A DNA stretch of 64,000 nucleotides from Candidatus Altimarinota bacterium. GTDB lineage: Bacteria; Patescibacteriota; Gracilibacteria; BD1-5; UBA6164. The stretch covers positions 62,001 to 126,000 of the forward strand of contig CALREY010000003.1 of the NCBI GenBank assembly GCA_943356435.1, given 5' to 3'. Within the stretch, counting starts at the first letter, position 1, and the number at the start of each line of letters is the position of its first letter. This document shows positions 1 to 64,000 of the stretch, one piece after another. Below the pieces are notes generated by a model. It saw only the letters and a list, made by a program, of their open reading frames with translations, was not told the origin of the DNA and did not search any database. A program made the translations under genes and the position numbers.

Positions 1-372
1 TTCTTGGAGCGTTGTGCACTCGTTTGAAAATGCGACATCATTACCGTTTGAAAAGTCTCCAGCAATTGGAAAAATGACTTTTTTCGATGTAGCAACTGAC
101 CAAGCGTCACCGTTGGTAATAGTTACTGCATCGATTTTTCCATTACGAAATAGGTCGAGAGAATCAGTGTACGACGAAGCTTGAACGATGTCGATTTTGA
201 CCCCCATCTTTTCTTCCCATTTCTTCACAATACCTTCTCTTTTTGCGTATTCCCACTGATACCAGTAGGCATAGTATGACCAGCCGACTTTGATAGTAGG
301 AACTTCCGCTTTCGCGATTGCTGTAGAAAACAGAGCAATAAGTGTAAACAAACTAATAATAGTTTTTTTCAT
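1..372 (-). CDS. ABC-type substrate-binding protein, C-terminal part cut by window edge
   Basis: The first 124 residues of a secreted solute-binding protein are present; the gene runs off the left edge. A Lys-rich, hydrophobic signal peptide (residues 1-22, ending A-I-A-K-A) is followed by a type-2 periplasmic binding fold start (T-I-K-V-G-W) and an F-R-N-G-K-I-D-A-V segment typical of NMT1/SsuA-like receptors for nitrate, sulfonates or riboflavin precursors. The ligand cannot be told. It lies just downstream of telA on the same strand and resembles in kind the other two binding proteins of the cluster. All Gly are GGN and Trp is TGG; there is no TGA. Confidence 0.75.
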   Translation of the reverse strand, partial: MKKTIISLFTLIALFSTAIAKAEVPTIKVGWSYYAYWYQWEYAKREGIVKKWEEKMGVKIDIVQASSYTDSLDLFRNGKIDAVTITNGDAWSVATSKKVIFPIAGDFSNGNDVAFSNECTTLQE

Positions 373-400
373 TAGTATATACCTCTTTTGGATTGAATGA

Positions 401-1615
401 TTAGATTTTTTCAGCAGCCGCATCCATATTTGCTTTTTTGATGGATGCGTCAACTTGATTTTTCAGTTTAAGCAACAGGTCTTCGGCGGCACGACGATTT
501 TCAGCTGATTGTTTTTCGTTTTCACGATCAGTTTCAATAGCTGTAATAGTAGATTCCACCAAAGACTCAATTTCTTGAGCTCTTTTCAAAGCAAGACCTT
601 GACTTTCTTTTGCCACATTTACGACTTCATCGACGATTTCGGTAGTGTGCTTGTTCAGTCTAGATTCCACTTCATCGAGAGCTTGACGGTCTTTTTGAGC
701 TTCTTTCGTTTCGTACAGAGCAATCAGCTCGACTATTGAGGCTTTGAGTTTCGGTATTACGAATAGAATACCTCTGACAATGCCTTCGATTTCGATTTTG
801 ATTGCGTCCTGTGTTCTACGAACACGAGGAATAGTGACAGATGAAGCTTCCACATAGGCAAGTTTCAGCTGTATAAATCTCGTGTCAAAACTTGCTATTT
901 GTTGGTAAATGTCTCTTACATCTTGTAGTTTGAGTGTATCGTTACTTTGTAATGCAGCCTTGGCAAGTTCATCGTACTCAGCTTTGGCTTTTTTCAGAAT
1001 GTCTTCACCGGCTGCAATGTAGATGCGGATACCGTTGATTTGCTCGATTGTTGCATTGCGCAATTTATCGAGTTTATCACTTTCATTGGTCAGTGTTTGG
1101 ATGCGATTGTTGTATTTCTCAACCAGCTCATCAAACTTTTGAACAATTGTATCTTGACTTTGCATCAGGTAATTTACATAGTCAGCGATACCACCGAGTG
1201 CTTCGATAATACCAGAAAACAACTTTGTAAGTTTCCCTTGACCATGTATAATTTGCTCTTTGGTTTGATCCAATTTCAGTAAATCTATGCCGTCATTGAG
1301 TTCGATTGCCAATTGACCAGCCAGACCAGCGTCTTTTGTCTTAATACCAGCTAAGAGTTGATCCAAAATGCTATTGAATGCATTTTGTGGTGCAGCACCG
1401 TAATACAAGTTTGCAGCAGTGTTCATGATGTCATGACCAGCTACAATTTTCTCGACTTCAGCCAAATCAGAGGGTGACATCTCATCGCGATTGATGAGTT
1501 CATCGTCACCTTTGGTTTCGATTACCATCGGTAAATTTGCTGTACCACCAGTAGCAAATACATTAGCGTCAGCGATAGTGGCAGATTCAGTAGTTGATTG
1601 TTGTTGTTCACTCAT
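401..1615 (-). CDS. telA: TelA-family toxic anion resistance protein
   Basis: A 404-residue, almost wholly alpha-helical cytoplasmic protein with the length and long coiled-coil helices of the TelA/KlaA family (PF05816). The acidic N terminus is followed by helical segments from about residue 60 to the end. The family is linked to tellurite and other stress loci, but its biochemical role is unsettled. The stop is TAA and the start overlaps an operon with the XpaC-like gene only 1 nt upstream (TAA, then ATG), so the two are probably co-translated. TelA next to XpaC is a recurrent pairing in bacteria. No internal TGA occurs in 404 codons, unlike genes right of 9 kb. Confidence 0.85.
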   Translation of the reverse strand: MSEQQQSTTESATIADANVFATGGTANLPMVIETKGDDELINRDEMSPSDLAEVEKIVAGHDIMNTAANLYYGAAPQNAFNSILDQLLAGIKTKDAGLAGQLAIELNDGIDLLKLDQTKEQIIHGQGKLTKLFSGIIEALGGIADYVNYLMQSQDTIVQKFDELVEKYNNRIQTLTNESDKLDKLRNATIEQINGIRIYIAAGEDILKKAKAEYDELAKAALQSNDTLKLQDVRDIYQQIASFDTRFIQLKLAYVEASSVTIPRVRRTQDAIKIEIEGIVRGILFVIPKLKASIVELIALYETKEAQKDRQALDEVESRLNKHTTEIVDEVVNVAKESQGLALKRAQEIESLVESTITAIETDRENEKQSAENRRAAEDLLLKLKNQVDASIKKANMDAAAEKI

Positions 1616-1616
1616 T

Positions 1617-2423
1617 TTAAGCCCCTTTTTCAGGTAAATAAAGATTGGTTTTGTTTGCTAAATCAGATGCTTGATTTCTCAAGTTTTCCAGAGCTAGTGC
1701 TTTGGACATATCTGAAATATTAGCTACTTTTACAGTTAATTCAGCCAGACCTGTGAGGGTCTTTTCTACTTCGTTTATTAGTATTTCAACTTCATTTTCT
1801 TGTGTTTCCTTTAAATTTATTTGGTTTAAAAATGGTTGTTTTTCAGCATCATTATCAGCTGAATTGATAGATCTATTTAAACTATCTACATCAATCGTTT
1901 GAACAGAGCGGTACTTCGATAGAGCTTCCATTAGCTTGTTTAGTACTGCTAAATTTATTTGTTCAGCAATACTTAAATACTCGCCATGGCTAATACTGTT
2001 TTCAAAAAATTTTTCTCCTAGTACTTTTTTAAAGTTGATAAAAAAATCGTTAATTTTTTCTACCTGTTCAGCAGGAGTATCAAGATTGAACTCTTTGAAC
2101 TCACTTATCAGATAATCAGATAGGTCCTTGATATTTTGCTCTCTCAGCTTTTCGTGTTGTTTCAAGTAATCAAACTCATGTCTGTTTTTCCGTAGAAAAA
2201 TATCCAAAAACAAGTTTCCTAATCCAACACTAGTAAGTAATATGCAAACTATAGACCAAATCTTGATTGATATACCAAACCAAACAGAGCCAATCATAAA
2301 CAAGCCAGTTCCTGATACTACTGTACCAAGAGTAATTGGATTGTTTATGATACGGCTTTTTCTGTATTTTTCGGCTTCTGCTGAACTGACAGGTAACAAG
2401 GTTGGAACCTTTCTGTCAGTCAT
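1617..2423 (-). CDS. XpaC-like membrane protein paired with TelA
   Basis: A 268-residue protein with two adjacent transmembrane helices (about residues 28-72) and a long soluble helical C-terminal region. This layout, and its place directly upstream of telA, fit the XpaC family (5-bromo-4-chloroindolyl phosphate hydrolysis protein, PF10112), which commonly accompanies TelA. Family assignment rests on layout and context more than on motifs. Stop TAA; no internal TGA. It likely anchors or partners TelA at the inner face of the membrane. Confidence 0.6.
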   Translation of the reverse strand: MTDRKVPTLLPVSSAEAEKYRKSRIINNPITLGTVVSGTGLFMIGSVWFGISIKIWSIVCILLTSVGLGNLFLDIFLRKNRHEFDYLKQHEKLREQNIKDLSDYLISEFKEFNLDTPAEQVEKINDFFINFKKVLGEKFFENSISHGEYLSIAEQINLAVLNKLMEALSKYRSVQTIDVDSLNRSINSADNDAEKQPFLNQINLKETQENEVEILINEVEKTLTGLAELTVKVANISDMSKALALENLRNQASDLANKTNLYLPEKGA

Positions 2424-2436
2424 TTAAACTCCTTAG

Positions 2437-4068
2437 CTATCTAGCTGTATTTTTTAAAATAAAATGAACTTGTCTCAATCTACCACCATATGACCGAGTC
2501 GATTCGTTAACTTGCATTGGTATTACTTTTTTTACATTTTCAGGACTAGGTATGATTACTCTCACTCTATTCCTATCTATGTTGTAATTACTGATAATGT
2601 ATTCCATTACATTTCTAGCTCTCCTCTCTGCTGTTTGTTTCTCATCTTCGAGATCTGTAGCATTTGAAAAATAACCAGGAGTTAATTCAATACGGAAGTT
2701 CGGATAATGTCTGAGTTCATCCATTATCTCATCCAAGAGTTCATTTGAGTTTTCACTCAAACTACTATCTCCTGAAAGAAATATTATTGGTTTTGCTTTT
2801 AATTCTCCTACTTCTACCAAATCATTCCATTGTTCGTCTGTTAATTGACTAAATGGGTGAGTTAGCGAATCAGTAACAGTGTTTTTGTCCGATTGCTGTG
2901 AGTATCCTCCTAGCAAGTAAAGTTTACGGATTATCGTACTGTTGATAATTTTTGTGAAATCAAATCCTTTCAAATGATCCTTGTGAGATTCATCTTCCTT
3001 GATTATATTTCTTGCATTTTCATGTGCTTCTAGTAGACCAAAGTATTTTTGACCAGCTAAACCGAACCAATTTTCTGCATTATCACGCAGATTTACCCAT
3101 TTCACTCCAGCTATCATCGATGTAATTTCTTCATCAGATAGACCACTTAAGCCAGCATATTCATCGAGGAAAGACTTGGATTGCTCCAATAAAAGACTAT
3201 TGTCATCTTTTAGCTTTTGCAATACATCGAAGTATTCATCGATTATAGTTTCTAGATGAGCATACTTTGAATTATTTTCCTCCAATAATTTACGATTGAC
3301 AAGAAGTAAATCAACTATGTCTTTATCAGCATTTCTAGATGAATAAAGTTCTACTGTACCTTCCAGAGCTAAAAGTTTGCTTTTCCATGGTTCCCATGTA
3401 GTTATTATGCATACTTCTTTGTTCCGAAATTTTTCATAGATTTCTTTATCCGACTCTCCACCGACATACCAAGGTTTATCAGTTTTTAGTAATGCATCTA
3501 CACCGAAATCTCGACCAATTGTCCTGACTTGTTGATGACTTGGAGTATTTTCCAAATATGCCATTTTCCATCCATCAGGATTAGTAGCACTAAAATGAGG
3601 CTTGGAATTCAAATCTGAAATTTTTGATATTCCACAATCCTTCCAAGCAATGGTAGAATCTCCACCATGTGACTCATCAATGACCAAAACTTCAACACCA
3701 ATCAACTCGTTTTTAATTCTGTTTAATTGATGTGCATCAGCAGTAATTACCGCAAAATCGATTTCACCATTATTCAATGCTTCAATTCTTTTTTGGTAAT
3801 CACCTTTATCTGATATCCATTGTAAATCTATTCCCTTTACTCTCAAATTGTTTTGAAGCAGATTTGATGCTATAGGAATATAACCAGGCCATCCATCCAA
3901 ATTACCATGAAAACTGACTTTTATGTTTTCAGCATCACTTGTTTTGAGTGTTATTTCTTCATTGAGCTTATTTTTGTAAAAGAAAGTAGCACCGGCTGTA
4001 AGTAAAAATATTAAAAGTACCGATATGGCAACTTTTAAACCCGTATTTGAATTTTCTTCAGGATACAT
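2437..4068 (-). CDS. Solute-binding domain fused to OmpA-like peptidoglycan-binding domain
   Basis: A 543-residue protein: one N-terminal transmembrane anchor (residues 12-30), then a periplasmic NMT1/SBP-like binding domain (about 45-330; G-Y-I-P-I-A and G-E-I-D-F-A-V-I-T-A-D are typical), a linker, and an OmpA-type C-terminal domain (about 410-540) with A-E-R-R-A-R-N-V-M-E-Y-I, the conserved peptidoglycan-binding helix. An SBP tethered to membrane and wall suggests an envelope sensor rather than a transporter subunit; no permease or ATPase is visible. It is transcribed toward XpaC and TelA and is probably in their operon. Stop TAG. A shortened copy follows immediately upstream. Confidence 0.8.
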   Translation of the reverse strand: MYPEENSNTGLKVAISVLLIFLLTAGATFFYKNKLNEEITLKTSDAENIKVSFHGNLDGWPGYIPIASNLLQNNLRVKGIDLQWISDKGDYQKRIEALNNGEIDFAVITADAHQLNRIKNELIGVEVLVIDESHGGDSTIAWKDCGISKISDLNSKPHFSATNPDGWKMAYLENTPSHQQVRTIGRDFGVDALLKTDKPWYVGGESDKEIYEKFRNKEVCIITTWEPWKSKLLALEGTVELYSSRNADKDIVDLLLVNRKLLEENNSKYAHLETIIDEYFDVLQKLKDDNSLLLEQSKSFLDEYAGLSGLSDEEITSMIAGVKWVNLRDNAENWFGLAGQKYFGLLEAHENARNIIKEDESHKDHLKGFDFTKIINSTIIRKLYLLGGYSQQSDKNTVTDSLTHPFSQLTDEQWNDLVEVGELKAKPIIFLSGDSSLSENSNELLDEIMDELRHYPNFRIELTPGYFSNATDLEDEKQTAERRARNVMEYIISNYNIDRNRVRVIIPSPENVKKVIPMQVNESTRSYGGRLRQVHFILKNTAR

Positions 4069-4078
4069 TTAACGCTCC

Positions 4079-4138
4079 AAAAGTTCCCATATAGGGACTT
4101 GTTTAAAAGGAGAAGCAATTAATACGAATACTAATTGT
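4079..4138. repeat. Duplicated hairpin block, copy 1
   Basis: An AGTTCC/AGGGACT palindrome followed by a GGAGAAGCAATTA/TAATTGTTCC inverted repeat. Nearly the same block recurs at 4490-4553, so it was carried along in the tandem duplication of the adjacent gene. It may act as a terminator on the minus strand. Confidence 0.7.
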
Positions 4139-4478
4139 TCCATATTGATGATTTATAATCATCTTTTAGCTTATGCAATACATCGAAGTATTCATCGATA
4201 ATTGTTTCTAAATAAGCGAACTTTGGATTGTTTTCATCGAGAATTGCTTTATTAATTTGCAAATCGACTTTATCTTTGTCAGTATTTCTAGATGAATTAA
4301 GTTCAACTGTACCTTCCAGAGCTAAAAGTTTGCTTTTCAATGGTTCCCACATAGTTATTATGCATACTTCTTTGTTCTGAAAATTTCCAAAGAAATTAGT
4401 TCCAGCTATTACAAAAAATAATAAAAGTACCGATATGGCAACTTTTAAACCCTTATTTGAATTTTGCTCAGTATACAT
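4131..4478 (-). pseudogene. Decayed tandem copy of the SBP-OmpA gene
   Basis: This 115-codon frame is a remnant duplicate of the 2437-4068 gene. Residues 1-28 match its N terminus (shared N-S-N and G-L-K-V-A-I-S-V-L-L), then the sequence jumps to the region of residues 210-290 (shared N-K-E-V-C-I-I-T and K-S-K-L-L-A-L-E-G-T-V-E-L), after which it stops. The binding cleft and whole OmpA domain are missing, so it is most likely nonfunctional although still open. Similar leader DNA and hairpins lie before both copies, supporting tandem duplication followed by internal deletion. Confidence 0.75.
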
Positions 4479-4489
4479 TTATATCTCCA

Positions 4490-4553
4490 AAAGTTCCCGT
4501 ATAGGGACTCGTTTAAAATGAGGAGCAATTAGTACGAATACTAATCGCTCCTT
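4490..4553. repeat. Duplicated hairpin block, copy 2; probable terminator of the VWA gene
   Basis: Inverted repeat GGAGCGATTAGTA-TTCG-TACTAATTGCTCC on the minus strand, with a stable TTCG loop and a following T-rich stretch, sits just after the VWA stop codon. The second palindrome and overall block repeat those at 4079-4138. Confidence 0.7.
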
Positions 4554-4561
4554 GTTAGTGA

Positions 4562-5290
4562 CTACCAGCTATCACCGAGATTCAAGTGTGACATGTCACC
4601 TTTGAAATCTATCTCAGCTAAAACTGACTTGAATGCTTCAGATAATTCACCAGAATTTTCCACAGTTTTGAAATCCATACCTGGTCTTTTTAAGATATCC
4701 AGATTGGCACAAAAACCTATTGCATGGACCATTACAGGTGTTTTATCAATGAAGTAATCCAGGTATTTAGCAGTAATCTGCTCGCTGTCAGGTATTCCAT
4801 CACCCAAGATAACTATGTGATATTTACCATTGGATTTTTGAGCTTTAGCTTGAGCAGTAATACTTTGGTTTGCCCAAGCTAGTGCGCTGTCCATAGGTGT
4901 ACCACCACCAGATTTTAGCTTATTTATGCCAGCCAAAACCTGATTTTTATCTGTGCTTAAAGGTGTATCTATTTTCGAACTAGATCCGAAGTGAATAAGA
5001 CCGACATTAGCATTTTCAGGAATCTTGTTTAGAAATTCCTTAGCTGCTTTTATAGCTTCGCCAAATTTTTGCTTTCCACCACAACTACCTTCCATGCTTC
5101 CACTTGTATCAATTAATAACAATACATTTGTAGCAAACAAGTCATTTGCGATAGTGACTACTTCGTTATCAGCGATTTTGCCTGGCCATTCATGAATACT
5201 GCCAGCTATCACTTCTGTTTCAATCGTTTTTGACTCGATATCACAAGCTGTTAATAGTAGCAGTAAAAACGGTATGATTATTTTTTTCAT
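4562..5290 (-). CDS. VWA-domain lipoprotein
   Basis: A 242-residue exported protein. A short hydrophobic leader ends in the lipobox L-L-T-A-C (Cys16), so it should be lipid-anchored. The von Willebrand A domain spans about residues 53-230, with the intact metal-binding MIDAS motif D-T-S-G-S-M, the later threonine in G-G-G-T-P-M-D, and the aspartate in I-L-G-D-G. VWA domains bind proteins through a divalent metal. In this cluster it probably interacts with the solute-binding or OmpA-domain partners on the envelope. Start has a clear SD-like GGGAGA upstream. Stop TAG. Confidence 0.85.
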   Translation of the reverse strand: MKKIIIPFLLLLLTACDIESKTIETEVIAGSIHEWPGKIADNEVVTIANDLFATNVLLLIDTSGSMEGSCGGKQKFGEAIKAAKEFLNKIPENANVGLIHFGSSSKIDTPLSTDKNQVLAGINKLKSGGGTPMDSALAWANQSITAQAKAQKSNGKYHIVILGDGIPDSEQITAKYLDYFIDKTPVMVHAIGFCANLDILKRPGMDFKTVENSGELSEAFKSVLAEIDFKGDMSHLNLGDSW

Positions 5291-5302
5291 ACTATTCTCC
5301 CT

Positions 5303-7060
5303 TTACCATTGCACGCCAGTTGTTAGGTCAATTTCCCCGTCCATGTTATGGGCTGAGAAAACGGCTCTTCTATTTTGTTTAGCTATATCACTGCTGCTTG
5401 GAAAACAAGGTTCAACAGTATCTACTCCATGATATGAGTATTTGCAAGTGCCGTTTATAGGACTTTTTACACCCATACCTTGAGGTACAACATTTGTAAA
5501 ACTGATATTGTAACCTTTTGAGTTCACACTGTTTTGCAACGCTTGAAACATCTCGTTTGCACGTCTTTGTGATGAATCTTGAGCTGCTTGAAGAGTATTT
5601 TTCCAAACTTGTGCATCAACACCATTACCATACTGTGCCTGCAATTTATCTCTTAGAGCTTTAGGAAAATTTGCAGGTAAAACCGCAACTCCATATTTTT
5701 CCAAGAGGTATTTTGATGGGTCAGCATGAGCTGTGATTGTTGAAATACTACCACTGCTTTTTGCCATGATGTTGAAAGTATCGTTAAATTGCTGTGTGTA
5801 TAAATCAGCATTGAAGTCATTATCATTGGCATCAAAGTTGATTGTAATACTTACAAAACCATCATCCAAGTGACCTTCGCTTGCTAGTTTTGAAACCACT
5901 CTTGCAACATCAGCTTGTTTAAAAGTCTGTACTTCTACACCGAATTGTTCATTCAGTCCATTTTTCAGGCCGTCCCAATTGTGTTTGAAAGTAGTGATTT
6001 GAGATGCTCTGTTTGAGTTTTTTAGTATTCCCATTTCGCTCAAGCTTTTTGTTACTTCAGATAATTGAGAAGTCAAACAGTTTGCTTCTTTTTTACCATT
6101 ACCAGCATCACATGTAGCGTATTTGTAGTTACCTGTCCATCCTGCCATGGTGAGATCGTATAAATACATATCACCGATTGCAGAGATGAAGTTTGGATCA
6201 TTTGCTGCTTCAAACAGTACTTCTGCACCTTTTTCTTTCAGTTTTTGCCAATCAGAGGAGCTTGCTTTGGCTAATTCACGAGTTTTTTCATTTGCAATCA
6301 ATAAGTCATGAGCTAGTTTTGCAACTTCATCTGGATTAGCATCGCTGTATTCTTTTGTAACCCATACATGGTCTGTAATGGAGTTACGAAGAGTAGCAGT
6401 TGTAACTATGATTGAGCCATTTGTAGCTTTAGCGTCATCGCTTTTCAGGTCTACGGTGATACCAAAAGAGCCATCTAGCTCACCACCGATAAATGCATTT
6501 ACTGCACTTTCTTTGGTTTTGCTATCTAGACCCAAGTCTTTGTACCATACATACTGAATTGGACTGCCTTTTGGACATTCAGCCATTGAATTGACTGTTG
6601 AAGCCAAGTCCATGTGTGGACCACCTAATTGTAAACCAATCTTTTTACCGCATAAATCGGAAAAATTCTTGATTTCTTTTTTTACAATCAGGCCGTCACC
6701 ACCTGTCGAGTCTGAGTACTTGTATAACCAGACAAGACACTTATCACTTTTTTCACATAGTGCATCAGATGCATATGCTGCTTGTCCGAGTGTACCACGA
6801 AAAAAAGGTGTTTTACCTGATCTAACATCGTTGATTTGTGCAATGATATCGTTTTGTAGGTGGATTTTGTAGCCTGATTGGATTGCTGTAATATCAGCCC
6901 CCCATAAAATCACAGGTAACTCATTCCCACTTACATTTCCAGTCGGTAAAAGTTTTTGCTCAGAGGCAGAGATTGCCTTGAGTGTTTGTGTTTTTGCTGC
7001 GCTCGAGTTTTGTGACAGGATCACAAAAAACAAGCATAAAAGTATTTTAATTACTTTCAT
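5303..7060 (-). CDS. Large periplasmic binding protein (NMT1-like)
   Basis: A 585-residue secreted protein. I start it at the ATG preceded by AAGGGG (position 7060), which gives a clean signal peptide (M-K-V-I-K-I-L-L ... S-S-A-A); an upstream in-frame ATG would add 16 residues before it. The N-terminal half resembles periplasmic binding proteins (P-V-I-L-W-G-A-D, then L-Q-L-G-G-P-H and D-G-S-F-G-I). Paired cysteines near residues 87/92, 127/152 and 306/316 suggest disulfides. The C-terminal 200 residues are of unrecognised type, with L-N-E-Q-F-G-V-E-V, and include N-R-R-A-V-F-S. It heads the minus-strand cluster. No TGA in 586 codons. Confidence 0.65.
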   Translation of the reverse strand: MKVIKILLCLFFVILSQNSSAAKTQTLKAISASEQKLLPTGNVSGNELPVILWGADITAIQSGYKIHLQNDIIAQINDVRSGKTPFFRGTLGQAAYASDALCEKSDKCLVWLYKYSDSTGGDGLIVKKEIKNFSDLCGKKIGLQLGGPHMDLASTVNSMAECPKGSPIQYVWYKDLGLDSKTKESAVNAFIGGELDGSFGITVDLKSDDAKATNGSIIVTTATLRNSITDHVWVTKEYSDANPDEVAKLAHDLLIANEKTRELAKASSSDWQKLKEKGAEVLFEAANDPNFISAIGDMYLYDLTMAGWTGNYKYATCDAGNGKKEANCLTSQLSEVTKSLSEMGILKNSNRASQITTFKHNWDGLKNGLNEQFGVEVQTFKQADVARVVSKLASEGHLDDGFVSITINFDANDNDFNADLYTQQFNDTFNIMAKSSGSISTITAHADPSKYLLEKYGVAVLPANFPKALRDKLQAQYGNGVDAQVWKNTLQAAQDSSQRRANEMFQALQNSVNSKGYNISFTNVVPQGMGVKSPINGTCKYSYHGVDTVEPCFPSSSDIAKQNRRAVFSAHNMDGEIDLTTGVQW

Positions 7061-7140
7061 ATTTTTCCCCTTAAATAGTTTATCAAAAAATGTTAATGAG
7101 CCTGCCAAAAATTAGCTGGCAGATAATACATAAAAAATAT

Positions 7141-7168
7141 AAAAAGTCAATATAAAAATTGACTTTTT
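7141..7168. promoter_or_regulatory. Perfect inverted repeat between divergent genes
   Basis: AAAAAGTCAAT and ATTGACTTTTT flank a 6-nt AT spacer in the gap between the divergently transcribed binding-protein gene and the MscS-like gene. Because no gene ends here, an operator or a 5-prime leader hairpin is as likely as a terminator. Confidence 0.45.
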
Positions 7169-7218
7169 ATATATATTTCTTATTTTATATTTACATAAAA
7201 TTTTTTGGAGTATTTTTG

Positions 7219-8442
7219 ATGAATATTTTTAGTGATTTTTGGGTTGTATTGATTAGTTTTTTAGGGTTTGAACATATTTCTGTTGACTATGTAAACTTGG
7301 CATTAATATTTGTTGGCCATTGTTTGTTTTATTTATTTGCTAAGTATGTAGTATTAAAAAAGATATACAGGTATGATGATTCTAAGAGGTACAATTCTAT
7401 AAGAATCCTCGTAGTATTGAATATTCTGTCTTTTATTACTTGGATAATTGCAGAATTAACAAACGATTATGAACATTTGAGAGTAGTTGCTATATTCTCT
7501 ATTGCTTATGTTTCGAAATTTACATTTCATATAATGAGTTATATTAACTTGAAAATATATGGAAAACATAAAGAATTCAAACAAGAAGTCACGAATCCAC
7601 TCAAAAAAAAGAAATTGAGAAAAGCATTTGCAGAAAAACTAGAAAGTCCAAGTAATGATAAAGTGCAGTTAAATCCAGAATTTTATTACATTGTGTCTGA
7701 GAATAAGTTTTATAGAAATGTTATAACAAATGTGTCATCAAAAACATCTAAATTGATAGATGTGTTGATATTTGTAGTAGTGTTTTTTGTATCACTTAGT
7801 TTGATTATTCCTGTGATTGGTAAACTGAGCGAATATTTGAACAATAGTTATGTATTAGCTATTTGTGCATTTATTTTCATCTATGTTTTGGGTCCTGTTT
7901 ATCCAAATCTCTATGGTTCGTTTTTGGTAATCAAGAATGATAATCTAGACTTGGGTGACTTCATAATGATAACTGAAAAAAATATTAAGGGTAGAATTAT
8001 CGAAGTATCTATGTTTTGGGTAAAGCTCAAAGATCATGATAATAACACTATTTTGACAGTGCCATCTTCTTATTTTCATAATAATATTATAGAAAATCTG
8101 AGTAGATTTCAGTCTAGTCATGGAAAAAAAGTAGAGCTAGAATATATTGTTAGTTATGATTTATACAAGGAAGACCAAGGTGCAAGATTGAAGGTTATTT
8201 TTAAACATATTTTGGATGAATTGGAGGAGCAGTACACTGGTTTTCATAAAGGTAGTAGTCATAATATATGGCTTACACCTGATGATAAAGGAGTTACCGT
8301 AACTATATGGTACTATGTATCAGATATAGAAAAGGAGGAAAAACTGAAATTGCAAGTAGAAGATTATTTGTTTTCTAAGTGTAGTTCTAATGAGATATAT
8401 TTGGGTTCGCAACAGTTTTTAGAAATCTCAAGTAAATCTTGA
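7219..8442 (+). CDS. MscS-type mechanosensitive channel
   Basis: A 407-residue membrane protein. The start chosen at 7219 follows TTGGAG at a 9-nt spacing; an upstream in-frame ATG at 7159 lacks such a site. There are about four N-terminal transmembrane helices, then a pore-lining helix, and after it the MscS beta domain (G-S-F-L-V-I-K ... L-G-D-F-I-M-I ... G-R-I-I-E-V ... V-P-S-S-Y-F ... E-N-L-S), then the mixed C-terminal domain. MscS channels release solutes on osmotic downshift. The gene ends in TGA, followed 10 nt later by a terminator; read with UGA as glycine it would gain only Gly-Ile before TAG. Confidence 0.85.
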   Translation: MNIFSDFWVVLISFLGFEHISVDYVNLALIFVGHCLFYLFAKYVVLKKIYRYDDSKRYNSIRILVVLNILSFITWIIAELTNDYEHLRVVAIFSIAYVSKFTFHIMSYINLKIYGKHKEFKQEVTNPLKKKKLRKAFAEKLESPSNDKVQLNPEFYYIVSENKFYRNVITNVSSKTSKLIDVLIFVVVFFVSLSLIIPVIGKLSEYLNNSYVLAICAFIFIYVLGPVYPNLYGSFLVIKNDNLDLGDFIMITEKNIKGRIIEVSMFWVKLKDHDNNTILTVPSSYFHNNIIENLSRFQSSHGKKVELEYIVSYDLYKEDQGARLKVIFKHILDELEEQYTGFHKGSSHNIWLTPDDKGVTVTIWYYVSDIEKEEKLKLQVEDYLFSKCSSNEIYLGSQQFLEISSKS

Positions 8443-8451
8443 ATATAGTAA

Positions 8452-8482
8452 AAGAGGCTTGTTAATAACAAGTCTCTTTTTA
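8452..8482. terminator. Bidirectional terminator
   Basis: AGAGGCTTGTT/AACAAGTCTCT stem with T-run on one side and A-run on the other, between the convergent MscS gene and the small membrane peptide gene. Confidence 0.8.
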
Positions 8483-8489
8483 ATTGTTT

Positions 8490-8672
8490 TCAACGTTTTA
8501 ATAGAACGAATTTTTCGCTCTTTAATACATTGAACATAATTTGTATAATCACAGGAGATAGAATAATCCCTGCAATAAGTACAAACAAAAATACGAACAT
8601 CATAGCTAATAGCATCAATAAAACTAATGCTGTAACTACTAAGTAAGCTTTTAGATTACTATATTTTTCCAT
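8490..8672 (-). CDS. 60-residue hydrophobic peptide
   Basis: Starts at an ATG 7 nt after GGAG; a second ATG 12 nt upstream overlaps the stop of the preceding gene. Almost all of residues 8-48 are hydrophobic, giving one or two membrane helices, with a Lys-Arg-rich end. The first 25 residues match the next peptide upstream (S-N-L-x-x-Y-L-V-V-T-x-x-V-x-L-M-L-x-A), so the two are paralogues. It ends in TGA; reading TGA as glycine would run the frame straight through the terminator and antisense to the channel gene. Function unknown. Confidence 0.6.
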   Translation of the reverse strand: MEKYSNLKAYLVVTALVLLMLLAMMFVFLFVLIAGIILSPVIIQIMFNVLKSEKFVLLKR

Positions 8673-8684
8673 ATTTAGCTCCAT

Positions 8685-8774
8685 TTAAACTACGTAAAAC
8701 AGTGCAATCAGCATTAATACTACTGACACAGTAACTACTAAGTAAGATGTTAAATTGCTTTGGTTTTCTTGCAT
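8685..8774 (-). CDS. 29-residue hydrophobic peptide
   Basis: A single-span micropeptide (M-Q-E-N-Q-S-N-L then a hydrophobic run to the end) with a good ribosome site, GAGGAAAT, 4 nt before the ATG. It is a shorter paralogue of the 8490-8672 peptide, whose upstream ATG overlaps this gene's TAA. Such single-span peptides may be regulators of a membrane protein or hydrophobic toxins; nothing here decides. Confidence 0.55.
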   Translation of the reverse strand: MQENQSNLTSYLVVTVSVVLMLIALFYVV

Positions 8775-8784
8775 TTATATTTCC

Positions 8785-8964
8785 TCAAACAATTAATACA
8801 TTGTTAGTGTGAAAATAGTCAATCCTTTTACTTTTTGAGTAGCTTTTCGCGTAATGGTAGCAAAATAGAATCAAATTTATTAATAATCCAAAAGTCAAAA
8901 ATAATACGACTAATGGGATGAAAACGAAATATTTGCTAGATTCTATCATTATTTCTTTATTCAT
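8785..8964 (-). CDS. 59-residue membrane peptide
   Basis: Preceded by GGAGA at 7 nt. One strong membrane helix (residues 12-36) and a basic C-terminal tail (S-Y-S-K-S-K-R). Stop TGA sits inside the ribosome site of the next peptide (TTTGAGGAAA), the compact packing expected of a true stop. It is the last feature that reads in the standard code before the UGA-Gly region begins. Function unknown. Confidence 0.55.
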   Translation of the reverse strand: MNKEIMIESSKYFVFIPLVVLFLTFGLLINLILFCYHYAKSYSKSKRIDYFHTNNVLIV

Positions 8965-9034
8965 TATATTCTCCTAGATTTTGTGTTTTTATTTTTGTTT
9001 ATTTATAATACTATAAAAAAAGATTATGTCAAAA

Positions 9035-10012
9035 CTATCTTGATATAATCTTTATAAGTTCATTTTCTAGTTCATATTTGAAGTCACTTTCTTCTGTTCA
9101 CATAAGTTTTCCTGACTTCATTTTTTTATCTAGATTCAGTAATCTGATATAAAATCTCTTTAATTCATTGTTATTTATTTTATAATTTTTTGTTATTAGG
9201 AATGTCTTGTTTCCTAGATTTAATGCCTCTGATATATTTGTAGTACTTTGTCATAAGTTTTTAAGATGAGATATATACATACTAGTTCTCAGATTTGCTA
9301 GCAGATTATTATAAAAGGCATATACATTCACATCATTTAGTATGATATTCATTTTTTTTGTTGCTTCTACTATGTTTTTGTTCAGTATATCATCTATCAG
9401 CTGAAAAATACTCTCTTCTAGCTCTGGTACTATGTTTTCTACTATTTCTTTTTTGTTTATATATTCAAATGTGATAAGTAGTTTTTCTATCTCTGACATT
9501 ATTTTACTTAGATTTCATGACTTATAATTTATTAGTGTTTCTATTGCTTCCCTAGATATTTTTTTATCAAAATTTTTGTTTATTACTCAATAAATATCAT
9601 TATTATCCTTTACGTTTAATTCTTCTATTTTTGCTATTTTTGTGATAGCTTTATAAAATTTGGTTCTTTTATCTGGATTAACTGCACTTATTAATAATAT
9701 ATTATCATCAGGTATTTTATCAAATAAGCTAGTTAGATAATCTAGTTTTGAATTCGATGAATCATCTTCAGTTTCTCAAGTTTCAGATTCTGTTTTTTTA
9801 GTTGGAGCATCTATATCTATGATTACTAATTTTTTCTCAGATAAAAAACTAGTAGATGTAATATTTAAAGTCAAAAAATTATTATCTACAGTATCGAAGT
9901 TTTTTATATGTAATAGATTGAAATCACCGTATTTTGATACAAATTGTTTTTTCCAATTTTGTACTTTTTGTTTTACCAAAAATTCAGAATTTCAAGTAAA
10001 TAAATAAATCAT
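9035..10012 (-). CDS. holA: DNA polymerase III delta subunit
   Basis: 325 residues, normal for HolA, beginning M-I-Y-L-F-T-G-N-S-E-F, the clamp-loader delta start (fold-bearing Y-x-x-x-G). Delta opens the sliding clamp during replication. UGA must be read as glycine, including the first conserved G. The start codon lies 2 nt after the TAA of the truncated mutS, so the two are translationally coupled. Identification rests on N-terminal motif, length and overall helical character; the C terminus is diverged. Stop TAG. Confidence 0.75.
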
Positions 10013-10014
10013 AG

Positions 10015-11208
10015 TTATAGTATTATTTGTTTTAATTTATCACTTCATTCATTTTGAATTATTTCATATATTTCTATTATTGATTGTAGTGATTTTTTTA
10101 GATTTAGTAAATCTCTAGGATTTGCTCTATTTAGAGCTAATCTATTCAGGATAGTATTTATATTTGAAACATATTCAAGTTTGTTTCTCACTTTATCTAA
10201 TAATATCTTGTTTTTTGTGAATTCTTCTATGAAATTGTGTCTTTTTTCTATTTCATCTATGTTGTTAAGTGGTTTGATTATTTGTTCTCTAAGTAATGCT
10301 GCTCATGCTGATGTTTTTGTCTTGTTTAATATTCAAAACAGTGTTCATATAGTAGATGATTTCGTAGAAAAATTGTAGACTAAATCTAGATTATGAATAG
10401 TAGATTCATCTAGATTTATGTAAGAGTCATAGCTTGTATATGATATACTGTTTAGGAAATTTAGCTCTGTTTTTTGGTTGGATTCCATATATTCTAGTAG
10501 CATACTACTAGCTTTTTGTGATAGGAGTTTATTTTCTATTCAGTATCATTCTAGATTTTGTACTTGGAAATGACTAAGTAGTCTTTCTCTTGATTTACTT
10601 GTTGCTTCGTAATAATAAATATTTAGTGAGAATTTCTTTTCAAGTATTTCTTTTAATTTTTGGTCTGTGAATAGTTTTTTTTCTAGAACTACTTCTTTTG
10701 GTCATAGTTTGTACAATTCTGTTTTTAGGTTTTCAAATGAATTAAATTCCCCTGTAGACCATTTATTAGTTCAAATATTTAGTTGGCTTATACCATAAAA
10801 TCCTTCTGACTCTACTATAGAAATAATATAATTATTTGAGTCATTGTCATACATATCTCACTCCAAGCTCAATGTAGCAGGTGTAACTACTCTGACTACT
10901 TCCCTTCTCACTATTCATTTCAATTTTGGATCTGATACTTGTTCAGCAAATGCTACTTTGTATCCTGCATTTATAAGTAATGGTAAATATTTCTCTTTTG
11001 CATGAAAAGGTATTCCAGCAAGTGGAGTAGGAGTATTTGAATTCTTATTTCTAGAAGTAATAGCTATTCAAAGGATTTTGTGAGCTATGTGAGCATCTTC
11101 ATCAAACATTTCATAGAAATCTCACATCCTGAAAAAAAGGATACAATCATTGTATTGCTCCTTCATTTCATAATATTGCTGCATAGCAGGGGTTATATTT
11201 TCATTCAT
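10015..11208 (-). CDS. mutS: MutS, N-terminal half only (no ATPase domain)
   Basis: The N terminus is an excellent MutS mismatch-recognition domain: M-x-Q-Y-Y-E-M-K, then F-F-R-M-G-D-F-Y-E-M-F with the Phe-x-Glu that stacks on a mismatch, followed by L-A-G-I-P-F-H and A-E-Q. Connector and early lever regions follow up to L-N-R-L-A-L-N-R-A-N-P-R-D-L, about residue 365. It then ends at TAA after 397 residues, whereas MutS is normally about 850, so clamp, most of the lever and the whole ABC ATPase are absent. The end is not a misread TGA, and holA starts 2 nt later. Either this is a shortened protein or the rest is encoded elsewhere. Confidence 0.85.
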
Positions 11209-11211
11209 TTT

Positions 11212-12426
11212 TTAAAACATAAATTTATTTCTACTTATTCTAGAAAATTTAGGAATATTTTCTACATTTCTAGATATACTAAGTAATATTCATAATCATA
11301 ATCATAGTGAAAATAATGATGATCATCCGTAACTAACAAATGGCATTGTAATTCAAGTAAGAGGTACTATATTTAGATTTACTCATACATTTATAAATGT
11401 TTGAATAAGTATCCGTGAAGAAATTCATATAGCTGTATATTTAGCAAAGTAATCTGATACTCTACTCGCTATGTAAAATCATCTATATCAAATGTACATA
11501 TACATACTCATAATAACTAATCATCATAAAAATCATAGTTCTTCTATAATAACTGAGAATATGAAATCTCATTGCACTTCTGGTAAATATCAAAATTTTT
11601 GTATAGATCATCCAAATCCAAGTCATGTGAATCATCCACTTCCTATTGCTATTAATGCTTGTTCTGTTTGATAATTGATAGTTTTGTTTTTTATTGATTC
11701 TTCATTGTCTGCCAAAAAGTTATCTATTCTTTGAGTAATGTATCCAAGTGTATTATTATTTTTTCATGTGACTTTATCATAATCTCAAGCAGTGTAGACT
11801 GATAATAGTAGTAATATTCATATTCAAACAGTTGCTAGTAAGTGTTTTTCATTCATTCATGCATAGAAATACATTATTACTGCTACTGGTACTATCACCA
11901 TAATAGTTCAAAAATCCGGCTGTAGTCAGACTAGAAACACTATTCATCATAGGAATCACATAAATGGTAAATATCATTTTTTCAAATTATCCAGATATCA
12001 TCTGTATTTTTTAAAAAATGATGCAAAAAACAATATAAATGCTACTTTTAAGAACTCTGTTGGTTGTAATGTGAAAGGTACTCAAGGAATATTTATCCAT
12101 CATCTGGCTCACTTCATACTCATTCATATCAATAATACCATCAGTAATAGTATAACAGAGAATCAAAATATATGTCTAGAATATTTTTCAAATTTACTAT
12201 AATTTATTTGTGTCATTATTCATAGAATAGCTACAAAAATTCATACATGAATCATATTTCTTATAACATAAAAGTAGTTGTATGAATTTTCTATCAATCA
12301 ATTTGCAACCATTTTGTCTGTTAGTTTAAAAGATGAATAAACAGATACACTTGATATCATTATCATTCAAAAAACTACTAGTGCAATAACAGTAAAGAAT
12401 AATTTGTAATCAATGTTTTTTTTCAT
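11212..12426 (-). CDS. FtsW/RodA-type SEDS glycosyltransferase
   Basis: 404 residues, about ten membrane helices. The C-terminal signature P-L-T-G-I-T-M-P-F-V-S-Y-G-G-S-S and the early W-I-N-I-P-G-V-P-F-T-L-Q-P-T-E-F are hallmarks of SEDS proteins, which polymerise lipid II into glycan strands for division (FtsW) or elongation (RodA). The sequence does not separate the two; T-G-I-T-M-P leans to FtsW, the R-G-W-I-N-I-P to RodA. Several conserved glycines are TGA. It lies between yggT and mutS on the same strand; no cognate transpeptidase is in the window. Confidence 0.9.
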
Positions 12427-12429
12427 GGA

Positions 12430-12717
12430 TTAATGTGTTAGGTTATTTATTTCAAACGGAAGGCTAGGAAATACTATAAATAATGCTCATTTAATAAAAA
12501 TTATTAAAAGAATTATTATAATAGGTGTGAAATCAAATGGTCAAAATGTAGTTGGAATTATTTTTCTTACTTTTGAATATAGAGGATCAATTATATTTGC
12601 TATAAATTTTGGTCTAAATCTGATTCACACTAATTGTAACCATGATAATATAACATCAATAAATATAATGTATGTTATAAGTTCCAAAAATATTATTATT
12701 GCTATAAGTATTTGCAT
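12430..12717 (-). CDS. YggT-family membrane protein
   Basis: 95 residues with two membrane helices separated by a short loop. F-I-D-V-I-L-S-W-L followed by F-I-A-N-I-I-D-P-L-Y and I-P-T-T-F-G-P-F-D-F-T-P is the YggT pattern. The family is linked to division and envelope stress but has no defined activity. It overlaps nothing but leaves only a few bases to ftsW/rodA downstream and to rnc upstream, indicating an operon. Confidence 0.85.
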
Positions 12718-12721
12718 ATTT

Positions 12722-13450
12722 TTAATTTTTTATGTTATTAAATCAGTCTTCTGCTGCTTTTTCTTGTGCTTTTTTCTTACTAGAACCTGTTCATTTTCCT
12801 ATCATTTTTTCTCATAAATATACTCCTACTTCAAATGTTTTATCATGATCAAGTCATGATTCACTCAGTACAACATAATTTGGAGTTATTTCATAAATAG
12901 CTTGAGCATATTCTTGAATAGTAGTTTTGTAATCTTTTATTAGATTATGCTCTATTATATCATTTACATATGGGTAAATATGAATATTGATGAAACTAGT
13001 AGCAACATCCAATCATAAATCTATATATATAGCACCAATCATAGCCTCAACTACATTTGCTAGTAAATAATCATTTTTTCTACCTCATGTTAATTCTTCT
13101 CATTTTCATAGTACTAAATATTCAGCAAAATTTAGATTTTTTGCTGTTTTTGCTAAGTTTGTTCATCTAACTAATGCACTTCTAATATCTGTTAATTCTC
13201 ACTCAGATTTTTTCGGATAATCTCTAAATAGATTATTTGTAACTACTAGTTCTAATACAGCATCTCACAAAAACTCTAGTCTCTCATTGTGTTCTGGTGT
13301 ATAATCTGGTCTTTCATTTACTACTGATCTATGTATAAATGCTAATATATAGTGTGAAATATCATTGAATTTGATATTCAATTTATTCAGCATTTTTTCA
13401 AATTTTTCTATTAAAGCCTCACTGTGAATAGCTTTTTTCTTAACTACCAT
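12722..13450 (-). CDS. rnc: Ribonuclease III
   Basis: 242 residues. The catalytic RNase III domain (about 1-155) has H-N-E-R-L-E-F-L-G-D-A-V-L-E (positions near 55-68, with the metal-binding Glu and Asp) and the second-site E-A-x-x-G-A-I-Y-I-D. A double-stranded RNA-binding domain follows (about 165-240; ending G-S-S-K-K-K-A-Q-E-K-A-A). It processes rRNA precursors and other duplex RNA. It is the first gene of the rnc-yggT-ftsW/rodA-mutS-holA run. It overlaps the 5-prime end of yggT's leader by sharing AT-rich bases only. Confidence 0.92.
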
Positions 13451-13488
13451 TTTATAAAATTGTATTTAAAATAATATTGAAAACATTA

Positions 13489-13540
13489 AACCCTTTCCTG
13501 AATCCTTACCCTTAATTAAGGGTAAGGGGCTACAAATAGG
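13489..13540. repeat. GC-rich palindromic repeat (intergenic)
   Basis: Core CCTTACCC-ttaattaa-GGGTAAGG (13504-13528) preceded by the TCCTGAATCC box. It belongs to a family seen eight more times in the window and stands out as GC-rich in AT-rich surroundings. Confidence 0.8.
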
Positions 13541-13661
13541 GACTTAAAATATTTATCAATATATTAAAAATAAAAAATTTAAAACTAATAAGACGTTTTC
13601 TTAGCTTTAAACTTTTTATTTTCTTGTGTTATTATATTAGTTTTTTTATGCAAAAAGTAAA

Positions 13662-13696
13662 GAAAAAACCAAACAATTTTTTGTTTGGTTTTTTGT
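13662..13696. terminator. Terminator of pilin-like adhesin A
   Basis: AAAAAACCAAACAA/TTGTTTGGTTTTTT perfect stem, downstream of the TAA at 13702 on the minus strand, with T-run. Confidence 0.8.
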
Positions 13697-13701
13697 GTTA
13701 A

Positions 13702-15483
13702 TTATTTGATATACAATGTTCAAGAGTTATTTGCTATTGTTCAATCATTTGGTCATAGACAAACGTGGTAAGTTGAAGCATTATAGAAATAATTTACTTT
13801 ATTAGCACTACTTCAGGCAAAGTCTGCTGATAATCATCTCGCTCAAGCAGTAGCTCATCAAGAATATGATGTATCTGAAAAACTACTTGATCATCATACA
13901 CAGTTTCAACTTGCATTCGTAGCTGCACTAAATGTACATGAAGTCCTAAAATACCTAGTTATTACATTTGCTAAATAACCACATGTCATTCTATAAGCAT
14001 TTGTATTACTAGATAAACTTTTAATTGCATTTATTTGTGTGTCTGATAACTTACTTGGCCTATTTGAAGGAGTAGGTGTTCATCAAGCTGCTGCTGATCA
14101 TAAAAGTGTATTACTTGCATCATATCAAATAGAAGCTGCTAGAGTTAGCCCTCCTCAATCATTTGTCATATCACAGTATACTTTAAATTCAGTGTTAGAA
14201 TCAGGTTTTATCCAATATATTCAGTCTCATGTTGCTCATGCATATGATTTTCAAGAACCTGGATTTATATATGTATTACATGTTGTAGCAAATGAACCAT
14301 CACTCCATGTTCTACCTGCTGTATCATCTCATGTAATAGTTAATGGTATTACATCACATGTGCTTGTTCCACTATTCCAGCTATATCCAGAATCACAAGA
14401 ATAATAACAAGGATTTAAAGAATTTGTATTTTGCCGTCATTGATTATCAACTGTTGGAGTTCAGTCAGTAAATGTAGCATTTGCCACTGCTGGTGGTAAT
14501 GCACAAGAATATGTAATTACTGTATTATTACTACTTGATGCATTAGATACTTTCACACTTCCACCTAAATCATTTTTTACTAAATATGTAGATACATACT
14601 CTGTTGCTACACTATCACTTGTATTTGTATTTAGTACTTGAGATATTTCTCATACATTTACTAGACTTGTTCCTGTATAGGCTAATTGCAATTTTTGTAT
14701 TAGTTGTTGTCTAGCTGTTACTCATGTACTAGTAGAATCTGATAATACTGATATATCTCAACTAAATACTAACAGACTTCCACTATTTACTAGATTCAGA
14801 TTTGTTTCTGGATTTGTATTGTATGAACCACTATATTGATATGGTAAGTTTTTGTAACCATCATAGGCTAGATAATTATTGTTTACTATTGTATCTACTG
14901 TTGATCATGTTGTTGTCATTATACTTGGCATAGCTAGTATATATGTAGTTGCTCATGAGCTTACTTTTAATACTTTTCCATTATAGCTTCAACTCAATTT
15001 CAATTTTGCTGTTTTTGTTGCTGCTTCTACTTGTAGCTGCTCCTTCCCTAATTTTAGGGAAGCTTGGGATGGGTTAAGGTAGCTCAATGTTTCTCCTTCA
15101 AATGCTCATGCTAATTGGAATTCATTTCTAGGTCACGTAGTACTATATACATATTCTTTATCTGTAGATGGATCTTTTGGTACTTTATCTAGTTTTGATA
15201 CATTTGCATACACAGTATCTCCAAATGTTCATTGTGTCCATGCTGTTGCTCCACTATATATGATTGCTGTTTCATTACTTGGTATTGGATATCTTCATGA
15301 TTCTAGATTGAATAGTTCTAGTGAACTTTTCATACTACTCATATCTGATAATCTAGTACTATCTCTGGCATCTGCACTATATCAACTCAGTGATATAAAT
15401 GCTATTGTACCAAGTATTGCTAGAATTGTAATTACCACTATTAGTTCTACTAATGTGAAGGCTTTTATTTTTTGTATATTCAT
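13702..15483 (-). CDS. Pilin-like adhesin A: prepilin leader plus fibrinogen-like C-terminal domain
   Basis: 593 residues. The type IV prepilin signal K-A-F-T-L-V-E-L-I-V-V-I-T-I-L is at residues 7-21: cleavage should precede Phe, and Glu5 of the mature protein is present. A pilin head, a linker holding a translated palindromic repeat (near residue 135-150) and a stalk follow. A Cys-rich G-Y-S-W-N-S-G-T-S-T-C turn leads to a fibrinogen-like domain from about residue 400 to the end: Y-W-I-K-P-D-S-N, then V-Y-C-D-M-T-N-D-G-G-G-L-T, which is the family signature, with later Cys and Gly-rich strands. Such domains bind sugars or acetylated ligands. Many glycines are UGA. Likely a surface or pilus-tip adhesin. 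Confidence 0.85.
15040..15082. repeat. Palindromic repeat translated inside pilin-like adhesin A
   Basis: CTTCCCTAATTTTAGGGAAG (15043-15062) with a flanking GGGTTAAGG arm. The frame passes through it unbroken, encoding roughly N-P-S-Q-A-S-L-K-L-G-K-E within the linker of the pilin. Confidence 0.75.
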
Positions 15484-15522
15484 AGAATAATTGTTATTTT
15501 TTAAACCTATTAATTATACAAA

Positions 15523-15565
15523 AAAAACTGAAATGAGGAAATTTATTACTTCATTTCAGTTTGAC
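15523..15565. terminator. Terminator after the Asn-rich secreted protein
   Basis: AAACTGAAATGA/TCATTTCAGTTT stem with A-run and T-run, between the secreted-protein stop and the start of the pilin gene. Confidence 0.75.
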
Positions 15566-15596
15566 ACATTATGTTAATAGTATTTATAATGTTTAA

Positions 15597-16973
15597 TTAT
15601 TTTACAGAAACAGAATTAAACTCTATTCTGTTATTTCAATATGTTACATAAGCATCATATACTCATCTGATAAATAGTGATAGATTTTGTGTATAGTTCA
15701 ATAATCCATTACTTCTTGTTATATTCCATCATTCGTCTATTAAATTGTATTCTCCTCAATTATAGTTCAAGAAAAATCTAGGGTTATATCATTCTGGTAT
15801 AGTGAAATATGCTTTTAATTTTTGTTTAGAGATAAGAGTTAGATTTCCTCACTCTGTTCTTTTTATTACTTGTCTGAAGCTATTTGATTTTCTCAGTATT
15901 CAATCAGCACTTACATATTTGAAATATCATTCATATACTCAAGCAGGTATTCACATAATAGTTATTTTGTATCATGCTCTTTTATTTGTATTCCCTACTT
16001 TGTATTCCTCCCATTTATTACTTATTTTCACACAATCTTTTCAAATCACACAAAAACTAATATTATTTCTATTCAATTCTGTATTTGCAATGATAGTTAA
16101 TATATTATCATCTGATATATAACTATCAGCTGTAACTGTTCAATTTATATTGTTAGAATTATTGTTATTATTATTTGAATTACTATTTGAATTATTATTG
16201 TCTATTTTTGCAGGATATACATAAAAAACACTGTTATTGTATCTCTTGTATCCATTACAAGCACTATCAGTAGTGATGAAAAAATCTTGTCATTTATAAC
16301 AATTATATATAGCAATTTTTCAGTTATCAGAATTGTTTCCAGAGTATCATATTAATTTGCTTGTTGGATTGTAAGTGATGTATCCATCAGCTCATTCTCA
16401 TCATAGATATACTGCTGTTGTTCCACTTACATTTTTGCTACTAAGTACATATACAGAGTCAACATATTCTCCATCATGAGTTATTACGGAATTAACTGAA
16501 CTATTAGTAGAATATTTCAAATAATATTTACCAGTTTTATTGTTGAATGTTCTATATAAATATACTTTTGCTATATTAGTAGTAGATACATTTGTGTTAT
16601 TATTATTATTTGTATTGTTTTGATTTGTATTGTTTGGTTTTTTGTATGTAGTGTTATTTGTATTTGTTGTACTTAAATTGAACAAATAATTCAAATCACA
16701 TCTAGCATTTTTTTCACACTTCAAATAATAGTATTTATTATCACTTCTGAAACATTCAGATCTATCATAATAATTAGCAGTATTACTATAATTTTTTATA
16801 TTATCTTTACATAATTGTTCTGATCTATGAGCAGCAGATATGAAATACCCTTTGTCTAATAATTGGTTTATTTTAGCAGAGTCCACATTGTATACTGCAT
16901 AAGTAGTATTTCAAAATACTAATAATGAAATAAATGATAATAGTAAACTAATAAATAATTTATTGCTCAGCAT
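15597..16973 (-). CDS. Asn-rich secreted protein of unknown function
   Basis: 458 residues. A signal peptide (M-L-S-N-K-L-F then a hydrophobic run ending near residue 26) is followed by a Cys-containing helical segment (residues 30-90) and two long asparagine/threonine linkers, at about 98-120 and again near residue 260. Between and after these lie beta-rich segments full of Tyr, Gly and Ser. I do not recognise a family. Linker-separated modules suggest a surface protein. It is upstream of pilin-like adhesin A but separated by a terminator. Confidence 0.7.
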
Positions 16974-17065
16974 AGGATTATTTTAAATATTAAATTATGT
17001 ATATTATACAGAAAATAATATAAAAAGCAAGTAAAAACAGGAAAATAATTGATTATATTTTTCAC

Positions 17066-17097
17066 ATAAAAAAATCCTGAAATAAATTCAGAATTTT
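17066..17097 (-). terminator. Terminator of nusB
   Basis: Minus-strand ATTCTGAA-tttat-TTCAGGAT hairpin and seven-T run directly after the nusB stop. Confidence 0.65.
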
Positions 17098-17583
17098 CTA
17101 CCTCTTAAACACACTCTCCACTATCTCACTATAATCATTTTCTTTTAATTTATCTAATTCTTCTATATCTTGTAATACTTTGTTTAATACCCCATTTACT
17201 ATTTTTTTTGATGAGTCGTCTCAGTAAACTTTTGCTACTTCTACAGCTTCGTTTATAGATACTTTACCTGGTATTTCTTCTGTTAAGAAAAACATTTCTG
17301 CTAGTCATATATATATAGGTAATATGTATGATAAACTCATTGTTTTTACATTGAATTTAGGTGTATATTTCTTTAGTATGCTAATGAAAAATGCTTCATA
17401 ATGTGTAATTATTTTTCTCATTTCTGTTAAATATTCATCATCTGGTGTGAATGTAAATACATCAGAAAAAAATGATTCTCTAAATAAATCTTTATTAAAC
17501 TCATTTAGCGACATAGCATACAACTCCTGAAATAACAATTTCCTACTTTTCCTACGATTAACTATGTTTATTGTATTTGTCAT
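17098..17583 (-). CDS. nusB: Transcription antitermination factor NusB
   Basis: 161 residues, wholly helical, with the NusB pattern: N-terminal R-R-K-S-R-K-L-L-F-Q-E-L-Y-A-M (R-x-x-A-x-x-x-L-Y in the family) and C-terminal I-S-I-N/V-S-I-N-E-A-V-E-V-A-K-V-Y, then F-V/I-V-N-G-V-L-N-K-V. NusB with NusE (S10) binds boxA RNA and prevents early termination in rRNA operons. It lies close to rpmF on the same strand, separated by a hairpin. Confidence 0.9.
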
Positions 17584-17611
17584 TATTATGAATAAAAATC
17601 TAAAATCACAA

Positions 17612-17645
17612 AAAATAACATAGACATAAATATATCTATGTTATA
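17612..17645 (-). terminator. Terminator of rpmF
   Basis: Minus-strand AACATAGATATA/TATGTCTATGTT stem followed by TATTTTTT, between rpmF and nusB. Confidence 0.7.
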
Positions 17646-17658
17646 AATACAGTAGTTA

Positions 17659-17871
17659 CTATATTCTAGTAACGTTACCTTTTTTAGTTTTAGCTTTAAT
17701 TACAGTTCTTCCGTTGTAAGTCCCATCTTCAGTAACAAAGTGAGCTAAACCTGTACCTTCTTTGTTTAACATAACTTTGTTTTTTAATTTCAAAGCAGTT
17801 AATTTAATCCAATTCGTAGTTCTAGTATTAGTTCTAGATTTAGAGTGTTTTTTCTTTGGTGCGAATGACAT
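17659..17871 (-). CDS. rpmF: Ribosomal protein L32
   Basis: 70 residues, very basic. The start S-F-A-P-K-K-K-H-S-K-S-R-T-N-T-R corresponds to the (V-P-K-K-K-x-S-K-S-R) N terminus of L32, and the end has the Y-N-G-R-T-V-I-K-A core. The two Cys pairs of the zinc ribbon of many L32 proteins are absent: the matching segment reads L-A-H-F-V-T-E-D-G-T-Y. Zinc-free L32 forms are known elsewhere. ATG at 17871 is preferred over an upstream TTG. No TGA. Confidence 0.85.
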   Translation of the reverse strand: MSFAPKKKHSKSRTNTRTTNWIKLTALKLKNKVMLNKEGTGLAHFVTEDGTYNGRTVIKAKTKKGNVTRI

Positions 17872-18011
17872 AATCAATTCAATTAAATAATAAAGAGCGT
17901 TTTTTACAGAGCAGATTTTATAAACTTTTTAATAAAATGCAAATTTAATTTGAAAAAAATATAGAAATCTTTACAATAAGCAAAATATTAGCTATAATTT
18001 TATTTAAAATA

Positions 18012-18680
18012 ATGAAAAAAATACTTATAATAGAAGATGATAAATGAATATCTACCTCTCTTAAATTGTACTTAGAAAGTTCAAATTTCAAAATAGAAAT
18101 ACATGATGAATGATTGCATGCAATAAACAAAATCAAAAATATTAATCCAGACCTGATAATACTAGATATCAATTTACCAGGAAAAAATGGTATTGAAATA
18201 ACTACTGAGTTAAGAGTGTTTTCTGCTATACCTATTATTATGCTTACAGCTAGATCTAGTGAATATGATAGAGTTACTTGATTAGAAGTATGAGCTGATG
18301 ATTATATAGCAAAGCCATTTTCTCCTAGAGAGTTATTGGCTAGAATAAACACAATTGTGAGAAGACTAGATAATAACAAAGTGGTAGACACTGACTTGAT
18401 TATTCATCAATGAGTAGAGTTAAATATTAATACTAGAAAAGTAAAAGTAGATGGAAAAGAGATAATATTGACAGCAAATGAGTATGATATATTAAAAAAA
18501 CTAATTCAAGAAAAAGGAACAATCGTAACTAGAGAAACTATCATGAAAGATATTATTTGATATGATAAATATATCTATGATAGAACTATAGATACACATA
18601 TAAAAAACCTGAGAAAAAAAATAGCAAAACAAAATTTCATCATAACAATTAGATGAGAATGATACAGAATTAATACATAA
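18012..18680 (+). CDS. OmpR-family response regulator
   Basis: 222 residues. Receiver domain (1-120): acidic pair E-D-D (9-11), phospho-acceptor Asp in I-L-D-I-N-L-P-G, Thr in M-L-T-A-R, and Lys in [11 protein letters not shown] winged-helix DNA-binding domain follows (about 130-222; L-T-A-N-E-Y-D-I-L ... [14 protein letters not shown] ... R-G-E-G-Y-R-I-N). Six glycines at family-conserved sites are TGA, good internal proof of the code. It lies 9 nt before its histidine kinase. Target genes are unknown; secreted and pilin-like genes surround it. Confidence 0.95.
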
Positions 18681-18689
18681 TAACACATA

Positions 18690-20015
18690 ATGACCCTCGC
18701 TAGAAAATTTATAATCTCTCTTGTTTTGAGTATTACATTTATAGCATCTATAAATATTTTAGCATTTTATTTCTTTTATTCTGCTAACTTAAAAACTTAT
18801 ATATCTGAAAAGATAAAATCAAGAGATGCAATAACAATAGAATATATAAATCAAGTTATAGAGAAGCAAACTGTAGACGATATAGATAGTATATTTACAG
18901 ATACTGAAATAGAGTTTTTTGAGTTGCTTGAAAATAACAATGGTAAAATCCCATTAACAAAGCAAAAAAATATAGACATAGTAATCAATTATTTGGTGAA
19001 AAGCTGAATCTCATCTAAATATATAGAAGAAATAGTTCCTACAGATAATTTCTGAAAAGTACTTGAGGCTTTGAGAGACAAGGATTCACTTGAGTACAAA
19101 TTTGTAAATAAAATGGCTATATCTATACTATTAACAAATATTGTATCTATATCTATTATCATATTTTGACTATTGATATTTATCAGAATAACGATATTGC
19201 CAATAAAAGAAGCTACGGAAAATATCAAAAATGCAGTAGATTCAAAAGATATAATCTGAAATGATAATACAACAGAGATAGAATATCATAATAAAAAAGA
19301 TGAGATATGATTGCTGATAACAGCCATAAATAGCTTGAATAAGAGTCTGAATATGCAAGCAGAAATCAGATCTAGACTACTCGCTGATATATCTCACGAA
19401 CTCAAAACACCTATAACATCTATCCAATGTTATTTAGAATGAATAATGGACTGAGTAATAAAACTAAATGAAAAAAATCTGAAATCTATAACAGATGAGA
19501 TGAAGAGGCTTATTACACTAGTAAATAGGATAATGGATTTCGAAAAAAGTGATAAAGAAAAATTAAATCTAACAAAAACAGATACAAATGTTTCTGAGTT
19601 AATCAAACAAATAGTAGAAACTCATAAAAAGAGACTAAAGGAAAATAAACAAAGAATAAAAGTATCATGAGATGTGAATCTAATAATCAAATCTGATTCA
19701 AATCTATTTAAACAAGTAGTACATAATATAATATGAAATTTCTTGAAATATGCTTGAAAAGATACTCTACTAACTATTAATATTACCAAGAAATATATAG
19801 ATTTCATAGATAACTGACAATGAATAAAATCTAGTGAGGTACCATTTCTAACAGAAAAATTCTATCAATGAAACATAGAAAAAACTGGTGATATAAGCTC
19901 TAGATGAATCTGAGTATGATTAAGTATCACAAGTAAAATCATATTAGCACACGGATGGAAATATGAAATCAAATCAGATAAAGGAAAATGATTCAGTTTC
20001 AAGATATATTTGTAA
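18690..20015 (+). CDS. Membrane sensor histidine kinase
   Basis: 441 residues: two transmembrane helices (about 10-30 and 155-175) bracket a 120-residue external sensor, then a HAMP-like linker. Phospho-acceptor helix D-I-S-H-E-L-K-T-P lies near residue 235. The ATP-binding domain has the N box (Q-V-V-H-N-I-I-G-N), the D-N-G-Q-G-I motif and S-R-G-I-G-V-G-L-S-I, most of whose glycines are TGA. It is the partner of the response regulator immediately upstream and should phosphorylate it on an external signal not identifiable here. Confidence 0.95.
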
Positions 20016-20149
20016 TCTTCACACAATCTTCACATTCAAAATTTGTAATTATAAAATTTTTGTATACAATAACCACACTATTAGGGAAAAAAATAGGTTA
20101 AAGCCAAAAAATACTTTATAATTTTCCCTAATTTTACTATGTATTAACT

Positions 20150-20983
20150 ATGATAAAAAAAATCCTACTAGTATATATTACTATACTGCTTACATTTTCT
20201 ATTCAAACTACTAATTCTTATGATAAAGAATTAAGTGCTTTTGATGATTGAAAAACAATTAAGGAATTAAAAGAAAGTATTGATTATTTGGATAAAGCGA
20301 ATTCTGAACTGGATGATAATTTTAAAAACCTAGATATAGATTATGAAGTAAAGAGATTTTTGAGAAGCAATTTGAATGATAATGAATTTAAAAATATTAG
20401 ATACTTAATATCAGTGTTTAATTCTAACAAAGCTATAATAGAAGCTGAAATAGTAAGTAAATTAAAAAATAAACAATCTGTAGTAGAAGAAAAAAAAGCA
20501 TTAGTAGAAGAGAAAAGAAAGTTTTTCAATGGATTAATTCCCTATATAAATGCAGAATTTGATGATGAATATCTAAACTATATAAAAGCAAATGTACAAA
20601 TATTCACAGAAAAGAAATGAAATGATATAGATACAAAAAAAGAAATACTAAGTAACAAAGTTTGAGCACTAGAAACAAAAATACAAGAACATAGAAATTA
20701 TATAAACGAAAATATAAAAAAGATAATAGAAACAAAATTAGATGAAAAACTGAAAAACTTAGCAAATAATCCTACTTTTAAGGCTTTAAATAAAGATCAA
20801 AAAGTAAAAGTATTAAATAAAACAATAGATAAAATCAAACAAAAATTGGATAGACTTGTAAATGCTAACTCATCAAATACTTGATCTACTTCTAAATATG
20901 CTAATGATATATATGATAAAAAAATACAAACATTTTTGATCGCTGTAAGTAAATTAGAAGATTTCAGAGATACATTTAGATAA
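20150..20983 (+). CDS. Secreted coiled-coil protein
   Basis: 277 residues. A signal peptide (M-I-K-K-I-L-L-V then hydrophobic to residue 23) is followed by almost uninterrupted charged helix, rich in Lys and Glu, strongly predicted coiled coil (V-V-E-E-K-K-A-L-V-E-E-K-R). No family recognised. It lies downstream of the two-component pair, 135 nt away, and ends in its own terminator, so co-regulation is possible. Only a few TGA glycines because glycine is rare in it. Confidence 0.75.
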
Positions 20984-21020
20984 TAAAAAAAAGAACAAAA
21001 TTAATTTTGTTCTTTTTTTG
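20984..21020. terminator. Bidirectional terminator
   Basis: AAAAAAAGAACAAAATTAA/TTTTGTTCTTTTTTT stem between convergent genes. Confidence 0.85.
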
Positions 21021-21026
21021 TTTTTA

Positions 21027-23354
21027 TTAATTTTTAAAACATCTAATAGGTAATCAAAATGAGCGATTCATAGAAAAATATACTTTTATATCAGTCGGTG
21101 ATACATCTAATCTATATGCATCATTTCATGTAGGTGTTGAAGCCCAATATTGTACATAATTTCAGTCTCACATTTGATACATTACTCAATCAGATCTATG
21201 ACGATATCATGAATTTGCTATTTTTAAATCACTCATCATTTGTCATCCATTTGTTCACCATCATCATGTATTTACTAGATTTGACCACTCTATTTGTGTT
21301 GGTACATGATATCATGGCTCACATGGTCACTGCATTGCTTCTTTTGTATTAGTATTGTTTCACCATAAATCATCGTTTTTTACACTACTCCAATCATATG
21401 GTGTTGACATAGATGCTCATCAAATAAAATTAGTATTGTTATAATAATTGCTTGGTCAATATGATGATCAATCTACTAAACTAGTAGTAGGTGTTATAGT
21501 TCAACTAAATGTTCATCAATTATTTCACCATTGGAAATATTTCCCATATGAGCTAGTTCATGTTCCAGATACTGTAGATCATACATTACAAGCAGATAAA
21601 GTATATCATAATCAAGGTCAACTACATACAATAATATCTGGACTACTACATCAGTTATATGTAGTTGAAGCATTAATTATTTGTCATGTACTTGTACAAC
21701 TACTTATAGTATTAGTTTTTTCTCATTTTATACATCTTACACTATATGCAAAACTCTTACTACCAGCTTGACGTCAAACAGTATTATTTCATAGTATAAT
21801 TTTACGTATAAATTGTACAGTATCATGATAAGAATCTGCTGTCCATAAAGAAGTATTTATTCAACGTGATGAAAATGAAGTTCAATCAGTATTACGTTGT
21901 CAAGCTAAAGGTAATTTTAAAAAATTTACTAAGTTTGTATCATCTGTTTTTAAATTATGTCAAAACCATCATAGTCAATTACAAAAAAATCAAGTAGTTG
22001 TATACCTACATTTAGATTTATTTAAGTTGTCTTCTAATAATTCCCAGTCATTATCTGTTGGTACTTTCCGTCAAGAAGGACATGCTGAATCCATATTATA
22101 TCATGTATACAATTTTCACCATATATTATCTACTTCAGTATCTCAATTTGTTGTATTTCAAATATACCAAAGATTTGCTTTATAATTGCTAGTCATTCAA
22201 GTGCTATAACTATTACAATTACTAGTATTACTTACTCAGTCATAGTTTGGGTAACAGTTTGTAATAGTTCAATCTATTCAATTATCTTGTTTTCACCATT
22301 CTATACCATTTCATAATGTAGAATTACATCATGCCCAAGTTTGTCATCATAGACTTATATCTGGATTATTACAATTAGAGTCCAATGTTTGCCATCAAGA
22401 TACTACTGAATTTCCGCTAATTTCCAATTTTGCTCACAGAGTATTATTTACGAAACTTGCAGCATAATTTAGCAAATCTTGACTTGGATTATTTGTATCT
22501 ATAGTTAAATCTGATATATTTTTTATCTCTCACTCATTTTGTACTATCGATCAACTATAAGCGTCTTTTAATCATTTTACTAAGTTTACTCTAGCAGTAT
22601 AGCTAGTAGTATCAGTTAATGGAGAACAACTAGATGCATCAGAGTATGCTAATAAGTTATTAGTAGTGAAATCAAATCAAGCATCATGTTTAAATTTGCT
22701 TCATTTGAAAGTACTAGGTAGGTTTTTATATTTATTATATACCAATTTTTTTTCTGTAACTATTTGTTGTAAATCAGTTACGCTAGTATCATTAGTAATA
22801 ATAGTAGGAATACTTAATACATTACAAGTTGAACCAGATAATGATTTAGCCATAGTTCAATTATAATTTCATGTAGTATATGCTATTGCTTCTACTTCTC
22901 CAGCATTGGTTTGTGAAACTACATTATTCATTATTCATTTTTCATTATTCATTGATATTTCATCCCCTTCCATAATTCATCATAATTCAAATTCATTTTG
23001 AGAAGTTATAACTGAATAAGTATATTCTTTATCAGTTATTGGATCTAGAGGTATTTTATCTAATTTTGATGTATTAGTATATACTGTTTCTCAAAAAGTT
23101 CATTGATTCCAAACAACAGCTCAGCTATATGTAATATTTACTCAAGATGTAGGATTTGGGTATTTTCAAGCATCTAAATGAAATAATTCAAGAGAGGTTT
23201 TCATAGACGAAATGTCAGACAATCTAGTACTATCTCTAGCATCAGTACTATATCATTGTAGGCTTATAAACGCTATAGTTCATAATATTGAAAGAATAGT
23301 AATTACTACTATAAGCTCTACTAAAGTGAAGGCATTTTTATATTTTTTATTCAT
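21027..23354 (-). CDS. Pilin-like adhesin B: prepilin leader plus two FISUMP domains
   Basis: 775 residues. Prepilin signal N-A-F-T-L-V-E-L-I-V-V-I-T-I-L at residues 7-21. Head and stalk resemble the other three large pilins here. Two C-terminal modules are FISUMP (Fibrobacter succinogenes major paralogous) domains: first about 365-540 with P-S-G-R-K-V-P-T-D-N-D-W-E-L-L, L-P-L-A-G and F-A-Y-S-V-R-C-I-K; second about 545-775 with G-P-C-E-P-G-Y-H-V-P-T-Q-I-E-W, Y-W-A-S-T-P-T-G-N and final G-L-P-I-R-C-F-K-N. FISUMP domains are found on bacterial surface proteins. Dozens of UGA glycines. Likely displayed on the cell surface or pilus. Confidence 0.85.
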
Positions 23355-23412
23355 AAATTATTATTAATTATTTATTAGTATAAATTTAATAATTTTGTAA
23401 TTTTAATCAAAT

Positions 23413-23446
23413 AAAAAAGTATTTACAATTGTGTGTAAATACTTTT
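23413..23446. terminator. Terminator of the wecB-like gene
   Basis: AAAAAGTATTTACA/TGTAAATACTTTT stem, 8 nt after the wecB-like stop on the minus strand. Confidence 0.75.
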
Positions 23447-23453
23447 AATTATA

Positions 23454-24842
23454 CTATATCTCCCAGTCAAAAAATTGTTCCAAGTCTAGTCTTTCATCAT
23501 CATATTTGAATAATTTTCAGTCTTTATTAAGCATTTCTAGTACTTCATCTACTATTATTTTTGATACATTTTTACCATATAGATGAGTTTTATTAATCAT
23601 TTTTTCATTCGCTATTGCTCAAAGTACTATATCTGCAATCAAGTTTGATTTGATAGGTGGAGCAATTATGTTTGTACCTGCCAGAATTGTTTCTGTTCTG
23701 TCTGAACCAAATCTAACTGTTACACATGGTACTCATACTATATTTGCTTCTTCTTGCATACTACCACTATCTGTAACTACTGCTCATGCTTTACTAATCA
23801 TATCTATTACTTCACTATGGTGTGCTAGTGCAGGTCCATATGCAAAATTGTCCTTGTATTTTTCTTTTAATTCTTCTATATCATTTCTCAGACCATAATT
23901 ATCTATAGCGTATTCTGAAGCATATAGTCATAAAAAACATACATATACTCATTTTTCTACTAATTTTTTAATTGCATTGTATATTACTAGAAATCTCTCT
24001 TTTTTTTCTGTGTTTTCTCTTCTATGTATTGTTATAAATATGAATGGTTTATTTTTCATATTTGGGAATTTTTCAAATGCTTTTGATTCCCCTATTTTTG
24101 TTTTAGATATTTCTATTGCATCTGCTACTGTATTTCATACTACTTTTATATGGTCTGATGGAAATCATTCATTTGTAAGTGTTGTTCTATATAGCTCCAC
24201 TGGTGCTGCAAATAGCCCTGTAGAAGCTTCTATTCATCTAGTATCAAACTGTTCTGGATATGGTTCTATACTACCTGTTTCATATAAATCAAAGTTTTGT
24301 AATGCATTGTAATAAGTATCCCAATCAAAATTTCATTTATTGTATTCTTTAAATAAATTGTGATAAAATTCCTTGTTTGGTGTAAATGTTCTGATTCATG
24401 CTTCTACGTGTACTACTGCAAATTTATTCAAAAATGCTGCTTTATCAGCTGTAGTAGCTGTAAGTGTATCACCATGTACATAAGGAATTGGTAATTTACC
24501 AAAGTTTTGTGATAGATTTACTAGAAAATCACCTAATCTTTCTACTATAAGTGAGAATTTTTTATGAATAGGTCAAAAAATATTTAGATTCACATCTACT
24601 TCCATATCGAATTCATCTAATACTCATTTACTCAAATTGTAATCATAATGTTGTCCAGTATGAACTAATACAACTAATTCATTTCTATTTTTTAATTCTT
24701 GATATAGTGGAGCTTGTTTTATTATATCTGGTTTTGTAGCTATCATTATGATATGAGCATATTTTTTTTCTGATTTTTCTATATCTAACCAAAAATTTGG
24801 TCTAATATATACACTGTTGTCTTCTATCGTATTATTTGTCAT
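23454..24842 (-). CDS. wecB: UDP-N-acetylglucosamine 2-epimerase-like protein
   Basis: 462 residues. Conserved elements of the non-hydrolysing epimerase: T-K-P-D-I-I-K-Q-A-P-L near residue 40, V-H-T-G-Q-H-Y-D, Y-V-H-G-D-T, V-E-A-G-I-R-T, then I-T-I-H-R-R-E-N-T and T-D-S-G-S-M-Q-E-E-A. The enzyme makes UDP-ManNAc for surface glycans. It is about 80 residues longer than usual, with an N-terminal extension and an insert between E-A-G-I-R-T and the P-E-Q-F-D-T-R segment. The cytosolic product probably feeds the neighbouring surface-polysaccharide or glycosylation functions. Confidence 0.88.
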
Positions 24843-24904
24843 ATTTTAGGCATTCTTTAAAAAATAATTAGCTTGATTATATTGACTTTTGTATTTTTGC
24901 AAAA

Positions 24905-26152
24905 TTAATGTAGATTTTCTATATTATTATGGTTTTCATATTTGAAATGCAGTTTGATTGATATGTATACAAATAAATAAGATAAACCATTTAATATTAG
25001 AAATATTTTCAATAATGTTTCTATTGAATATGTGCTATAAAATACAAGTAATAAACATAGTATAAGTGTAGAAATTCTAGATATTGCAAGAGTGAATTCT
25101 CTAAGTATCATAGATGGAAAGAAATCTGAATCAGTATTTTTAATAGTATCCATGATTTTTAAATCATATACATGTTCAGATACTCTGAATATAGGACTCA
25201 GTATAACAAGAGATAGATTAAAAAATATGTATGTATAGATATTGAAACTAAAAGAAAATAATAAGTGGACTAGAAATATTACTAAAGTGACTCAAAATAG
25301 TATAATCAGTCTATTTTTTGCATTTCTAATATGGGACAAAAATATTACTAAAAAGAATGATATTAATCACATAATAGATTCAAATATTCATACATTTACT
25401 TCATTTTTTAACAGAATAATTGCTATTATTGGTAGTATTACTATTTTGAATGCTCAGAGCATACCGGTAAAAAATATATATGCTTGTCACCAGAAATATT
25501 TTTTCAGATTAAAGAAATTTATTACATCATCTTTAGTTATTTTACTAGGTATGTATACTCATGTATTTTTTATAAACAAAAAACTTATTAGATTAACTAT
25601 AGGTATTATGATAAATAACAGATAGTATCAATTGATAGAAAAAAAACTCGAAAAATAAAATAGTACAGATACTAATAGAGGTGTAATTATTTGTAATATA
25701 TTTCATCCTGCTGATATAAGTGATGAATAAAAATCTCTGTTTTCATCTGCAATATTATTCAACTCATTAGCATGAACAGCACACCAAAAACTACCCAATC
25801 AAGTACCATAAATAAATCAAAATATATAGCTTCAAACAATATTGTTTTTAAATAATAGTAGAAATATAAATGACAAGATAAAAACTATGTAAGATAAATA
25901 ATACATAGTTCTAATATTTATTTTGTATAGAGATAATATATACCCTACTCCAGAAAATCATAGTAAACAGGATGCAAAAAATATTATATTATAAATAATT
26001 ACATTTGTTATATCATTATCTATTTTGAATATATAAATATTTATAAATAAAGCTGCTATGAATTGTCAGAAGCTATATATCCACATCAAATATATCATAC
26101 TCTTATTTGAAAGAGGAAAATTGTTAAATTTTGTTTTTGTTAATTTGTACAT
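24905..26152 (-). CDS. Polytopic membrane protein, MFS-like
   Basis: 415 residues with about 11-12 membrane helices. The twelve-helix layout with a central polar loop and the G-x-x-G-S-F/G-x-x-C motif in helices 4-5 resemble a major facilitator or a flippase; motifs are too weak to choose. Lying between wecB and a PurN-like gene on one strand, it may export a sugar or lipid-linked glycan. Identity as transporter is inferred from topology. Confidence 0.6.
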
Positions 26153-26181
26153 TATTACACTTATTTATTTAATTTATATTA

Positions 26182-26982
26182 TTAATTAGTTCAAAAAATT
26201 ATATCATTACTCAAATTTACACGACTAAGCATATCTTTATCCATTTGTATTTCATCATTATCATCTCATGACCATGTAATAATTTTGGATACTACTAATT
26301 GGTATATTTTCCATATATTGTTTATTTCTTGTTGTATTATTCTATTTTTTATATCGTTTATTGTGTCATCTTGATTTAATACTACTGGTATTTGTGCTAT
26401 TATAGGAAGTTTATCTACATCTTGATTAAAGTAACTTATTGTTAAAAATGTTTTATCTATCATTCAAGATTTATATTCTTGCAGTACTCTTTTACATGTT
26501 TCCACTTCACTTAATCACATATATTGATTTTTTGAGTTTCATATAAATGTATCAATAGTTTTATGTGGAGTCAATCAAGCTACATATTCTTGCCAATTTG
26601 ATAAAAAAATGTACTCAAGTCAGTATTTTTCTACTATACTTTGATATACATTACTTACAAATTGTAATTGTACTTTATCATTATGTGGATTATCTATTTT
26701 ATCAGATAAGTATTCTAGTCTCTCAAATTTTATTCCAGAATTGTATGCTTCTTTTCTCTCTCAGCCATTCCAATCTTTACTTATTATTGCTGCTACTTTT
26801 ACATTTAATTCTCAGGCTTTTACCTTTTCTAATAGAGTTTTTATTTTTTCACATCACTCAGAATACCTTTTTCATGAATTGATTAATATTCATACTTTAG
26901 GTGCATCTACACTAGCAGACAGATTATTAGATAAACTGATTCAGAATATAAATTGATATTGTTTTAATAGATATTTTTGCAT
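26182..26982 (-). CDS. PurN-like formyltransferase-fold protein lacking the catalytic motif
   Basis: 266 residues. The Rossmann-like start V-G-I-L-I-N-S-G-K-R-Y-S-E-G and V-K-V-A-A-I-I-S-K-D-G follow the pattern of phosphoribosylglycinamide formyltransferase; late on, D-K-L-P-I-I-A-Q-I-P-V matches its folate-side strand. The N-I-H-P catalytic motif, expected after residue 145, is replaced by T-I-D-T-F-I-G. Formyl transfer is therefore doubtful; it could be a diverged relative with another substrate. Its neighbours (wecB, membrane transporter) hint at sugar metabolism rather than purines. Confidence 0.55.
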
Positions 26983-27067
26983 AATATATAGTTAACATAT
27001 AAAGTTTAATGTTATACATTTTTTCTAAAAATTCAATTAATAATAATTTAACATATATATTAAAAAA

Positions 27068-27916
27068 TTACTTAAAATAATATCATAATCAAACTAATAT
27101 AGTAACAATAATTGTAAGTAGTAAGTCTTTTTTACTTGGTTTGTCTTTGAGGATTATATATGATAAAAATAAAGTTATTCATATTCAAACGAATGATAAT
27201 AGAATACTTACTGATATTCACATACTTTTGATAATTATTAGAGACATTAAATATGATAATCATCATAAATGTGAACCAAAAATTCTTTCTGCATAGAATT
27301 TTTTGGGTAAAAATCATATGTTGCTATAATCTTTTTTTCTAAAAAATATAAATAGAATAAATATTATTCAAACAATGTAATTTAATACAAAAAATTCTAT
27401 ATTTGATATTTGCTTTAACAAATATCAAGTAAGTAAAAGAGCAATAGAAACTAACAATTGTGAAAATGCGAATAATTTGATTGATTTAGGTAGTTTGAGT
27501 GTTTTGAAATCAATAGTAAATCAAATAATAACAAAAACAGTCAAAATGGTTATAAACAGTGATGTAACAGATATGTCTCAAAATAATATAAATCAAAATA
27601 TTATTGATATTATTCTATTTATATTTTCATAAGGTGCTAAAACTGATATTTTATCTACACTGTATATTTTTTGTGAAATAATTTTATTAAAATATCCTAA
27701 AAAAATTATTAAAAATATTATAAATATTGTAAACCAAGTAAAGGTGAAACTAAAATTTTCAAATTGTCATAATAGATATAATGCAAAACTTATTAAAATA
27801 ATAGGTGTGTAAGACATTAACAAAAAATATGAACTAGGTGATTTATAGTTCAGAGATTTTTTCCGAAATATTGTTGCAAATGAACCGAGTATAGTTGAGA
27901 TTATTGCATTAATCAT
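27068..27916 (-). CDS. EamA/DMT-type transporter 1
   Basis: 282 residues, ten membrane helices in two repeats of five. The final repeat reads L-S-F-V-G-I-G-I-T-L-F-L-S-Y-I-I-L-K-D-K-P-S, the EamA signature, which only appears when TGA is glycine. Substrate unknown; relatives export metabolites. The next gene on the strand is a paralogue sharing the same end (L-S-Y-I-I-L-K-D-K-P-S-K-K-D), so they arose by duplication. Confidence 0.85.
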
Positions 27917-27926
27917 AACAATTTAT

Positions 27927-28763
27927 TTATTGGAAATAATATCACAATCATACTAATATAGAAACTATAGTAGTCAGAATTATATCTTTTTTGGATGGTT
28001 TATCCTTTAATATAATATATGAAAATAATAAAGTGATTCATATTCATAAAAATGATAGTAATATACTTATCGATAATCATAGATTTTTTATAACTACTAG
28101 TCACAAAAACCAAGATATCCATCACATAGCTCATATATATCTATTTATAAAGAAACTTTTGTTTAATCATTTCAGTGTCTTGAATTCTCATAAGTATAAA
28201 GCTATTCAAGTTAATAGAACTATTCAAAACAATACAAACACTATGAAATATAATACTTCTGAATAAGTAACTATCAAGTATCATGCCCATATATTTTCTA
28301 TTGCTGCTAGAAACTCTACCAAGAAAATCATTTTTGTACTTTTTGGAAATTTGAAACTCTTGTAATTAATAGAAAATCATATTATTACGAATACAGCAAT
28401 TATAGTAATTATAAGCGAAGTAATAGATACATCTGAAAATAATATAAATGAAAATATAATAGTAAGTATTTTATTTACATTTGTGTATGGCATAATAACT
28501 GAAATCTTATCTTTTGTATATATCTTTTGATAAAGAGAAGCATTAAATATAGCTAGAAGTGTAATAAATAATATAGAAATCACCAAGAAATAGTCGATTT
28601 GTGATAAATCAACTCAAGTATACAAAAAGTATCAAACTATCATTAATCATATAGGATAACTCATCAAGTCATGTACTTTTCATCATACTCCAAATCATAG
28701 AGATTTTTTCCAAAATATATCAGAAAAACAATCTATAAGTGTAGATAAAACTACTAAAATCAT
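27927..28763 (-). CDS. EamA/DMT-type transporter 2
   Basis: 278 residues, again ten helices with the EamA repeat (S-L-I-I-T-I-I-A-V-F-V-I-I in the first half, F-S-Y-I-I-L-K-D-K-P-S-K-K-D-I-I-L in the second). It is a tandem paralogue of EamA 1, with only 10 nt between them, so they are co-transcribed. Pairs of half-size DMT proteins can work as heterodimers, but each of these is full size and could act alone. Confidence 0.85.
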
Positions 28764-28878
28764 TTGTATAAATATTATTAGCTAAATAAATCAGTAATAT
28801 TAACACAGAAAGCTAAAGCATTCTGTTGATAATTAGGTAAATACATTTATTCAACAGATGGCTTCATCCATTTGTACA

Positions 28879-29484
28879 TTAAATAAATTCTATCAATTTT
28901 TGAATAAAAGACTTTTTCTCAGCAATTGTATTAGATTTATTTTTGTTTATTTCTTCTAAATTATCTCTAATATCAATTGTATGTTCTTGAATTAACACTA
29001 GTTTTTTATCTAATATTGTTAAAAATCATGAAAATAGATTTATTCATATAGCTGTATCTGGAGATATTTTGCTAGATAATAGTACAAGTGCAGAATTCAC
29101 TTTTGTTATCATTTGTAGTCTAAATACTTCATCTATTACTGCTTTTTTGTATTCATCTTTTGTTATTCTTAGCTCTTTTGGTAGATAATTATCTATATCT
29201 TTCAATTCTTCGATTTGATCTATTTTATCAAATATCTTGTGTATTTCTTCATCATCTATATCCAGTCATTCTGCTATATCAGTAGCAGTATCTTTAGATA
29301 TAACTCATTTTGTTACTAATTCTTTTAAGTTGTCCAAGTCATGTTCTGCTTGTATTTCTATAGATATTTCATCTTTTACTTTTTTGAATTCCAAGACTTT
29401 TTCTTCTTCTTTTATTTTATCTTCTTCTGTGATTTTTGATTTCTTATTTTCTTGATCTTTGATAGCACCTGCTTCTATTGGCAT
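28879..29484 (-). CDS. Helical cytoplasmic protein of unknown function
   Basis: 201 residues, highly charged and helical. Coiled-coil-like K-I-T-E-E-D-K-I-K-E-E-E-K-V (residues 16-30), then a region with I-D-D-E-E-I-H-K-I-F-D-K-I-D and a hydrophobic helix (S-A-L-V-L-L-S-S-K-I-S-P) near residue 135. No signal peptide. No family recognised. It is divergent from the SPFH gene, whose start lies 133 nt away, and may share its promoter region. Confidence 0.65.
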
Positions 29485-29616
29485 ATATCAATAATTAATA
29501 ATAAAATATATTATTATATTACATTATTTTTTAAAATATTCAATTTTAAATTTTTCTTGCAATATTTCTATAAATTGTATATAATATTTTTACTTATAAT
29601 TTAACTATATTTATAT

Positions 29617-30564
29617 ATGTGATTAATAATATTGTTAATTGAGATTTTCATTTGAGTAGCTTTGATAATGATTCCAGAGGTTTGAATAATGATATGAATT
29701 GTTTATTTTATTTTCTTATTAATATCATGAGTTGTAATAGTACAACCAAATAGTGTAAGGAGTAAGGAAGTATTTGGTAAATATACTTGAGTACTTAGAC
29801 AATGATTCAATCTAGTTATACCTTTTGTTACTAGAACTATAAGACTTGATTTACAAAGAAAAAACTTCCCAGTAGAAGTAGAATGAGTAACTCAAGACAA
29901 TGTAAATGCATTTATATGATTAAATGTTATCTATTATATTGAGGATGATAATGATGCTACTACTAATGGTAATATATATAAAGCTATATATAGTATAGAT
30001 GATCCAAAAACAATGATAAAATCAACTATTGATGAACAATTGAGGGCGATGATTGTGACTTTTACTCATAAAAATATATTTGCTAAGAGAGAAGAAATCT
30101 GAGAATCAATAGAAGAAAGACTAAGAGTTAAATTATCTACATTTTGATTCAAACTTGATTCTATTCAAGTAAGAGATGTGAAACTAGATAGTGCAGTAAT
30201 GGCTGCTATGAACAAAATAGTAGAAACAGAAAAATATAAAGAAGCAGCATTCAACGAAGCTGAAGCTAAAAAAATCATGCAAGTAAAACAAGCTGAAGCA
30301 GAAAAAGAATCAAAAATACTTCTATGAGAAGGTATGGCAGGTCAAAGAATGAAAATAGCTGAATGATTCAAAGAATCAGTAGATATGATCAAACAAGCAG
30401 ACAATTCTCTAACTGCTGAAAAAGTATTAAATTTCTTACTTGATTCATCTAGAATAGAAACACTATGAAATATCTGAGCTCAAGATAATTCTAAATTAGT
30501 ATATTTAAATGAAAATCTAGAATGAAGAACTAGTAGACTTATTGCTGGAAGTGAAATAATATAA
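29617..30564 (+). CDS. SPFH/band 7 (stomatin-like) membrane protein
   Basis: 315 residues. Two N-terminal hydrophobic helices (about 3-40) anchor the SPFH domain (about 42-200: V-Q-P-N-S-V-R-S-K-E-V-F-G-K-Y, V-T-R-T-I-R-L-D-L-Q, V-T-Q-D-N-V-N-A-F-I), followed by a long coiled-coil helix rich in Ala and Glu (K-E-A-A-F-N-E-A-E-A-K-K). Typical of stomatin, HflK and flotillin-like scaffolds that organise membrane domains. No NfeD partner gene is adjacent. Start ATG 29617, with TGA as residue 2. Confidence 0.92.
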
Positions 30565-30597
30565 GAAAAAATCACCACTTTTAAGTGGTGATTTTTA
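30565..30597 (+). terminator. Terminator of SPFH gene
   Basis: AAAAATCACCACTT/AAGTGGTGATTTTT stem with T-run, right after the TAA. Confidence 0.85.
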
Positions 30598-30656
30598 TTA
30601 TCATTAACAGTACATTAATTTAAAAATACATAAAATACTAATTTGATTAGAATTAA

Positions 30657-31343
30657 TTATTTCATATTACATTTTATATCTTCTTCTAGTTTATTCATTT
30701 TTCACCATGATTTATTATAATCAGATGTAGTCATAAACACTCATAATCAATTTTTATACATAAATCTATATCAATTTCAACTTATAGGTACATATACAAT
30801 TTCTCATAAAATTTCTCATACAGAGTTTGCTGATATACTTATGTAATCCTGATTGTTATTTTTATTTAAACTAATTCTTATATATTTAGAGTAATTGTAA
30901 TCATATTTTTTAGCTTTATCTATTTTTACTCAACGTTTAATTAATATTAATTTTTGGTCATATATATATTTATCTACACTTACTACTTCACCTTTAAATA
31001 AATATCAATCTATAACTATTGAAAATACATCTCATATTTTAGCCTTAAGAAATGGATTTATACTTACTATATTAAAGTATTTTCCACCATCATAATATAC
31101 AGGATTATCTATTTTTTTTGTATCTATTCATGAAAAATTATTTATTTCAATAAAAGGAACATACCATTTATTTTTATCATTTTTCAAATTTTCTAAATTT
31201 GCTGGTTTAACAAACCATTGTGAGAATATTGATTTAGGTGGAATTTTAATTATATTTCTATTTTCTAAATAATATTTATTATAAATAAAAATAATAAAAA
31301 ATGTTAAAATTAAAATTAATCATACATATTTTAGTTTTTTCAT
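30657..31343 (-). CDS. Membrane-anchored exported protein, unknown
   Basis: 228 residues: one N-terminal transmembrane helix (5-23), then an extracellular beta-rich domain with many Tyr, Lys and Asn (I-P-P-K-S-I-F-S-Q-W-F, Y-Y-D-G-G-K-Y-F-N-I-V). No family recognised; the pattern W-Y-V-P-F-I-E-I is reminiscent of small envelope beta proteins. It is upstream of, and on the opposite side from, the SPFH gene (convergent). Confidence 0.6.
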
Positions 31344-31364
31344 TTTCCACTTTTAAATAATATT

Positions 31365-32297
31365 TTACCTATCTATTCTCCACTTCAATATCTTTAAAAA
31401 TCTAGTTACCAATCAGTCATTTGGTCATGCTGTATCTTTGTTCAGATTTGTATTTGCAAATGTGTTTTTGTCTAAAGTTGTATCTTTTCTAATTCAATTA
31501 AATAATATAGAATTCAGTCTTAATTCTCTGAGAGTATATGTATCATATGTTATAGCTATATTTCATGATCAAAATCTAGTTTTGTAATCATGATAAGTAT
31601 TTGTATTGAAATAATTCCACTTGTTTCTAGAAAAATCTATATAATCTTGTACAGATACTGCGAATTGTTCTAGAGTAATATCTCATGGTGTATAATATTT
31701 ACTACTTATTTGAAATGGTCAGTATCAATTAGCTGGATTGGATAGATTACAATTGTATTCTATACTCCAAGTAGCTATTATTAATTCTGTTGGGAAATCA
31801 TTTTTTATAGCTATATCATTTACGAAATCAAAATATTTAGTACATTTAGCATTTACTTTTAAATCTGTTGTTATATCTTTTCAATTTTCTTCAAAAAATG
31901 ATTTATTTTTTTCTATATATGCTATTTCTAATACTTTAGCATCATTTAGTTTTTTTATATTTTCTTGTTCTTGTTGTTTTTGTAATTCCACTTGTTTTTT
32001 AGTTTCTTCTGCTTGTATTGCTAAGTCTTGTTTAATTAAGTCGTCTAATACAAGTTTTTTATCATCTATTATATGAATTAATAAATAACTAATTCTTTCA
32101 TTTTTGGTAACCATTAGTGATTTTTCTAGAGAATTAATCTCTCTCTTTAGCCATAATTGTCATTTGATTTTTGCTTTTTCTATTGTTTTTTGTTTTATTA
32201 TTGATAACAATTTTATTTCATTGTCTGTAGGAGCGTACGCGAAAGTGCTTGAAATAGTAAGTAGAGATAAAATAAAAATTATTAAAATTTTTCTCAT
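31365..32297 (-). CDS. Secreted lytic-transglycosylase-like protein
   Basis: 310 residues. A signal peptide (M-R-K-I-L-I-I-F to S-T-F-A) and a coiled-coil region (about 40-135, Q-K-Q-Q-E-Q-E-N-I-K-K) precede a C-terminal domain from about residue 150. There P-T-E-L-I-I-A-T-G-S-I-E, followed by N-P-A-N-G-Y-G-P-F-Q-I-S-S-K-Y-Y, follows the lysozyme/SLT pattern: a catalytic Glu in a helix, then a Gly-rich segment ending G-x-x-Q-I. It would cut peptidoglycan glycan strands, its own or a host's. No enzymatic proof; assignment is by motif. Confidence 0.6.
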
Positions 32298-32484
32298 AAA
32301 TTAGTTTAAAATTTAAAAAATGTTTATATATTTTATCCATTAAATGCTAAATGTAAAATTTAAGAGTATTTACAAATAGTATATTTATTGATATATATAC
32401 TTAATTTTTACAAATAATATTGACTTAATTTTATAATTTATATAATAAGATTTCTTACATTAATTTAAACAATAAGGAGTAAAG

Positions 32485-32643
32485 ATGTGTAATGTAGGTA
32501 GTCCAGATCCGAGTCTAAATTTAACTCAAAAAAACGAAGATTCAGTTAATGTTTCTGATTCGGAAGATGGCGAGAATAACGCTATAAGCTATTATGATAA
32601 TGATCCTGATGAAGGAGTGTGTTACGTATTAGCTATTGATTAA
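32485..32643 (+). CDS. 52-residue acidic protein
   Basis: Strong ribosome site AAGGAG 7 nt before the ATG, TAA stop, and a terminator directly after make this a real small gene. The product is acidic (D-S-E-D-G-E-N-N and Y-D-N-D-P-D-E-G) with two Cys and no TGA codon. It has no recognised domain. Its GG-type glycine codons and CCG/GCG use differ from its neighbours. Confidence 0.65.
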   Translation: MCNVGSPDPSLNLTQKNEDSVNVSDSEDGENNAISYYDNDPDEGVCYVLAID

Positions 32644-32651
32644 TTCTTTTG

Positions 32652-32690
32652 TAAAAAAATCCCATAAACCTAGGTTTAAGGGATTTTTCC
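32652..32690. terminator. Bidirectional terminator
   Basis: AAAAAAATCCCATAAACC/GGTTTAAGGGATTTTT stem, shared by the convergent small acidic gene and the DDYYY-tail gene. Confidence 0.8.
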
Positions 32691-32693
32691 TTA

Positions 32694-33626
32694 TTAATAG
32701 TAATAATCATCATAATAATAATCATCGTAATAGTAATCATCATAATAATAATCGTCGTAGTAATAATCATCATAATAATAATAACTAGTGTTTCAATGGT
32801 AATAATTATTGTTGTGAGTATTCCGGTTTGTTTTTTCTTGTACTTTTATACAAGATTTTCCACTTACATAGTAACCACTGTTACAAGTAGCATATGAATC
32901 ATAAACACTTACATAACCATTTACACATTTTAATTTAGTAGTTAATTTTCATCATGTAATATCCTTTATGTTTGCATAAGTTTCCCCTTCATTCATATTT
33001 GGGTAACTATATGAAGCATAACTATTAGCTCTACATGTGTATTCTGGTTGCCGATTATGATTTTCAGGGTAATTTGTATTAGAACTTTTTACTGATACAT
33101 ATCAGTAATTGCATATTAATGTAGCTGTAGTGTTTCAAACAGTTGTAGTATAAGTAGCACCATTACTAAGTGCAGGATATGAATAAGTACCTATTTTTCA
33201 TGATTTACAACCATTATCAACTGGAGGATTGTAAGTATTAGAATGAGTACTTGAACTAGTTACTGAAACATATCAATTACTACATAATAATGTTACAGTA
33301 GTGTTTCATGATCTAGTAGAGTATGTTTGTCAGTTTGATAATTGAGGATATTTGTATGGTCAAGTATATCCTTCACTACATCATTTGTCATAATAATTAT
33401 TAGAATTATCATTGTATGTATTGAAGTTATTATTGTGGTTTGAATGATTATTATGATAATTATCATAATAATATTCGTTACTATCGTAATAATAATGACG
33501 AGTATTATCATAGTCATAATAGTAATCATCACTACTATTTGTATAAAAATCGTATGCAAATGCTGTCTCAGAACTGATAGACATACTAGATAAAAAAACT
33601 AGAACAATTCACAATAATTTTTTCAT
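32694..33626 (-). CDS. Secreted repeat protein with (DDYYY)5 tail
   Basis: 310 residues. Signal peptide (M-K-K-L-L-G-I-V-L ... A-F-A) then a Tyr/Asn/His/Asp-rich region (about 25-90). Three tandem beta repeats of about 55 residues follow, each like Y-P-x-L-S-N-G-x-T-Y and N-T-T-x-T-L-x-C-x-N-G-Y-V-S-V. Next, a Cys-rich turn and finally five direct copies of D-D-Y-Y-Y (32694-32775). Cys pairs suggest extracellular disulfides. A surface or matrix protein is likely; the acidic-aromatic tail could bind metals or crosslink. No family recognised. Confidence 0.75.
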
Positions 33627-33728
33627 AATATAATATTATTTAATATAAATATATTTTATTATAAGTAATTAATTTAAAAAATCAATAGTATTTTTGACAT
33701 TTTTAAAATATTACTGATAAATTACTTA

Positions 33729-34775
33729 TTATTCTGGTTTTTTATAATAATATCATCTTTTTATTCTCCTAAATGTTTCTATAGTCCAGTTCAAATAATA
33801 GAATGGCGATAGTACTAAATCCTGAGCATGTAGTAGACTATAATCATATCCTGCAAATTTTCTCTTGAATTGAGATACTCATGCTATAGGATGTTTAGGA
33901 TTATCATCTGGTGATACTCACCAAAAATTGTACAATGTACATCCATCTCTTCTAGCTTTCAAAATAGCTTCCCATTGACATAGATAATTTGGTGAAAATT
34001 TAGGATTTAGTATATCTGATGCAGCTATATAATATACACAGGTTTTTCAGAACTTAATTGTCATTAGGATTGATTCAGTTTTCCCATTGTATGATGCTGA
34101 AATTGTCGATATATCATTTCAAAATACTTTGTATAGATTTTTGACAAATTCACTAGAAAATGCTGAATATGTTTTCTTCCCATTTATTCTATTTGCATGA
34201 TTTTGATGCATTTGTATCAATTGTTCTATATGCTCTATACTATTGTTTATCTTTATTTCTACTCATTCTTTTATTGCCCTATTTATATAATATCTATCTT
34301 TTTTCTTTATATTATTTAGTAGTTCTTCCTCTGATTTACTTAAGTCTAGTAAATGTGTGTCTTCAGCATGTTCATGCATAGGAGCATCTATGAATTTGAG
34401 TTTTTTGAATTGTTTTTTGTTTTCCAGTGTATTTTTTACTGCTGAGTTTAGTCTGATGAAACTCATACCATCTAGATTAGCTAATACTTTTAAATCTTCT
34501 AAAATAGATGAAAATATAGTGAAAAAATCACCCCTAATAAGTGGTCAATGTGGTATGAAATAATAACTAGCTCTTTTTGCATTTACTTTTATAAGCAAAA
34601 ATACTCATACTAAAGTGATATCCTTGTAAATACCATATCTAACTATTTTTTTTCAGGATAATTCTTGGAATTCTCACCATTCCCATGATTGCAAAAAACT
34701 ATAGAATTCAAAATCTGATCATATGATAAAACTATCCCAAGTTTCTTTGATGAGTATTTCTTTTAATTTATACAT
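33729..34775 (-). CDS. FemAB-family aminoacyltransferase-like protein
   Basis: 348 residues, two GNAT-like halves as in FemX/FemAB. S-W-E-W-G-E-F-Q-E near residue 30, G-P-L-I-R-G in the first half, N-R-A-I-K-E-G-V-E-I-K at the middle and H-P-I-A-G-V-S-Q-F-K-R-K-F near the end match the family, which adds amino acids to the peptidoglycan stem from charged tRNA. Its ATG overlaps the DegT stop codon (TAATG). If UGA were a stop it would end nine residues earlier. Together with MurF nearby, it points to an unusual wall bridge or surface polymer. Confidence 0.85.
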
Positions 34776-36043
34776 TATTTTTTAAAATTATTTAATAATT
34801 TGATTATTTTATCTGCATTTTCTAGCGTAATTAATGTGTGATTTGGTAGAGTTAAAATCCTTTTACTTATGTTTTCAGCAACAGAACATGTTCAGGTTAT
34901 GTATTTAGCATCATCTATATTTGTTCAGAATGGTACTATATTGGTTTTACTCCAAGTACTTCATAACAATACATTATTATTTTTCATGTAATTGTACAAT
35001 TCTTCTTTTAATTCTACTGTTTTTACTAATATAGGATATCTGAAATAATTATTTTCTTCATTTATCATTTTAGTAAATAACGGTTTGAAATATTCATTAT
35101 TCAATTCCTTATCGTAGTAGTCTGATAACTTAATTCTATGATGAGTAATTTCATCTATTTTTTGCAATTGTTTTTTAGCTAAAAATGCTAAACTATTTGG
35201 TAATTTGTAGTTGAAATCTCTGAAATTGCATTTTTTTTCATTTTGACTAAGTATTTCAGTGATAAATTTTCCTTTCCTTGATAAATATATAATTATTTTT
35301 CAAATACTAAAAAAATCATAAACTTTATAAGATTTGTAAGCTGAAATATTGTATAATAAATTTTGTAATGTTAGTGTTCTACTTGGCATGATTTGTAATG
35401 ATTTCACCAATTCTATTTTGTCAAAATATGCCTTGTTATTAATTATCAAAAACCCACCAGTAACTCATGAAATAACCTTGTCCCTACCTGTTGAAAATAT
35501 AGAGAAATCACCAAATGATCACAGCATCTTTCAATCTAATATACTTCACAAACTATGTGCACAATCCTCTATTACTAGTATGTTTTTTTCTTTTGCTAAT
35601 AATACTATTTCTTTTATAAATGCTGGTTTTCAAAAAGTATGTTGTACTATGATTGCTTTGGTATTTTTTGATATATTTTTTTCTAAACTAGCTATATCTA
35701 GTCATAAATTTGTCTCATTTATATCGCTATATACTATTTTAGCTCACGACTGAATAACAGCATTAGATACTGATACACAATTATATCATGATACAATTAT
35801 TTCATCAGACTCTTTTACACCTATAATCTTAAGTACATGATAAATAGCACTTCTAGCATTATAAAAAGAGATTATTTTTGAGTCAGTATTTCATATATAT
35901 GATAATAATTCATTTTCTAGTTCTAAAGTACTGTTTCAATATCTTATAAATGGAAGTTTATACGATAAAAATCAAACAGTTTCTAAATAAACTGAGAAAT
36001 TAATAGTAGTAAAAAATTCTGATATTATTGTATTTTTAAACAT
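34775..36043 (-). CDS. DegT/DnrJ/EryC1-type aminotransferase
   Basis: 422 residues, PLP-dependent fold. Y-N-A-R-S-A-I-Y-H-V-L (phosphate loop), D-E-I-I-V-S, then E-D-C-A-H-S-L-G and F-S-I-F-S-T-G-R-D-K with the Schiff-base Lys followed by G-G-F-L match sugar aminotransferases, which put an amino group on nucleotide-linked ketosugars. The product may be a modified surface sugar. It lies between MurF and FemAB in one operon with 1-nt overlap to FemAB. Several conserved glycines are UGA. Confidence 0.85.
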
Positions 36044-36065
36044 TTTTCAATTATTTATATTTTAT

Positions 36066-37778
36066 TTATGAGTCTATTTTTTCATGCACCATAGTTTTTT
36101 CTATGATATTATTTATATATTTTCAAGCATTTCTTCATTCGAATAATATTATTTCATCATTTAATTCATTTGATAGTTTATTTAATATACTATCTTTATC
36201 AAATCATCATTTTATCAATCATTTTATAAAATCTGATTTATGATTTACTCATACATACATTACTTTGTCTACATAATTTCATTTAGCTAATTTTTCTCAT
36301 ATTTCTTTGTGAATTTTAGACGATTTTGATCATAGTTCTAGTATATCATCTATTACTAAAATTTTGATTCATTTAAAACTATCTAGTGCTTCTAATCAAG
36401 CAAATAATCATGCTTCTGATAGATTGTAAGTATCATCTATTAGTGTTAAATTATTATGTTTAATTATTGATAGAGTATTTTTAGGAGATTTGATATGTTT
36501 TAAATATTTCATCAAATCAGAAGTTTTAAATGACATATCATAGCAAAATGCTAATACTCACGAAATATTTATTATGTTATGTTCTCATATTAATGGTACA
36601 TAATAAATACTTTTTGATCATTTGTATTCGAAATTGAACTTCGTAATTCATTCATTCACAGACAAGACTTCGAAATTTGTATCTGCTCATTTATGATTTC
36701 AGTATTTTACTACTTTTAATTCTTTTGGTAATTCTAGCTCTCTTAATTCTTCATTATTCCAATTAATATATAGTGTTCAATTGTTTTTTATTATTGAGTG
36801 AATTATCTCGGATTTTCATTTTTTTATTTTTTCTAGTGAACCAAAAAGTCATAGATGTTGATTTCATACCGCTGTTAAAAATCAGTATTTATGGTTTACT
36901 ATTTTACCTAGTAAATCTATTTCTCATAGTCTATATGCTCACATTTCTGCTATGAAATATTTGTAGGAATCATCTAATTTTTTTATTATCAAATCTGATA
37001 CTCACATCTCAGTATTTATATTTTCTGGTGTTTTTAGTATAGTTGCTTCTTGTTCTAGTATAGATGTTAGATATTCTTTCACTGATGATTTACCATAACT
37101 TCCTGTAATTCATATTTTAATTGGTTTATTATAGGTATTTGATATTTGTATAGCTTTGTTTAATATTGCATTTTTTTTCTTGATTACTATTGGTAGTGTA
37201 AGAGTATTTACTATAAATAATATAAAAGGTAAAAATATAAAATTTAATAATGTAAATGAATATATTAAATTAGCTTTTTCTATATATATTAAACTTATCA
37301 ATCATATAAAATATGCAAATAAATATATAGCCTTTATCATAAGTACTCTAGAAGTGTATTTTGGTTTGATTAATTTCTTTTTAATTACTTTTCTAAATAC
37401 AAAAATACTTTGTATAATAAGAAAATAGTAAACAACTGGATATACCATTATCTCAAAAGCTGGTGTTACAAATAAATACAAAGAAAATAACAATATAATT
37501 GTTTCCAGTAATGACCACATATTTATTAATGCAGAATTTCATTGTAGTGTTTTCAAATACTCAGTAAATCTATCCCATCTATATTCTTTTAGTTGGATTA
37601 CATATAACCAAAAATTTAATTTATTAAACAATGGTAAAAATGAGAATAACAGTAATAAATAGTGCTCAAATAAGAAATTATTTGCATATTCTATATTATT
37701 TTTGTTTTCTATAAATAATTTTTGAAATATATCTATTCAAGATGTTACTGTATGAGTTATATTAGTTAGGAAATCCAT
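36066..37778 (-). CDS. MurF-like Mur ligase with N-terminal membrane domain
   Basis: 570 residues. The first about 195 have several transmembrane helices (near 40-62, 88-105, 115-130, 150-165, 172-190). The ligase begins at G-I-T-G-S-Y-G-K-S-S (P-loop, near residue 205), then E-M-G-A-Y-R-L-G-E-I, L-I-D-D-T-Y-N (typical of MurF) and a C-terminal Rossmann domain. MurF adds D-Ala-D-Ala to UDP-MurNAc-tripeptide. Instead of the usual N-terminal UMP-binding domain there is a membrane domain, so it may work on lipid-bound substrate. It stands between a hydrolase and the aminotransferase in one operon. Confidence 0.8.
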
Positions 37779-37781
37779 GTT

Positions 37782-38597
37782 TTATATATTATTTAAAAAA
37801 GTATTTACTAGTTTTTCAGGGCTTTTTAGATGAATACCGTGTTTTTCATCTTCTAAAATAATTATTTTAGAATTAATTATATTGTTTCTCATATATATAC
37901 CATCACTTACTGGTGTATATGTATCATTTTGTCACCGAATAAGCAAAGTATCTTGCTTAATATTTGCTATAATATCTGATAAATCTGACTTTATCATGTT
38001 TAGATATGTTTCTTTCAGATATGGATTATTTTCAGCATTTAGATAATCTTGTCATCATATTGCTCTATAGAATAATTTCCTAAGACTTTTTATTAATTTG
38101 TTTCATCATTCCCATTTCTCACGTACTGGAATAATAGAAAGTATTTTTTTAACTGTTTTTGAGAATTTGTTTAGTATTTTTCTTTTTAGACTTCTCTTTC
38201 TATCATTTCTGATTCAAGCAGAATTATTTAGTATCAATCTAGAAATATCTATTTTTCATCTATTTGCTAATTTGATACTTATTGCTCATCAATTACTATG
38301 TCACCATAATATAATATTTTTTAATCATAGCTCTAGGATGAATTCTTCTACTACATTTGCATAATCATCTAGCTCAAATATATGGTCTATCTGAGTTTTT
38401 CAAAATCATGGTAAATCAGGGATAATCACATTGAATCCAGCTTGGAATAATAATTCTCATACTTGTAACCAACTTTGGCTACTACCTCACCATCAATGCA
38501 GTATAACTATTGTATTTTCATTTGCTTCATCTACGAAATCTTCATAATGTATTAGGATATTTGTTTTTTTCAGTGTTAGGTCTTCAGTGTTGTACAT
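37782..38597 (-). CDS. Alpha/beta hydrolase
   Basis: 271 residues. I-L-H-G-G-G-G-S-S-Q-S-W (oxyanion loop), W/G-H-S-N-G-G (nucleophile Ser at the elbow, near residue 98) and D-E-K-H-G-I-H-L near the end with the catalytic His; an Asp is in R-G-Q-N-D-T-Y-T-P. Full catalytic triad. Substrate unknown. It is the first gene of the hydrolase-MurF-DegT-FemAB operon, starting just before the MurF ATG by 3 nt of spacing. Confidence 0.88.
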
Positions 38598-38600
38598 ATA

Positions 38601-38633
38601 AAAAATAAGAAGTAATTAATTACTTCTTATTTT
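38601..38633. terminator. Hairpin next to the hydrolase start
   Basis: AAAATAAGAAGTAATTA/TAATTACTTCTTATTTT perfect inverted repeat between the hydrolase and the next upstream gene; likely terminator of the latter. Confidence 0.75.
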
Positions 38634-38707
38634 AGGGATTTTTTGATTAAAATAAAGTTTATTTTTTATAATAAACTATATATTAAAATTTAGTAAGTCT
38701 TAATACA

Positions 38708-39235
38708 CTATTTATTATCTAACAATTTATTAATCATATCAATTACATTTTTTTCTTCTTCATGTTTTTCAGCAAAAAAAGTTGTTCCTGGAGTTTTTAG
38801 CTTACTTCAGTAAATTTCTAATCTGTAACTTTTGTTTTGTTCACAAATAAAAGTAAGTGATATATGGCTAATTGTAGGTGCAAAACTTACAAACATTTCT
38901 CAATCTTCAGGTAATTTATTCAGATTGCTTGTAATATTATTTATAGTTTCTTTATCTGTAATTGTAATTTCTTTATTAGGCTTATCTTGAGATGCTTCAT
39001 TGTATTTTTGAATAATTAACTCATTACAATTACTAATTTTGAAAGTTGTTTCAGAAATTGCTAGTTTCTTTATTTTTTCTTGCAATTCTGTACTATTAAT
39101 TTCAGTAATTTTGTTATTCATTTGTTTATCATAATTATTTCATACTATGCTAGGTGAATTATTTGTAAAATATTTCATATACATCAATGCAGAAAATACA
39201 ATTATTATAAAGACTATTATCATTATTTTTGTCAT
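38708..39235 (-). CDS. Small exported membrane-anchored protein
   Basis: 175 residues: one N-terminal transmembrane helix (3-20), then a mixed helix-strand external domain (E-I-N-S-T-E-L-Q-E-K-I-K-K-L). One Cys pair (C53 and C128 approximately). No family recognised. It lies between pcrA and the hydrolase. Confidence 0.6.
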
Positions 39236-39263
39236 TTTTAATTTTTTTATTTTAACCAATAAA

Positions 39264-41498
39264 TTATACCTTTCTAACAGGAGCAATTTTTATATTCATT
39301 TTTACTACTCATTTTCAGCTAAATGCTATTTCTGCTAATTCTCAGTTTAGTGATGTAATTACACCTGTTCCAAACTTAGGATGAGATACCTTATCACCTC
39401 TAGCAAACATTGATACATCATTGTTTGCTTTCACTATTACTTTTGGTTTACCTGTAAATCATCCACTACTACTTCAGAAACTAAATGAATCACTACTAGA
39501 ATCTGATGTAGATGAAAAAGAAAATCATCATTTATTCAAAAATTCTCATAAATCATAATTCACCAAGTATTCTAGAGGTATTTCTTTTAAGAATCTAGAC
39601 TCAGGATTTCTCACGAAATCTCAGAAATTGAATCTCTCTTTTGCTCTAGAAATATACAATTCTTCTCTTGCTCTAGTCATAGCTACATACATAAGTCTTC
39701 TTTCTTCTTCTAGTGCTGATTGTTCTCATATAGACCTAAAACTTGGGAAAAGTCATTCTTCTAATCATGTTAAAAACACTCTTTTTTCTTCTAATCATTT
39801 AGAAGTATGTATGGTCATAAGTGTTACATAATCACTTCTCTCATCTTTTGTATCCATATCTGTTATCAGAGCTACTTCTTCTAGAAATATAGCCAAACTC
39901 TCTCTTGGCTCCATTCAATTATATTGAGTTGCTACATTCACTAGTTCATCTATATTTTCTAGTTTTGACTCTTTTTCTTCTTTACTCAATCATTCTCATA
40001 TATAATCCTCGTATTTCGTAAGTTTTATCACTTCCCTAATTAATTCTGATACCACTTTTTTATGTGAAAATTTCACCAAATCTTCAAATATAATATTGAA
40101 ATTTTTGATTGCATTTTTTGCTCAGTTATTCAGTTCTGCTACTTCATCTATGTTTTCTATTATTTGAGGATAAGATAGACTATAGTTTTCTCTATAAGAA
40201 TCCATTACTTCTATAGATTTTGCTCATATTTTTCTAGTAGGAGTATTTATAACTCTCTTCATAGCAACTATATCATTTGGATTATGTATTACTTTCAGAT
40301 ATCATAACAAATCTTTTATTTCCATTCTGTCATAAAATTTTTGTCATCCTATAACTCTATATGGTATATTTGACATCATTAGTGCTTCTTCTATTTTTCT
40401 AGATTGAGCATTAGTACGATAAAGTATCAGATTATCTTTGTAATTTCACTCTTTATTTTTGATAATATTTACTATGATACTTGCTTCTGTTTTATCATCT
40501 GGTGCTTCTATATAGCTAATATGTTCTCACTCTGCATTATCTGTCCATAGTTCTTTTTTGATACCTGATTTATTATTGTTTATTACTGCATTAGCTCATG
40601 CTATGATTTTTTTCGTTGATCTGTAGTTTTGTTCTAGTTTTACGATTAATGCGTCATTATAATCTTTTCTGAAATTTATGATATTTCTCATATCTGCTCA
40701 TCTCCATGAATATATAGACTGACTATCATCTCATACTACTGCTAAGTTTCTATATTTACTTGCTAATAATTTCACTATTTCGTATTGAGGAGCATTAGTA
40801 TCTTGATACTCATCTACCATTAGGTATTTGTATCTATCTTGATATTCATTTAGTATTTTTGGTATTCTCAAAACTGCTAGAGTCTTCACTAAAATATCAT
40901 CGAAATCTATAGCATTATTTAGTGCTAAATCTTTTTCGTATTCTATATATGCTTTGTAAACTACTTCTTTTATGCTAGAATCTACTTCTGCTTCGTATCA
41001 TTTTGCTGATATTAAGCTATTTTTTGCATTGCTTATAAAAAATGCTATTTGTCTAGCTGGGAATTCTTTTTCATCTAGATTTAATCTATTTTTTAAAATA
41101 CTTTTTAGTACTGATAATTTGTCTGATTCATCATAGATAACGAAATCTTTTTTCAATCAAATAGCTAATTCTTCTGATAAATACCTAGATAATACATCTT
41201 TTAATACAAATATTCATATCGAGTGAAATGTCCCAATAAGTGGGAAATTGTATCTCCCATACACACTTCTAGGTGCTTCTACTCATAATGTTGATGCTAC
41301 TCTATTTCTCATCTCACTTGCTGCTTTGTTCGTAAATGTTACCATCATTATTTCATTTGGACTCAATCATTTATCTTTTATCATATGTTGCACTCTAGCT
41401 GTCAATGTAGCTGTTTTTCAACTACCTGCTCATGCTATTATCAACATTGGTCATTCTATTTTGTTTTTTGCTTCTTCTTGTTTTTGGTTTAAATTCAT
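39264..41498 (-). CDS. pcrA: UvrD/PcrA superfamily DNA helicase
   Basis: 744 residues. All SF1A motifs can be seen: Q-motif L-N-x-x-Q-x-x-A, Walker A A-G-A-G-S-G-K-T-A with TGA at its glycines, [34 protein letters not shown], and H-T-S-K-G-L-E plus [14 protein letters not shown] at the end. It also has the PcrA C-terminal H-P-K-F-G-T-G-V-I Tudor-like domain that contacts RNA polymerase. It unwinds DNA in repair and replication restart. Confidence 0.95.
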
Positions 41499-41653
41499 TT
41501 AATTTTTATTAATTATAATTTATATATAAAAGATATATAGTTTTTTTATTTTTTCAAAGGTTTTTGTTTTTTTGTGTTAATAAATATACATTGACAATGT
41601 ATTATAAAAAAGTATTATATAATTAATACAAAAACAAATATTAGGATAATATT

Positions 41654-41977
41654 ATGCTAAATGATGAATTTTTATTGAATATGTTTCAAGTATTTATAAA
41701 TAAATTACTAGAAACATATGGTACTATGTTTACAAATAATTACTATTTACAGTTAACTAATGAATTTTATACATATAACTTTTTGATGTCATTAGAAGAA
41801 GTTGAAAAAATAAAATTGATTAGAGAATTGATTTCTTATACGTCATTATTAGAAAATGATGAATTGAAAATAAAAATTAAATTTTTGAAAGAAAATTCTA
41901 CACTGAATAAAGAGTATTATTTATGTTTAAAACTATCTGAAAATGATATTGAAATTGTAAGATCTTTAATAAAGTAA
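41654..41977 (+). CDS. Helical protein of unknown function
   Basis: 107 residues, helical (L-L-N-M-F-Q-V-F-I-N-K-L-L, I-K-L-I-R-E-L-I), soluble, no signal peptide. An AGGAT site lies 7 nt before the ATG and a terminator follows the TAA. It contains one Gly and no TGA. No family recognised. Confidence 0.6.
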   Translation: MLNDEFLLNMFQVFINKLLETYGTMFTNNYYLQLTNEFYTYNFLMSLEEVEKIKLIRELISYTSLLENDELKIKIKFLKENSTLNKEYYLCLKLSENDIEIVRSLIK

Positions 41978-42003
41978 TTATTAATTATAGTACATTTTTA
42001 TCT

Positions 42004-42034
42004 ATGAAAAAAGCCAATCTTATGTTTGGCTTTT
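42004..42034. terminator. Terminator
   Basis: AAAAGCCAATCTTATGTTTGGCTTTTT hairpin with T-run after the 107-residue gene. Confidence 0.7.
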
Positions 42035-42052
42035 TAAAATGAAATATTACAA

Positions 42053-42193
42053 CTATTTATTATTAATCAATCTGACTAGGAATAATATAATAGCAATAAC
42101 AAGCAATATGTGTATAAAACCACCAATAGTATAAGAAGAGACAAGTCACAAAACCCAAAGGATAATCAAAATAATGGCAATAGTTTCTAGCAT
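42053..42193 (-). CDS. Lmo0937-family (DUF5670) small membrane protein
   Basis: 46 residues: M-L-E-T-I-A-I-I-L-I-I-L-W-V-L-G-L-V-S-S with Y-T-I-G-G-F-I-H-I-L-L-V-I-A-I, the recognisable pattern of the widespread two-helix Lmo0937 family. It needs one UGA (Gly16). Function unknown. Confidence 0.8.
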
Positions 42194-42358
42194 AATAATA
42201 AAATTAGAAAATAAACCGTTCTTTCATTTTACTTTTATATATATTAATAGCAATATATAATTAAATAAATAACAAAAATAAATAATATCCTTTAATATTT
42301 GTTTGATTTTGTAAGCTTTTTTTATATACTGACACAAATTTAAAATTAATTAATACAG

Positions 42359-43918
42359 ATGACACAAACGTGAATTAAAAAAAATGATATATTAGAAAAT
42401 ATATTAGTAGAGAAACTAGTATTTTGAGGTAAATGATTTGCTAAGTTGAAACATGATAATCCAGATTTGGATGGAAGAGTAATATTTATTACAGGATGAG
42501 CTATACCAGGTTCTATAGTAAATCTAAGAGTACTGAATAAGAAAAAATCATACATAGAAACTCAAATAGTTGAAATAGTACAAAAATCAGCTATGGAAAT
42601 AGAAAATATTAACAACAATTATTGAATGTCAGGTGGGTGGAAATGGATAAATATACCATATGAAGAACAACTTAAAATAAAACAAGAGCAAATAAAAGAA
42701 TCTCTAAATGTATTAAAAAACAAGATAAATCCTAAAGTAACAGAAGAAAATCCAGAGTTGGCTGATATAAATGTTTTTGATGAATTATTTTTACCTATAG
42801 AAGCTTCACCAGTAATAAATGGTTACAGAAATAAAGTAGAATTTAGTTTCTGAAAATATTTATCATTCAAAAATGGTATCGAACAACATTTCAATGTATG
42901 ATTTCATAAGCAAGGGGAATTTTCAAAAGTAGAAGATTATGATGGTGCTCCGTTAATTGATGAAGAACAAAATGAAATATATAGAGAAATCAAAAAGTTT
43001 AGTAAAACAGTTTGATTACCTGTATATGACCAAATGAAACAAGAATGATTTTTTAGACATATTTTGATTAGAAAGACACATTTTACACAAGAAATGATGA
43101 TACTTTTGAGTTTTAATCCTGAGTATTTCGAAAAAAATACAAATCTAGATAAAGACGAAAAATTATCTATTATTAAATTTTTCTTGATAGGTTTAGCTAG
43201 TAAATATCCTGTGATAAAGTCTGTTTATCTATCACATAATCCAAATAAGGCAGATGTATGTATATGAGATTTAGAGTTAATTTATGGTGAAGCAACTATA
43301 AAAGAAAAAATACTTGATTTAACTTTTAATATCTCTCCTACTTCGTTTTTTCAAACCAACTCTAGTTGAGCTGAAAAATTGTATTCAATTGTATTAGATT
43401 TCGCTAAAAATAAAACAAATTCTACTATTCCATTTTTTAGTAGAACAAAAGATGATTTCAATGATATGACAGTATTAGATTTGTATGGAGGTACAGGTAC
43501 AATATGAATGATATTTGCTAATGCTTGAGCACAAAAAGTTATTTCAGTAGAAATGGTGACATCAGCAAGCAAAGACTGAGCAGAAAATGCTAACTTGAAT
43601 TGTCTTACTAATATAGAATTTGTCAATGCAAAAGTAGAAAAATTCCTAGAACAATATCTAGCTGAATGAAATACTGCTGATTTACTAGTAATAGATCCAC
43701 CTAGAGCATGAATGCATCCTGATTCTTTGCCAAATATTTTAAAATTTGATACTAATCAAATAATATATGTGAGTTGTAATCCAGCTACTCTAGCTCGTGA
43801 TTTGTGATTTATATTAGATAATTCTGATTATAAAATAGAAAAAATCCAAGCAATGGATATGTTTCCTCATACTCATCATATAGAAACTGTTGTAAGTTTG
43901 GTTAAAAAAGACAAATAA
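42359..43918 (+). CDS. RlmD/TrmA-type (uracil-5)-methyltransferase
   Basis: 519 residues. An N-terminal TRAM domain (about 1-60: G-x-x-x-A-K-L, G-x-x-I-P-G-S-I-V), a middle region, then the SAM domain: T-S-F-F-Q-T-N motif, L-D-L-Y-G-G-T-G-T-I-G (SAM), V-I-D-P-P-R-A-G-M, and Y-V-S-C-N-P-A-T-L-A-R-D-L with the nucleophilic Cys. It methylates uridine in rRNA or tRNA. The four-Cys iron-sulfur cluster of RlmD is not evident, so RlmD versus TrmA/RlmC is open. Stop TAA, terminator follows. Confidence 0.9.
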
Positions 43919-43950
43919 AAAAATGTAGAAAATTTTCTACATTTTTTTAT
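43917..43950. terminator. Bidirectional terminator
   Basis: AAAAAAATGTAGAAAA/TTTTCTACATTTTTTT stem between the methyltransferase and the convergent membrane gene. Confidence 0.85.
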
Positions 43951-44948
43951 TTCATATTTATAGTACGAATTCTACAATTATCTTTGTTTTTGAATGCTTT
44001 GTCAGGGATTATTTCATTATTACTTATATACAATATTTTATCTCCAGTATTATTCCAATAACAAGAACTAAAAATATCTGATTTATCAGTTGATTCTATA
44101 TTATCACTTGTCTCTAGTCATAATACTCAGATTAAAAATGATAATTTATTTTCTGTATTTCATGGTATGAAATCTATATATTTTTTCCATTCTGTAACTA
44201 GATTATTATTTAATAAATTAGACTTATTTAAAAATTGATCTTTATCATATAAGTAGTTTTCCTTATTTGTATAACTTTCATCTATTTTTTTATCTTCAAA
44301 TGTAAATATATCTCATAATATTTCTATTCAATTTTGAGTTATTTTTAGTTTATCTTTATTTTTCTCATACCATACATTATTTTCATTGCTTCTAGCTAAC
44401 CAATTATTTAATCAATTATTTCTTTCTAGCATTTGATATGTATTATAATCGATAAATGATGAAAATTTATTATTAAAATAATTATAAATAGGAATAATAA
44501 TAGCTAATGATAGTATTAATGCATAGAATATTTTTAAATATTTATGTACATTGATTCAATGAATTACAAATCACGAGTATAAATTAATAAGAATAAATAT
44601 ACTTGTAATAAAGAATACATACTTAATTCTCTCCAGTTCTGATGCATCATTTATACTCAGATTTAAAGATAAATATAACAATAAAATACTAAAAACAAAG
44701 AAAAGATAAAATAGTAAATTGTATACTCATCAAAAATTTGCAAAATTTAAAGGTTTGTATAATCAAAAATAATATAGTAATACATAAATTATTAATACTA
44801 ATAAAATTAAAAACATAAATATACTAGAAGCTCATGCTCATAATCATTGAGCTACAAAAAAAGTATTATATATAAAATATAAAGTAATATAGATAATAGT
44901 TCAAATGACTATAAACAATGATAAAAAAAATAATTTATTAATAAGCAT
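43947..44948 (-). CDS. Polytopic membrane protein, unknown
   Basis: 333 residues: five or six membrane helices within the first 170 residues, then an external or soluble domain of about 155 residues, with Asn/Lys-rich stretch. The stop TAA (43947-43949) sits within the shared terminator. No family recognised. The gene is immediately downstream of pilin-like adhesin C on the same strand. Confidence 0.6.
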
Positions 44949-44994
44949 AATTTTAATTTTAAATCAATACAAGCAAATTATAATTGATTATTTG

Positions 44995-47838
44995 TTAGTT
45001 ACAAATTTTTGATATTTTAGTTACATTGAATGCATTATTGTTTGAAGTATATATATTTCATGAATTATCTAAAGTTATTGACCATGGTCAAGTTCAAGTT
45101 GTTCATAATGTAGAAGATACTCCAGCTGATGTAATTCTTGTAACGTTACTAGATGAAGTATTTGCTGTATATACATTTCACGAACTATCAACTGCAATTC
45201 AACGTGGAGAAGATCAAGTAGTTCAAATGATGGTAGAAACTCAAGCAGGTGTTATTTTAGATACATCATTACCTAATTCATTTGCTGTATATAAGTTTCA
45301 TGACGAGTCTATAGTAATTCAACGAGGAGCTGATCAAGATGTAGAAAATGTAGTACTTATTCAACTAGGAGTAATTTTGGTAATATTGTGAGAATAAGTA
45401 TTTGATGTATATATATTTCATGAGCTATCTAAAATTATTCAATATGGATTATTTCATGTAGTTCAATGAGTTGTAGCTATTCATGCAGGTGTAATTTTTG
45501 TAACATTATTAGAAGACCAATTTGCAGTATAAACATTTCCTAGATTATCAACTGTTATTCATTGAGGATTTGTTCATGTAGTTCATAAAATTGTACTTAC
45601 TCATGCTGGTGTTATTTTTGATACATTATTAGAAGACCAATTGGATACATATAAGTTTCAAGAATTGTCTATAGTTATTCAACGTGGATTTGTTCATGTA
45701 GAAGCAAAAGTACTATAAACTCAATCTGGAGTTATTTTTGTTACATTATTTCACCAATAGTTTGTAGTATAAATATTCCCAGACGAATCAACCACTATTC
45801 ATTCAGGCCAATCTGAAGTTTGACCATAAGTTGATGATACTCATCATTGTGTTATTTTAGTTACATTGTGAGATCAGTTGTTTGTTACAAATATATTTCA
45901 AGTACTATCAACAACCAATTCCCACGGATAAGTTTTTGCAGTTCAAAGAATAGATGAAACTCAAGCAGGAGTAATTTTAGTAACGTTACTAGAACTTCTA
46001 TTTGCAACATAGATATTACCTGATGAGTCTCTAGCTATTCAACGAGGTTCAGTTCATGCCGTACCAAATGTACTTGATACTCATGCATTGGTAATTTTTG
46101 TTACATTATTTCATCAACTATTTGCTGTGAATATATTACCAGAAGGATCAATAAGTAAAGAACGTGGAAAAGATCAAGTAGTTCATAAAGTACTAGATAC
46201 TCAAGCAGGTGTAATTTTCGTTACATTATTTGAATTAGTGTTAGCTGTATACACATTTCAAGCTGAGTCAACTCATATTCAATATGGATTTGTTCAAGTA
46301 GTTCAATGTATAGTAGAAACTCAAGATGGAGTAATTTTTGAAACATTATTTGATGTCCAATTAGACGTAAATATGTTTCAAGATCCGTCCATAGTTATAA
46401 AATATGGATTTGTACCTGTAGTTCAAAGAATAGTAGATACTCAAGCAGGAGTAATTTTTGAAACATTATTTGATGTCCAGTTAGCAGTATAGATGTTTCA
46501 AGAACTATCCATAACTAGTCCACGAGGATTTGTTCAAGTAGATGCATATATACTATGAACTCAACTAGGAGTAATTTTTATAATTTTATTTGTTGTAAAA
46601 CTAGTTACATATTTATTTCATGAAGAATCAATTATTATTCATTCTGGATAATCTCAAGTAGCTCACATATTTGCACTTGAATATGAATAACTACAAGCAC
46701 TATTACAATCTATTCAAGTGTATCCAGAATTGCATGAATAATAACATGCTGATGAACTATTTGAATTTTGCCATGATTGATTTTCTTGAGTAGCAATTCA
46801 TGGAGAAAATGTAGCATTTATATAATTTGGTTGTGAAGCACATGTATAAATAGCTCAAGAATTTATTCATCACTGTACAATTACTGATCATCATAGTACA
46901 TTGTTTACGAAATTTCAAGCATAATTAACAGTAGATTGACTAGGGTTATTCATATCAATTGCTAAATTTACAATATTATGTATTTCTCATACATTTTGTA
47001 ATATTGTACCACTATATGCATCTTGTAATCATTTTATTAATTTTATTCTCTCTGTACTTGTAGTATTACTTGTTAGGTCATTACAACTTCAAGTATTTGT
47101 ATATGCAATTAATTTGTTAGTAGAAAAATTAAATCAAGCAATAGTATTAAATTTGCTCGACTTAAATGAACTAGGTAGATTATTATATCAATTATAAACA
47201 AGTCTTTGTTCACTCATTATTTGTGATAAATCAGTAACACTTGTGTCATTAGTTATTATTGAAGGTAATGTAATCATATTACATGTAGTTCAACTCAGAC
47301 TTTTTGCTGTCAATCAATTGTAATTACCTGTAACATATGCTATTGCTTCTATTGTTCATGCTGAAACCCCTCTTCATTCTCCCCTTGTCAAAGGCGATGA
47401 GGCTACATTATTCACTATTCATTTTTCAATATTCATTGATATACTATCCCCTTCCATTATTCATCATATTTCATATTCATTTCTATTTAAAGTTACTGAA
47501 TATGTATATTCTTTATTTGCAATGGGATCAGATGGAATTTTATCTAATTTAGTCGTATTTATAAAAACTGATTCTCAAAAAGTTCATTGTTTCCAAACTG
47601 TCGATCAACTATAACTAATATCTACTTGATTCGTAGGAATAGGATATTTTCAAGACTCTAATTCAAACAATTCTAGAGATGTTTTAATACTTGATATATC
47701 ACTTATTCTAGTGCTATCTCTTGCTTGTGTACTGTATCATTGTAGTGATATAAACGCTATTGTTCATAGAATAGCTAATATAGTAATAACAACAATTAGT
47801 TCAACTAATGTAAAAGCTTTAATTTTTTGTATATGCAT
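44995..47838 (-). CDS. Pilin-like adhesin C: prepilin leader plus 14 beta-propeller repeats
   Basis: 947 residues. Prepilin motif K-A-F-T-L-V-E-L is at residues 7-14 and is followed by the shared head and stalk, a linker with a translated palindromic repeat (near residue 150-165) and a Cys-rich turn. Then from about residue 386 to the end come fourteen 40-residue repeats, period exactly 120 nt, such as G-T-N-P-Y-G-I ... V-D-S-A-G-N-V-Y-T-A-N and N-N-V-T-K-I-T-P-A-G-V, an NHL/SBBP-type propeller blade. Fourteen blades fit two seven-bladed propellers. Propellers bind proteins or glycans, so a surface adhesin is likely. PilT lies divergently 129 nt away. Confidence 0.85.
45001..46681 (-). repeat. 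14 direct 120-nt repeats encoding propeller blades
   Basis: Recurring T-C-A-A-G-C-A-G-G-A/T-like box at 45121, 45241, 45361 and on every 120 nt to 46561. Copies differ by many point changes but have no indels, so the period is preserved at the codon level. These are coding repeats, not a CRISPR array. Confidence 0.9.
47366..47402. repeat. Palindromic repeat translated inside pilin-like adhesin C
   Basis: ACCCCTCTTCATTCTCCCCTTGTCAAAGGCGATGAGG with CCTTTG/CAAAGG core, read in frame as S-S-P-L-T-R-G-E-G-R-G-V-S, in the same linker position as the repeat in pilin A. Confidence 0.75.
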
Positions 47839-47967
47839 ACTAAAAAGATATAATATAATAATATTATTCTATTAATTTTTTCATATTTTCAAAAACTATT
47901 TCAAATATTTTACTTTACTAAAATATTATGATAAAATAAGTTAAATATAATTATTAATCATATTTGA

Positions 47968-49065
47968 ATGACTACTAAAGAACTTATAAATAATATCTTG
48001 GCTTATACTACACAAGAACATTATTCAGACATACATATCACATCAAATAGTAAAATAATGATCAGAGATAGATCATGAGAAATTATTGCATTGGATAATT
48101 TGAATATAGATTGAAAAGTATTGGAATTACCAACAATGAATAAAATAGCTGTTAAAACTGTTATGTTAGAAATAATCTGAGAAAAATGATATCAAGTATT
48201 TGAAAGAGATATGGAATATGATAGCTCTTTTATGATAAAGTGATGAGATAGATATAGAGTGAATTGTTATATGGATACTGAATGATTTTCTATTGCTCTT
48301 AGAAGAATCCCAAATAAAATACCTACTCTAGAAGAATTATGACTTTGAGAACAAATAGAGACAATGTGTAATAAATCTAAATGATTAATCCTAGTTACAT
48401 GACCTACTGGTTCTGGTAAATCAACGAACCTTGCAGCGATGATAGATTACATAAATAAAACACAAAAAAAACATATAATAACTATAGAAGATCCAGTAGA
48501 ATTTTCTTTTAAATCAAATAAATCACTAATAAATCAAAGAGAAGTAGGTAATCATACTAAATGATTTGAAGCTGCAATTAGAGCGTCTCTGAGAGAAGAT
48601 CCGAATGTAATAATGGTATGAGAAATGAGAGATCCAGAAACAATCAAAGCAGCTATTACATTAGCTGAGACATGACATCTAGTATTCTCTACTCTTCATA
48701 CTAATGATTCAGTTCAAACTATAGATAGAATAGTTGATATATTTCCATGAAATCAACAAAATCAAATCAGAATGCAACTAGCTATGAACTTGGTATGAGT
48801 AGTATCTCAAAGACTATTATCTAGATCGGACCAAGAGTGAAGAATTGCAGCTAGAGAAATACTTATATCAAATGATGCTGTGAGAAATCTTATTATTACA
48901 GGAAAAACTCATCAATTGTATAGTGTACTTGAAGTATGACATAAACAATGAATGATACTTATGGATAAATATTTAATGGCTTTATATAAGAAAAATATAA
49001 TCTCAAAAGAAACTCTTATGAGTTATGCAAGAGATAAAGAGTGAATAGAAATGATGCTTAATTAA
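47968..49065 (+). CDS. pilT: Pilus retraction ATPase PilT-like
   Basis: 365 residues. N-terminal PAS-like domain, then Walker [14 protein letters not shown] (first glycine TGA), Asp box I-E-D-P-V-E-F, Walker B-like V-G-E-M-R-D-P-E-T, and the His box [16 protein letters not shown] is a PilT hallmark. PilT powers retraction of type IV pili. It is divergent from pilin-like adhesin C and leads the pair with the cNMP-like gene. No PilB, PilC or prepilin peptidase is in the window. Confidence 0.95.
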
Positions 49066-49079
49066 GACTTAACCCACTC

Positions 49080-49150
49080 TAACCCTCCTCTAGTAAGGAG
49101 GGGGAAACTTAACCCACCCTAACCCTCCCTAATATTAGGGAGGGAATAGC
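49080..49150. repeat. Two adjacent palindromic repeats
   Basis: CCCTCCTCTAGTAAGGAGGG (49083-49103) and CCCTCCCTAATATTAGGGAGGG (49122-49144), each preceded by AACCCA and followed by GAA. They lie between pilT and the cNMP-like gene; being transcribed they could form hairpins. Confidence 0.85.
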
Positions 49151-49158
49151 TTAAAATA

Positions 49159-50007
49159 ATGAATAAAAATATGTTAGATATAAATAAATTAAAAATTTCA
49201 TGATTCTTCAAAGAAGTAGTTCTCGAAAAATGAGAAGTGCTTTTTCGTGAGTGAGATTTCGATGAAAATATTTACATAGTTCTAGCTTGAGAATTATCTG
49301 TATCGAAATATACAAGTAAAGCAAAAGATGAAGCAAAAATTCTAGCATATTTAGAAAAGGATGATGTATTCTGAGAAGCAGCACTAAATAGTAGTAATAA
49401 AAAAGAAGTAAATATTATAGCTAATAGAAAAACAGTGTTATTATCTATAAACGCAAAGCAGTGACTAATTGATTTCGGTAAGAAATACCAAGAAGATGCA
49501 TCTAATTTACTTAAATATATTATTCACTTATCAAATAAGAGATTATCAGAAGCAAATTATCTGATAACTGCATCATACAAAATAAGTAAAGAAATATTAG
49601 AACTACAAGAAATAAATAATAAGAATATATTTTTATTAATAGAAAAAATAAAAGAAATAATATGAGTAGATCATATAATGTATTATGAAAATAATCCTGT
49701 TATGGAAAATTATATAACACTTAAATATGATACAAGAACTAAATGAAAATTGTTAAATGAAGTAAAAGAATTAACAAATAATAATCTGGATTTACTAGAT
49801 TTAAAAATAGATAATTATGAAATACATTCACAAAAATTATCTATCTGAAATAATAATCTATGATTTCTAGTGTTTTTGAAAAAAGATTACAAATTCAATG
49901 AAAGCGATAAAAAAGTGCTAGTAGTAGCTGCTACTTCTATCTCATGACTGATAAAACAAAAACAATTATTAGATGAACAAAGAGATAAAGATTATATGAA
50001 CAATTAA
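49159..50007 (+). CDS. Cyclic-nucleotide-binding domain protein with GAF-like C terminus
   Basis: 282 residues. Residues 12-120 form a cNMP-type beta roll: L-F-R-E-G-D-F-D-E-N-I-Y-I-V, G-E-L-S-V-S, then D-D-V-F-G-E-A-A-L, the phosphate-binding-cassette pattern. The following half resembles a GAF-type sensor fold but is weak. No DNA-binding helix or kinase is visible. It is cotranscribed with pilT (94 nt gap holding two hairpin repeats) and may tune retraction by nucleotide or metabolite levels. Confidence 0.7.
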
Positions 50008-50036
50008 AAAAATCACACTTAAGTGTGATTTTTTGT
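50006..50036. terminator. Bidirectional terminator
   Basis: AAAAAAATCACACTT/AAGTGTGATTTTTT stem between the cNMP-like gene and pilin-like adhesin D. Confidence 0.85.
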
Positions 50037-50040
50037 TTTA

Positions 50041-52239
50041 TTACCATTCTCAAATAAATTTATTAGTATCATAATCTACTCAGTCAGTTCAGTAAAGATA
50101 TGGAATATTTGTATTTACATCATCTTTTACAGGTCTAATTTGTTTTGGAATACCTGATCAAAATGTAAATGTTTCATTTCAATTAAATGTTAATCATGTA
50201 ATTCTTTCCTTTAGACTTGAATTCCATCATGAAACAGAAGGTATAACAGCTACAGTATTACTAAATGTTCATGAAGTAACATATGTTCAATCAGAAAATA
50301 TTGATGATCAAGTACCCGCAACAGGAGTTTTATTTCTACTATTTCAGTAATTCTTATATGTTCAATAATATTTGAATCATGTATGTCAATCACTATAACT
50401 ATAATATCACCAATCTGAATTATTATACGAAGAACAATTATTATAAGCAGTTGCATTGTAATAAAATCATACATTATTACTAAATGCTACTACATTATTA
50501 AATATTGATCAATATGTTCATCATATTCATTCAGATCTGAATCAGTATCAATTATTAAAAGCTACAGCATTATTTACATATGATCACCATCATTGATTAT
50601 TAAAATAAGCATATGATCAATTATTATATCATAGAAAATTATTAATAGTAACATATGATGAATTGTTTTGTAATGTTAATCAATATTGACTATTATTAAA
50701 AACTATTACATTATTTATATTATTATAAAGACTTCAATTTAAATATACTCAATATGCATGATTATATGATTTAATATTAGTAAAGTTTCAATAATATGAA
50801 TTATTATAAAGTAATCAATATCATCACTCATGAGTAGTAATATCTTTAAATGTCATGTAATATGTAGATACTACATAAACAGAAAAATCAGTAAAATTTT
50901 TTATTTCAGTATTCCCTAAATACTGATTATATTTACTAGAACTATATGTTGAATTATTATAAAATATTCATGTTAATGCACTACTATTTCAATTAAAATC
51001 AATATTTGATATTACTGTATTTCATCATGTTACATTTATTGTTTGTGTATGTGTACCATTAGCTATAAGAGTTACATTTCATTCTCATATAAGAGCACTA
51101 CAAGCATTCATTGTCATAGCTGATACGCTATAGCTTCATTCTTTTACTAAATATACAGTATTTGCAGCAAGTGTTGTAGGTATTGTATCACCAGAATTAA
51201 TAGTAATTTTTGTAATATTACTTACTACACAAGGATTACTATTCCAATTTGTTGTAAATGGTGAACTAGTACCAAATACATAATCAGGAGTTACATTTAC
51301 TACAGTTGGTGCTTTATTATCTCACGCGATAATATTTCAACCAAATATTTTATTTACATAATTTCAAGCTAAGTCTATTGCTTCTTGACTTGGGGAATTA
51401 GTATTGATAGTTAATTGAGAAATATTACTTATCTCTCAAGCATTTTCTACTATACTTCCACTATATCAATCCTTTAATCACTTTAGTAATGCTACTCTAG
51501 CACTATAATCTGTTTTATCCGTTAATAATGAACAATTTGATGTATCACTATAGGCATTTAACTTACTAGTAACAAAATCAAATCATCAATCTTGTTTGAA
51601 TTTTGATCCTGTAAATGAACTAGGTAGATTTTTATATCATTTATATACTAGTTTTTTTTGTGTAACTAATTGTTGTAAATCTGTTGTACTAGTATCATTA
51701 GCAATTATTGAAGGTAAAGTTAATACATTACAAGTATTTCCACTAAGAGATTTTGCCATCATTCAATTATAGTTACCACTTGTAAAAGCAAAAGCTTCTG
51801 TATTTCAAGCGTTAGCTTTATTTTGAAACAAGTTCACTATCAAATCATCTGATTCAGTTATTCATCACAATTCAAACTCATTTCTAGTAGATATAACAGA
51901 ATATGTATATTCTTTATCAGTTAATGGATCAGTTGGTATATGGCTTATATGTCAGACATTTGCGAATACTTTTTCTCAAAAAGTTCATTGATTCCATACT
52001 GTTGCTCAACTGTAAGTGATATTTACTCAGTTTGAAGGCATAGGGTATTTCCCTGCATCTAGTTGATATAATTCTAGAGATGCTTTCATGGATTCTATAT
52101 CACCTATTCTTACTCAATCTCTTGCCTGTGCTGAATATCCAGAATATGAAAAAAATCATATAGTTCATAGTATTGCTAGTATTGTAATAACAACAATTAG
52201 TTCAACTAGAGTAAAAGCTTTATTTTTTATTTTTTGCAT
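50041..52239 (-). CDS. Pilin-like adhesin D: prepilin leader plus beta-helix domain
   Basis: 732 residues. Prepilin motif K-A-F-T-L-V-E-L-I-V-V-I-T-I-L is at residues 8-22; the shared head and stalk follow. From about residue 340 to 650 the sequence repeats a N-N-spaced strand pattern (V-F-N-N-S-Q-Y-G-L-T-L, A-V-A-F-N-N-G-Y-G-F, V-V-A-F-S-N-N-V-G-F-Y), the right-handed parallel beta-helix seen in pectate-lyase-fold proteins; an N-terminal I-T-I-N-S-G-D-T-I segment caps it. It ends with F-N-G-N-E-T-F-T-F-G-S-G. Beta-helices often degrade or bind polysaccharide; here binding on a pilus is inferred. Convergent with the pilT pair. Confidence 0.8.
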
Positions 52240-52289
52240 AATAATAAGAAATATAAATAATAATTACAAAACATTTAAATTATATAAAA

Positions 52290-52327
52290 AAAAGCTAAAA
52301 ATAAAATTGTATTTAATTTTTTAGCTT
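52290..52327. terminator. Terminator of the priA-like gene
   Basis: AAAGCTAAAAATAAA/TTTAATTTTTTAGCTT inverted repeat just beyond the priA TAA. Confidence 0.7.
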
Positions 52328-52335
52328 GACTCTTC

Positions 52336-53286
52336 TTAATTATACTTCTTCAATAAATTTACTATTTCATATTCTTTTTTTACTCATTTATACATTGATT
52401 TGATACTTGGTGTTCAGCTAGCTAATACTAGCTTATTTCAGTGTAACTCAGTTATTTTTTCTGCTACTTCTATAGTATTATATCTAGGAGCTGAATCAGA
52501 TATATAAGAATTATCATGTTCTTCATCTATTATAATCAATCACAATTCATTGTATGGATAAAATATAGCTGAACGTGTACCTACTATTATTTTTGCATTA
52601 TTGTTATTTATTTCTAGCCAATATTTAGTCTTGGTTGCATCTGTTATAGTAGAATTTATTATATATACATTTTCTCCGAATACATCTTTTATTTTATTTG
52701 ATAACTGATTTGTTAGTATTATTTCTGGTATCAAAAAAAGTGTTTGTTTTCACTTATCCAGTGTTTCTTTTATGAGTTTGATATATATTTCTGTTTTACC
52801 ACTACCAGTTAAACCATATAGTAGTATCTTTTTATTTTTTGTTGAAAGTATATTATTTAATACAGTATTTTGCTCTTCAGATAAAGTAATTTTATGATTA
52901 AAAGAATATTCTATTTTTTTATCACTTGTACTTTTTATCTTATCTTTTAGTATTCTATCTCTTAAATTTTTAGGAAAAAATAAGTTTATACTATTATGAA
53001 TAGCTGTGAAGTAATAGCTAGATATCCATCTAGCAAGACCTACTCTATATCATGATAGAAATATATTTTCATTTTTAATACTTACTATTGATTTTATCTT
53101 TGATTCATCATAGTCTCATGGTGGATTATCAAAAATATCCAATACAACTCATATTTCTATAAATTCTCTAATAGGTATTTCGATTATTTGTCAGATTTTA
53201 ATTTTTGAAACTAAAAATTCTGGAACTATATATGTAAGTCATATGTCATCAAAAGTTTTGGAAAATGGTGATACTAATACATACAT
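52336..53286 (-). CDS. priA: PriA, truncated after first helicase lobe
   Basis: 316 residues of a family usually 650-750. The N-terminal 3-prime-end-binding domain (I-V-P-E-F-L-V-S-K-I-K-I-G) is followed by helicase motifs: Walker A L-Y-G-L-T-G-S-G-K-T-E, L-I-P-E-I-I-L-T, V-G-T-R-S-A-I-F, DEAH-like I-I-I-D-E-E-H-D and A-S-G-T-P-S-I-K-S-M. It stops at TAA after N-L-L-K-K-Y-N, losing the zinc-binding and second RecA domains. Not a TGA artefact. It lies 6 nt from dnaX and probably shares its transcript. Restart helicase activity is unlikely in this form. Confidence 0.85.
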
Positions 53287-53292
53287 TTATAA

Positions 53293-54747
53293 TTAATTAA
53301 GTTTAATATTTATATTTTCTATTCACATATCTGAAAGTGATTTAGTCATTAGATTCATATTTTCTACATTTTCTATTTGTCATTTACTTATTTTATTATG
53401 TACTCCTATAACTAAATTTGTTCAATTAAAACTTACATTTGCTCATCTAATAGCCATGGTAAGTCATCATTTTGCTCAGTTTTTTTTCAATTTATCTATA
53501 AATGTATTTAAATCAAAATTTACATTTCATGCACTTGATTTTTCTTCTACTTTGTTTTGAGTATTTTCTCAAAATACATCATCTTCTCATCCAAATATAT
53601 CACTCAAGTCATCATGAGAAATACTACTTTCTTCTACTTTTTTCACAGGTGTTTCTACTTTGTTCTGTTGAATATTATTAGAATTTGATTGAGCTGGTAT
53701 AATATTATTTGCTTGTATAGTTTCTACTACTTTTTTAGTATTATAAGAATTTAATAACTTCAAAATACCTATCAAAAATGTAGTATTTTCATCTAGTGAA
53801 TTTCTAGTTTTTGAATATGTTTCATCTAGAGTATCAAGGACTTCTATGTATTTAGTTACATCATTACTTAGTCTGATTTCATTTAGTGTTTTAGCTTTAG
53901 TAAAGTATATTAATTCCTTGAAAAATAACTTAATATTTTTTCAATCATCAATATTTTTATCAAATATTTCTATTACACTTGAGTCTTTATTTAATAATTT
54001 TTCCAAAAATGTAGATATAATATCTTCATCTACTATTTCTAGTTTTTTTACTATATTTTCATAATTTAGCTCAGAATCAAATATCAATTGTTCAAATAGT
54101 GAAATAGCATTTCTCAGTCATCCTGCACTATTTTTTATAATATATTCTATTGATTTTTCGTCTATTTTTATTCATTCAGCATTGGCTATATATTCTAGTC
54201 TCTCTTTTATATCATTATTTGATATTCTTTTGAAATCATATCTCTGACAACGAGAAATAATTGTTTCTGGTACTTTATGAGTCTCAGTTGTTGCAAGAAT
54301 AAATTTCACATGACTCGGTGGTTCTTCTAGTATCTTCAAAAGAGCATTAAATGCTCATTTACTCAGCATATGCACCTCATCTATAATATATATTTTGTAC
54401 TTTGTTTTACTTGGTTGGAATTGAGCTTTTTCTATTATTTCTCTTATATTATCTACTCAAGTATTACTAGCCGCATCTATTTCTATGATATCTATCAGTC
54501 TCTCATCAGCGAAATCTCTACAAATACTACATTCCAAACATGGATTTCCATTTATAGGATTTTCACAGTTAATAGCTTTTGCAAATATTCTTGCACTAGA
54601 TGTTTTACCTGTTCATCTTGGTCAACAAAATAAATAAGCTCATACAGTTTTGTCGTCTTTAATTGCCTTTTGCAAAGTATCTTTTACAAATGATTGTCAT
54701 ACTAAGTTTTTAAAATCGGCTGGTCTATATTTCAGATATAATGACAT
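53293..54747 (-). CDS. dnaX: DNA polymerase III gamma/tau subunit
   Basis: 484 residues. [12 protein letters not shown] start, Walker A C-G-P-R-G-T-G-K-T-S with both first glycines TGA, four-Cys zinc module (C-E-N ... C-L-E-C-S-I-C), Walker [10 protein letters not shown] and arginine finger I-I-S-R-C-Q-R-Y. A coiled linker and a C-terminal domain follow. It is the clamp-loader ATPase and, with HolA at 9 kb, builds the loader. 114 nt lie between it and MurE, filled by a palindromic repeat. Confidence 0.95.
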
Positions 54748-54785
54748 GGGGGTAAATTGTGGTGGATATAAGTTTTACAATCCCC

Positions 54786-54832
54786 ATCCTGAATCCTTCC
54801 CCTTTAGTCAAAGAGGAATGATTCAGGATAGA
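54786..54832. repeat. Palindromic repeat (intergenic, dnaX/murE)
   Basis: ATCCTGAATCC and the mirror GGAATGATTCAGGAT flank CCCCTTTAGTCAAAGAGG, making a long hairpin of the same family as the others. Confidence 0.8.
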
Positions 54833-54861
54833 GTTATGAAATATTCAAGGGTGAGATATAT

Positions 54862-56172
54862 TTATACTATTTTATTATCATCGATTCATTTAAGAATTTC
54901 TGTTATTACTTCTTTATCATTCCATTTTACTATTCAATTATTAGTAACCATCACATGTTCATCTCATTTTCATGCTACAAGTACTACATCTCATTTATTA
55001 GCCATTAGTAATGCTGTTTGAATAGCTTCTCTTCTGGTAGGAATAATCCAGAAATTGTCTCATTGTTTTCTCTCTATTCATGGTAATACATCTTTCATTA
55101 TTTGTTCTATTTTCTCACTATAGTCATCATCTTGGGTCAATATTACTACATTTGACAGTCTAGATACTATTTCTCACATGATTGGTCTTTTTGTTCTATC
55201 TCTATCTCAAGTAGCTCAAAAAACAGTGATTATTCTAGCAACACTTGTAAATCATCTAATAGTTTCAAGTACTTTTTCTAGAGCATCTGGAGTGTGTGCA
55301 TAATCAACAATTACTTCAAATCAATCATTATTTTCTATAGTTTCCATTCTACCTGGAACTCAATTAATTAGTTTAATTATCTTAGTTATTTCTTCTCATT
55401 TTATTCATAAACTAATAAATACTCATATTGCTGCAAGTATGTTCTGAATATTGAAATCTCATATCAATTTTGTTTCTACTATTATTTTATCTGATGGAAC
55501 TGTTACTTCAAATTTAGTAATTAAACCTGAGTTTTTTATATTTTTTGCTTCTAGATTAGCATTTTTTCAAGCACCATAAGTATAGATACTATCAAATGTT
55601 TCAGCCATAAACAAGTCTGAATACTCACTATTTATATTTATAATAGCTGTTTTTTTAATACCAGGTTTTCTTTTATAAGTTATCAGTCTTTTAAATAATT
55701 GTAGTTTAGTATTTACATAATCTTTCATAGTTCTATGTAAATCTAAATGGTCTTGTGTAATATTTGTAAGCACTGCTATATCGTATTCTAGTCCCCATAT
55801 TCTATTCATCTTTATCCCATGACTAGCTGTTTCTATAATTGCTATTTCACATCATTCTTTTTGAGCTATTTTTAGTAATCTTTGTAATTCAAATACATCT
55901 GGTGAAGTCATTTTTGTATCATTTTGATACTCTTTATCCCCTATAATAATATTTACAGTAGAAAACATAAACACTTTTTTTCATGTTCATCTCAATCATT
56001 TAGCTATTATATTACACGTAGTAGTTTTACCATTTGTTCATGTAACTCATATAATAGTCATATTTTTACTAGGAAAACCATAGTAATAGTTAGCTATTAT
56101 AGCTCTGACTTTGTGATATAATAATCTAGCAGGATTATCTAGAGCAAATATTTTTTTCAAATCTTGTAACAT
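54862..56172 (-). CDS. murE: MurE-like UDP-MurNAc-tripeptide ligase, short N terminus
   Basis: 436 residues. The P-loop I-G-V-T-G-T-N-G-K-T-T-T is already at residue 39, then E-T-A-S-H-G-I (substrate), T-N-I-T-Q-D-H-L-D-L-H, the V-D-Y-A-H-T-P-D-A-L motif and G-D-R-D motif near the end. MurE adds the third stem residue (Lys or DAP). The usual first domain of about 90 residues that binds the UDP part is nearly absent. The DAP-type D-N-P-R is not found as such, so the added amino acid is unclear. With murF-like gene at 36 kb, the wall pathway is present. Confidence 0.9.
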
Positions 56173-56317
56173 ATTTGTAATATAAATTGTAAATTTTTAT
56201 ATTTATACTTATTTTATTAGTTTTTACAATAGAAAGTAGTCAAAACAAAAAAACTTTTCTTTTTCCAAATTTCAGTTATAATACACTAGTTTGAGTGGTG
56301 CATTACGAAATAATAAT

Positions 56318-56354
56318 CCATCCTTGAATTCCTTCCTTTTAAAAGGAAGGAGGC
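56318..56354. repeat. Palindromic repeat (intergenic)
   Basis: TCCTTGAATTCCTTCC with core CCTTCCTTTTAAAAGGAAGG (56331-56350) followed by AGGCTAC. Same family. Confidence 0.85.
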
Positions 56355-56397
56355 TACTTTTTTTAACTCTATATATTTTCATAAATAGGAGGTTAAA

Positions 56398-56583
56398 ATG
56401 AAAAACAAAAACAAAACGTTACATCATAATACTCATAAGTTAACAAGAATTCGTAAAAAGATAGAGAATCGTGGTTATGATCAACTATCTGAAAACGATA
56501 TATTGTTTATATCTAATGAGATTGAATCACAACGCATACCTTTAGAGGAGGTGCAAATATGGATGAACTCGAAACGTTCATGA
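56398..56583 (+). CDS. 61-residue basic protein with TGA stop and foreign codon use
   Basis: A strong ribosome site (ATAGGAGGTT) precedes the ATG. The product is basic and helical (T-R-I-R-K-K-I-E-N-R-G-Y-D, then S-E-N-D-I-L-F-I). Arginine is mostly CGN, which is rare in neighbours that prefer AGA. TGA after R-S would stop it; if read as glycine the frame gains 14 residues and ends inside the terminator stem. A second SD site (GAGGAGGTG) lies in its 3-prime end. No family recognised. Confidence 0.55.
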   Translation: MKNKNKTLHHNTHKLTRIRKKIENRGYDQLSENDILFISNEIESQRIPLEEVQIWMNSKRS

Positions 56584-56585
56584 TT

Positions 56586-56622
56586 TAAAAAACCCAATAT
56601 TCAGGAGAATATTGGGTTTTAG
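56586..56622 (+). terminator. Terminator
   Basis: AAAAAACCCAATATTC-agga-GAATATTGGGTTTT: perfect stem right after the TGA of the basic protein. Confidence 0.85.
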
Positions 56623-56629
56623 CTTAATT

Positions 56630-56974
56630 TTAAGATTTTATATTAATATCATCAATTGTGATAATTTTTTTATCTACGTATTTTTTGCAGATACATGTTA
56701 TATTATAACTTCTAATAAATAAAACTAATTTGTATTCTATATAATCATTATAAATAATACGAATTTCTCAGAATATTCATTTTTTAAATTTCTCTTCTAT
56801 ACTACTTTTAATTTCTCTAACTAATAATTTAGTATCAAATATGTAATTTTGAACTATTAGTTCTTCATCATATAATCAAGAATCTCTATATCTACAATTA
56901 TCTCACATATAATCTATAAAACTATCTAATTTATTTTCAACTAAATTAGAATAAAAAACATCATAATTATGCAT
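56630..56974 (-). CDS. Small cytoplasmic protein, unknown
   Basis: 114 residues, mixed alpha/beta, with a central L-V-R-E-I-K-S-S-I-E-E-K-F and Tyr-rich strands. It has five UGA glycines, one at D-Y-M-G-D-N. Its ATG overlaps the next gene's end by 8 nt, so the two are coupled. No family recognised. Confidence 0.6.
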
Positions 56975-57125
56975 GAGTAAGATTATTATTTATTGTTTTA
57001 AAATTTTTTCTGTCTTCAACAAGCTGATTTTTTAGTAAATTTGCTCTTTTTTCTATTTTTTTATCCATTTTTTTTATCAATTCATCTCATGAAATATATC
57101 AATTCATATAGTTTTTATCATTCAT
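56967..57125 (-). CDS. 52-residue charged protein
   Basis: Helical, Lys-rich: Y-M-N-G-Y-I-S-G-D-E-L-I-K-K-M-D-K-K followed by R-A-N-L-L-K-N-Q-L. Overlaps the following gene by 8 nt. Two UGA glycines. No family recognised. Confidence 0.55.
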
Positions 57126-57193
57126 AATTACAATAATTATTATTAATACTATAATTATATTAATAATATCTCATTTACAAAATTATTTTTTAC

Positions 57194-58216
57194 TTAATTA
57201 GTTATCATTCAATACACACCATTTACCACTTCTTTCATCTTTTTGAAGTCCAATTTATCTATAGTATCCTCTGGAGTATGATAGTTTTTATTTCTAAAAA
57301 ATGAAGTATCTGTTATCATATATGCTCTATAACCAAATTTCCAGTAACTACTATGATCAGATAAATCTATTCATCCTACAAATGATGGTGAACTAAGTGA
57401 CTTAATACTGATATCAGAATTTTTCATCATCACGGTTTTTAATCAACTCATATTGAAGTCAAATATCTTACCTACTATAGCGATGAAATTTCACTTCTTA
57501 GGGTATATCCGACCCAAAAAATTCACAGGATAAGTCTGAATATTTTCATCAGAAAAGTATCAAAGCATCTCCAAAGAAATCATATACTCTATATCTACTC
57601 AATTATCATGTAATGACTTAGCATGTACATAGCTTCACATTTCACTTGATTCAAAAAATGGCATTTCTTCCAAGCAATAAGCTACCAATTCTATGCTATG
57701 ATTTAGATTTGTTTTATTTTTTCATATCATACTAGCCAATTCCAGTACTCATGCTACACCAGAAGCATTATCATCTGCACCAGGATAATACATTTTGGCT
57801 ACTTCTCATGGCTGATTAAAAACATTATCACTATCTACATCATAATGTGCACCTATTACTATTTTTTTATCATTTATTCACTTGAAGTCACATATTATAT
57901 TTTTATATTCCTTTTTATCTGCTATAAATTTCTGAAAATACACATCATCACATCCAGCATTTTTGAATTCATCATACAAATAATCAGCTATTTTTGAAAG
58001 ATTTTCTACTTCTTTATAATTTCTCTCTTTTTGAGTACTTGTCAGGTACTGCACATGTTTTTTTAGATTATCCTCACTTGCTTGTGTGATATGATTAGAT
58101 TTTGGCACAAAAGTCAAAATAGGAGTGGTAATCAATACATAAAAAATAAGTATTCACATAATAATAAAAATGTATAGTGAATATCTAATTTTCTTGAATA
58201 AGTTTTTGTTTGGCAT
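57194..58216 (-). CDS. Membrane-anchored M28-type aminopeptidase
   Basis: 340 residues. One N-terminal transmembrane helix (about 12-33), then an M28 metallopeptidase domain with G-A-H-Y-D-V-D (first zinc His), G-A-D-D-N-A-S-G (bridging Asp) and E-E-M-P-F-F and D-H-S-S-Y for further ligands. It releases amino acids or short peptides outside the cell, useful to an auxotroph. Final D-S-S-F-F-R-N-K-N-Y-H-T-P-E-D-T is the family's third zinc-His region. Just downstream of a small membrane gene and separated from it by six nt. Confidence 0.92.
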
Positions 58217-58222
58217 GAGTGA

Positions 58223-58543
58223 CTATGAAGAAAGTAAAATAAAGATTAAAAGAATAACTGATACAAATAAAAATAATTTATTATATGCTTTGTTTTTATA
58301 AAAATGAACTATTCATCATATTATAAATGTGAAGAGACTTATTAAGTAAACAAAAGTATATAAGAAAAAGATTATATGATTAACAAAATCATATAATTTT
58401 TGATTAGCTCAAAAAATACCTTCTACAGTCCGAGCAAGAGTTTCTCAAAATAACATTAACAAAACTATAACTCATAATGCATTTAAATAATTTTCTTCTA
58501 GTTTATTATACAAAATATTTAAGTAGTATTTTAATTTTTCCAT
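58223..58543 (-). CDS. Small membrane protein, unknown
   Basis: 106 residues, three predicted transmembrane helices (about 22-42, 58-78, 86-104). TAG stop, 7 nt before the M28 start, so probably coupled. Three UGA glycines. No family recognised. Confidence 0.6.
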
Positions 58544-58566
58544 GATTTTATATTAACATAATTAAA

Positions 58567-58884
58567 TTAATTTAAATTATTTACCTTTTCTTGTAATTCT
58601 TTTACTTTTTCTATAGTTATTTTATTATTTTTATATCCTTCTTTTTCTCATAAATATCATAATATCATAAATGCAAAAATATTTATTAATATTAATGTAA
58701 TATAATATTTTTTAGGCATTTTCTTTTTATACATAATTATTGCTGGAATAAGCCATAATAATATAAATAAACAATAATCTATTATGAAATAATATCATAT
58801 ATCATATGCTGATACCGTTGTAATATTAACAGGTCAAAAAATGAATACTAACAATGATATAATTATAAGTGCAAGTTTATTCAT
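58567..58884 (-). CDS. Small membrane protein, unknown
   Basis: 105 residues; a signal-like first helix and two more transmembrane helices, then a basic tail (I-T-I-E-K-V-K-E-L-Q-E-K-V). No family recognised. One of four mini-membrane genes in a row. Confidence 0.6.
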
Positions 58885-58887
58885 GTT

Positions 58888-58971
58888 TTATATTCTCATA
58901 ATATATAAATAAGCAGTTATTAGGGAAAAAATTCAGATAATAACTATAATTGTAATTAATATTTTTTTCAT
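58888..58971 (-). CDS. 27-residue single-span peptide
   Basis: M-K-K-I-L-I-T-I-I-V then almost all hydrophobic to the end, TAA stop, immediately upstream of the previous gene's ATG. It contains one UGA glycine. Could be a leader or a membrane micropeptide. Confidence 0.4.
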
Positions 58972-59005
58972 GATTTTTATATTAATAATATTTCCTACAA
59001 ATCTT

Positions 59006-59044
59006 ACTCAAAAAAAGTAGTAAATCTAATTTTTTTACTACTTT
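59006..59044. terminator. Terminator
   Basis: AAAAAAGTAGTAAATCTAA/TTTTTTTACTACTTTTT stem at the end of the mini-membrane genes. Confidence 0.75.
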
Positions 59045-59196
59045 TTGTTATTTTCATTTATCTCTACTATTACACTTATTTTTCTTATTTTCACTCTTAT
59101 GAAGTAAACTATTACAGTAATAATTAATAAAATAATAGCTATTTTATCTGATATACTAGCAAAAAGCGAATCATATAAATACTTTATAAGTCACAA
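59038..59196 (-). CDS. Possible 52-residue membrane peptide with TTG start
   Basis: The frame has one membrane helix (I-A-I-I-L-L-I-I-T-V-I-V-Y) and ends TAG. The only starting codon is TTG, overlapping the neighbour's end by 13 nt. Support is the open frame and topology only. Confidence 0.3.
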
Positions 59197-59330
59197 TCAT
59201 ATTCATTGTATTTAGTTCAGCAAAAATATCCTTGAAATATATCACTACTCTTCCAGTTCACTGCAAAAAGCAATATTAATACGATTTTAATGGCTATATA
59301 TTCTAGGAATAGGTATAATATTTTTTTCAT
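59184..59330 (-). CDS. 48-residue membrane peptide
   Basis: M-K-K-I-L-Y-L-F-L-E-Y-I then a hydrophobic helix and a short external tail with two Cys (G-Y-F-C ... Y-D-C-D). Only 6 nt after the next upstream gene's stop. Contains UGA glycines. No family recognised. Confidence 0.5.
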
Positions 59331-59336
59331 AGGAAT

Positions 59337-59729
59337 TTATTTAAATAAATATGACGCAATAAATTCAGTAATTAATCAAACAGATACACTCCAAAATATG
59401 TATATTGCAAGCTCTATTAATGGATAATATATGCTTTTAAGTTTTGGATGGTCTAAAATAAAATATCATTTACAAGTAGTATATATTATTGGTATTATAA
59501 CGAAATATATTAAAAAAAATAATGCAGAATTTCAATAATCATAAATACTTTCATAATAATCTCAATATAAAATTAGTCCTAAATAAAATCATGAATAAAA
59601 CAATGAATCATATATAATATATTTCTTATATACGTCTTTTACTATTCTTCAATGTAGTATTCTTAATATAGAAAACAAAGTAAAACTTATTAAAAAAAAT
59701 AACAAATACTTACTTAATATTATTAACAT
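59337..59729 (-). CDS. Small polytopic membrane protein, unknown
   Basis: 130 residues with four predicted helices. Seven UGA glycines. Start ATG 59729. Lies next to the 48-residue gene, which it precedes; no family recognised. Confidence 0.6.
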
Positions 59730-59767
59730 AAATTCTTATTAAATTATATTCCCTAAATCATACTCAA

Positions 59768-59805
59768 AAAAATAAGTAAATCTAGTTGATTTACTTATTT
59801 TTTAT
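59768..59805. terminator. Terminator of the DUF4012 gene
   Basis: AAAAAATAAGTAAATC/GATTTACTTATTTTTT stem just past the stop on the minus strand. Confidence 0.85.
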
Positions 59806-62217
59806 TTAATACACATAATCCCCATCCACAGCCTCTTCCCTAAGTACATTATTCTTATCATTTATCTCTAAATCATAAGTCCTAATCCCTGGTTGCTTAT
59901 ATATCTTGAATTTATAATTCTCACATTTTGGATTTGGTATTTTGTATTTAATATTGTAATTCTTTATTTCTAACAATCTAGTATCATGATAATAATCTAC
60001 CATCTGATATGCATCTGTTTTTATAATATTCATTCACTCTTTTTGTTCTATAATTGCTTCTTTTGGTAGTAATAATCTAACGTAAGACTTATTATCTCAT
60101 TTTCACTGAATATTTATTATATTTGTTTTATCGGTTACTCAGTGGTGATCTAGTAGCTCATTTACTTTTTGTTCTTGTTCTTTTGAAAATTGGTGCGATC
60201 TGATGATATCCAAATCTGTATCTATACTACAATCTGGATTTTTTATTATGTTTTTTATGTATTTCAAATGTATGTATCTGTCTGATTTATTTCATCATAC
60301 TGATGTATATACAGGATATGCGAAATCCATAGTTTCTTTATAATTTACTTTTCAGTTCAATCACAATTTCCATAGCAAATTATTTTCATCTGGGTGAAAA
60401 GAATAAACTACTAAATCCCTAGTTTTAATATTTTTTAGGATTATATCTAGATAAGCATAATAATCTTTTTTCTCCTTTAATACTCATGTAAATACATTAG
60501 CGAAATCAAATAATATTTGTTTAGGTGTTCATAGTGATCATACCTTGAAAACTTTTGCTTCTACTAGTGTAGATATTATTAGTGAAAAATTTTGTTCTGT
60601 AATTGTTTCATTTAATTGGTCAAATTTGACTCAACCAGTATATTTCAAGAAATCTAGAATAGTATTTTGATTTATGTAAATTATACCATCTATATGTCTG
60701 TCTATTTTATCGACGAAAGATTTAATACTATTAGAACTATCTTCGAAACTTACGAAATAATTCGAATCTCTAAATCAAAAAGTCTCAGTTATTTTATTTA
60801 GTCATTCTGGAGCTGGTTCTTTATCTACCATTACTTTGTTTATATCCCATTCATACGAGTATACATCTTCTTTTACGAAATCTGCTACTTTTCAGTTTTT
60901 CAGAGTCAGAGTTGCTACACTTCAGATAAATCAACCTGTTGCTCTGATTTCATCATTGTTTTGAAATACTAGTAGATATTTTCTCTCATTTGTATGTCAT
61001 AGTAAGTTCAGAAATACATCATAATCCTTGTTCAAAATATCTAGGTATTTGTATGTCTCTTTTAGCTTAGTTTTTGCAATGATAAATTTATCATTTAAGT
61101 CTTTATTTGGTAGCTCTTTTATGTTATCGTAATAAACAATAGTATTATATAACAAAATCATTATTTTATTGAAATCAGATTTCATATCAAATAACAAACT
61201 AGTTAATTTAATATTTGCTACTCATCCATTATCATCTAAATATTTCTTTGTATTATCATATATTTCCAATCATATAGTAAGAATTTTTGATAATTCTTTT
61301 CATCATTTCAGTACATAATATCAATTATCTATATCTTGTATAGGTAATATCAAAAAAGGTGTAAATAATATACTTCATATATTGAAATCACTCTTTGCTT
61401 CTTCTACTTGATTTCTTACATAGTCTATATCTCATGAATTATCTTTGATAGATAATATTTTTTCATATCATGAGCTTATCTTGCTTTGGACTATGTATTT
61501 ATCCAAATATGCAATAGCAAATATTATAAGTACTATAATTCATATTTTTTTGAAAAACTTTTTAGTGAATATATAATTTTTATCCAAATATTTCACAGTA
61601 TCTATTACAGGAGCATGATTATCAGTATTATCTAGATGTACATAATGATTATTTATGACTTGAGTTTCGAAATTTACTCCACTATCAACTGACTTCTTAT
61701 TGTTTCTTAAATCTATGTTAGGTATTGACTTAAATCTATCAGGAACTTTGTTATTCAAAATACTTAGTAACTTATTGACTTTTTCATCTTCCTTTATTAT
61801 TTTAGTAGAAGGGTTTTTAAATTTAGGAACAGAAAATCTATACTTATTCTTTTCCCCCTTATTAAGGGGGGTAGGGGGGATATTTAAATCTATGTCATTA
61901 AAGTCTTGTTTTTTTGCTGTGAAACTTTTAATAGATTCCAAAAAATAACTAAAAAATCTATGTCTTTCTTTAGTTTCTTTGTTTAGATCAATATCTTCTA
62001 AATCATCATATATAAATGAGTCAAAATTGTATGTGTTTGTTCTATATATTTTTAGATGTTTATCTCATGATACATCAGCGTCATTTAATCATTTGTTTAT
62101 ATCATTTACAGATTTTCATACTACTTTTGAAGCTTTTATATTCTTTAGTGTATATGTATGACTTATATCGACATTGTTATCTAGTTCAGCCAAAATATCG
62201 TTTATTTTTTTCTCCAT
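59806..62217 (-). CDS. DUF4012-domain membrane protein
   Basis: 803 residues. An N-terminal cytoplasmic region of about 220 residues (with a translated palindromic repeat near residue 118) is followed by one transmembrane helix (about 224-240) and a large external region. Q-N-N-D-E-I-R-A-T-G-G-F-I-G-S is the DUF4012 signature, then G-K-V and the repeated strand region. DUF4012 proteins are common in CPR and Chloroflexi; the function is unknown. It is expressed toward the small membrane genes and lies downstream of dnaA. Confidence 0.85.
61854..61886. repeat. Palindromic repeat translated inside DUF4012 protein
   Basis: CCCCCTTATTAAGGGGG with a GTAGGGGGGAT arm, read in frame as N-I-P-P-T-P-L-N-K-G-E. 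Confidence 0.85.
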
Positions 62218-62245
62218 TTTTATTTATTTACCTATTTTTATAAAA

Positions 62246-62276
62246 TGCCTCCCCTTGCAAGGGGAGGCTAGAAGGG
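62246..62276. repeat. Palindromic repeat (intergenic, DUF4012/dnaA)
   Basis: CCTCCCCTTGCAAGGGGAGG (62248-62267) flanked by GC-rich arms. Confidence 0.85.
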
Positions 62277-62288
62277 TAAAATATATTT

Positions 62289-63713
62289 TTATATTCACAT
62301 ACTATCTCTAATAACATTTACATCATGTAATAATCATTGGTCTTTTTTTAATAATCATTCTAATTTATTGCAAGAATACAATACAGCAGCGTGATTTCTA
62401 CCAGAGAATATATTACCAATTCTTTCGTAAGTATAATGCATTTTTGTTTTTAATAAATACATAGATACTTGTCTAGGAATCATGAATTCTTTTTTTCTAT
62501 TTTGACCTACTATTCATTCTACTTCAATACCGAAATGTTCACCTACTTTTTTAATAATATCTTCATATGATTTGATTGTAGTTTTTTGTGGTACTTTTAC
62601 ACTTCCTAATATATCAGTTGTAAAACTTAATTTTTTTAATTTTTCAGCAATTCTAGGTAATGTTGGAGTATTTCCAGATAATTCGTATTCAGCAATCATT
62701 TGGTTTAATACTCATTCTAATTCTCTAACATTTTCAGTTACATTTGCAGCAACAAATTCAGCTACATCTTGAGGAATCATAAATTCATTATTTCTAGCTT
62801 TTTCTTGTAATATTGCAAGTCTAGTTTCGAAATCTGGTCTACCTATATCAACAGTTATTCACCATTCAAATCTACTTCTCAGTCTTGGTTCTAGGTTTTC
62901 TAATTCTTTTGGAGCTCTATCTCATGATATGATTATTTGTTTACTTGATTCGTATAATATATTGAAAATATTATATAATTCATTTTGAGTTTGTTCTTTT
63001 TTAGCTAGGAATTGTACATCGTCTATTATCAATACATCTACTTCTCTATATTTTTGTCTTAGTCTTTCTATACTTCTTTTTTTAACTGCAGAAACATATT
63101 CAGTAATGAATTTATCAGCTGTAGTATACACTATCTTTTTATCTTTAAATTTTTTGATTATTTCATTTCATGCTCATTGTAACAAGTGAGTTTTACCCAA
63201 TCATACATCACCATAGATATATAGTGGATTGTAAGATTTACCTGGATTTCTACATACAGCTTCACAAGCAGAATATGCTAATTGGTTATCAGATCATACG
63301 ATGAAATTTGATAAATTATATCTGTCATTTACTGATTTAGTACTAGTTATTTCTTGATGATGAGAATCTTCATCTATTTCACCAGTTTTTTTAGATTTTT
63401 TAGTTTTAGCTATTTCATTTAAGAATTTAGCACAATCTACTACATCAGTATTAGATGGATTATCAATATTTTGGTCTACTACGAAAGAAATTTTTTCTAA
63501 ATCTCTAACTTCTAATTTTGCAGCGTTAAAAATATCGTTGTAAAATTTAGCTTCTAGATTATCTTTCATAAATGAAGAAACAACTCAGAATACTATTTCT
63601 TTTTCATTTATTTCAGTAATTGTGATTTTTCTAAAATACACCAAGAAGTCTTGTTTTTTTACTGTATCGATAATATTTATTACGATATTTTTAAGTTTAA
63701 ATTGTTTTTGCAT
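62289..63713 (-). CDS. dnaA: Chromosomal replication initiator DnaA
   Basis: 474 residues. AAA+ domain: [16 protein letters not shown] (Walker A), [13 protein letters not shown] (Walker B), R-F-E-G-G-I. Domain IV with [16 protein letters not shown] is the DnaA-box-binding signature. Domains I-II occupy the first about 130 residues. UGA glycines include those near the sensor and the end (M-G-I before TAA). It opens the origin; an origin often lies next to dnaA. Stop TAA. Confidence 0.95.
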
Positions 63714-64000
63714 TTTTAGATTAATTAAATGTATTATAAAATATTTTCTAGAGTAGTCATTCTGTTCAATTAATATTCTCTTTATTCAGCTTTTCTTGTT
63801 TGTTTTTGTCTCTTGTTTTACTATAAATAGTTTAGTTAAATAAAAACATTAGTCAAAGTATAATTTCCCCTTGACGGCTTTTTATGTTTAAAAAATGTAA
63901 ACAACATAGTGTTTTATCTACTAGTTCTAACCAAAACTGACTTTTTAACATTTAGAGTAAAAACTTTTTATTATTTTTTTTCACAAATATAATACTTAAA
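63714..64000. other. AT-rich region upstream of dnaA
   Basis: 287 nt without an ORF. It is very AT-rich with runs such as TTTTTTTTCACA at the right end. It is the expected place for dnaA promoters and possibly an origin, but no consensus DnaA boxes (TTATCCACA) are seen, so the origin is not shown. Confidence 0.3.

Follow-up and report, generated by a model that had tools for sequence, protein, structure and literature searches.

The 13702-15483 gene, on the reverse strand of the 64-kb stretch of DNA analysed here (the window), encodes a 593-aa protein that is probably a modular type IV pilus (T4P) adhesin, one of a large, reshuffled repertoire of heads for attachment to partners. Our computations establish a prepilin leader, a pilin domain and a fibrinogen-related domain (FReD) fold in this protein, the size of the family to which it belongs, the decoupling of heads from stems, and gain and loss of pilin genes at individual loci. 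By analogy, such proteins would be assembled into pili, bind ligands and attach the cell to host or prey cells.

A type IV pilin with a fibrinogen-related head

Read with translation table 25, the reverse-strand ORF contains 34 TGA codons for Gly. The choice of code matters, since the standard code would break the ORF 34 times. The encoded protein begins with a type IV prepilin leader and continues through a GspG-like pilin part and stem (residues ~1-315) and a Cys-rich linker to an FReD (residues ~396-593). The following features were assigned to the gene and its flanks.

13702..15483 (-): gene for a modular type IV pilin of 593 aa, read with genetic code 25
15397..15483 (-): residues 1-29, prepilin leader (MNIQKIKA/FTLVE...) with the hydrophobic helix; PF07963 above cut-off, phmmer matches to geopilin and GspG
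15112..15381 (-): GspG/T2SSG-like pilin domain, residues 35-124; PF08334 at 21.8 bits, cut-off 21
14539..15111 (-): remaining conserved stem, residues 125-315, common to more than 50 paralogues, without a Pfam family
14350..14521 (-): Cys-rich linker, residues ~321-378, from sequence
13705..14298 (-): fibrinogen-related domain (GGGWT_bact), residues ~396-593, with its motif at 434-446; from family models, profile and structure model
15484..15596 (-): upstream hairpin and promoter-like TATAAT, from sequence comparison
13663..13694 (-): intrinsic terminator, also present at the empty site of congeners and ancestral to the upstream gene

The pilin part scores above the cut-offs of both Pfam N_methyl (residues 5-29) and T2SSG (residues 35-124). 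TIGR02532 is above its cut-off as well as PF07963, and the leader is of class III (prepilin) with the E5 residue in place; E13 is invariant across 43 paralogues. The phmmer matches to geopilin and GspG cover the pilin part. T4P assembly machinery is encoded in the genome, with four full T2SSE ATPases, shorter PilT-like ones and one prepilin peptidase (A24), and the protein carries an extra non-pilin C-terminal module, as modular pilins do. A model of the stem from an 8-sequence alignment has a poor fold (pTM 0.17).

An FReD at the end of a prepilin had been proposed in the initial annotation from the motif VYCDMTNDGGGLT in the code-25 frame. That motif lies at residues 434-446, immediately preceded by YWIKP, and family models, a PDB profile search and the predicted fold all support the domain. 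Fibrinogen_C (PF00147) passes narrowly, with 22.1 bits against a gathering cut-off of 22 for residues 415-448, a match that spans only positions 11-45 of the 221 in the profile (35 positions). The NCBIfam model GGGWT_bact (NF040941) is clearly above its cut-off over the same residues (45.7 bits against 30). In a phmmer search, the head matched intelectins first (best E 8e-4), followed by angiopoietin, FIBCD1 and fibrinogen chains.

We searched 84,980 species genomes for relatives of the head (residues 383-593) and of 17 heads from its own and related genomes. Head relatives are encoded by 374 of the 528 pattern matches, in bacterial and archaeal genomes; the 80 of these 374 that were retained represent Auribacterota, Deltaproteobacteria, Myxococcales, Bdellovibrionales, Saprospiraceae, Elusimicrobia and others. 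Domains from these loci that align over most of the window head (n = 72) were combined with it into a 73-sequence profile. Against the PDB, this profile matches Xenopus XEEL (E 9e-16), tenascin FReDs (E 2e-14, positions 37-211), MFAP4, techylectin, ficolins and fibrinogen. An AlphaFold model of the head from the 73-sequence alignment has a pLDDT of 76.8 and a pTM of 0.81. FReDs are its best Foldseek matches, and all 50 matches listed by VIA-align are FReDs, the best of them with Z 11-12 over ~160 residues (ANGPTL2: Z 12.0, rmsd 3.2, 162 residues, with FIBCD1, ficolins and tachylectin 5A close). The full-length profile and the model rule out a partial FReD, as might have been read from the 35-position Pfam match. 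Based on sequence profile and predicted fold, we conclude that the bacterial domain is a true FReD and that residues ~396-593, as modelled, form a complete one.

The C402/C437 pair, invariant in the 73 sequences, is kept in the window head, and the conserved Trp of GGGW is replaced by Leu. A calcium site and a final Cys had also been suggested as points to check, and neither is present: residues 381-593 contain no DxD motif, hence the canonical FReD calcium site is missing, and the chain ends in ...GTLYIK with its last Cys at 575. The DxD[ND] motif occurs in only 3 of 73 bacterial relatives. Because the site is absent from the window head and rare among its relatives, we do not file the head as a ficolin-type Ca-dependent lectin. 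Model residues 141-200, around the usual pocket, are of low confidence (pLDDT 53-68), and a hypervariable region lies downstream of the conserved FReD start in the heads.

The initial view of FReDs as mainly animal domains is out of date, since the domain is widespread in bacteria, with 374 related bacterial and archaeal loci and an NCBI bacterial family. The statement that fusion to a prepilin leader is unusual holds for bacteria generally, where the combination is rare, but not for the order of the source bacterium, where it is routine. In a GGGWT_bact motif scan, a leader was found in 1 of 83 ORFs, in addition to three code-25 loci with the stem.

A large pilin family in which heads are decoupled from stems

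A search of the 1.55-Mb genome with the stem (residues 1-312) gave 59 matches, corresponding to 58 ORFs or contig-end fragments that cover ~102 kb, or 6.6% of the assembly. N_methyl was found in 39 of the 43 stem ORFs scanned. The heads recognised among these 43 are GGGWT/FReD (10), FISUMP (8), LamG (6), NHL-type propellers (2), RCC1 (1) and LRR (1). The window itself holds four modular pilins, two of which adjoin a gene for a PilT-like ATPase. The three paralogues and the ATPase gene are listed here.

21027..23354 (-): paralogous pilin with a FISUMP (Fib_succ_major) domain; stem and domain scan
44995..47838 (-): paralogous pilin with an NHL/Vgb-type beta-propeller head; stem and domain scan
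50041..52239 (-): paralogous pilin whose head has no Pfam match; stem and domain scan
47968..49065 (+): PilT-like T4P ATPase, adjoining two window pilins; PF00437, E 1.4e-48

The propeller head of the 44995-47838 pilin is a tandem array of ~120-bp units at 45014-46633, and a 1436-aa pilin at L023:1835-6145 has three Listeria-Bacteroides repeats and two tandem FReDs. Of 58 genomes searched, mostly from the same family or order, 57 contain stems; GGGWT domains occur in 41 of 59 genomes searched, with at most 32 per genome. The highest count seen, 32, is that of G017, a same-family relative with a 1.2-Mb genome.

The closest paralogue of the window gene lies on the same contig (C3:140188-141963). 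Its stem DNA is 97% identical over ~937 nt that begin immediately behind the start codon and reach roughly codon 315; 22 of the codon differences in this stretch are synonymous and 6 are nonsynonymous. The upstream regions of the two genes are unrelated, and the heads have only the general FReD start in common. Contigs C11 and C12 have near-identical linkers at the start and different FReD heads at the end. Mapped onto a 39-stem tree, head type requires 20 changes, compared to a shuffled mean of 20.6 (96 of 200 shuffles were as low). Since the head labels are motif-based, with "other" a mixed class, and the tree was built quickly and leaves many forks open, this result indicates an absence of clustering and not a rate. 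Judged from these sequences, head type is unlinked to stem phylogeny. It should also be noted that contig ends fall in stem-pilin genes in 13 of 60 cases, with ~4 expected by length (P ~1e-4), as would be expected for repeated or variable DNA.

Gain and loss of pilin genes at conserved loci

Three congeners lack the pilin at this locus: there, the genes that flank it in the window (the hypothetical gene at 15597-16973 or the nusB-like gene at 17098-17583 on one side, rnc at 12722-13450 on the other) are adjacent. Compared to the nearest congener, the inserted stretch runs from directly behind the stop codon of the hypothetical gene to just before the ancestral terminator. Two repeats were recorded at this locus, one at the insertion edges and one inside the stem.

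15593..15602 (left edge) and 13698..13707 (no strand): AAATAATTAA at the insertion edges, from comparison with the nearest congener
15036..15078 (-): palindromic element of ~42 bp in stem coding sequence (LNPSQASLKLGKEQ), from sequence comparison

Because both copies of AAATAATTAA span a stop codon in AT-rich DNA, the pair is at most suggestive of target duplication and may be a coincidence. The locus may represent either a recent insertion or a loss in the other lineages.

The same pattern extends to the other pilins of the window. The site of the 21027-23354 pilin is empty in congener G001, that of the 44995-47838 pilin in G001-G004, and that of the 50041-52239 pilin in G002 and G003, with a less similar pilin at that place in G001. 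Each of the four window pilins is missing at its own locus in at least one congener. Conversely, in G003 the homologues of 37782-38597 and 38708-39286 flank a pilin that has no counterpart at this place in the window; in G002, a pilin lies beside the homologue of 38708-39286. At three window sites, an intrinsic terminator lies within a few bases after the pilin stop codon. Furthermore, 48 bp of the hairpin/promoter stretch upstream of the window gene recur at 96% identity before another pilin gene (C29:9026-9073).

Given the reassortment of heads and stems and the gain and loss of pilin genes, the lineage appears to keep changing its binding repertoire. Lone pilin genes could be mobile cassettes that settle between stop codon and terminator, with heads swapped between stems or linkers by recombination, in an ongoing combinatorial re-tooling of episymbiont pili for new partners; we regard this model as possible, though rather doubtful. 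A diversity-generating retroelement was sought and no RVT_1 match was found in the assembly (~90% complete). A phage origin was likewise considered; a tblastn search of 50,697 phage records returned no match, and plasmids gave weak, partial matches (Pseudomonas, Methylorubrum).

The palindrome at 15036-15078 recurs with 94-98% identity in other pilin genes, where the flanking sequence is ~70-76% alike. Stem palindromes of ~35-56 bp occur at L032, L122, L023, L127 and L129 and twice each at L124 and L123, and other stems carry different short repeats at the equivalent place. We presume that it resembles the protein-coding palindromic repeats of Rickettsia. An intergenic palindrome at 13488-13540 (CCTTACCCTTAATTAAGGGTAAGG) is absent at the equivalent locus of G003 and has a relative near C1:187 kb (L148:3758-3804).

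At 401-7108 of the window, G+C is 0.33-0.39, compared to ~0.25 elsewhere. The five ORFs in this block (TelA, OmpA-like, VWA lipoprotein-like and two unknown) have no in-frame TGA and therefore read identically under codes 11 and 25. The block may have been transferred recently from a donor that uses the standard code, or it may be a chimeric stretch of the contig.

Proposed role and comparison with known systems

In the mechanism that we propose, the prepilin peptidase would process the leader, and the GspG-like part would enter a type IV pilus as a minor subunit or at its tip. Stem and linker would present the FReD head at the cell surface, where it could bind a ligand, most likely a glycan or a surface protein of another cell, or else other matter; such binding is plausible. 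Repeated reassortment of heads and stems, together with the coming and going of single pilin genes at conserved loci, would change the head repertoire, which might let the lineage switch partners or escape recognition. The leader and pilin domain, the full-length FReD, the T4P machinery, the 58 stem ORFs, the decoupled heads and the empty sites all support an adhesin, as does the proven adhesin role of PilB in S. sanguinis, whose vWA module is reported to mediate adhesion (PMC8179133). The missing animal FReD calcium site, the low confidence of the pocket region and the poorly modelled stem count against it. T4P are also reported to play a part when a CPR epibiont attaches to its host (cited in PMC11452946), and the source bacterium is probably host-dependent.

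The protein could instead belong, as a pseudopilin, to a type II-like apparatus for secretion or competence, with an FReD head that handles secreted substrates or DNA. This would fit the best scores of the pilin part, which are to GspG-type models, and the several ATPases in the genome. However, the score for the GspG major pseudopilin (TIGR01710, 43.9 bits) is under the equivalog cut-off of 88.85, so the pilin part is not GspG itself. More than 50 copies with unrelated ligand-type heads would be superfluous for secretion, and a canonical DNA-binding head was not seen. We therefore consider a pseudopilin unlikely.

We also give little weight to the idea that the heads, instead of being modules selected for their ligands, form a changing coat in which antigenic or phage-receptor variation counters phages or host defence. 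The decoupling of heads from stems, the hypervariable region past the conserved FReD start, whole-gene gain and loss and the concentration of contig ends in pilin genes would all be consistent with such a coat, but the heads have folds known for binding, and their full-length relatives occur in many phyla outside pili. Moreover, a changing coat is compatible with adhesion and the two are not exclusive. It is very improbable that repeated stems in a metagenome bin have produced the mixing of heads and stems as an artefact of assembly, even though contigs often terminate within stem-pilin genes: the window gene lies inside a 155-kb contig, its 593-codon ORF is intact and its stop codon and terminator fit, contig interiors hold many complete paralogues with different heads, congeners independently show the same architecture, and the locus differs from theirs by a clean insertion.

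About a fifteenth of the assembled DNA of this 1.55-Mb genome is devoted to modular pilins. If the heads bind partner cells, they would provide a concrete, testable basis for how supposedly host-dependent, uncultured CPR bacteria choose and change hosts. Bacterial FReD-like domains and modular pilins of Gracilibacteria are both on record already. In the open-access literature, we found no paper describing the combination of FReD and pilin, its scale or the reassortment, nor one on Gracilibacteria with FISUMP or a pilin FReD.

Far from being an animal speciality, the FReD fold is found as a module in a wide range of bacteria. The window head passes the cut-off of NF040941 (GGGWT_bact), whose domain is widespread in bacteria, but most sampled members are not on pilins and the window head has Leu in place of the GGGW Trp. 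With animal FReD lectins (ficolins, FIBCD1, tachylectin 5A, tenascin) it shares the fold, the N-terminal Cys pair and the GGG motif. It differs from them in lacking the DxD calcium site and the terminal Cys, in its low identity (~14-19%) and in being borne on a pilin. Intelectins and XEEL give the best sequence matches of the single protein and of the profile, respectively, in an FReD-like start; this likeness is strongest in the first ~80 residues, and intelectin and XEEL chains are longer.

The closest parallel in architecture is provided by the modular pilins of S. sanguinis, PilB (vWA) and PilC (lectin), which likewise have a prepilin leader, a small pilin part and a bulky C-terminal ligand-type module (PMC8179133). 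Gracilibacteria are already among the species with modular pilins in that report, and the FReD is outside the 15 commonest architectures named in its text. Whereas S. sanguinis, the well-studied case, has two modular pilins, the genome studied here has more than 50 copies despite its small size, with heads reassorted between stems.

What the first reader, a model, noticed from the sequence alone, without database searches (positions are those of the whole stretch)
44995..47838. Fourteen indel-free propeller repeats on a pilin backbone
The 120-nt period is exact over 14 copies although the copies are diverged, so selection keeps blade length. Fourteen blades fits two seven-bladed propellers at the end of a pilin. 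I know of no described pilin with such a tip.
Basis: partly seen in the sequence, partly recalled or inferred. Interest (0 to 1): 0.75.

Follow-up and report, generated by a model that had tools for sequence, protein, structure and literature searches.

The report
Swappable-tip pilins, one with twin propellers
The gene encodes a pilus subunit ending in two seven-bladed propellers, and it is one of at least 36 genes in this tiny bacterium that carry the same pilin base with different binding tips, which looks like a large interchangeable set of grappling hooks for attaching to other cells or surfaces.

Summary
Read with TGA=Gly (code 25, Gracilibacteria), 44995-47838(-) encodes a 947-aa prepilin whose residues 384-943 are exactly fourteen 40-aa NHL/Vgb-type repeats. 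AlphaFold gives propeller folds, with confidence dipping between blades 7 and 8. Repeats seven apart are more alike than chance (p=2e-5), so 14 is a duplicated seven-blade unit; a paralogue has one seven-blade ring. The larger finding is that the genome has at least 36 complete genes with the same ~320-aa backbone and differing tips: FISUMP, LamG, fibrinogen-C, LRR, RCC1, Reg_prop, NHL, others. Tip type is almost unlinked to backbone phylogeny, and near-identical backbones (92-98% DNA) carry unrelated tips. The propeller pilin and a membrane ORF form a 4-kb insert between two genes that lie under 100 bp apart in five relatives; two further pilin sites are empty in congeners. Best reading: combinatorial, gained-and-lost type IV pilin adhesins of a host-dependent bacterium, a new variant of modular pilins. 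Filament assembly and adhesion are inferred, not shown.

The parts
44995..47838 (-). 947-aa modular prepilin with 14-blade NHL propeller tip (TGA=Gly)
47449..47838 (-). Prepilin leader (KIKA|FTLVE, Glu at +5) and GspG-like pilin domain, residues 1-130
   Evidence: N_methyl, TIGR02532, GspG hits; long helices 11-33 and 37-62 in the model
47356..47427 (-). Disordered linker carrying an in-frame palindromic element (SSPLTRGEGRGVSA)
   Evidence: hairpin fold and presence/absence among paralogues; pLDDT < 40
46873..47361 (-). Conserved second backbone domain, residues 160-322, shared by all full-length paralogues; no match to a solved fold found
46690..46872 (-). Disordered Cys-rich linker, residues 323-383, where the tips diverge; Cys382 and Cys946 bracket the propellers
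   Evidence: pLDDT ~25; Cys list
45850..46689 (-). Blades 1-7 (residues 384-663), predicted first propeller
45010..45849 (-). Blades 8-14 (residues 664-943), predicted second propeller, aligned to virginiamycin B lyase
43947..44972 (-). 341-aa membrane protein of unknown family, inserted together with the pilin
   Evidence: no Pfam hit; apart from one weak, frame-broken match in G008 (E 5e-10) absent from 19 relatives
43947..47900 (.). Approximate 4-kb insert between the trmA-like gene terminator and the PilT promoter; ends not exactly mapped
   Evidence: flanks adjacent in G001-G004 and G007
42359..43918 (+). tRNA (uracil-5-)-methyltransferase-like gene, left flank of the insert
47968..49065 (+). 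PilT-family ATPase, right flank of the insert
   Evidence: T2SSE 1.4e-48
50041..52239 (-). Paralogous pilin (L100) with a repetitive, beta-helix-like tip; site empty in G002 and G003
21027..23354 (-). Paralogous pilin (L086) with a FISUMP tip
13702..15483 (-). Paralogous pilin (L111) with a fibrinogen-C-like tip; backbone 97-98% identical in DNA to L109

Best explanation
This is a modular minor pilin. The leader and helix put it into a type IV filament, a second domain conserved in all paralogues acts as a carrier, and a disordered Cys-rich linker presents two seven-bladed NHL propellers that bind a ligand on another cell or surface. It is one member of a family of at least 36 pilins in this genome that share the carrier and differ in the tip. 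Recombination within or next to the backbone, together with gain and loss of whole pilin genes at intergenic sites, reassorts tips and gives a host-dependent Gracilibacterium a changeable set of adhesins. Shown here: the architecture (sequence and predicted fold), the family size, the near-random pairing of tips with backbones, and presence/absence sites. Inferred: assembly into pili, the tip location, adhesion as the function, and host choice as the selective pressure.
For: Pilin N-terminus and propeller tip. Thirty-six complete genes share a backbone that ends at residue ~320, with tips from 141 aa upward and at least eight Pfam tip types. Near-identical backbones carry unrelated tips: L092 NHL with L094 FISUMP, 92-96% DNA identity then a drop; L089 with L121, 98.5% then a drop; L109/L111, 97-98% then tips at ~40%. 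On the backbone tree FISUMP needs 8 changes against 8.8 for shuffled labels, LamG 5 against 4.8, and starred branches keep the two NHL tips apart. The 4-kb insert is absent from five relatives. L100 site empty in G002 and G003. L094 site beside a second PilT empty in G003. The genome has one prepilin peptidase, eight T2SSF domains and several PilT/PilB-type ATPases. The backbone matches 58 of 59 relatives, many with 20-30 or more copies. Literature: modular pilins PMC8179133; propeller pilin needed for host binding PMC12206443.
Against: No expression, filament or binding data exist for this organism; the functional steps rest on homology. The genome is a 30-contig assembly in which many contig ends fall inside these genes, so copy number and a few junctions (L121 in particular) carry assembly risk. 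Outside the order the listed matches cover only the pilin part (model positions ~1-180 at most), so the carrier domain has no independent functional evidence. Whether the tip was replaced or the backbone converted cannot be told.
Confidence: 0.7

Rival explanations
1. A GspG-like pseudopilin system for protein secretion, in which the C-terminal domains are enzymes or cargo-handling modules instead of adhesins; the NHL/Vgb propellers could be a lyase.
For: GspG/T2SSG is the best named pilin match; Vgb lyase is the best structural neighbour; a Gracilibacteria genome paper listed 15 large GspG proteins among type II secretion parts (PMC6851277).
Against: PilT-type retraction ATPases lie beside some of the genes, which fits pili. 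Most tip types (LamG, fibrinogen-C, LRR, RCC1) are binding modules. Fold similarity of a propeller shows no enzyme activity, and catalytic residues were not compared.
Confidence: 0.15
2. Tips are fixed, anciently duplicated adhesins with no ongoing exchange; similar backbones with different tips reflect old duplication plus divergence of the tip.
For: Some tip classes do cluster: FIBC needs 2 changes against 3.9 shuffled, and all labels together need 23 against 25.9. The tip-less pilin L119 is a stable orthologue in G003.
Against: Backbones still 92-98% identical in DNA cannot have drifted tips into different folds; FISUMP and LamG show no clustering; several pilin sites are empty in congeners.
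Confidence: 0.12
3. Phase or antigenic variation of the pilE/pilS type: one expressed pilin drawing on silent cassettes.
For: Many homologous copies with conserved 5' parts; backbone identity tracts that look like conversion.
Against: The copies are full-length with their own start codon, leader and stop, not silent fragments, and variation sits in whole non-homologous domains instead of mini-cassettes.
Confidence: 0.08

Closest known systems
Modular type IV pilins (Streptococcus sanguinis PilB and PilC; Raynaud et al. 2021, PMC8179133)
   Same: N-terminal pilin module followed by a grafted C-terminal binding module; LamG/concanavalin-type tips occur in both; Gracilibacteria are named among the examples.
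   Different: Here one ~320-aa carrier, including a second conserved domain, is reused in at least 36 genes of one genome with many tip types, and tips pair almost at random with backbones.
TM7x (Nanosynbacter lyticus) PilX2 (PMC12206443)
   Same: Minor pilin of a Patescibacterium with a C-terminal seven-bladed beta-propeller; its deletion roughly halves host binding.
   Different: RCC1-type single ring and no predicted PilD signal; the present protein has NHL/Vgb-type blades, two rings and an N_methyl leader.
PilY1/PilC pilus-tip adhesin
   Same: Beta-propeller displayed at a type IV pilus tip.
   Different: PilY1 is not a pilin, and its propeller family is not matched here.
Virginiamycin B lyase / NHL propellers; designed Pizza proteins
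   Same: Blade sequence and seven-bladed fold.
   Different: Tandem rings on a pilin; enzyme residues not tested.
Large GspG proteins of gracilibacterium BD1-5 (PMC6851277)
   Same: Probably the same kind of gene: 15 GspG, average 528 aa.
   Different: That paper filed them with secretion genes and did not describe tips or a carrier family; homology to them was not tested here.

Membership tests
Modular type IV pilin | Class III (prepilin) leader with hydrophobic helix and Glu+5 | tested here: met
   N_methyl and TIGR02532 over cut-off; FTLVE invariant or nearly so in paralogues. Residue -1 is Ala here, Gly in some paralogues.
Modular type IV pilin | Extra C-terminal domain not specific to pili | tested here: met
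   NHL/Vgb propeller
Modular type IV pilin | Assembled into a type IV filament | not testable with these tools
   Machinery is encoded; no filament data
Modular type IV pilin | Extra domain has a direct role such as adhesion | not testable with these tools
   Inference from domain types only
NHL/Vgb-type beta-propeller | Repeat profile above curated cut-off | tested here: met
   NHL 140 bits (cut-off 20), Vgb_lyase 174 (cut-off 50)
NHL/Vgb-type beta-propeller | Closed propeller ring in structure | tested here: met
   AF2 model only; VIA Z 35.6, 1.8 A over 271 residues to 2z2o. Ring borders not exactly fixed.
Virginiamycin B lyase (enzyme) | Catalytic and metal-binding residues | not tested
   No residue comparison made
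PilY1/PilC | PilY1-type beta-propeller domain | tested here: not met
   Not among Pfam or NCBIfam hits up to E 0.1
TM7x PilX2 | RCC1-type propeller tip | tested here: not met
   No RCC1 hit in this protein; paralogue L115 does carry RCC1
pilE/pilS antigenic variation | Silent, start-less donor cassettes | tested here: not met
   Paralogues are full-length ORFs with leaders

The most novel reading that the evidence does not exclude
Gracilibacteria run a genome-wide tip-exchange system: one pilin carrier gene serves both as the filament anchor and as the homology tract by which adhesion modules (propellers, lectin-like, LRR, fibrinogen-like) are swapped and whole pilin cassettes are gained at intergenic sites, so that host or prey range evolves by combinatorial module exchange.
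Probability: 0.35. Interest if true: 0.85.

Novelty: new variant of a known kind. Interest (0 to 1): 0.62.

Why it matters
How tiny host-dependent bacteria choose and hold their hosts is an open question. One pilin carrier with dozens of different binding tips in a 1.5-Mb genome, nearly unlinked from backbone ancestry and gained or lost at defined sites, gives a concrete and testable candidate for host-range determination. It also extends modular pilins from single cases to a whole-genome repertoire.

Tried and rejected
Standard code and table 4: rejected, because TGA must be read through and Gly at TGA falls on conserved glycines of the blades. A fourteen-bladed single ring: not favoured, because of the lag-7 signal, the pLDDT dip and the seven-blade paralogue. 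Target-site duplication at the insert: a 10-bp direct repeat TTTCATATTT lies near both ends, but by a rough estimate of mine it is expected about 0.2 times by chance in such AT-rich DNA, so it is not claimed. Orthology at the L100 site: the pilin there in G001 (L125) has an unrelated tip and also groups elsewhere on the backbone tree, so in-place tip exchange is not claimed. NHL propeller on a pilin in the 58 relatives: not found with the NHL query, but G003:C25 has a pilin with an SBBP-like propeller tip read by eye. NHL propellers in order members sit on other surface proteins. Carriage by viruses: one full-length backbone match, in a contig that may itself be bacterial. Fold of the second backbone domain: Foldseek and VIA found no match; the model has pLDDT 77, so this is inconclusive.

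Full report
Check of the observation. The window comes from a genome that reads TGA as glycine: the ORF at 44995-47838(-) is open for 947 aa only with TGA as a sense codon and uses 84 TGA codons as Gly. The nearest named record is 'Candidatus Gracilibacteria bacterium'. The N-terminus is a prepilin with N_methyl, TIGR02532 and GspG-like matches. Residues 384-943 are fourteen 40-aa repeats with no indel; pairwise identity is 32-80% in protein and 50-74% in DNA. Profiles: Vgb_lyase 3.8e-51, NHL 5.6e-42, SBBP 4.7e-34; the best solved relatives by sequence are designed Pizza propellers and PknD.

Two rings of seven. AlphaFold2 on the full protein with 36 rows gives regular blades, mostly at pLDDT 80-95, with low confidence in the linker 318-395 and a dip at 640-677, next to the boundary of repeats 7 and 8. 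Overall pTM is 0.39, so the relative placement of domains is unknown. VIA-align ranks virginiamycin B lyase first (Z 35.6, 1.8 A, 271 residues, model 672-947) and aligns 535 residues to 2ymu, a highly repetitive propeller protein that I recall (not checked) as a 14-blade WD40 tandem. Many rows span both rings, so ring borders are not fixed by this. Independently, repeats seven apart are 63.2% identical against 55.3% for shuffled order (p = 2e-5; 46% against 30% on variable columns), and no other lag comes near. Paralogue L092 carries exactly one seven-blade unit and has Cys on both sides of it (319 and 606), as this protein has Cys382 and Cys946. I conclude that a seven-blade unit was duplicated.

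The family. A search of the own genome gave 59 matches to the protein, nearly all to the pilin part; some are pieces at contig ends. I took out the genes and counted 36 complete ones including this one. Thirty-four of them, compared over the ~320-aa backbone, are 46-69% identical to this one, with homology stopping near residue 313-325, after which tips of 141 to 1132 aa follow. Pfam tips: FISUMP in at least seven, LamG five, fibrinogen-C six or more, LRR two, Lcl_C two, InlB-type two, NHL two, RCC1 one, Reg_prop one on a full backbone plus one on a divergent pilin; L100 looks like a beta-helix by eye. The backbone has the pilin domain, a disordered linker and a second conserved domain (residues 160-322) without a match among solved folds.

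Tips and backbones are reassorted. L092 (NHL) and L094 (FISUMP) share 92-96% DNA identity to residue ~220 and about 80-88% to ~270, then fall to background; L089 and L121 share 98.5% then diverge; L109 and L111 share 97-98% and then have tips at ~40%. L121 starts at a contig end and could suffer from assembly; the other two pairs lie inside contigs and differ by several percent, so they are not assembly copies. On the backbone tree FISUMP needs 8 changes (shuffled 8.8) and LamG 5 (4.8); FIBC, LRR and the short tips show some clustering. Labels for a few tips were assigned by eye from FISUMP-like motifs (L082, L085, L099, L102, L104).

Gain and loss. In G001-G004 and G007, a trmA-like gene and a PilT gene are about 75-97 bp apart; in this genome a membrane ORF and the propeller pilin, both in the opposite orientation, lie between them. 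One filled site against five empty ones favours insertion over repeated loss. The pilin site at 50041-52239 is empty in G002 and G003, and in G001 holds a different pilin. The L094 site next to a second PilT is empty in G003, while the tip-less pilin L119 on the other side is conserved there. In all three places the pilin stop codon lies just after the terminator-like hairpin of the neighbouring gene. The NHL-on-pilin fusion was not found in 58 relatives, but G003 has a pilin with an SBBP-like tip. The backbone itself is in 58 of 59 relatives, several with 30 or more copies; across the phylum the listed matches outside this order cover only the pilin part.

Mechanism. Shown: architecture, family size, tip-backbone unlinking, presence/absence sites. 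Inferred: the leader is cut by the single prepilin peptidase, the protein enters a type IV filament driven by the encoded platform proteins and ATPases, the bulky tip sits at the filament end, and the propellers bind a ligand on a host or surface. The inference rests on S. sanguinis PilB (PMC8179133) and TM7x PilX2 (PMC12206443).

Known or new. Modular pilins are known, and a propeller pilin is known. A paper on gracilibacterium BD1-5 noted 15 large 'GspG' proteins (PMC6851277) but did not describe tips in the passages read. In the literature searches made here I found no description of a one-carrier, many-tips repertoire, but only open-access papers were searchable. I rate it a new variant of a known kind.

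Noticed in passing
window 401-8442: Six genes (TelA, OmpA-like, VWA, MscS-like and two without a Pfam hit) contain no TGA among their glycine codons and have G+C of 0.28-0.41, in a genome where most glycines are TGA: probably recent horizontal transfer from a standard-code donor.
   Followed up: partly
window 47356-47427; L083, L090, L094, L099, L114: In-frame palindromic elements of several families sit in the leader and in the linker between the two backbone domains of these pilin genes, reminiscent of Rickettsia palindromic elements; one family has about 20 sites in the genome. L092 lacks the in-frame element (about 33 nt) that its near-identical sister L094 has.
   Followed up: partly
G000 contig ends (C1, C3, C4, C7, C18, C21, C25, C29): About nine contig ends fall inside these pilin genes and two more lie within 30 bp of one, so the family is breaking the assembly and copy number is a lower bound.
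   Followed up: partly
window 43947-44972: A 341-aa multi-pass membrane protein came in with the propeller pilin; apart from one weak, frame-broken match it is absent from 19 relatives. Possible partner of the pilin.
   Followed up: partly
window ~43920, ~50015; G000:C1:2230: Three inserted pilin-bearing stretches all begin directly beside the terminator-like hairpin of the neighbouring gene, which may mark preferred landing places.
   Followed up: no
window 46873-47361: Second backbone domain conserved in all full-length paralogues has no Foldseek or VIA match to solved structures.
   Followed up: partly
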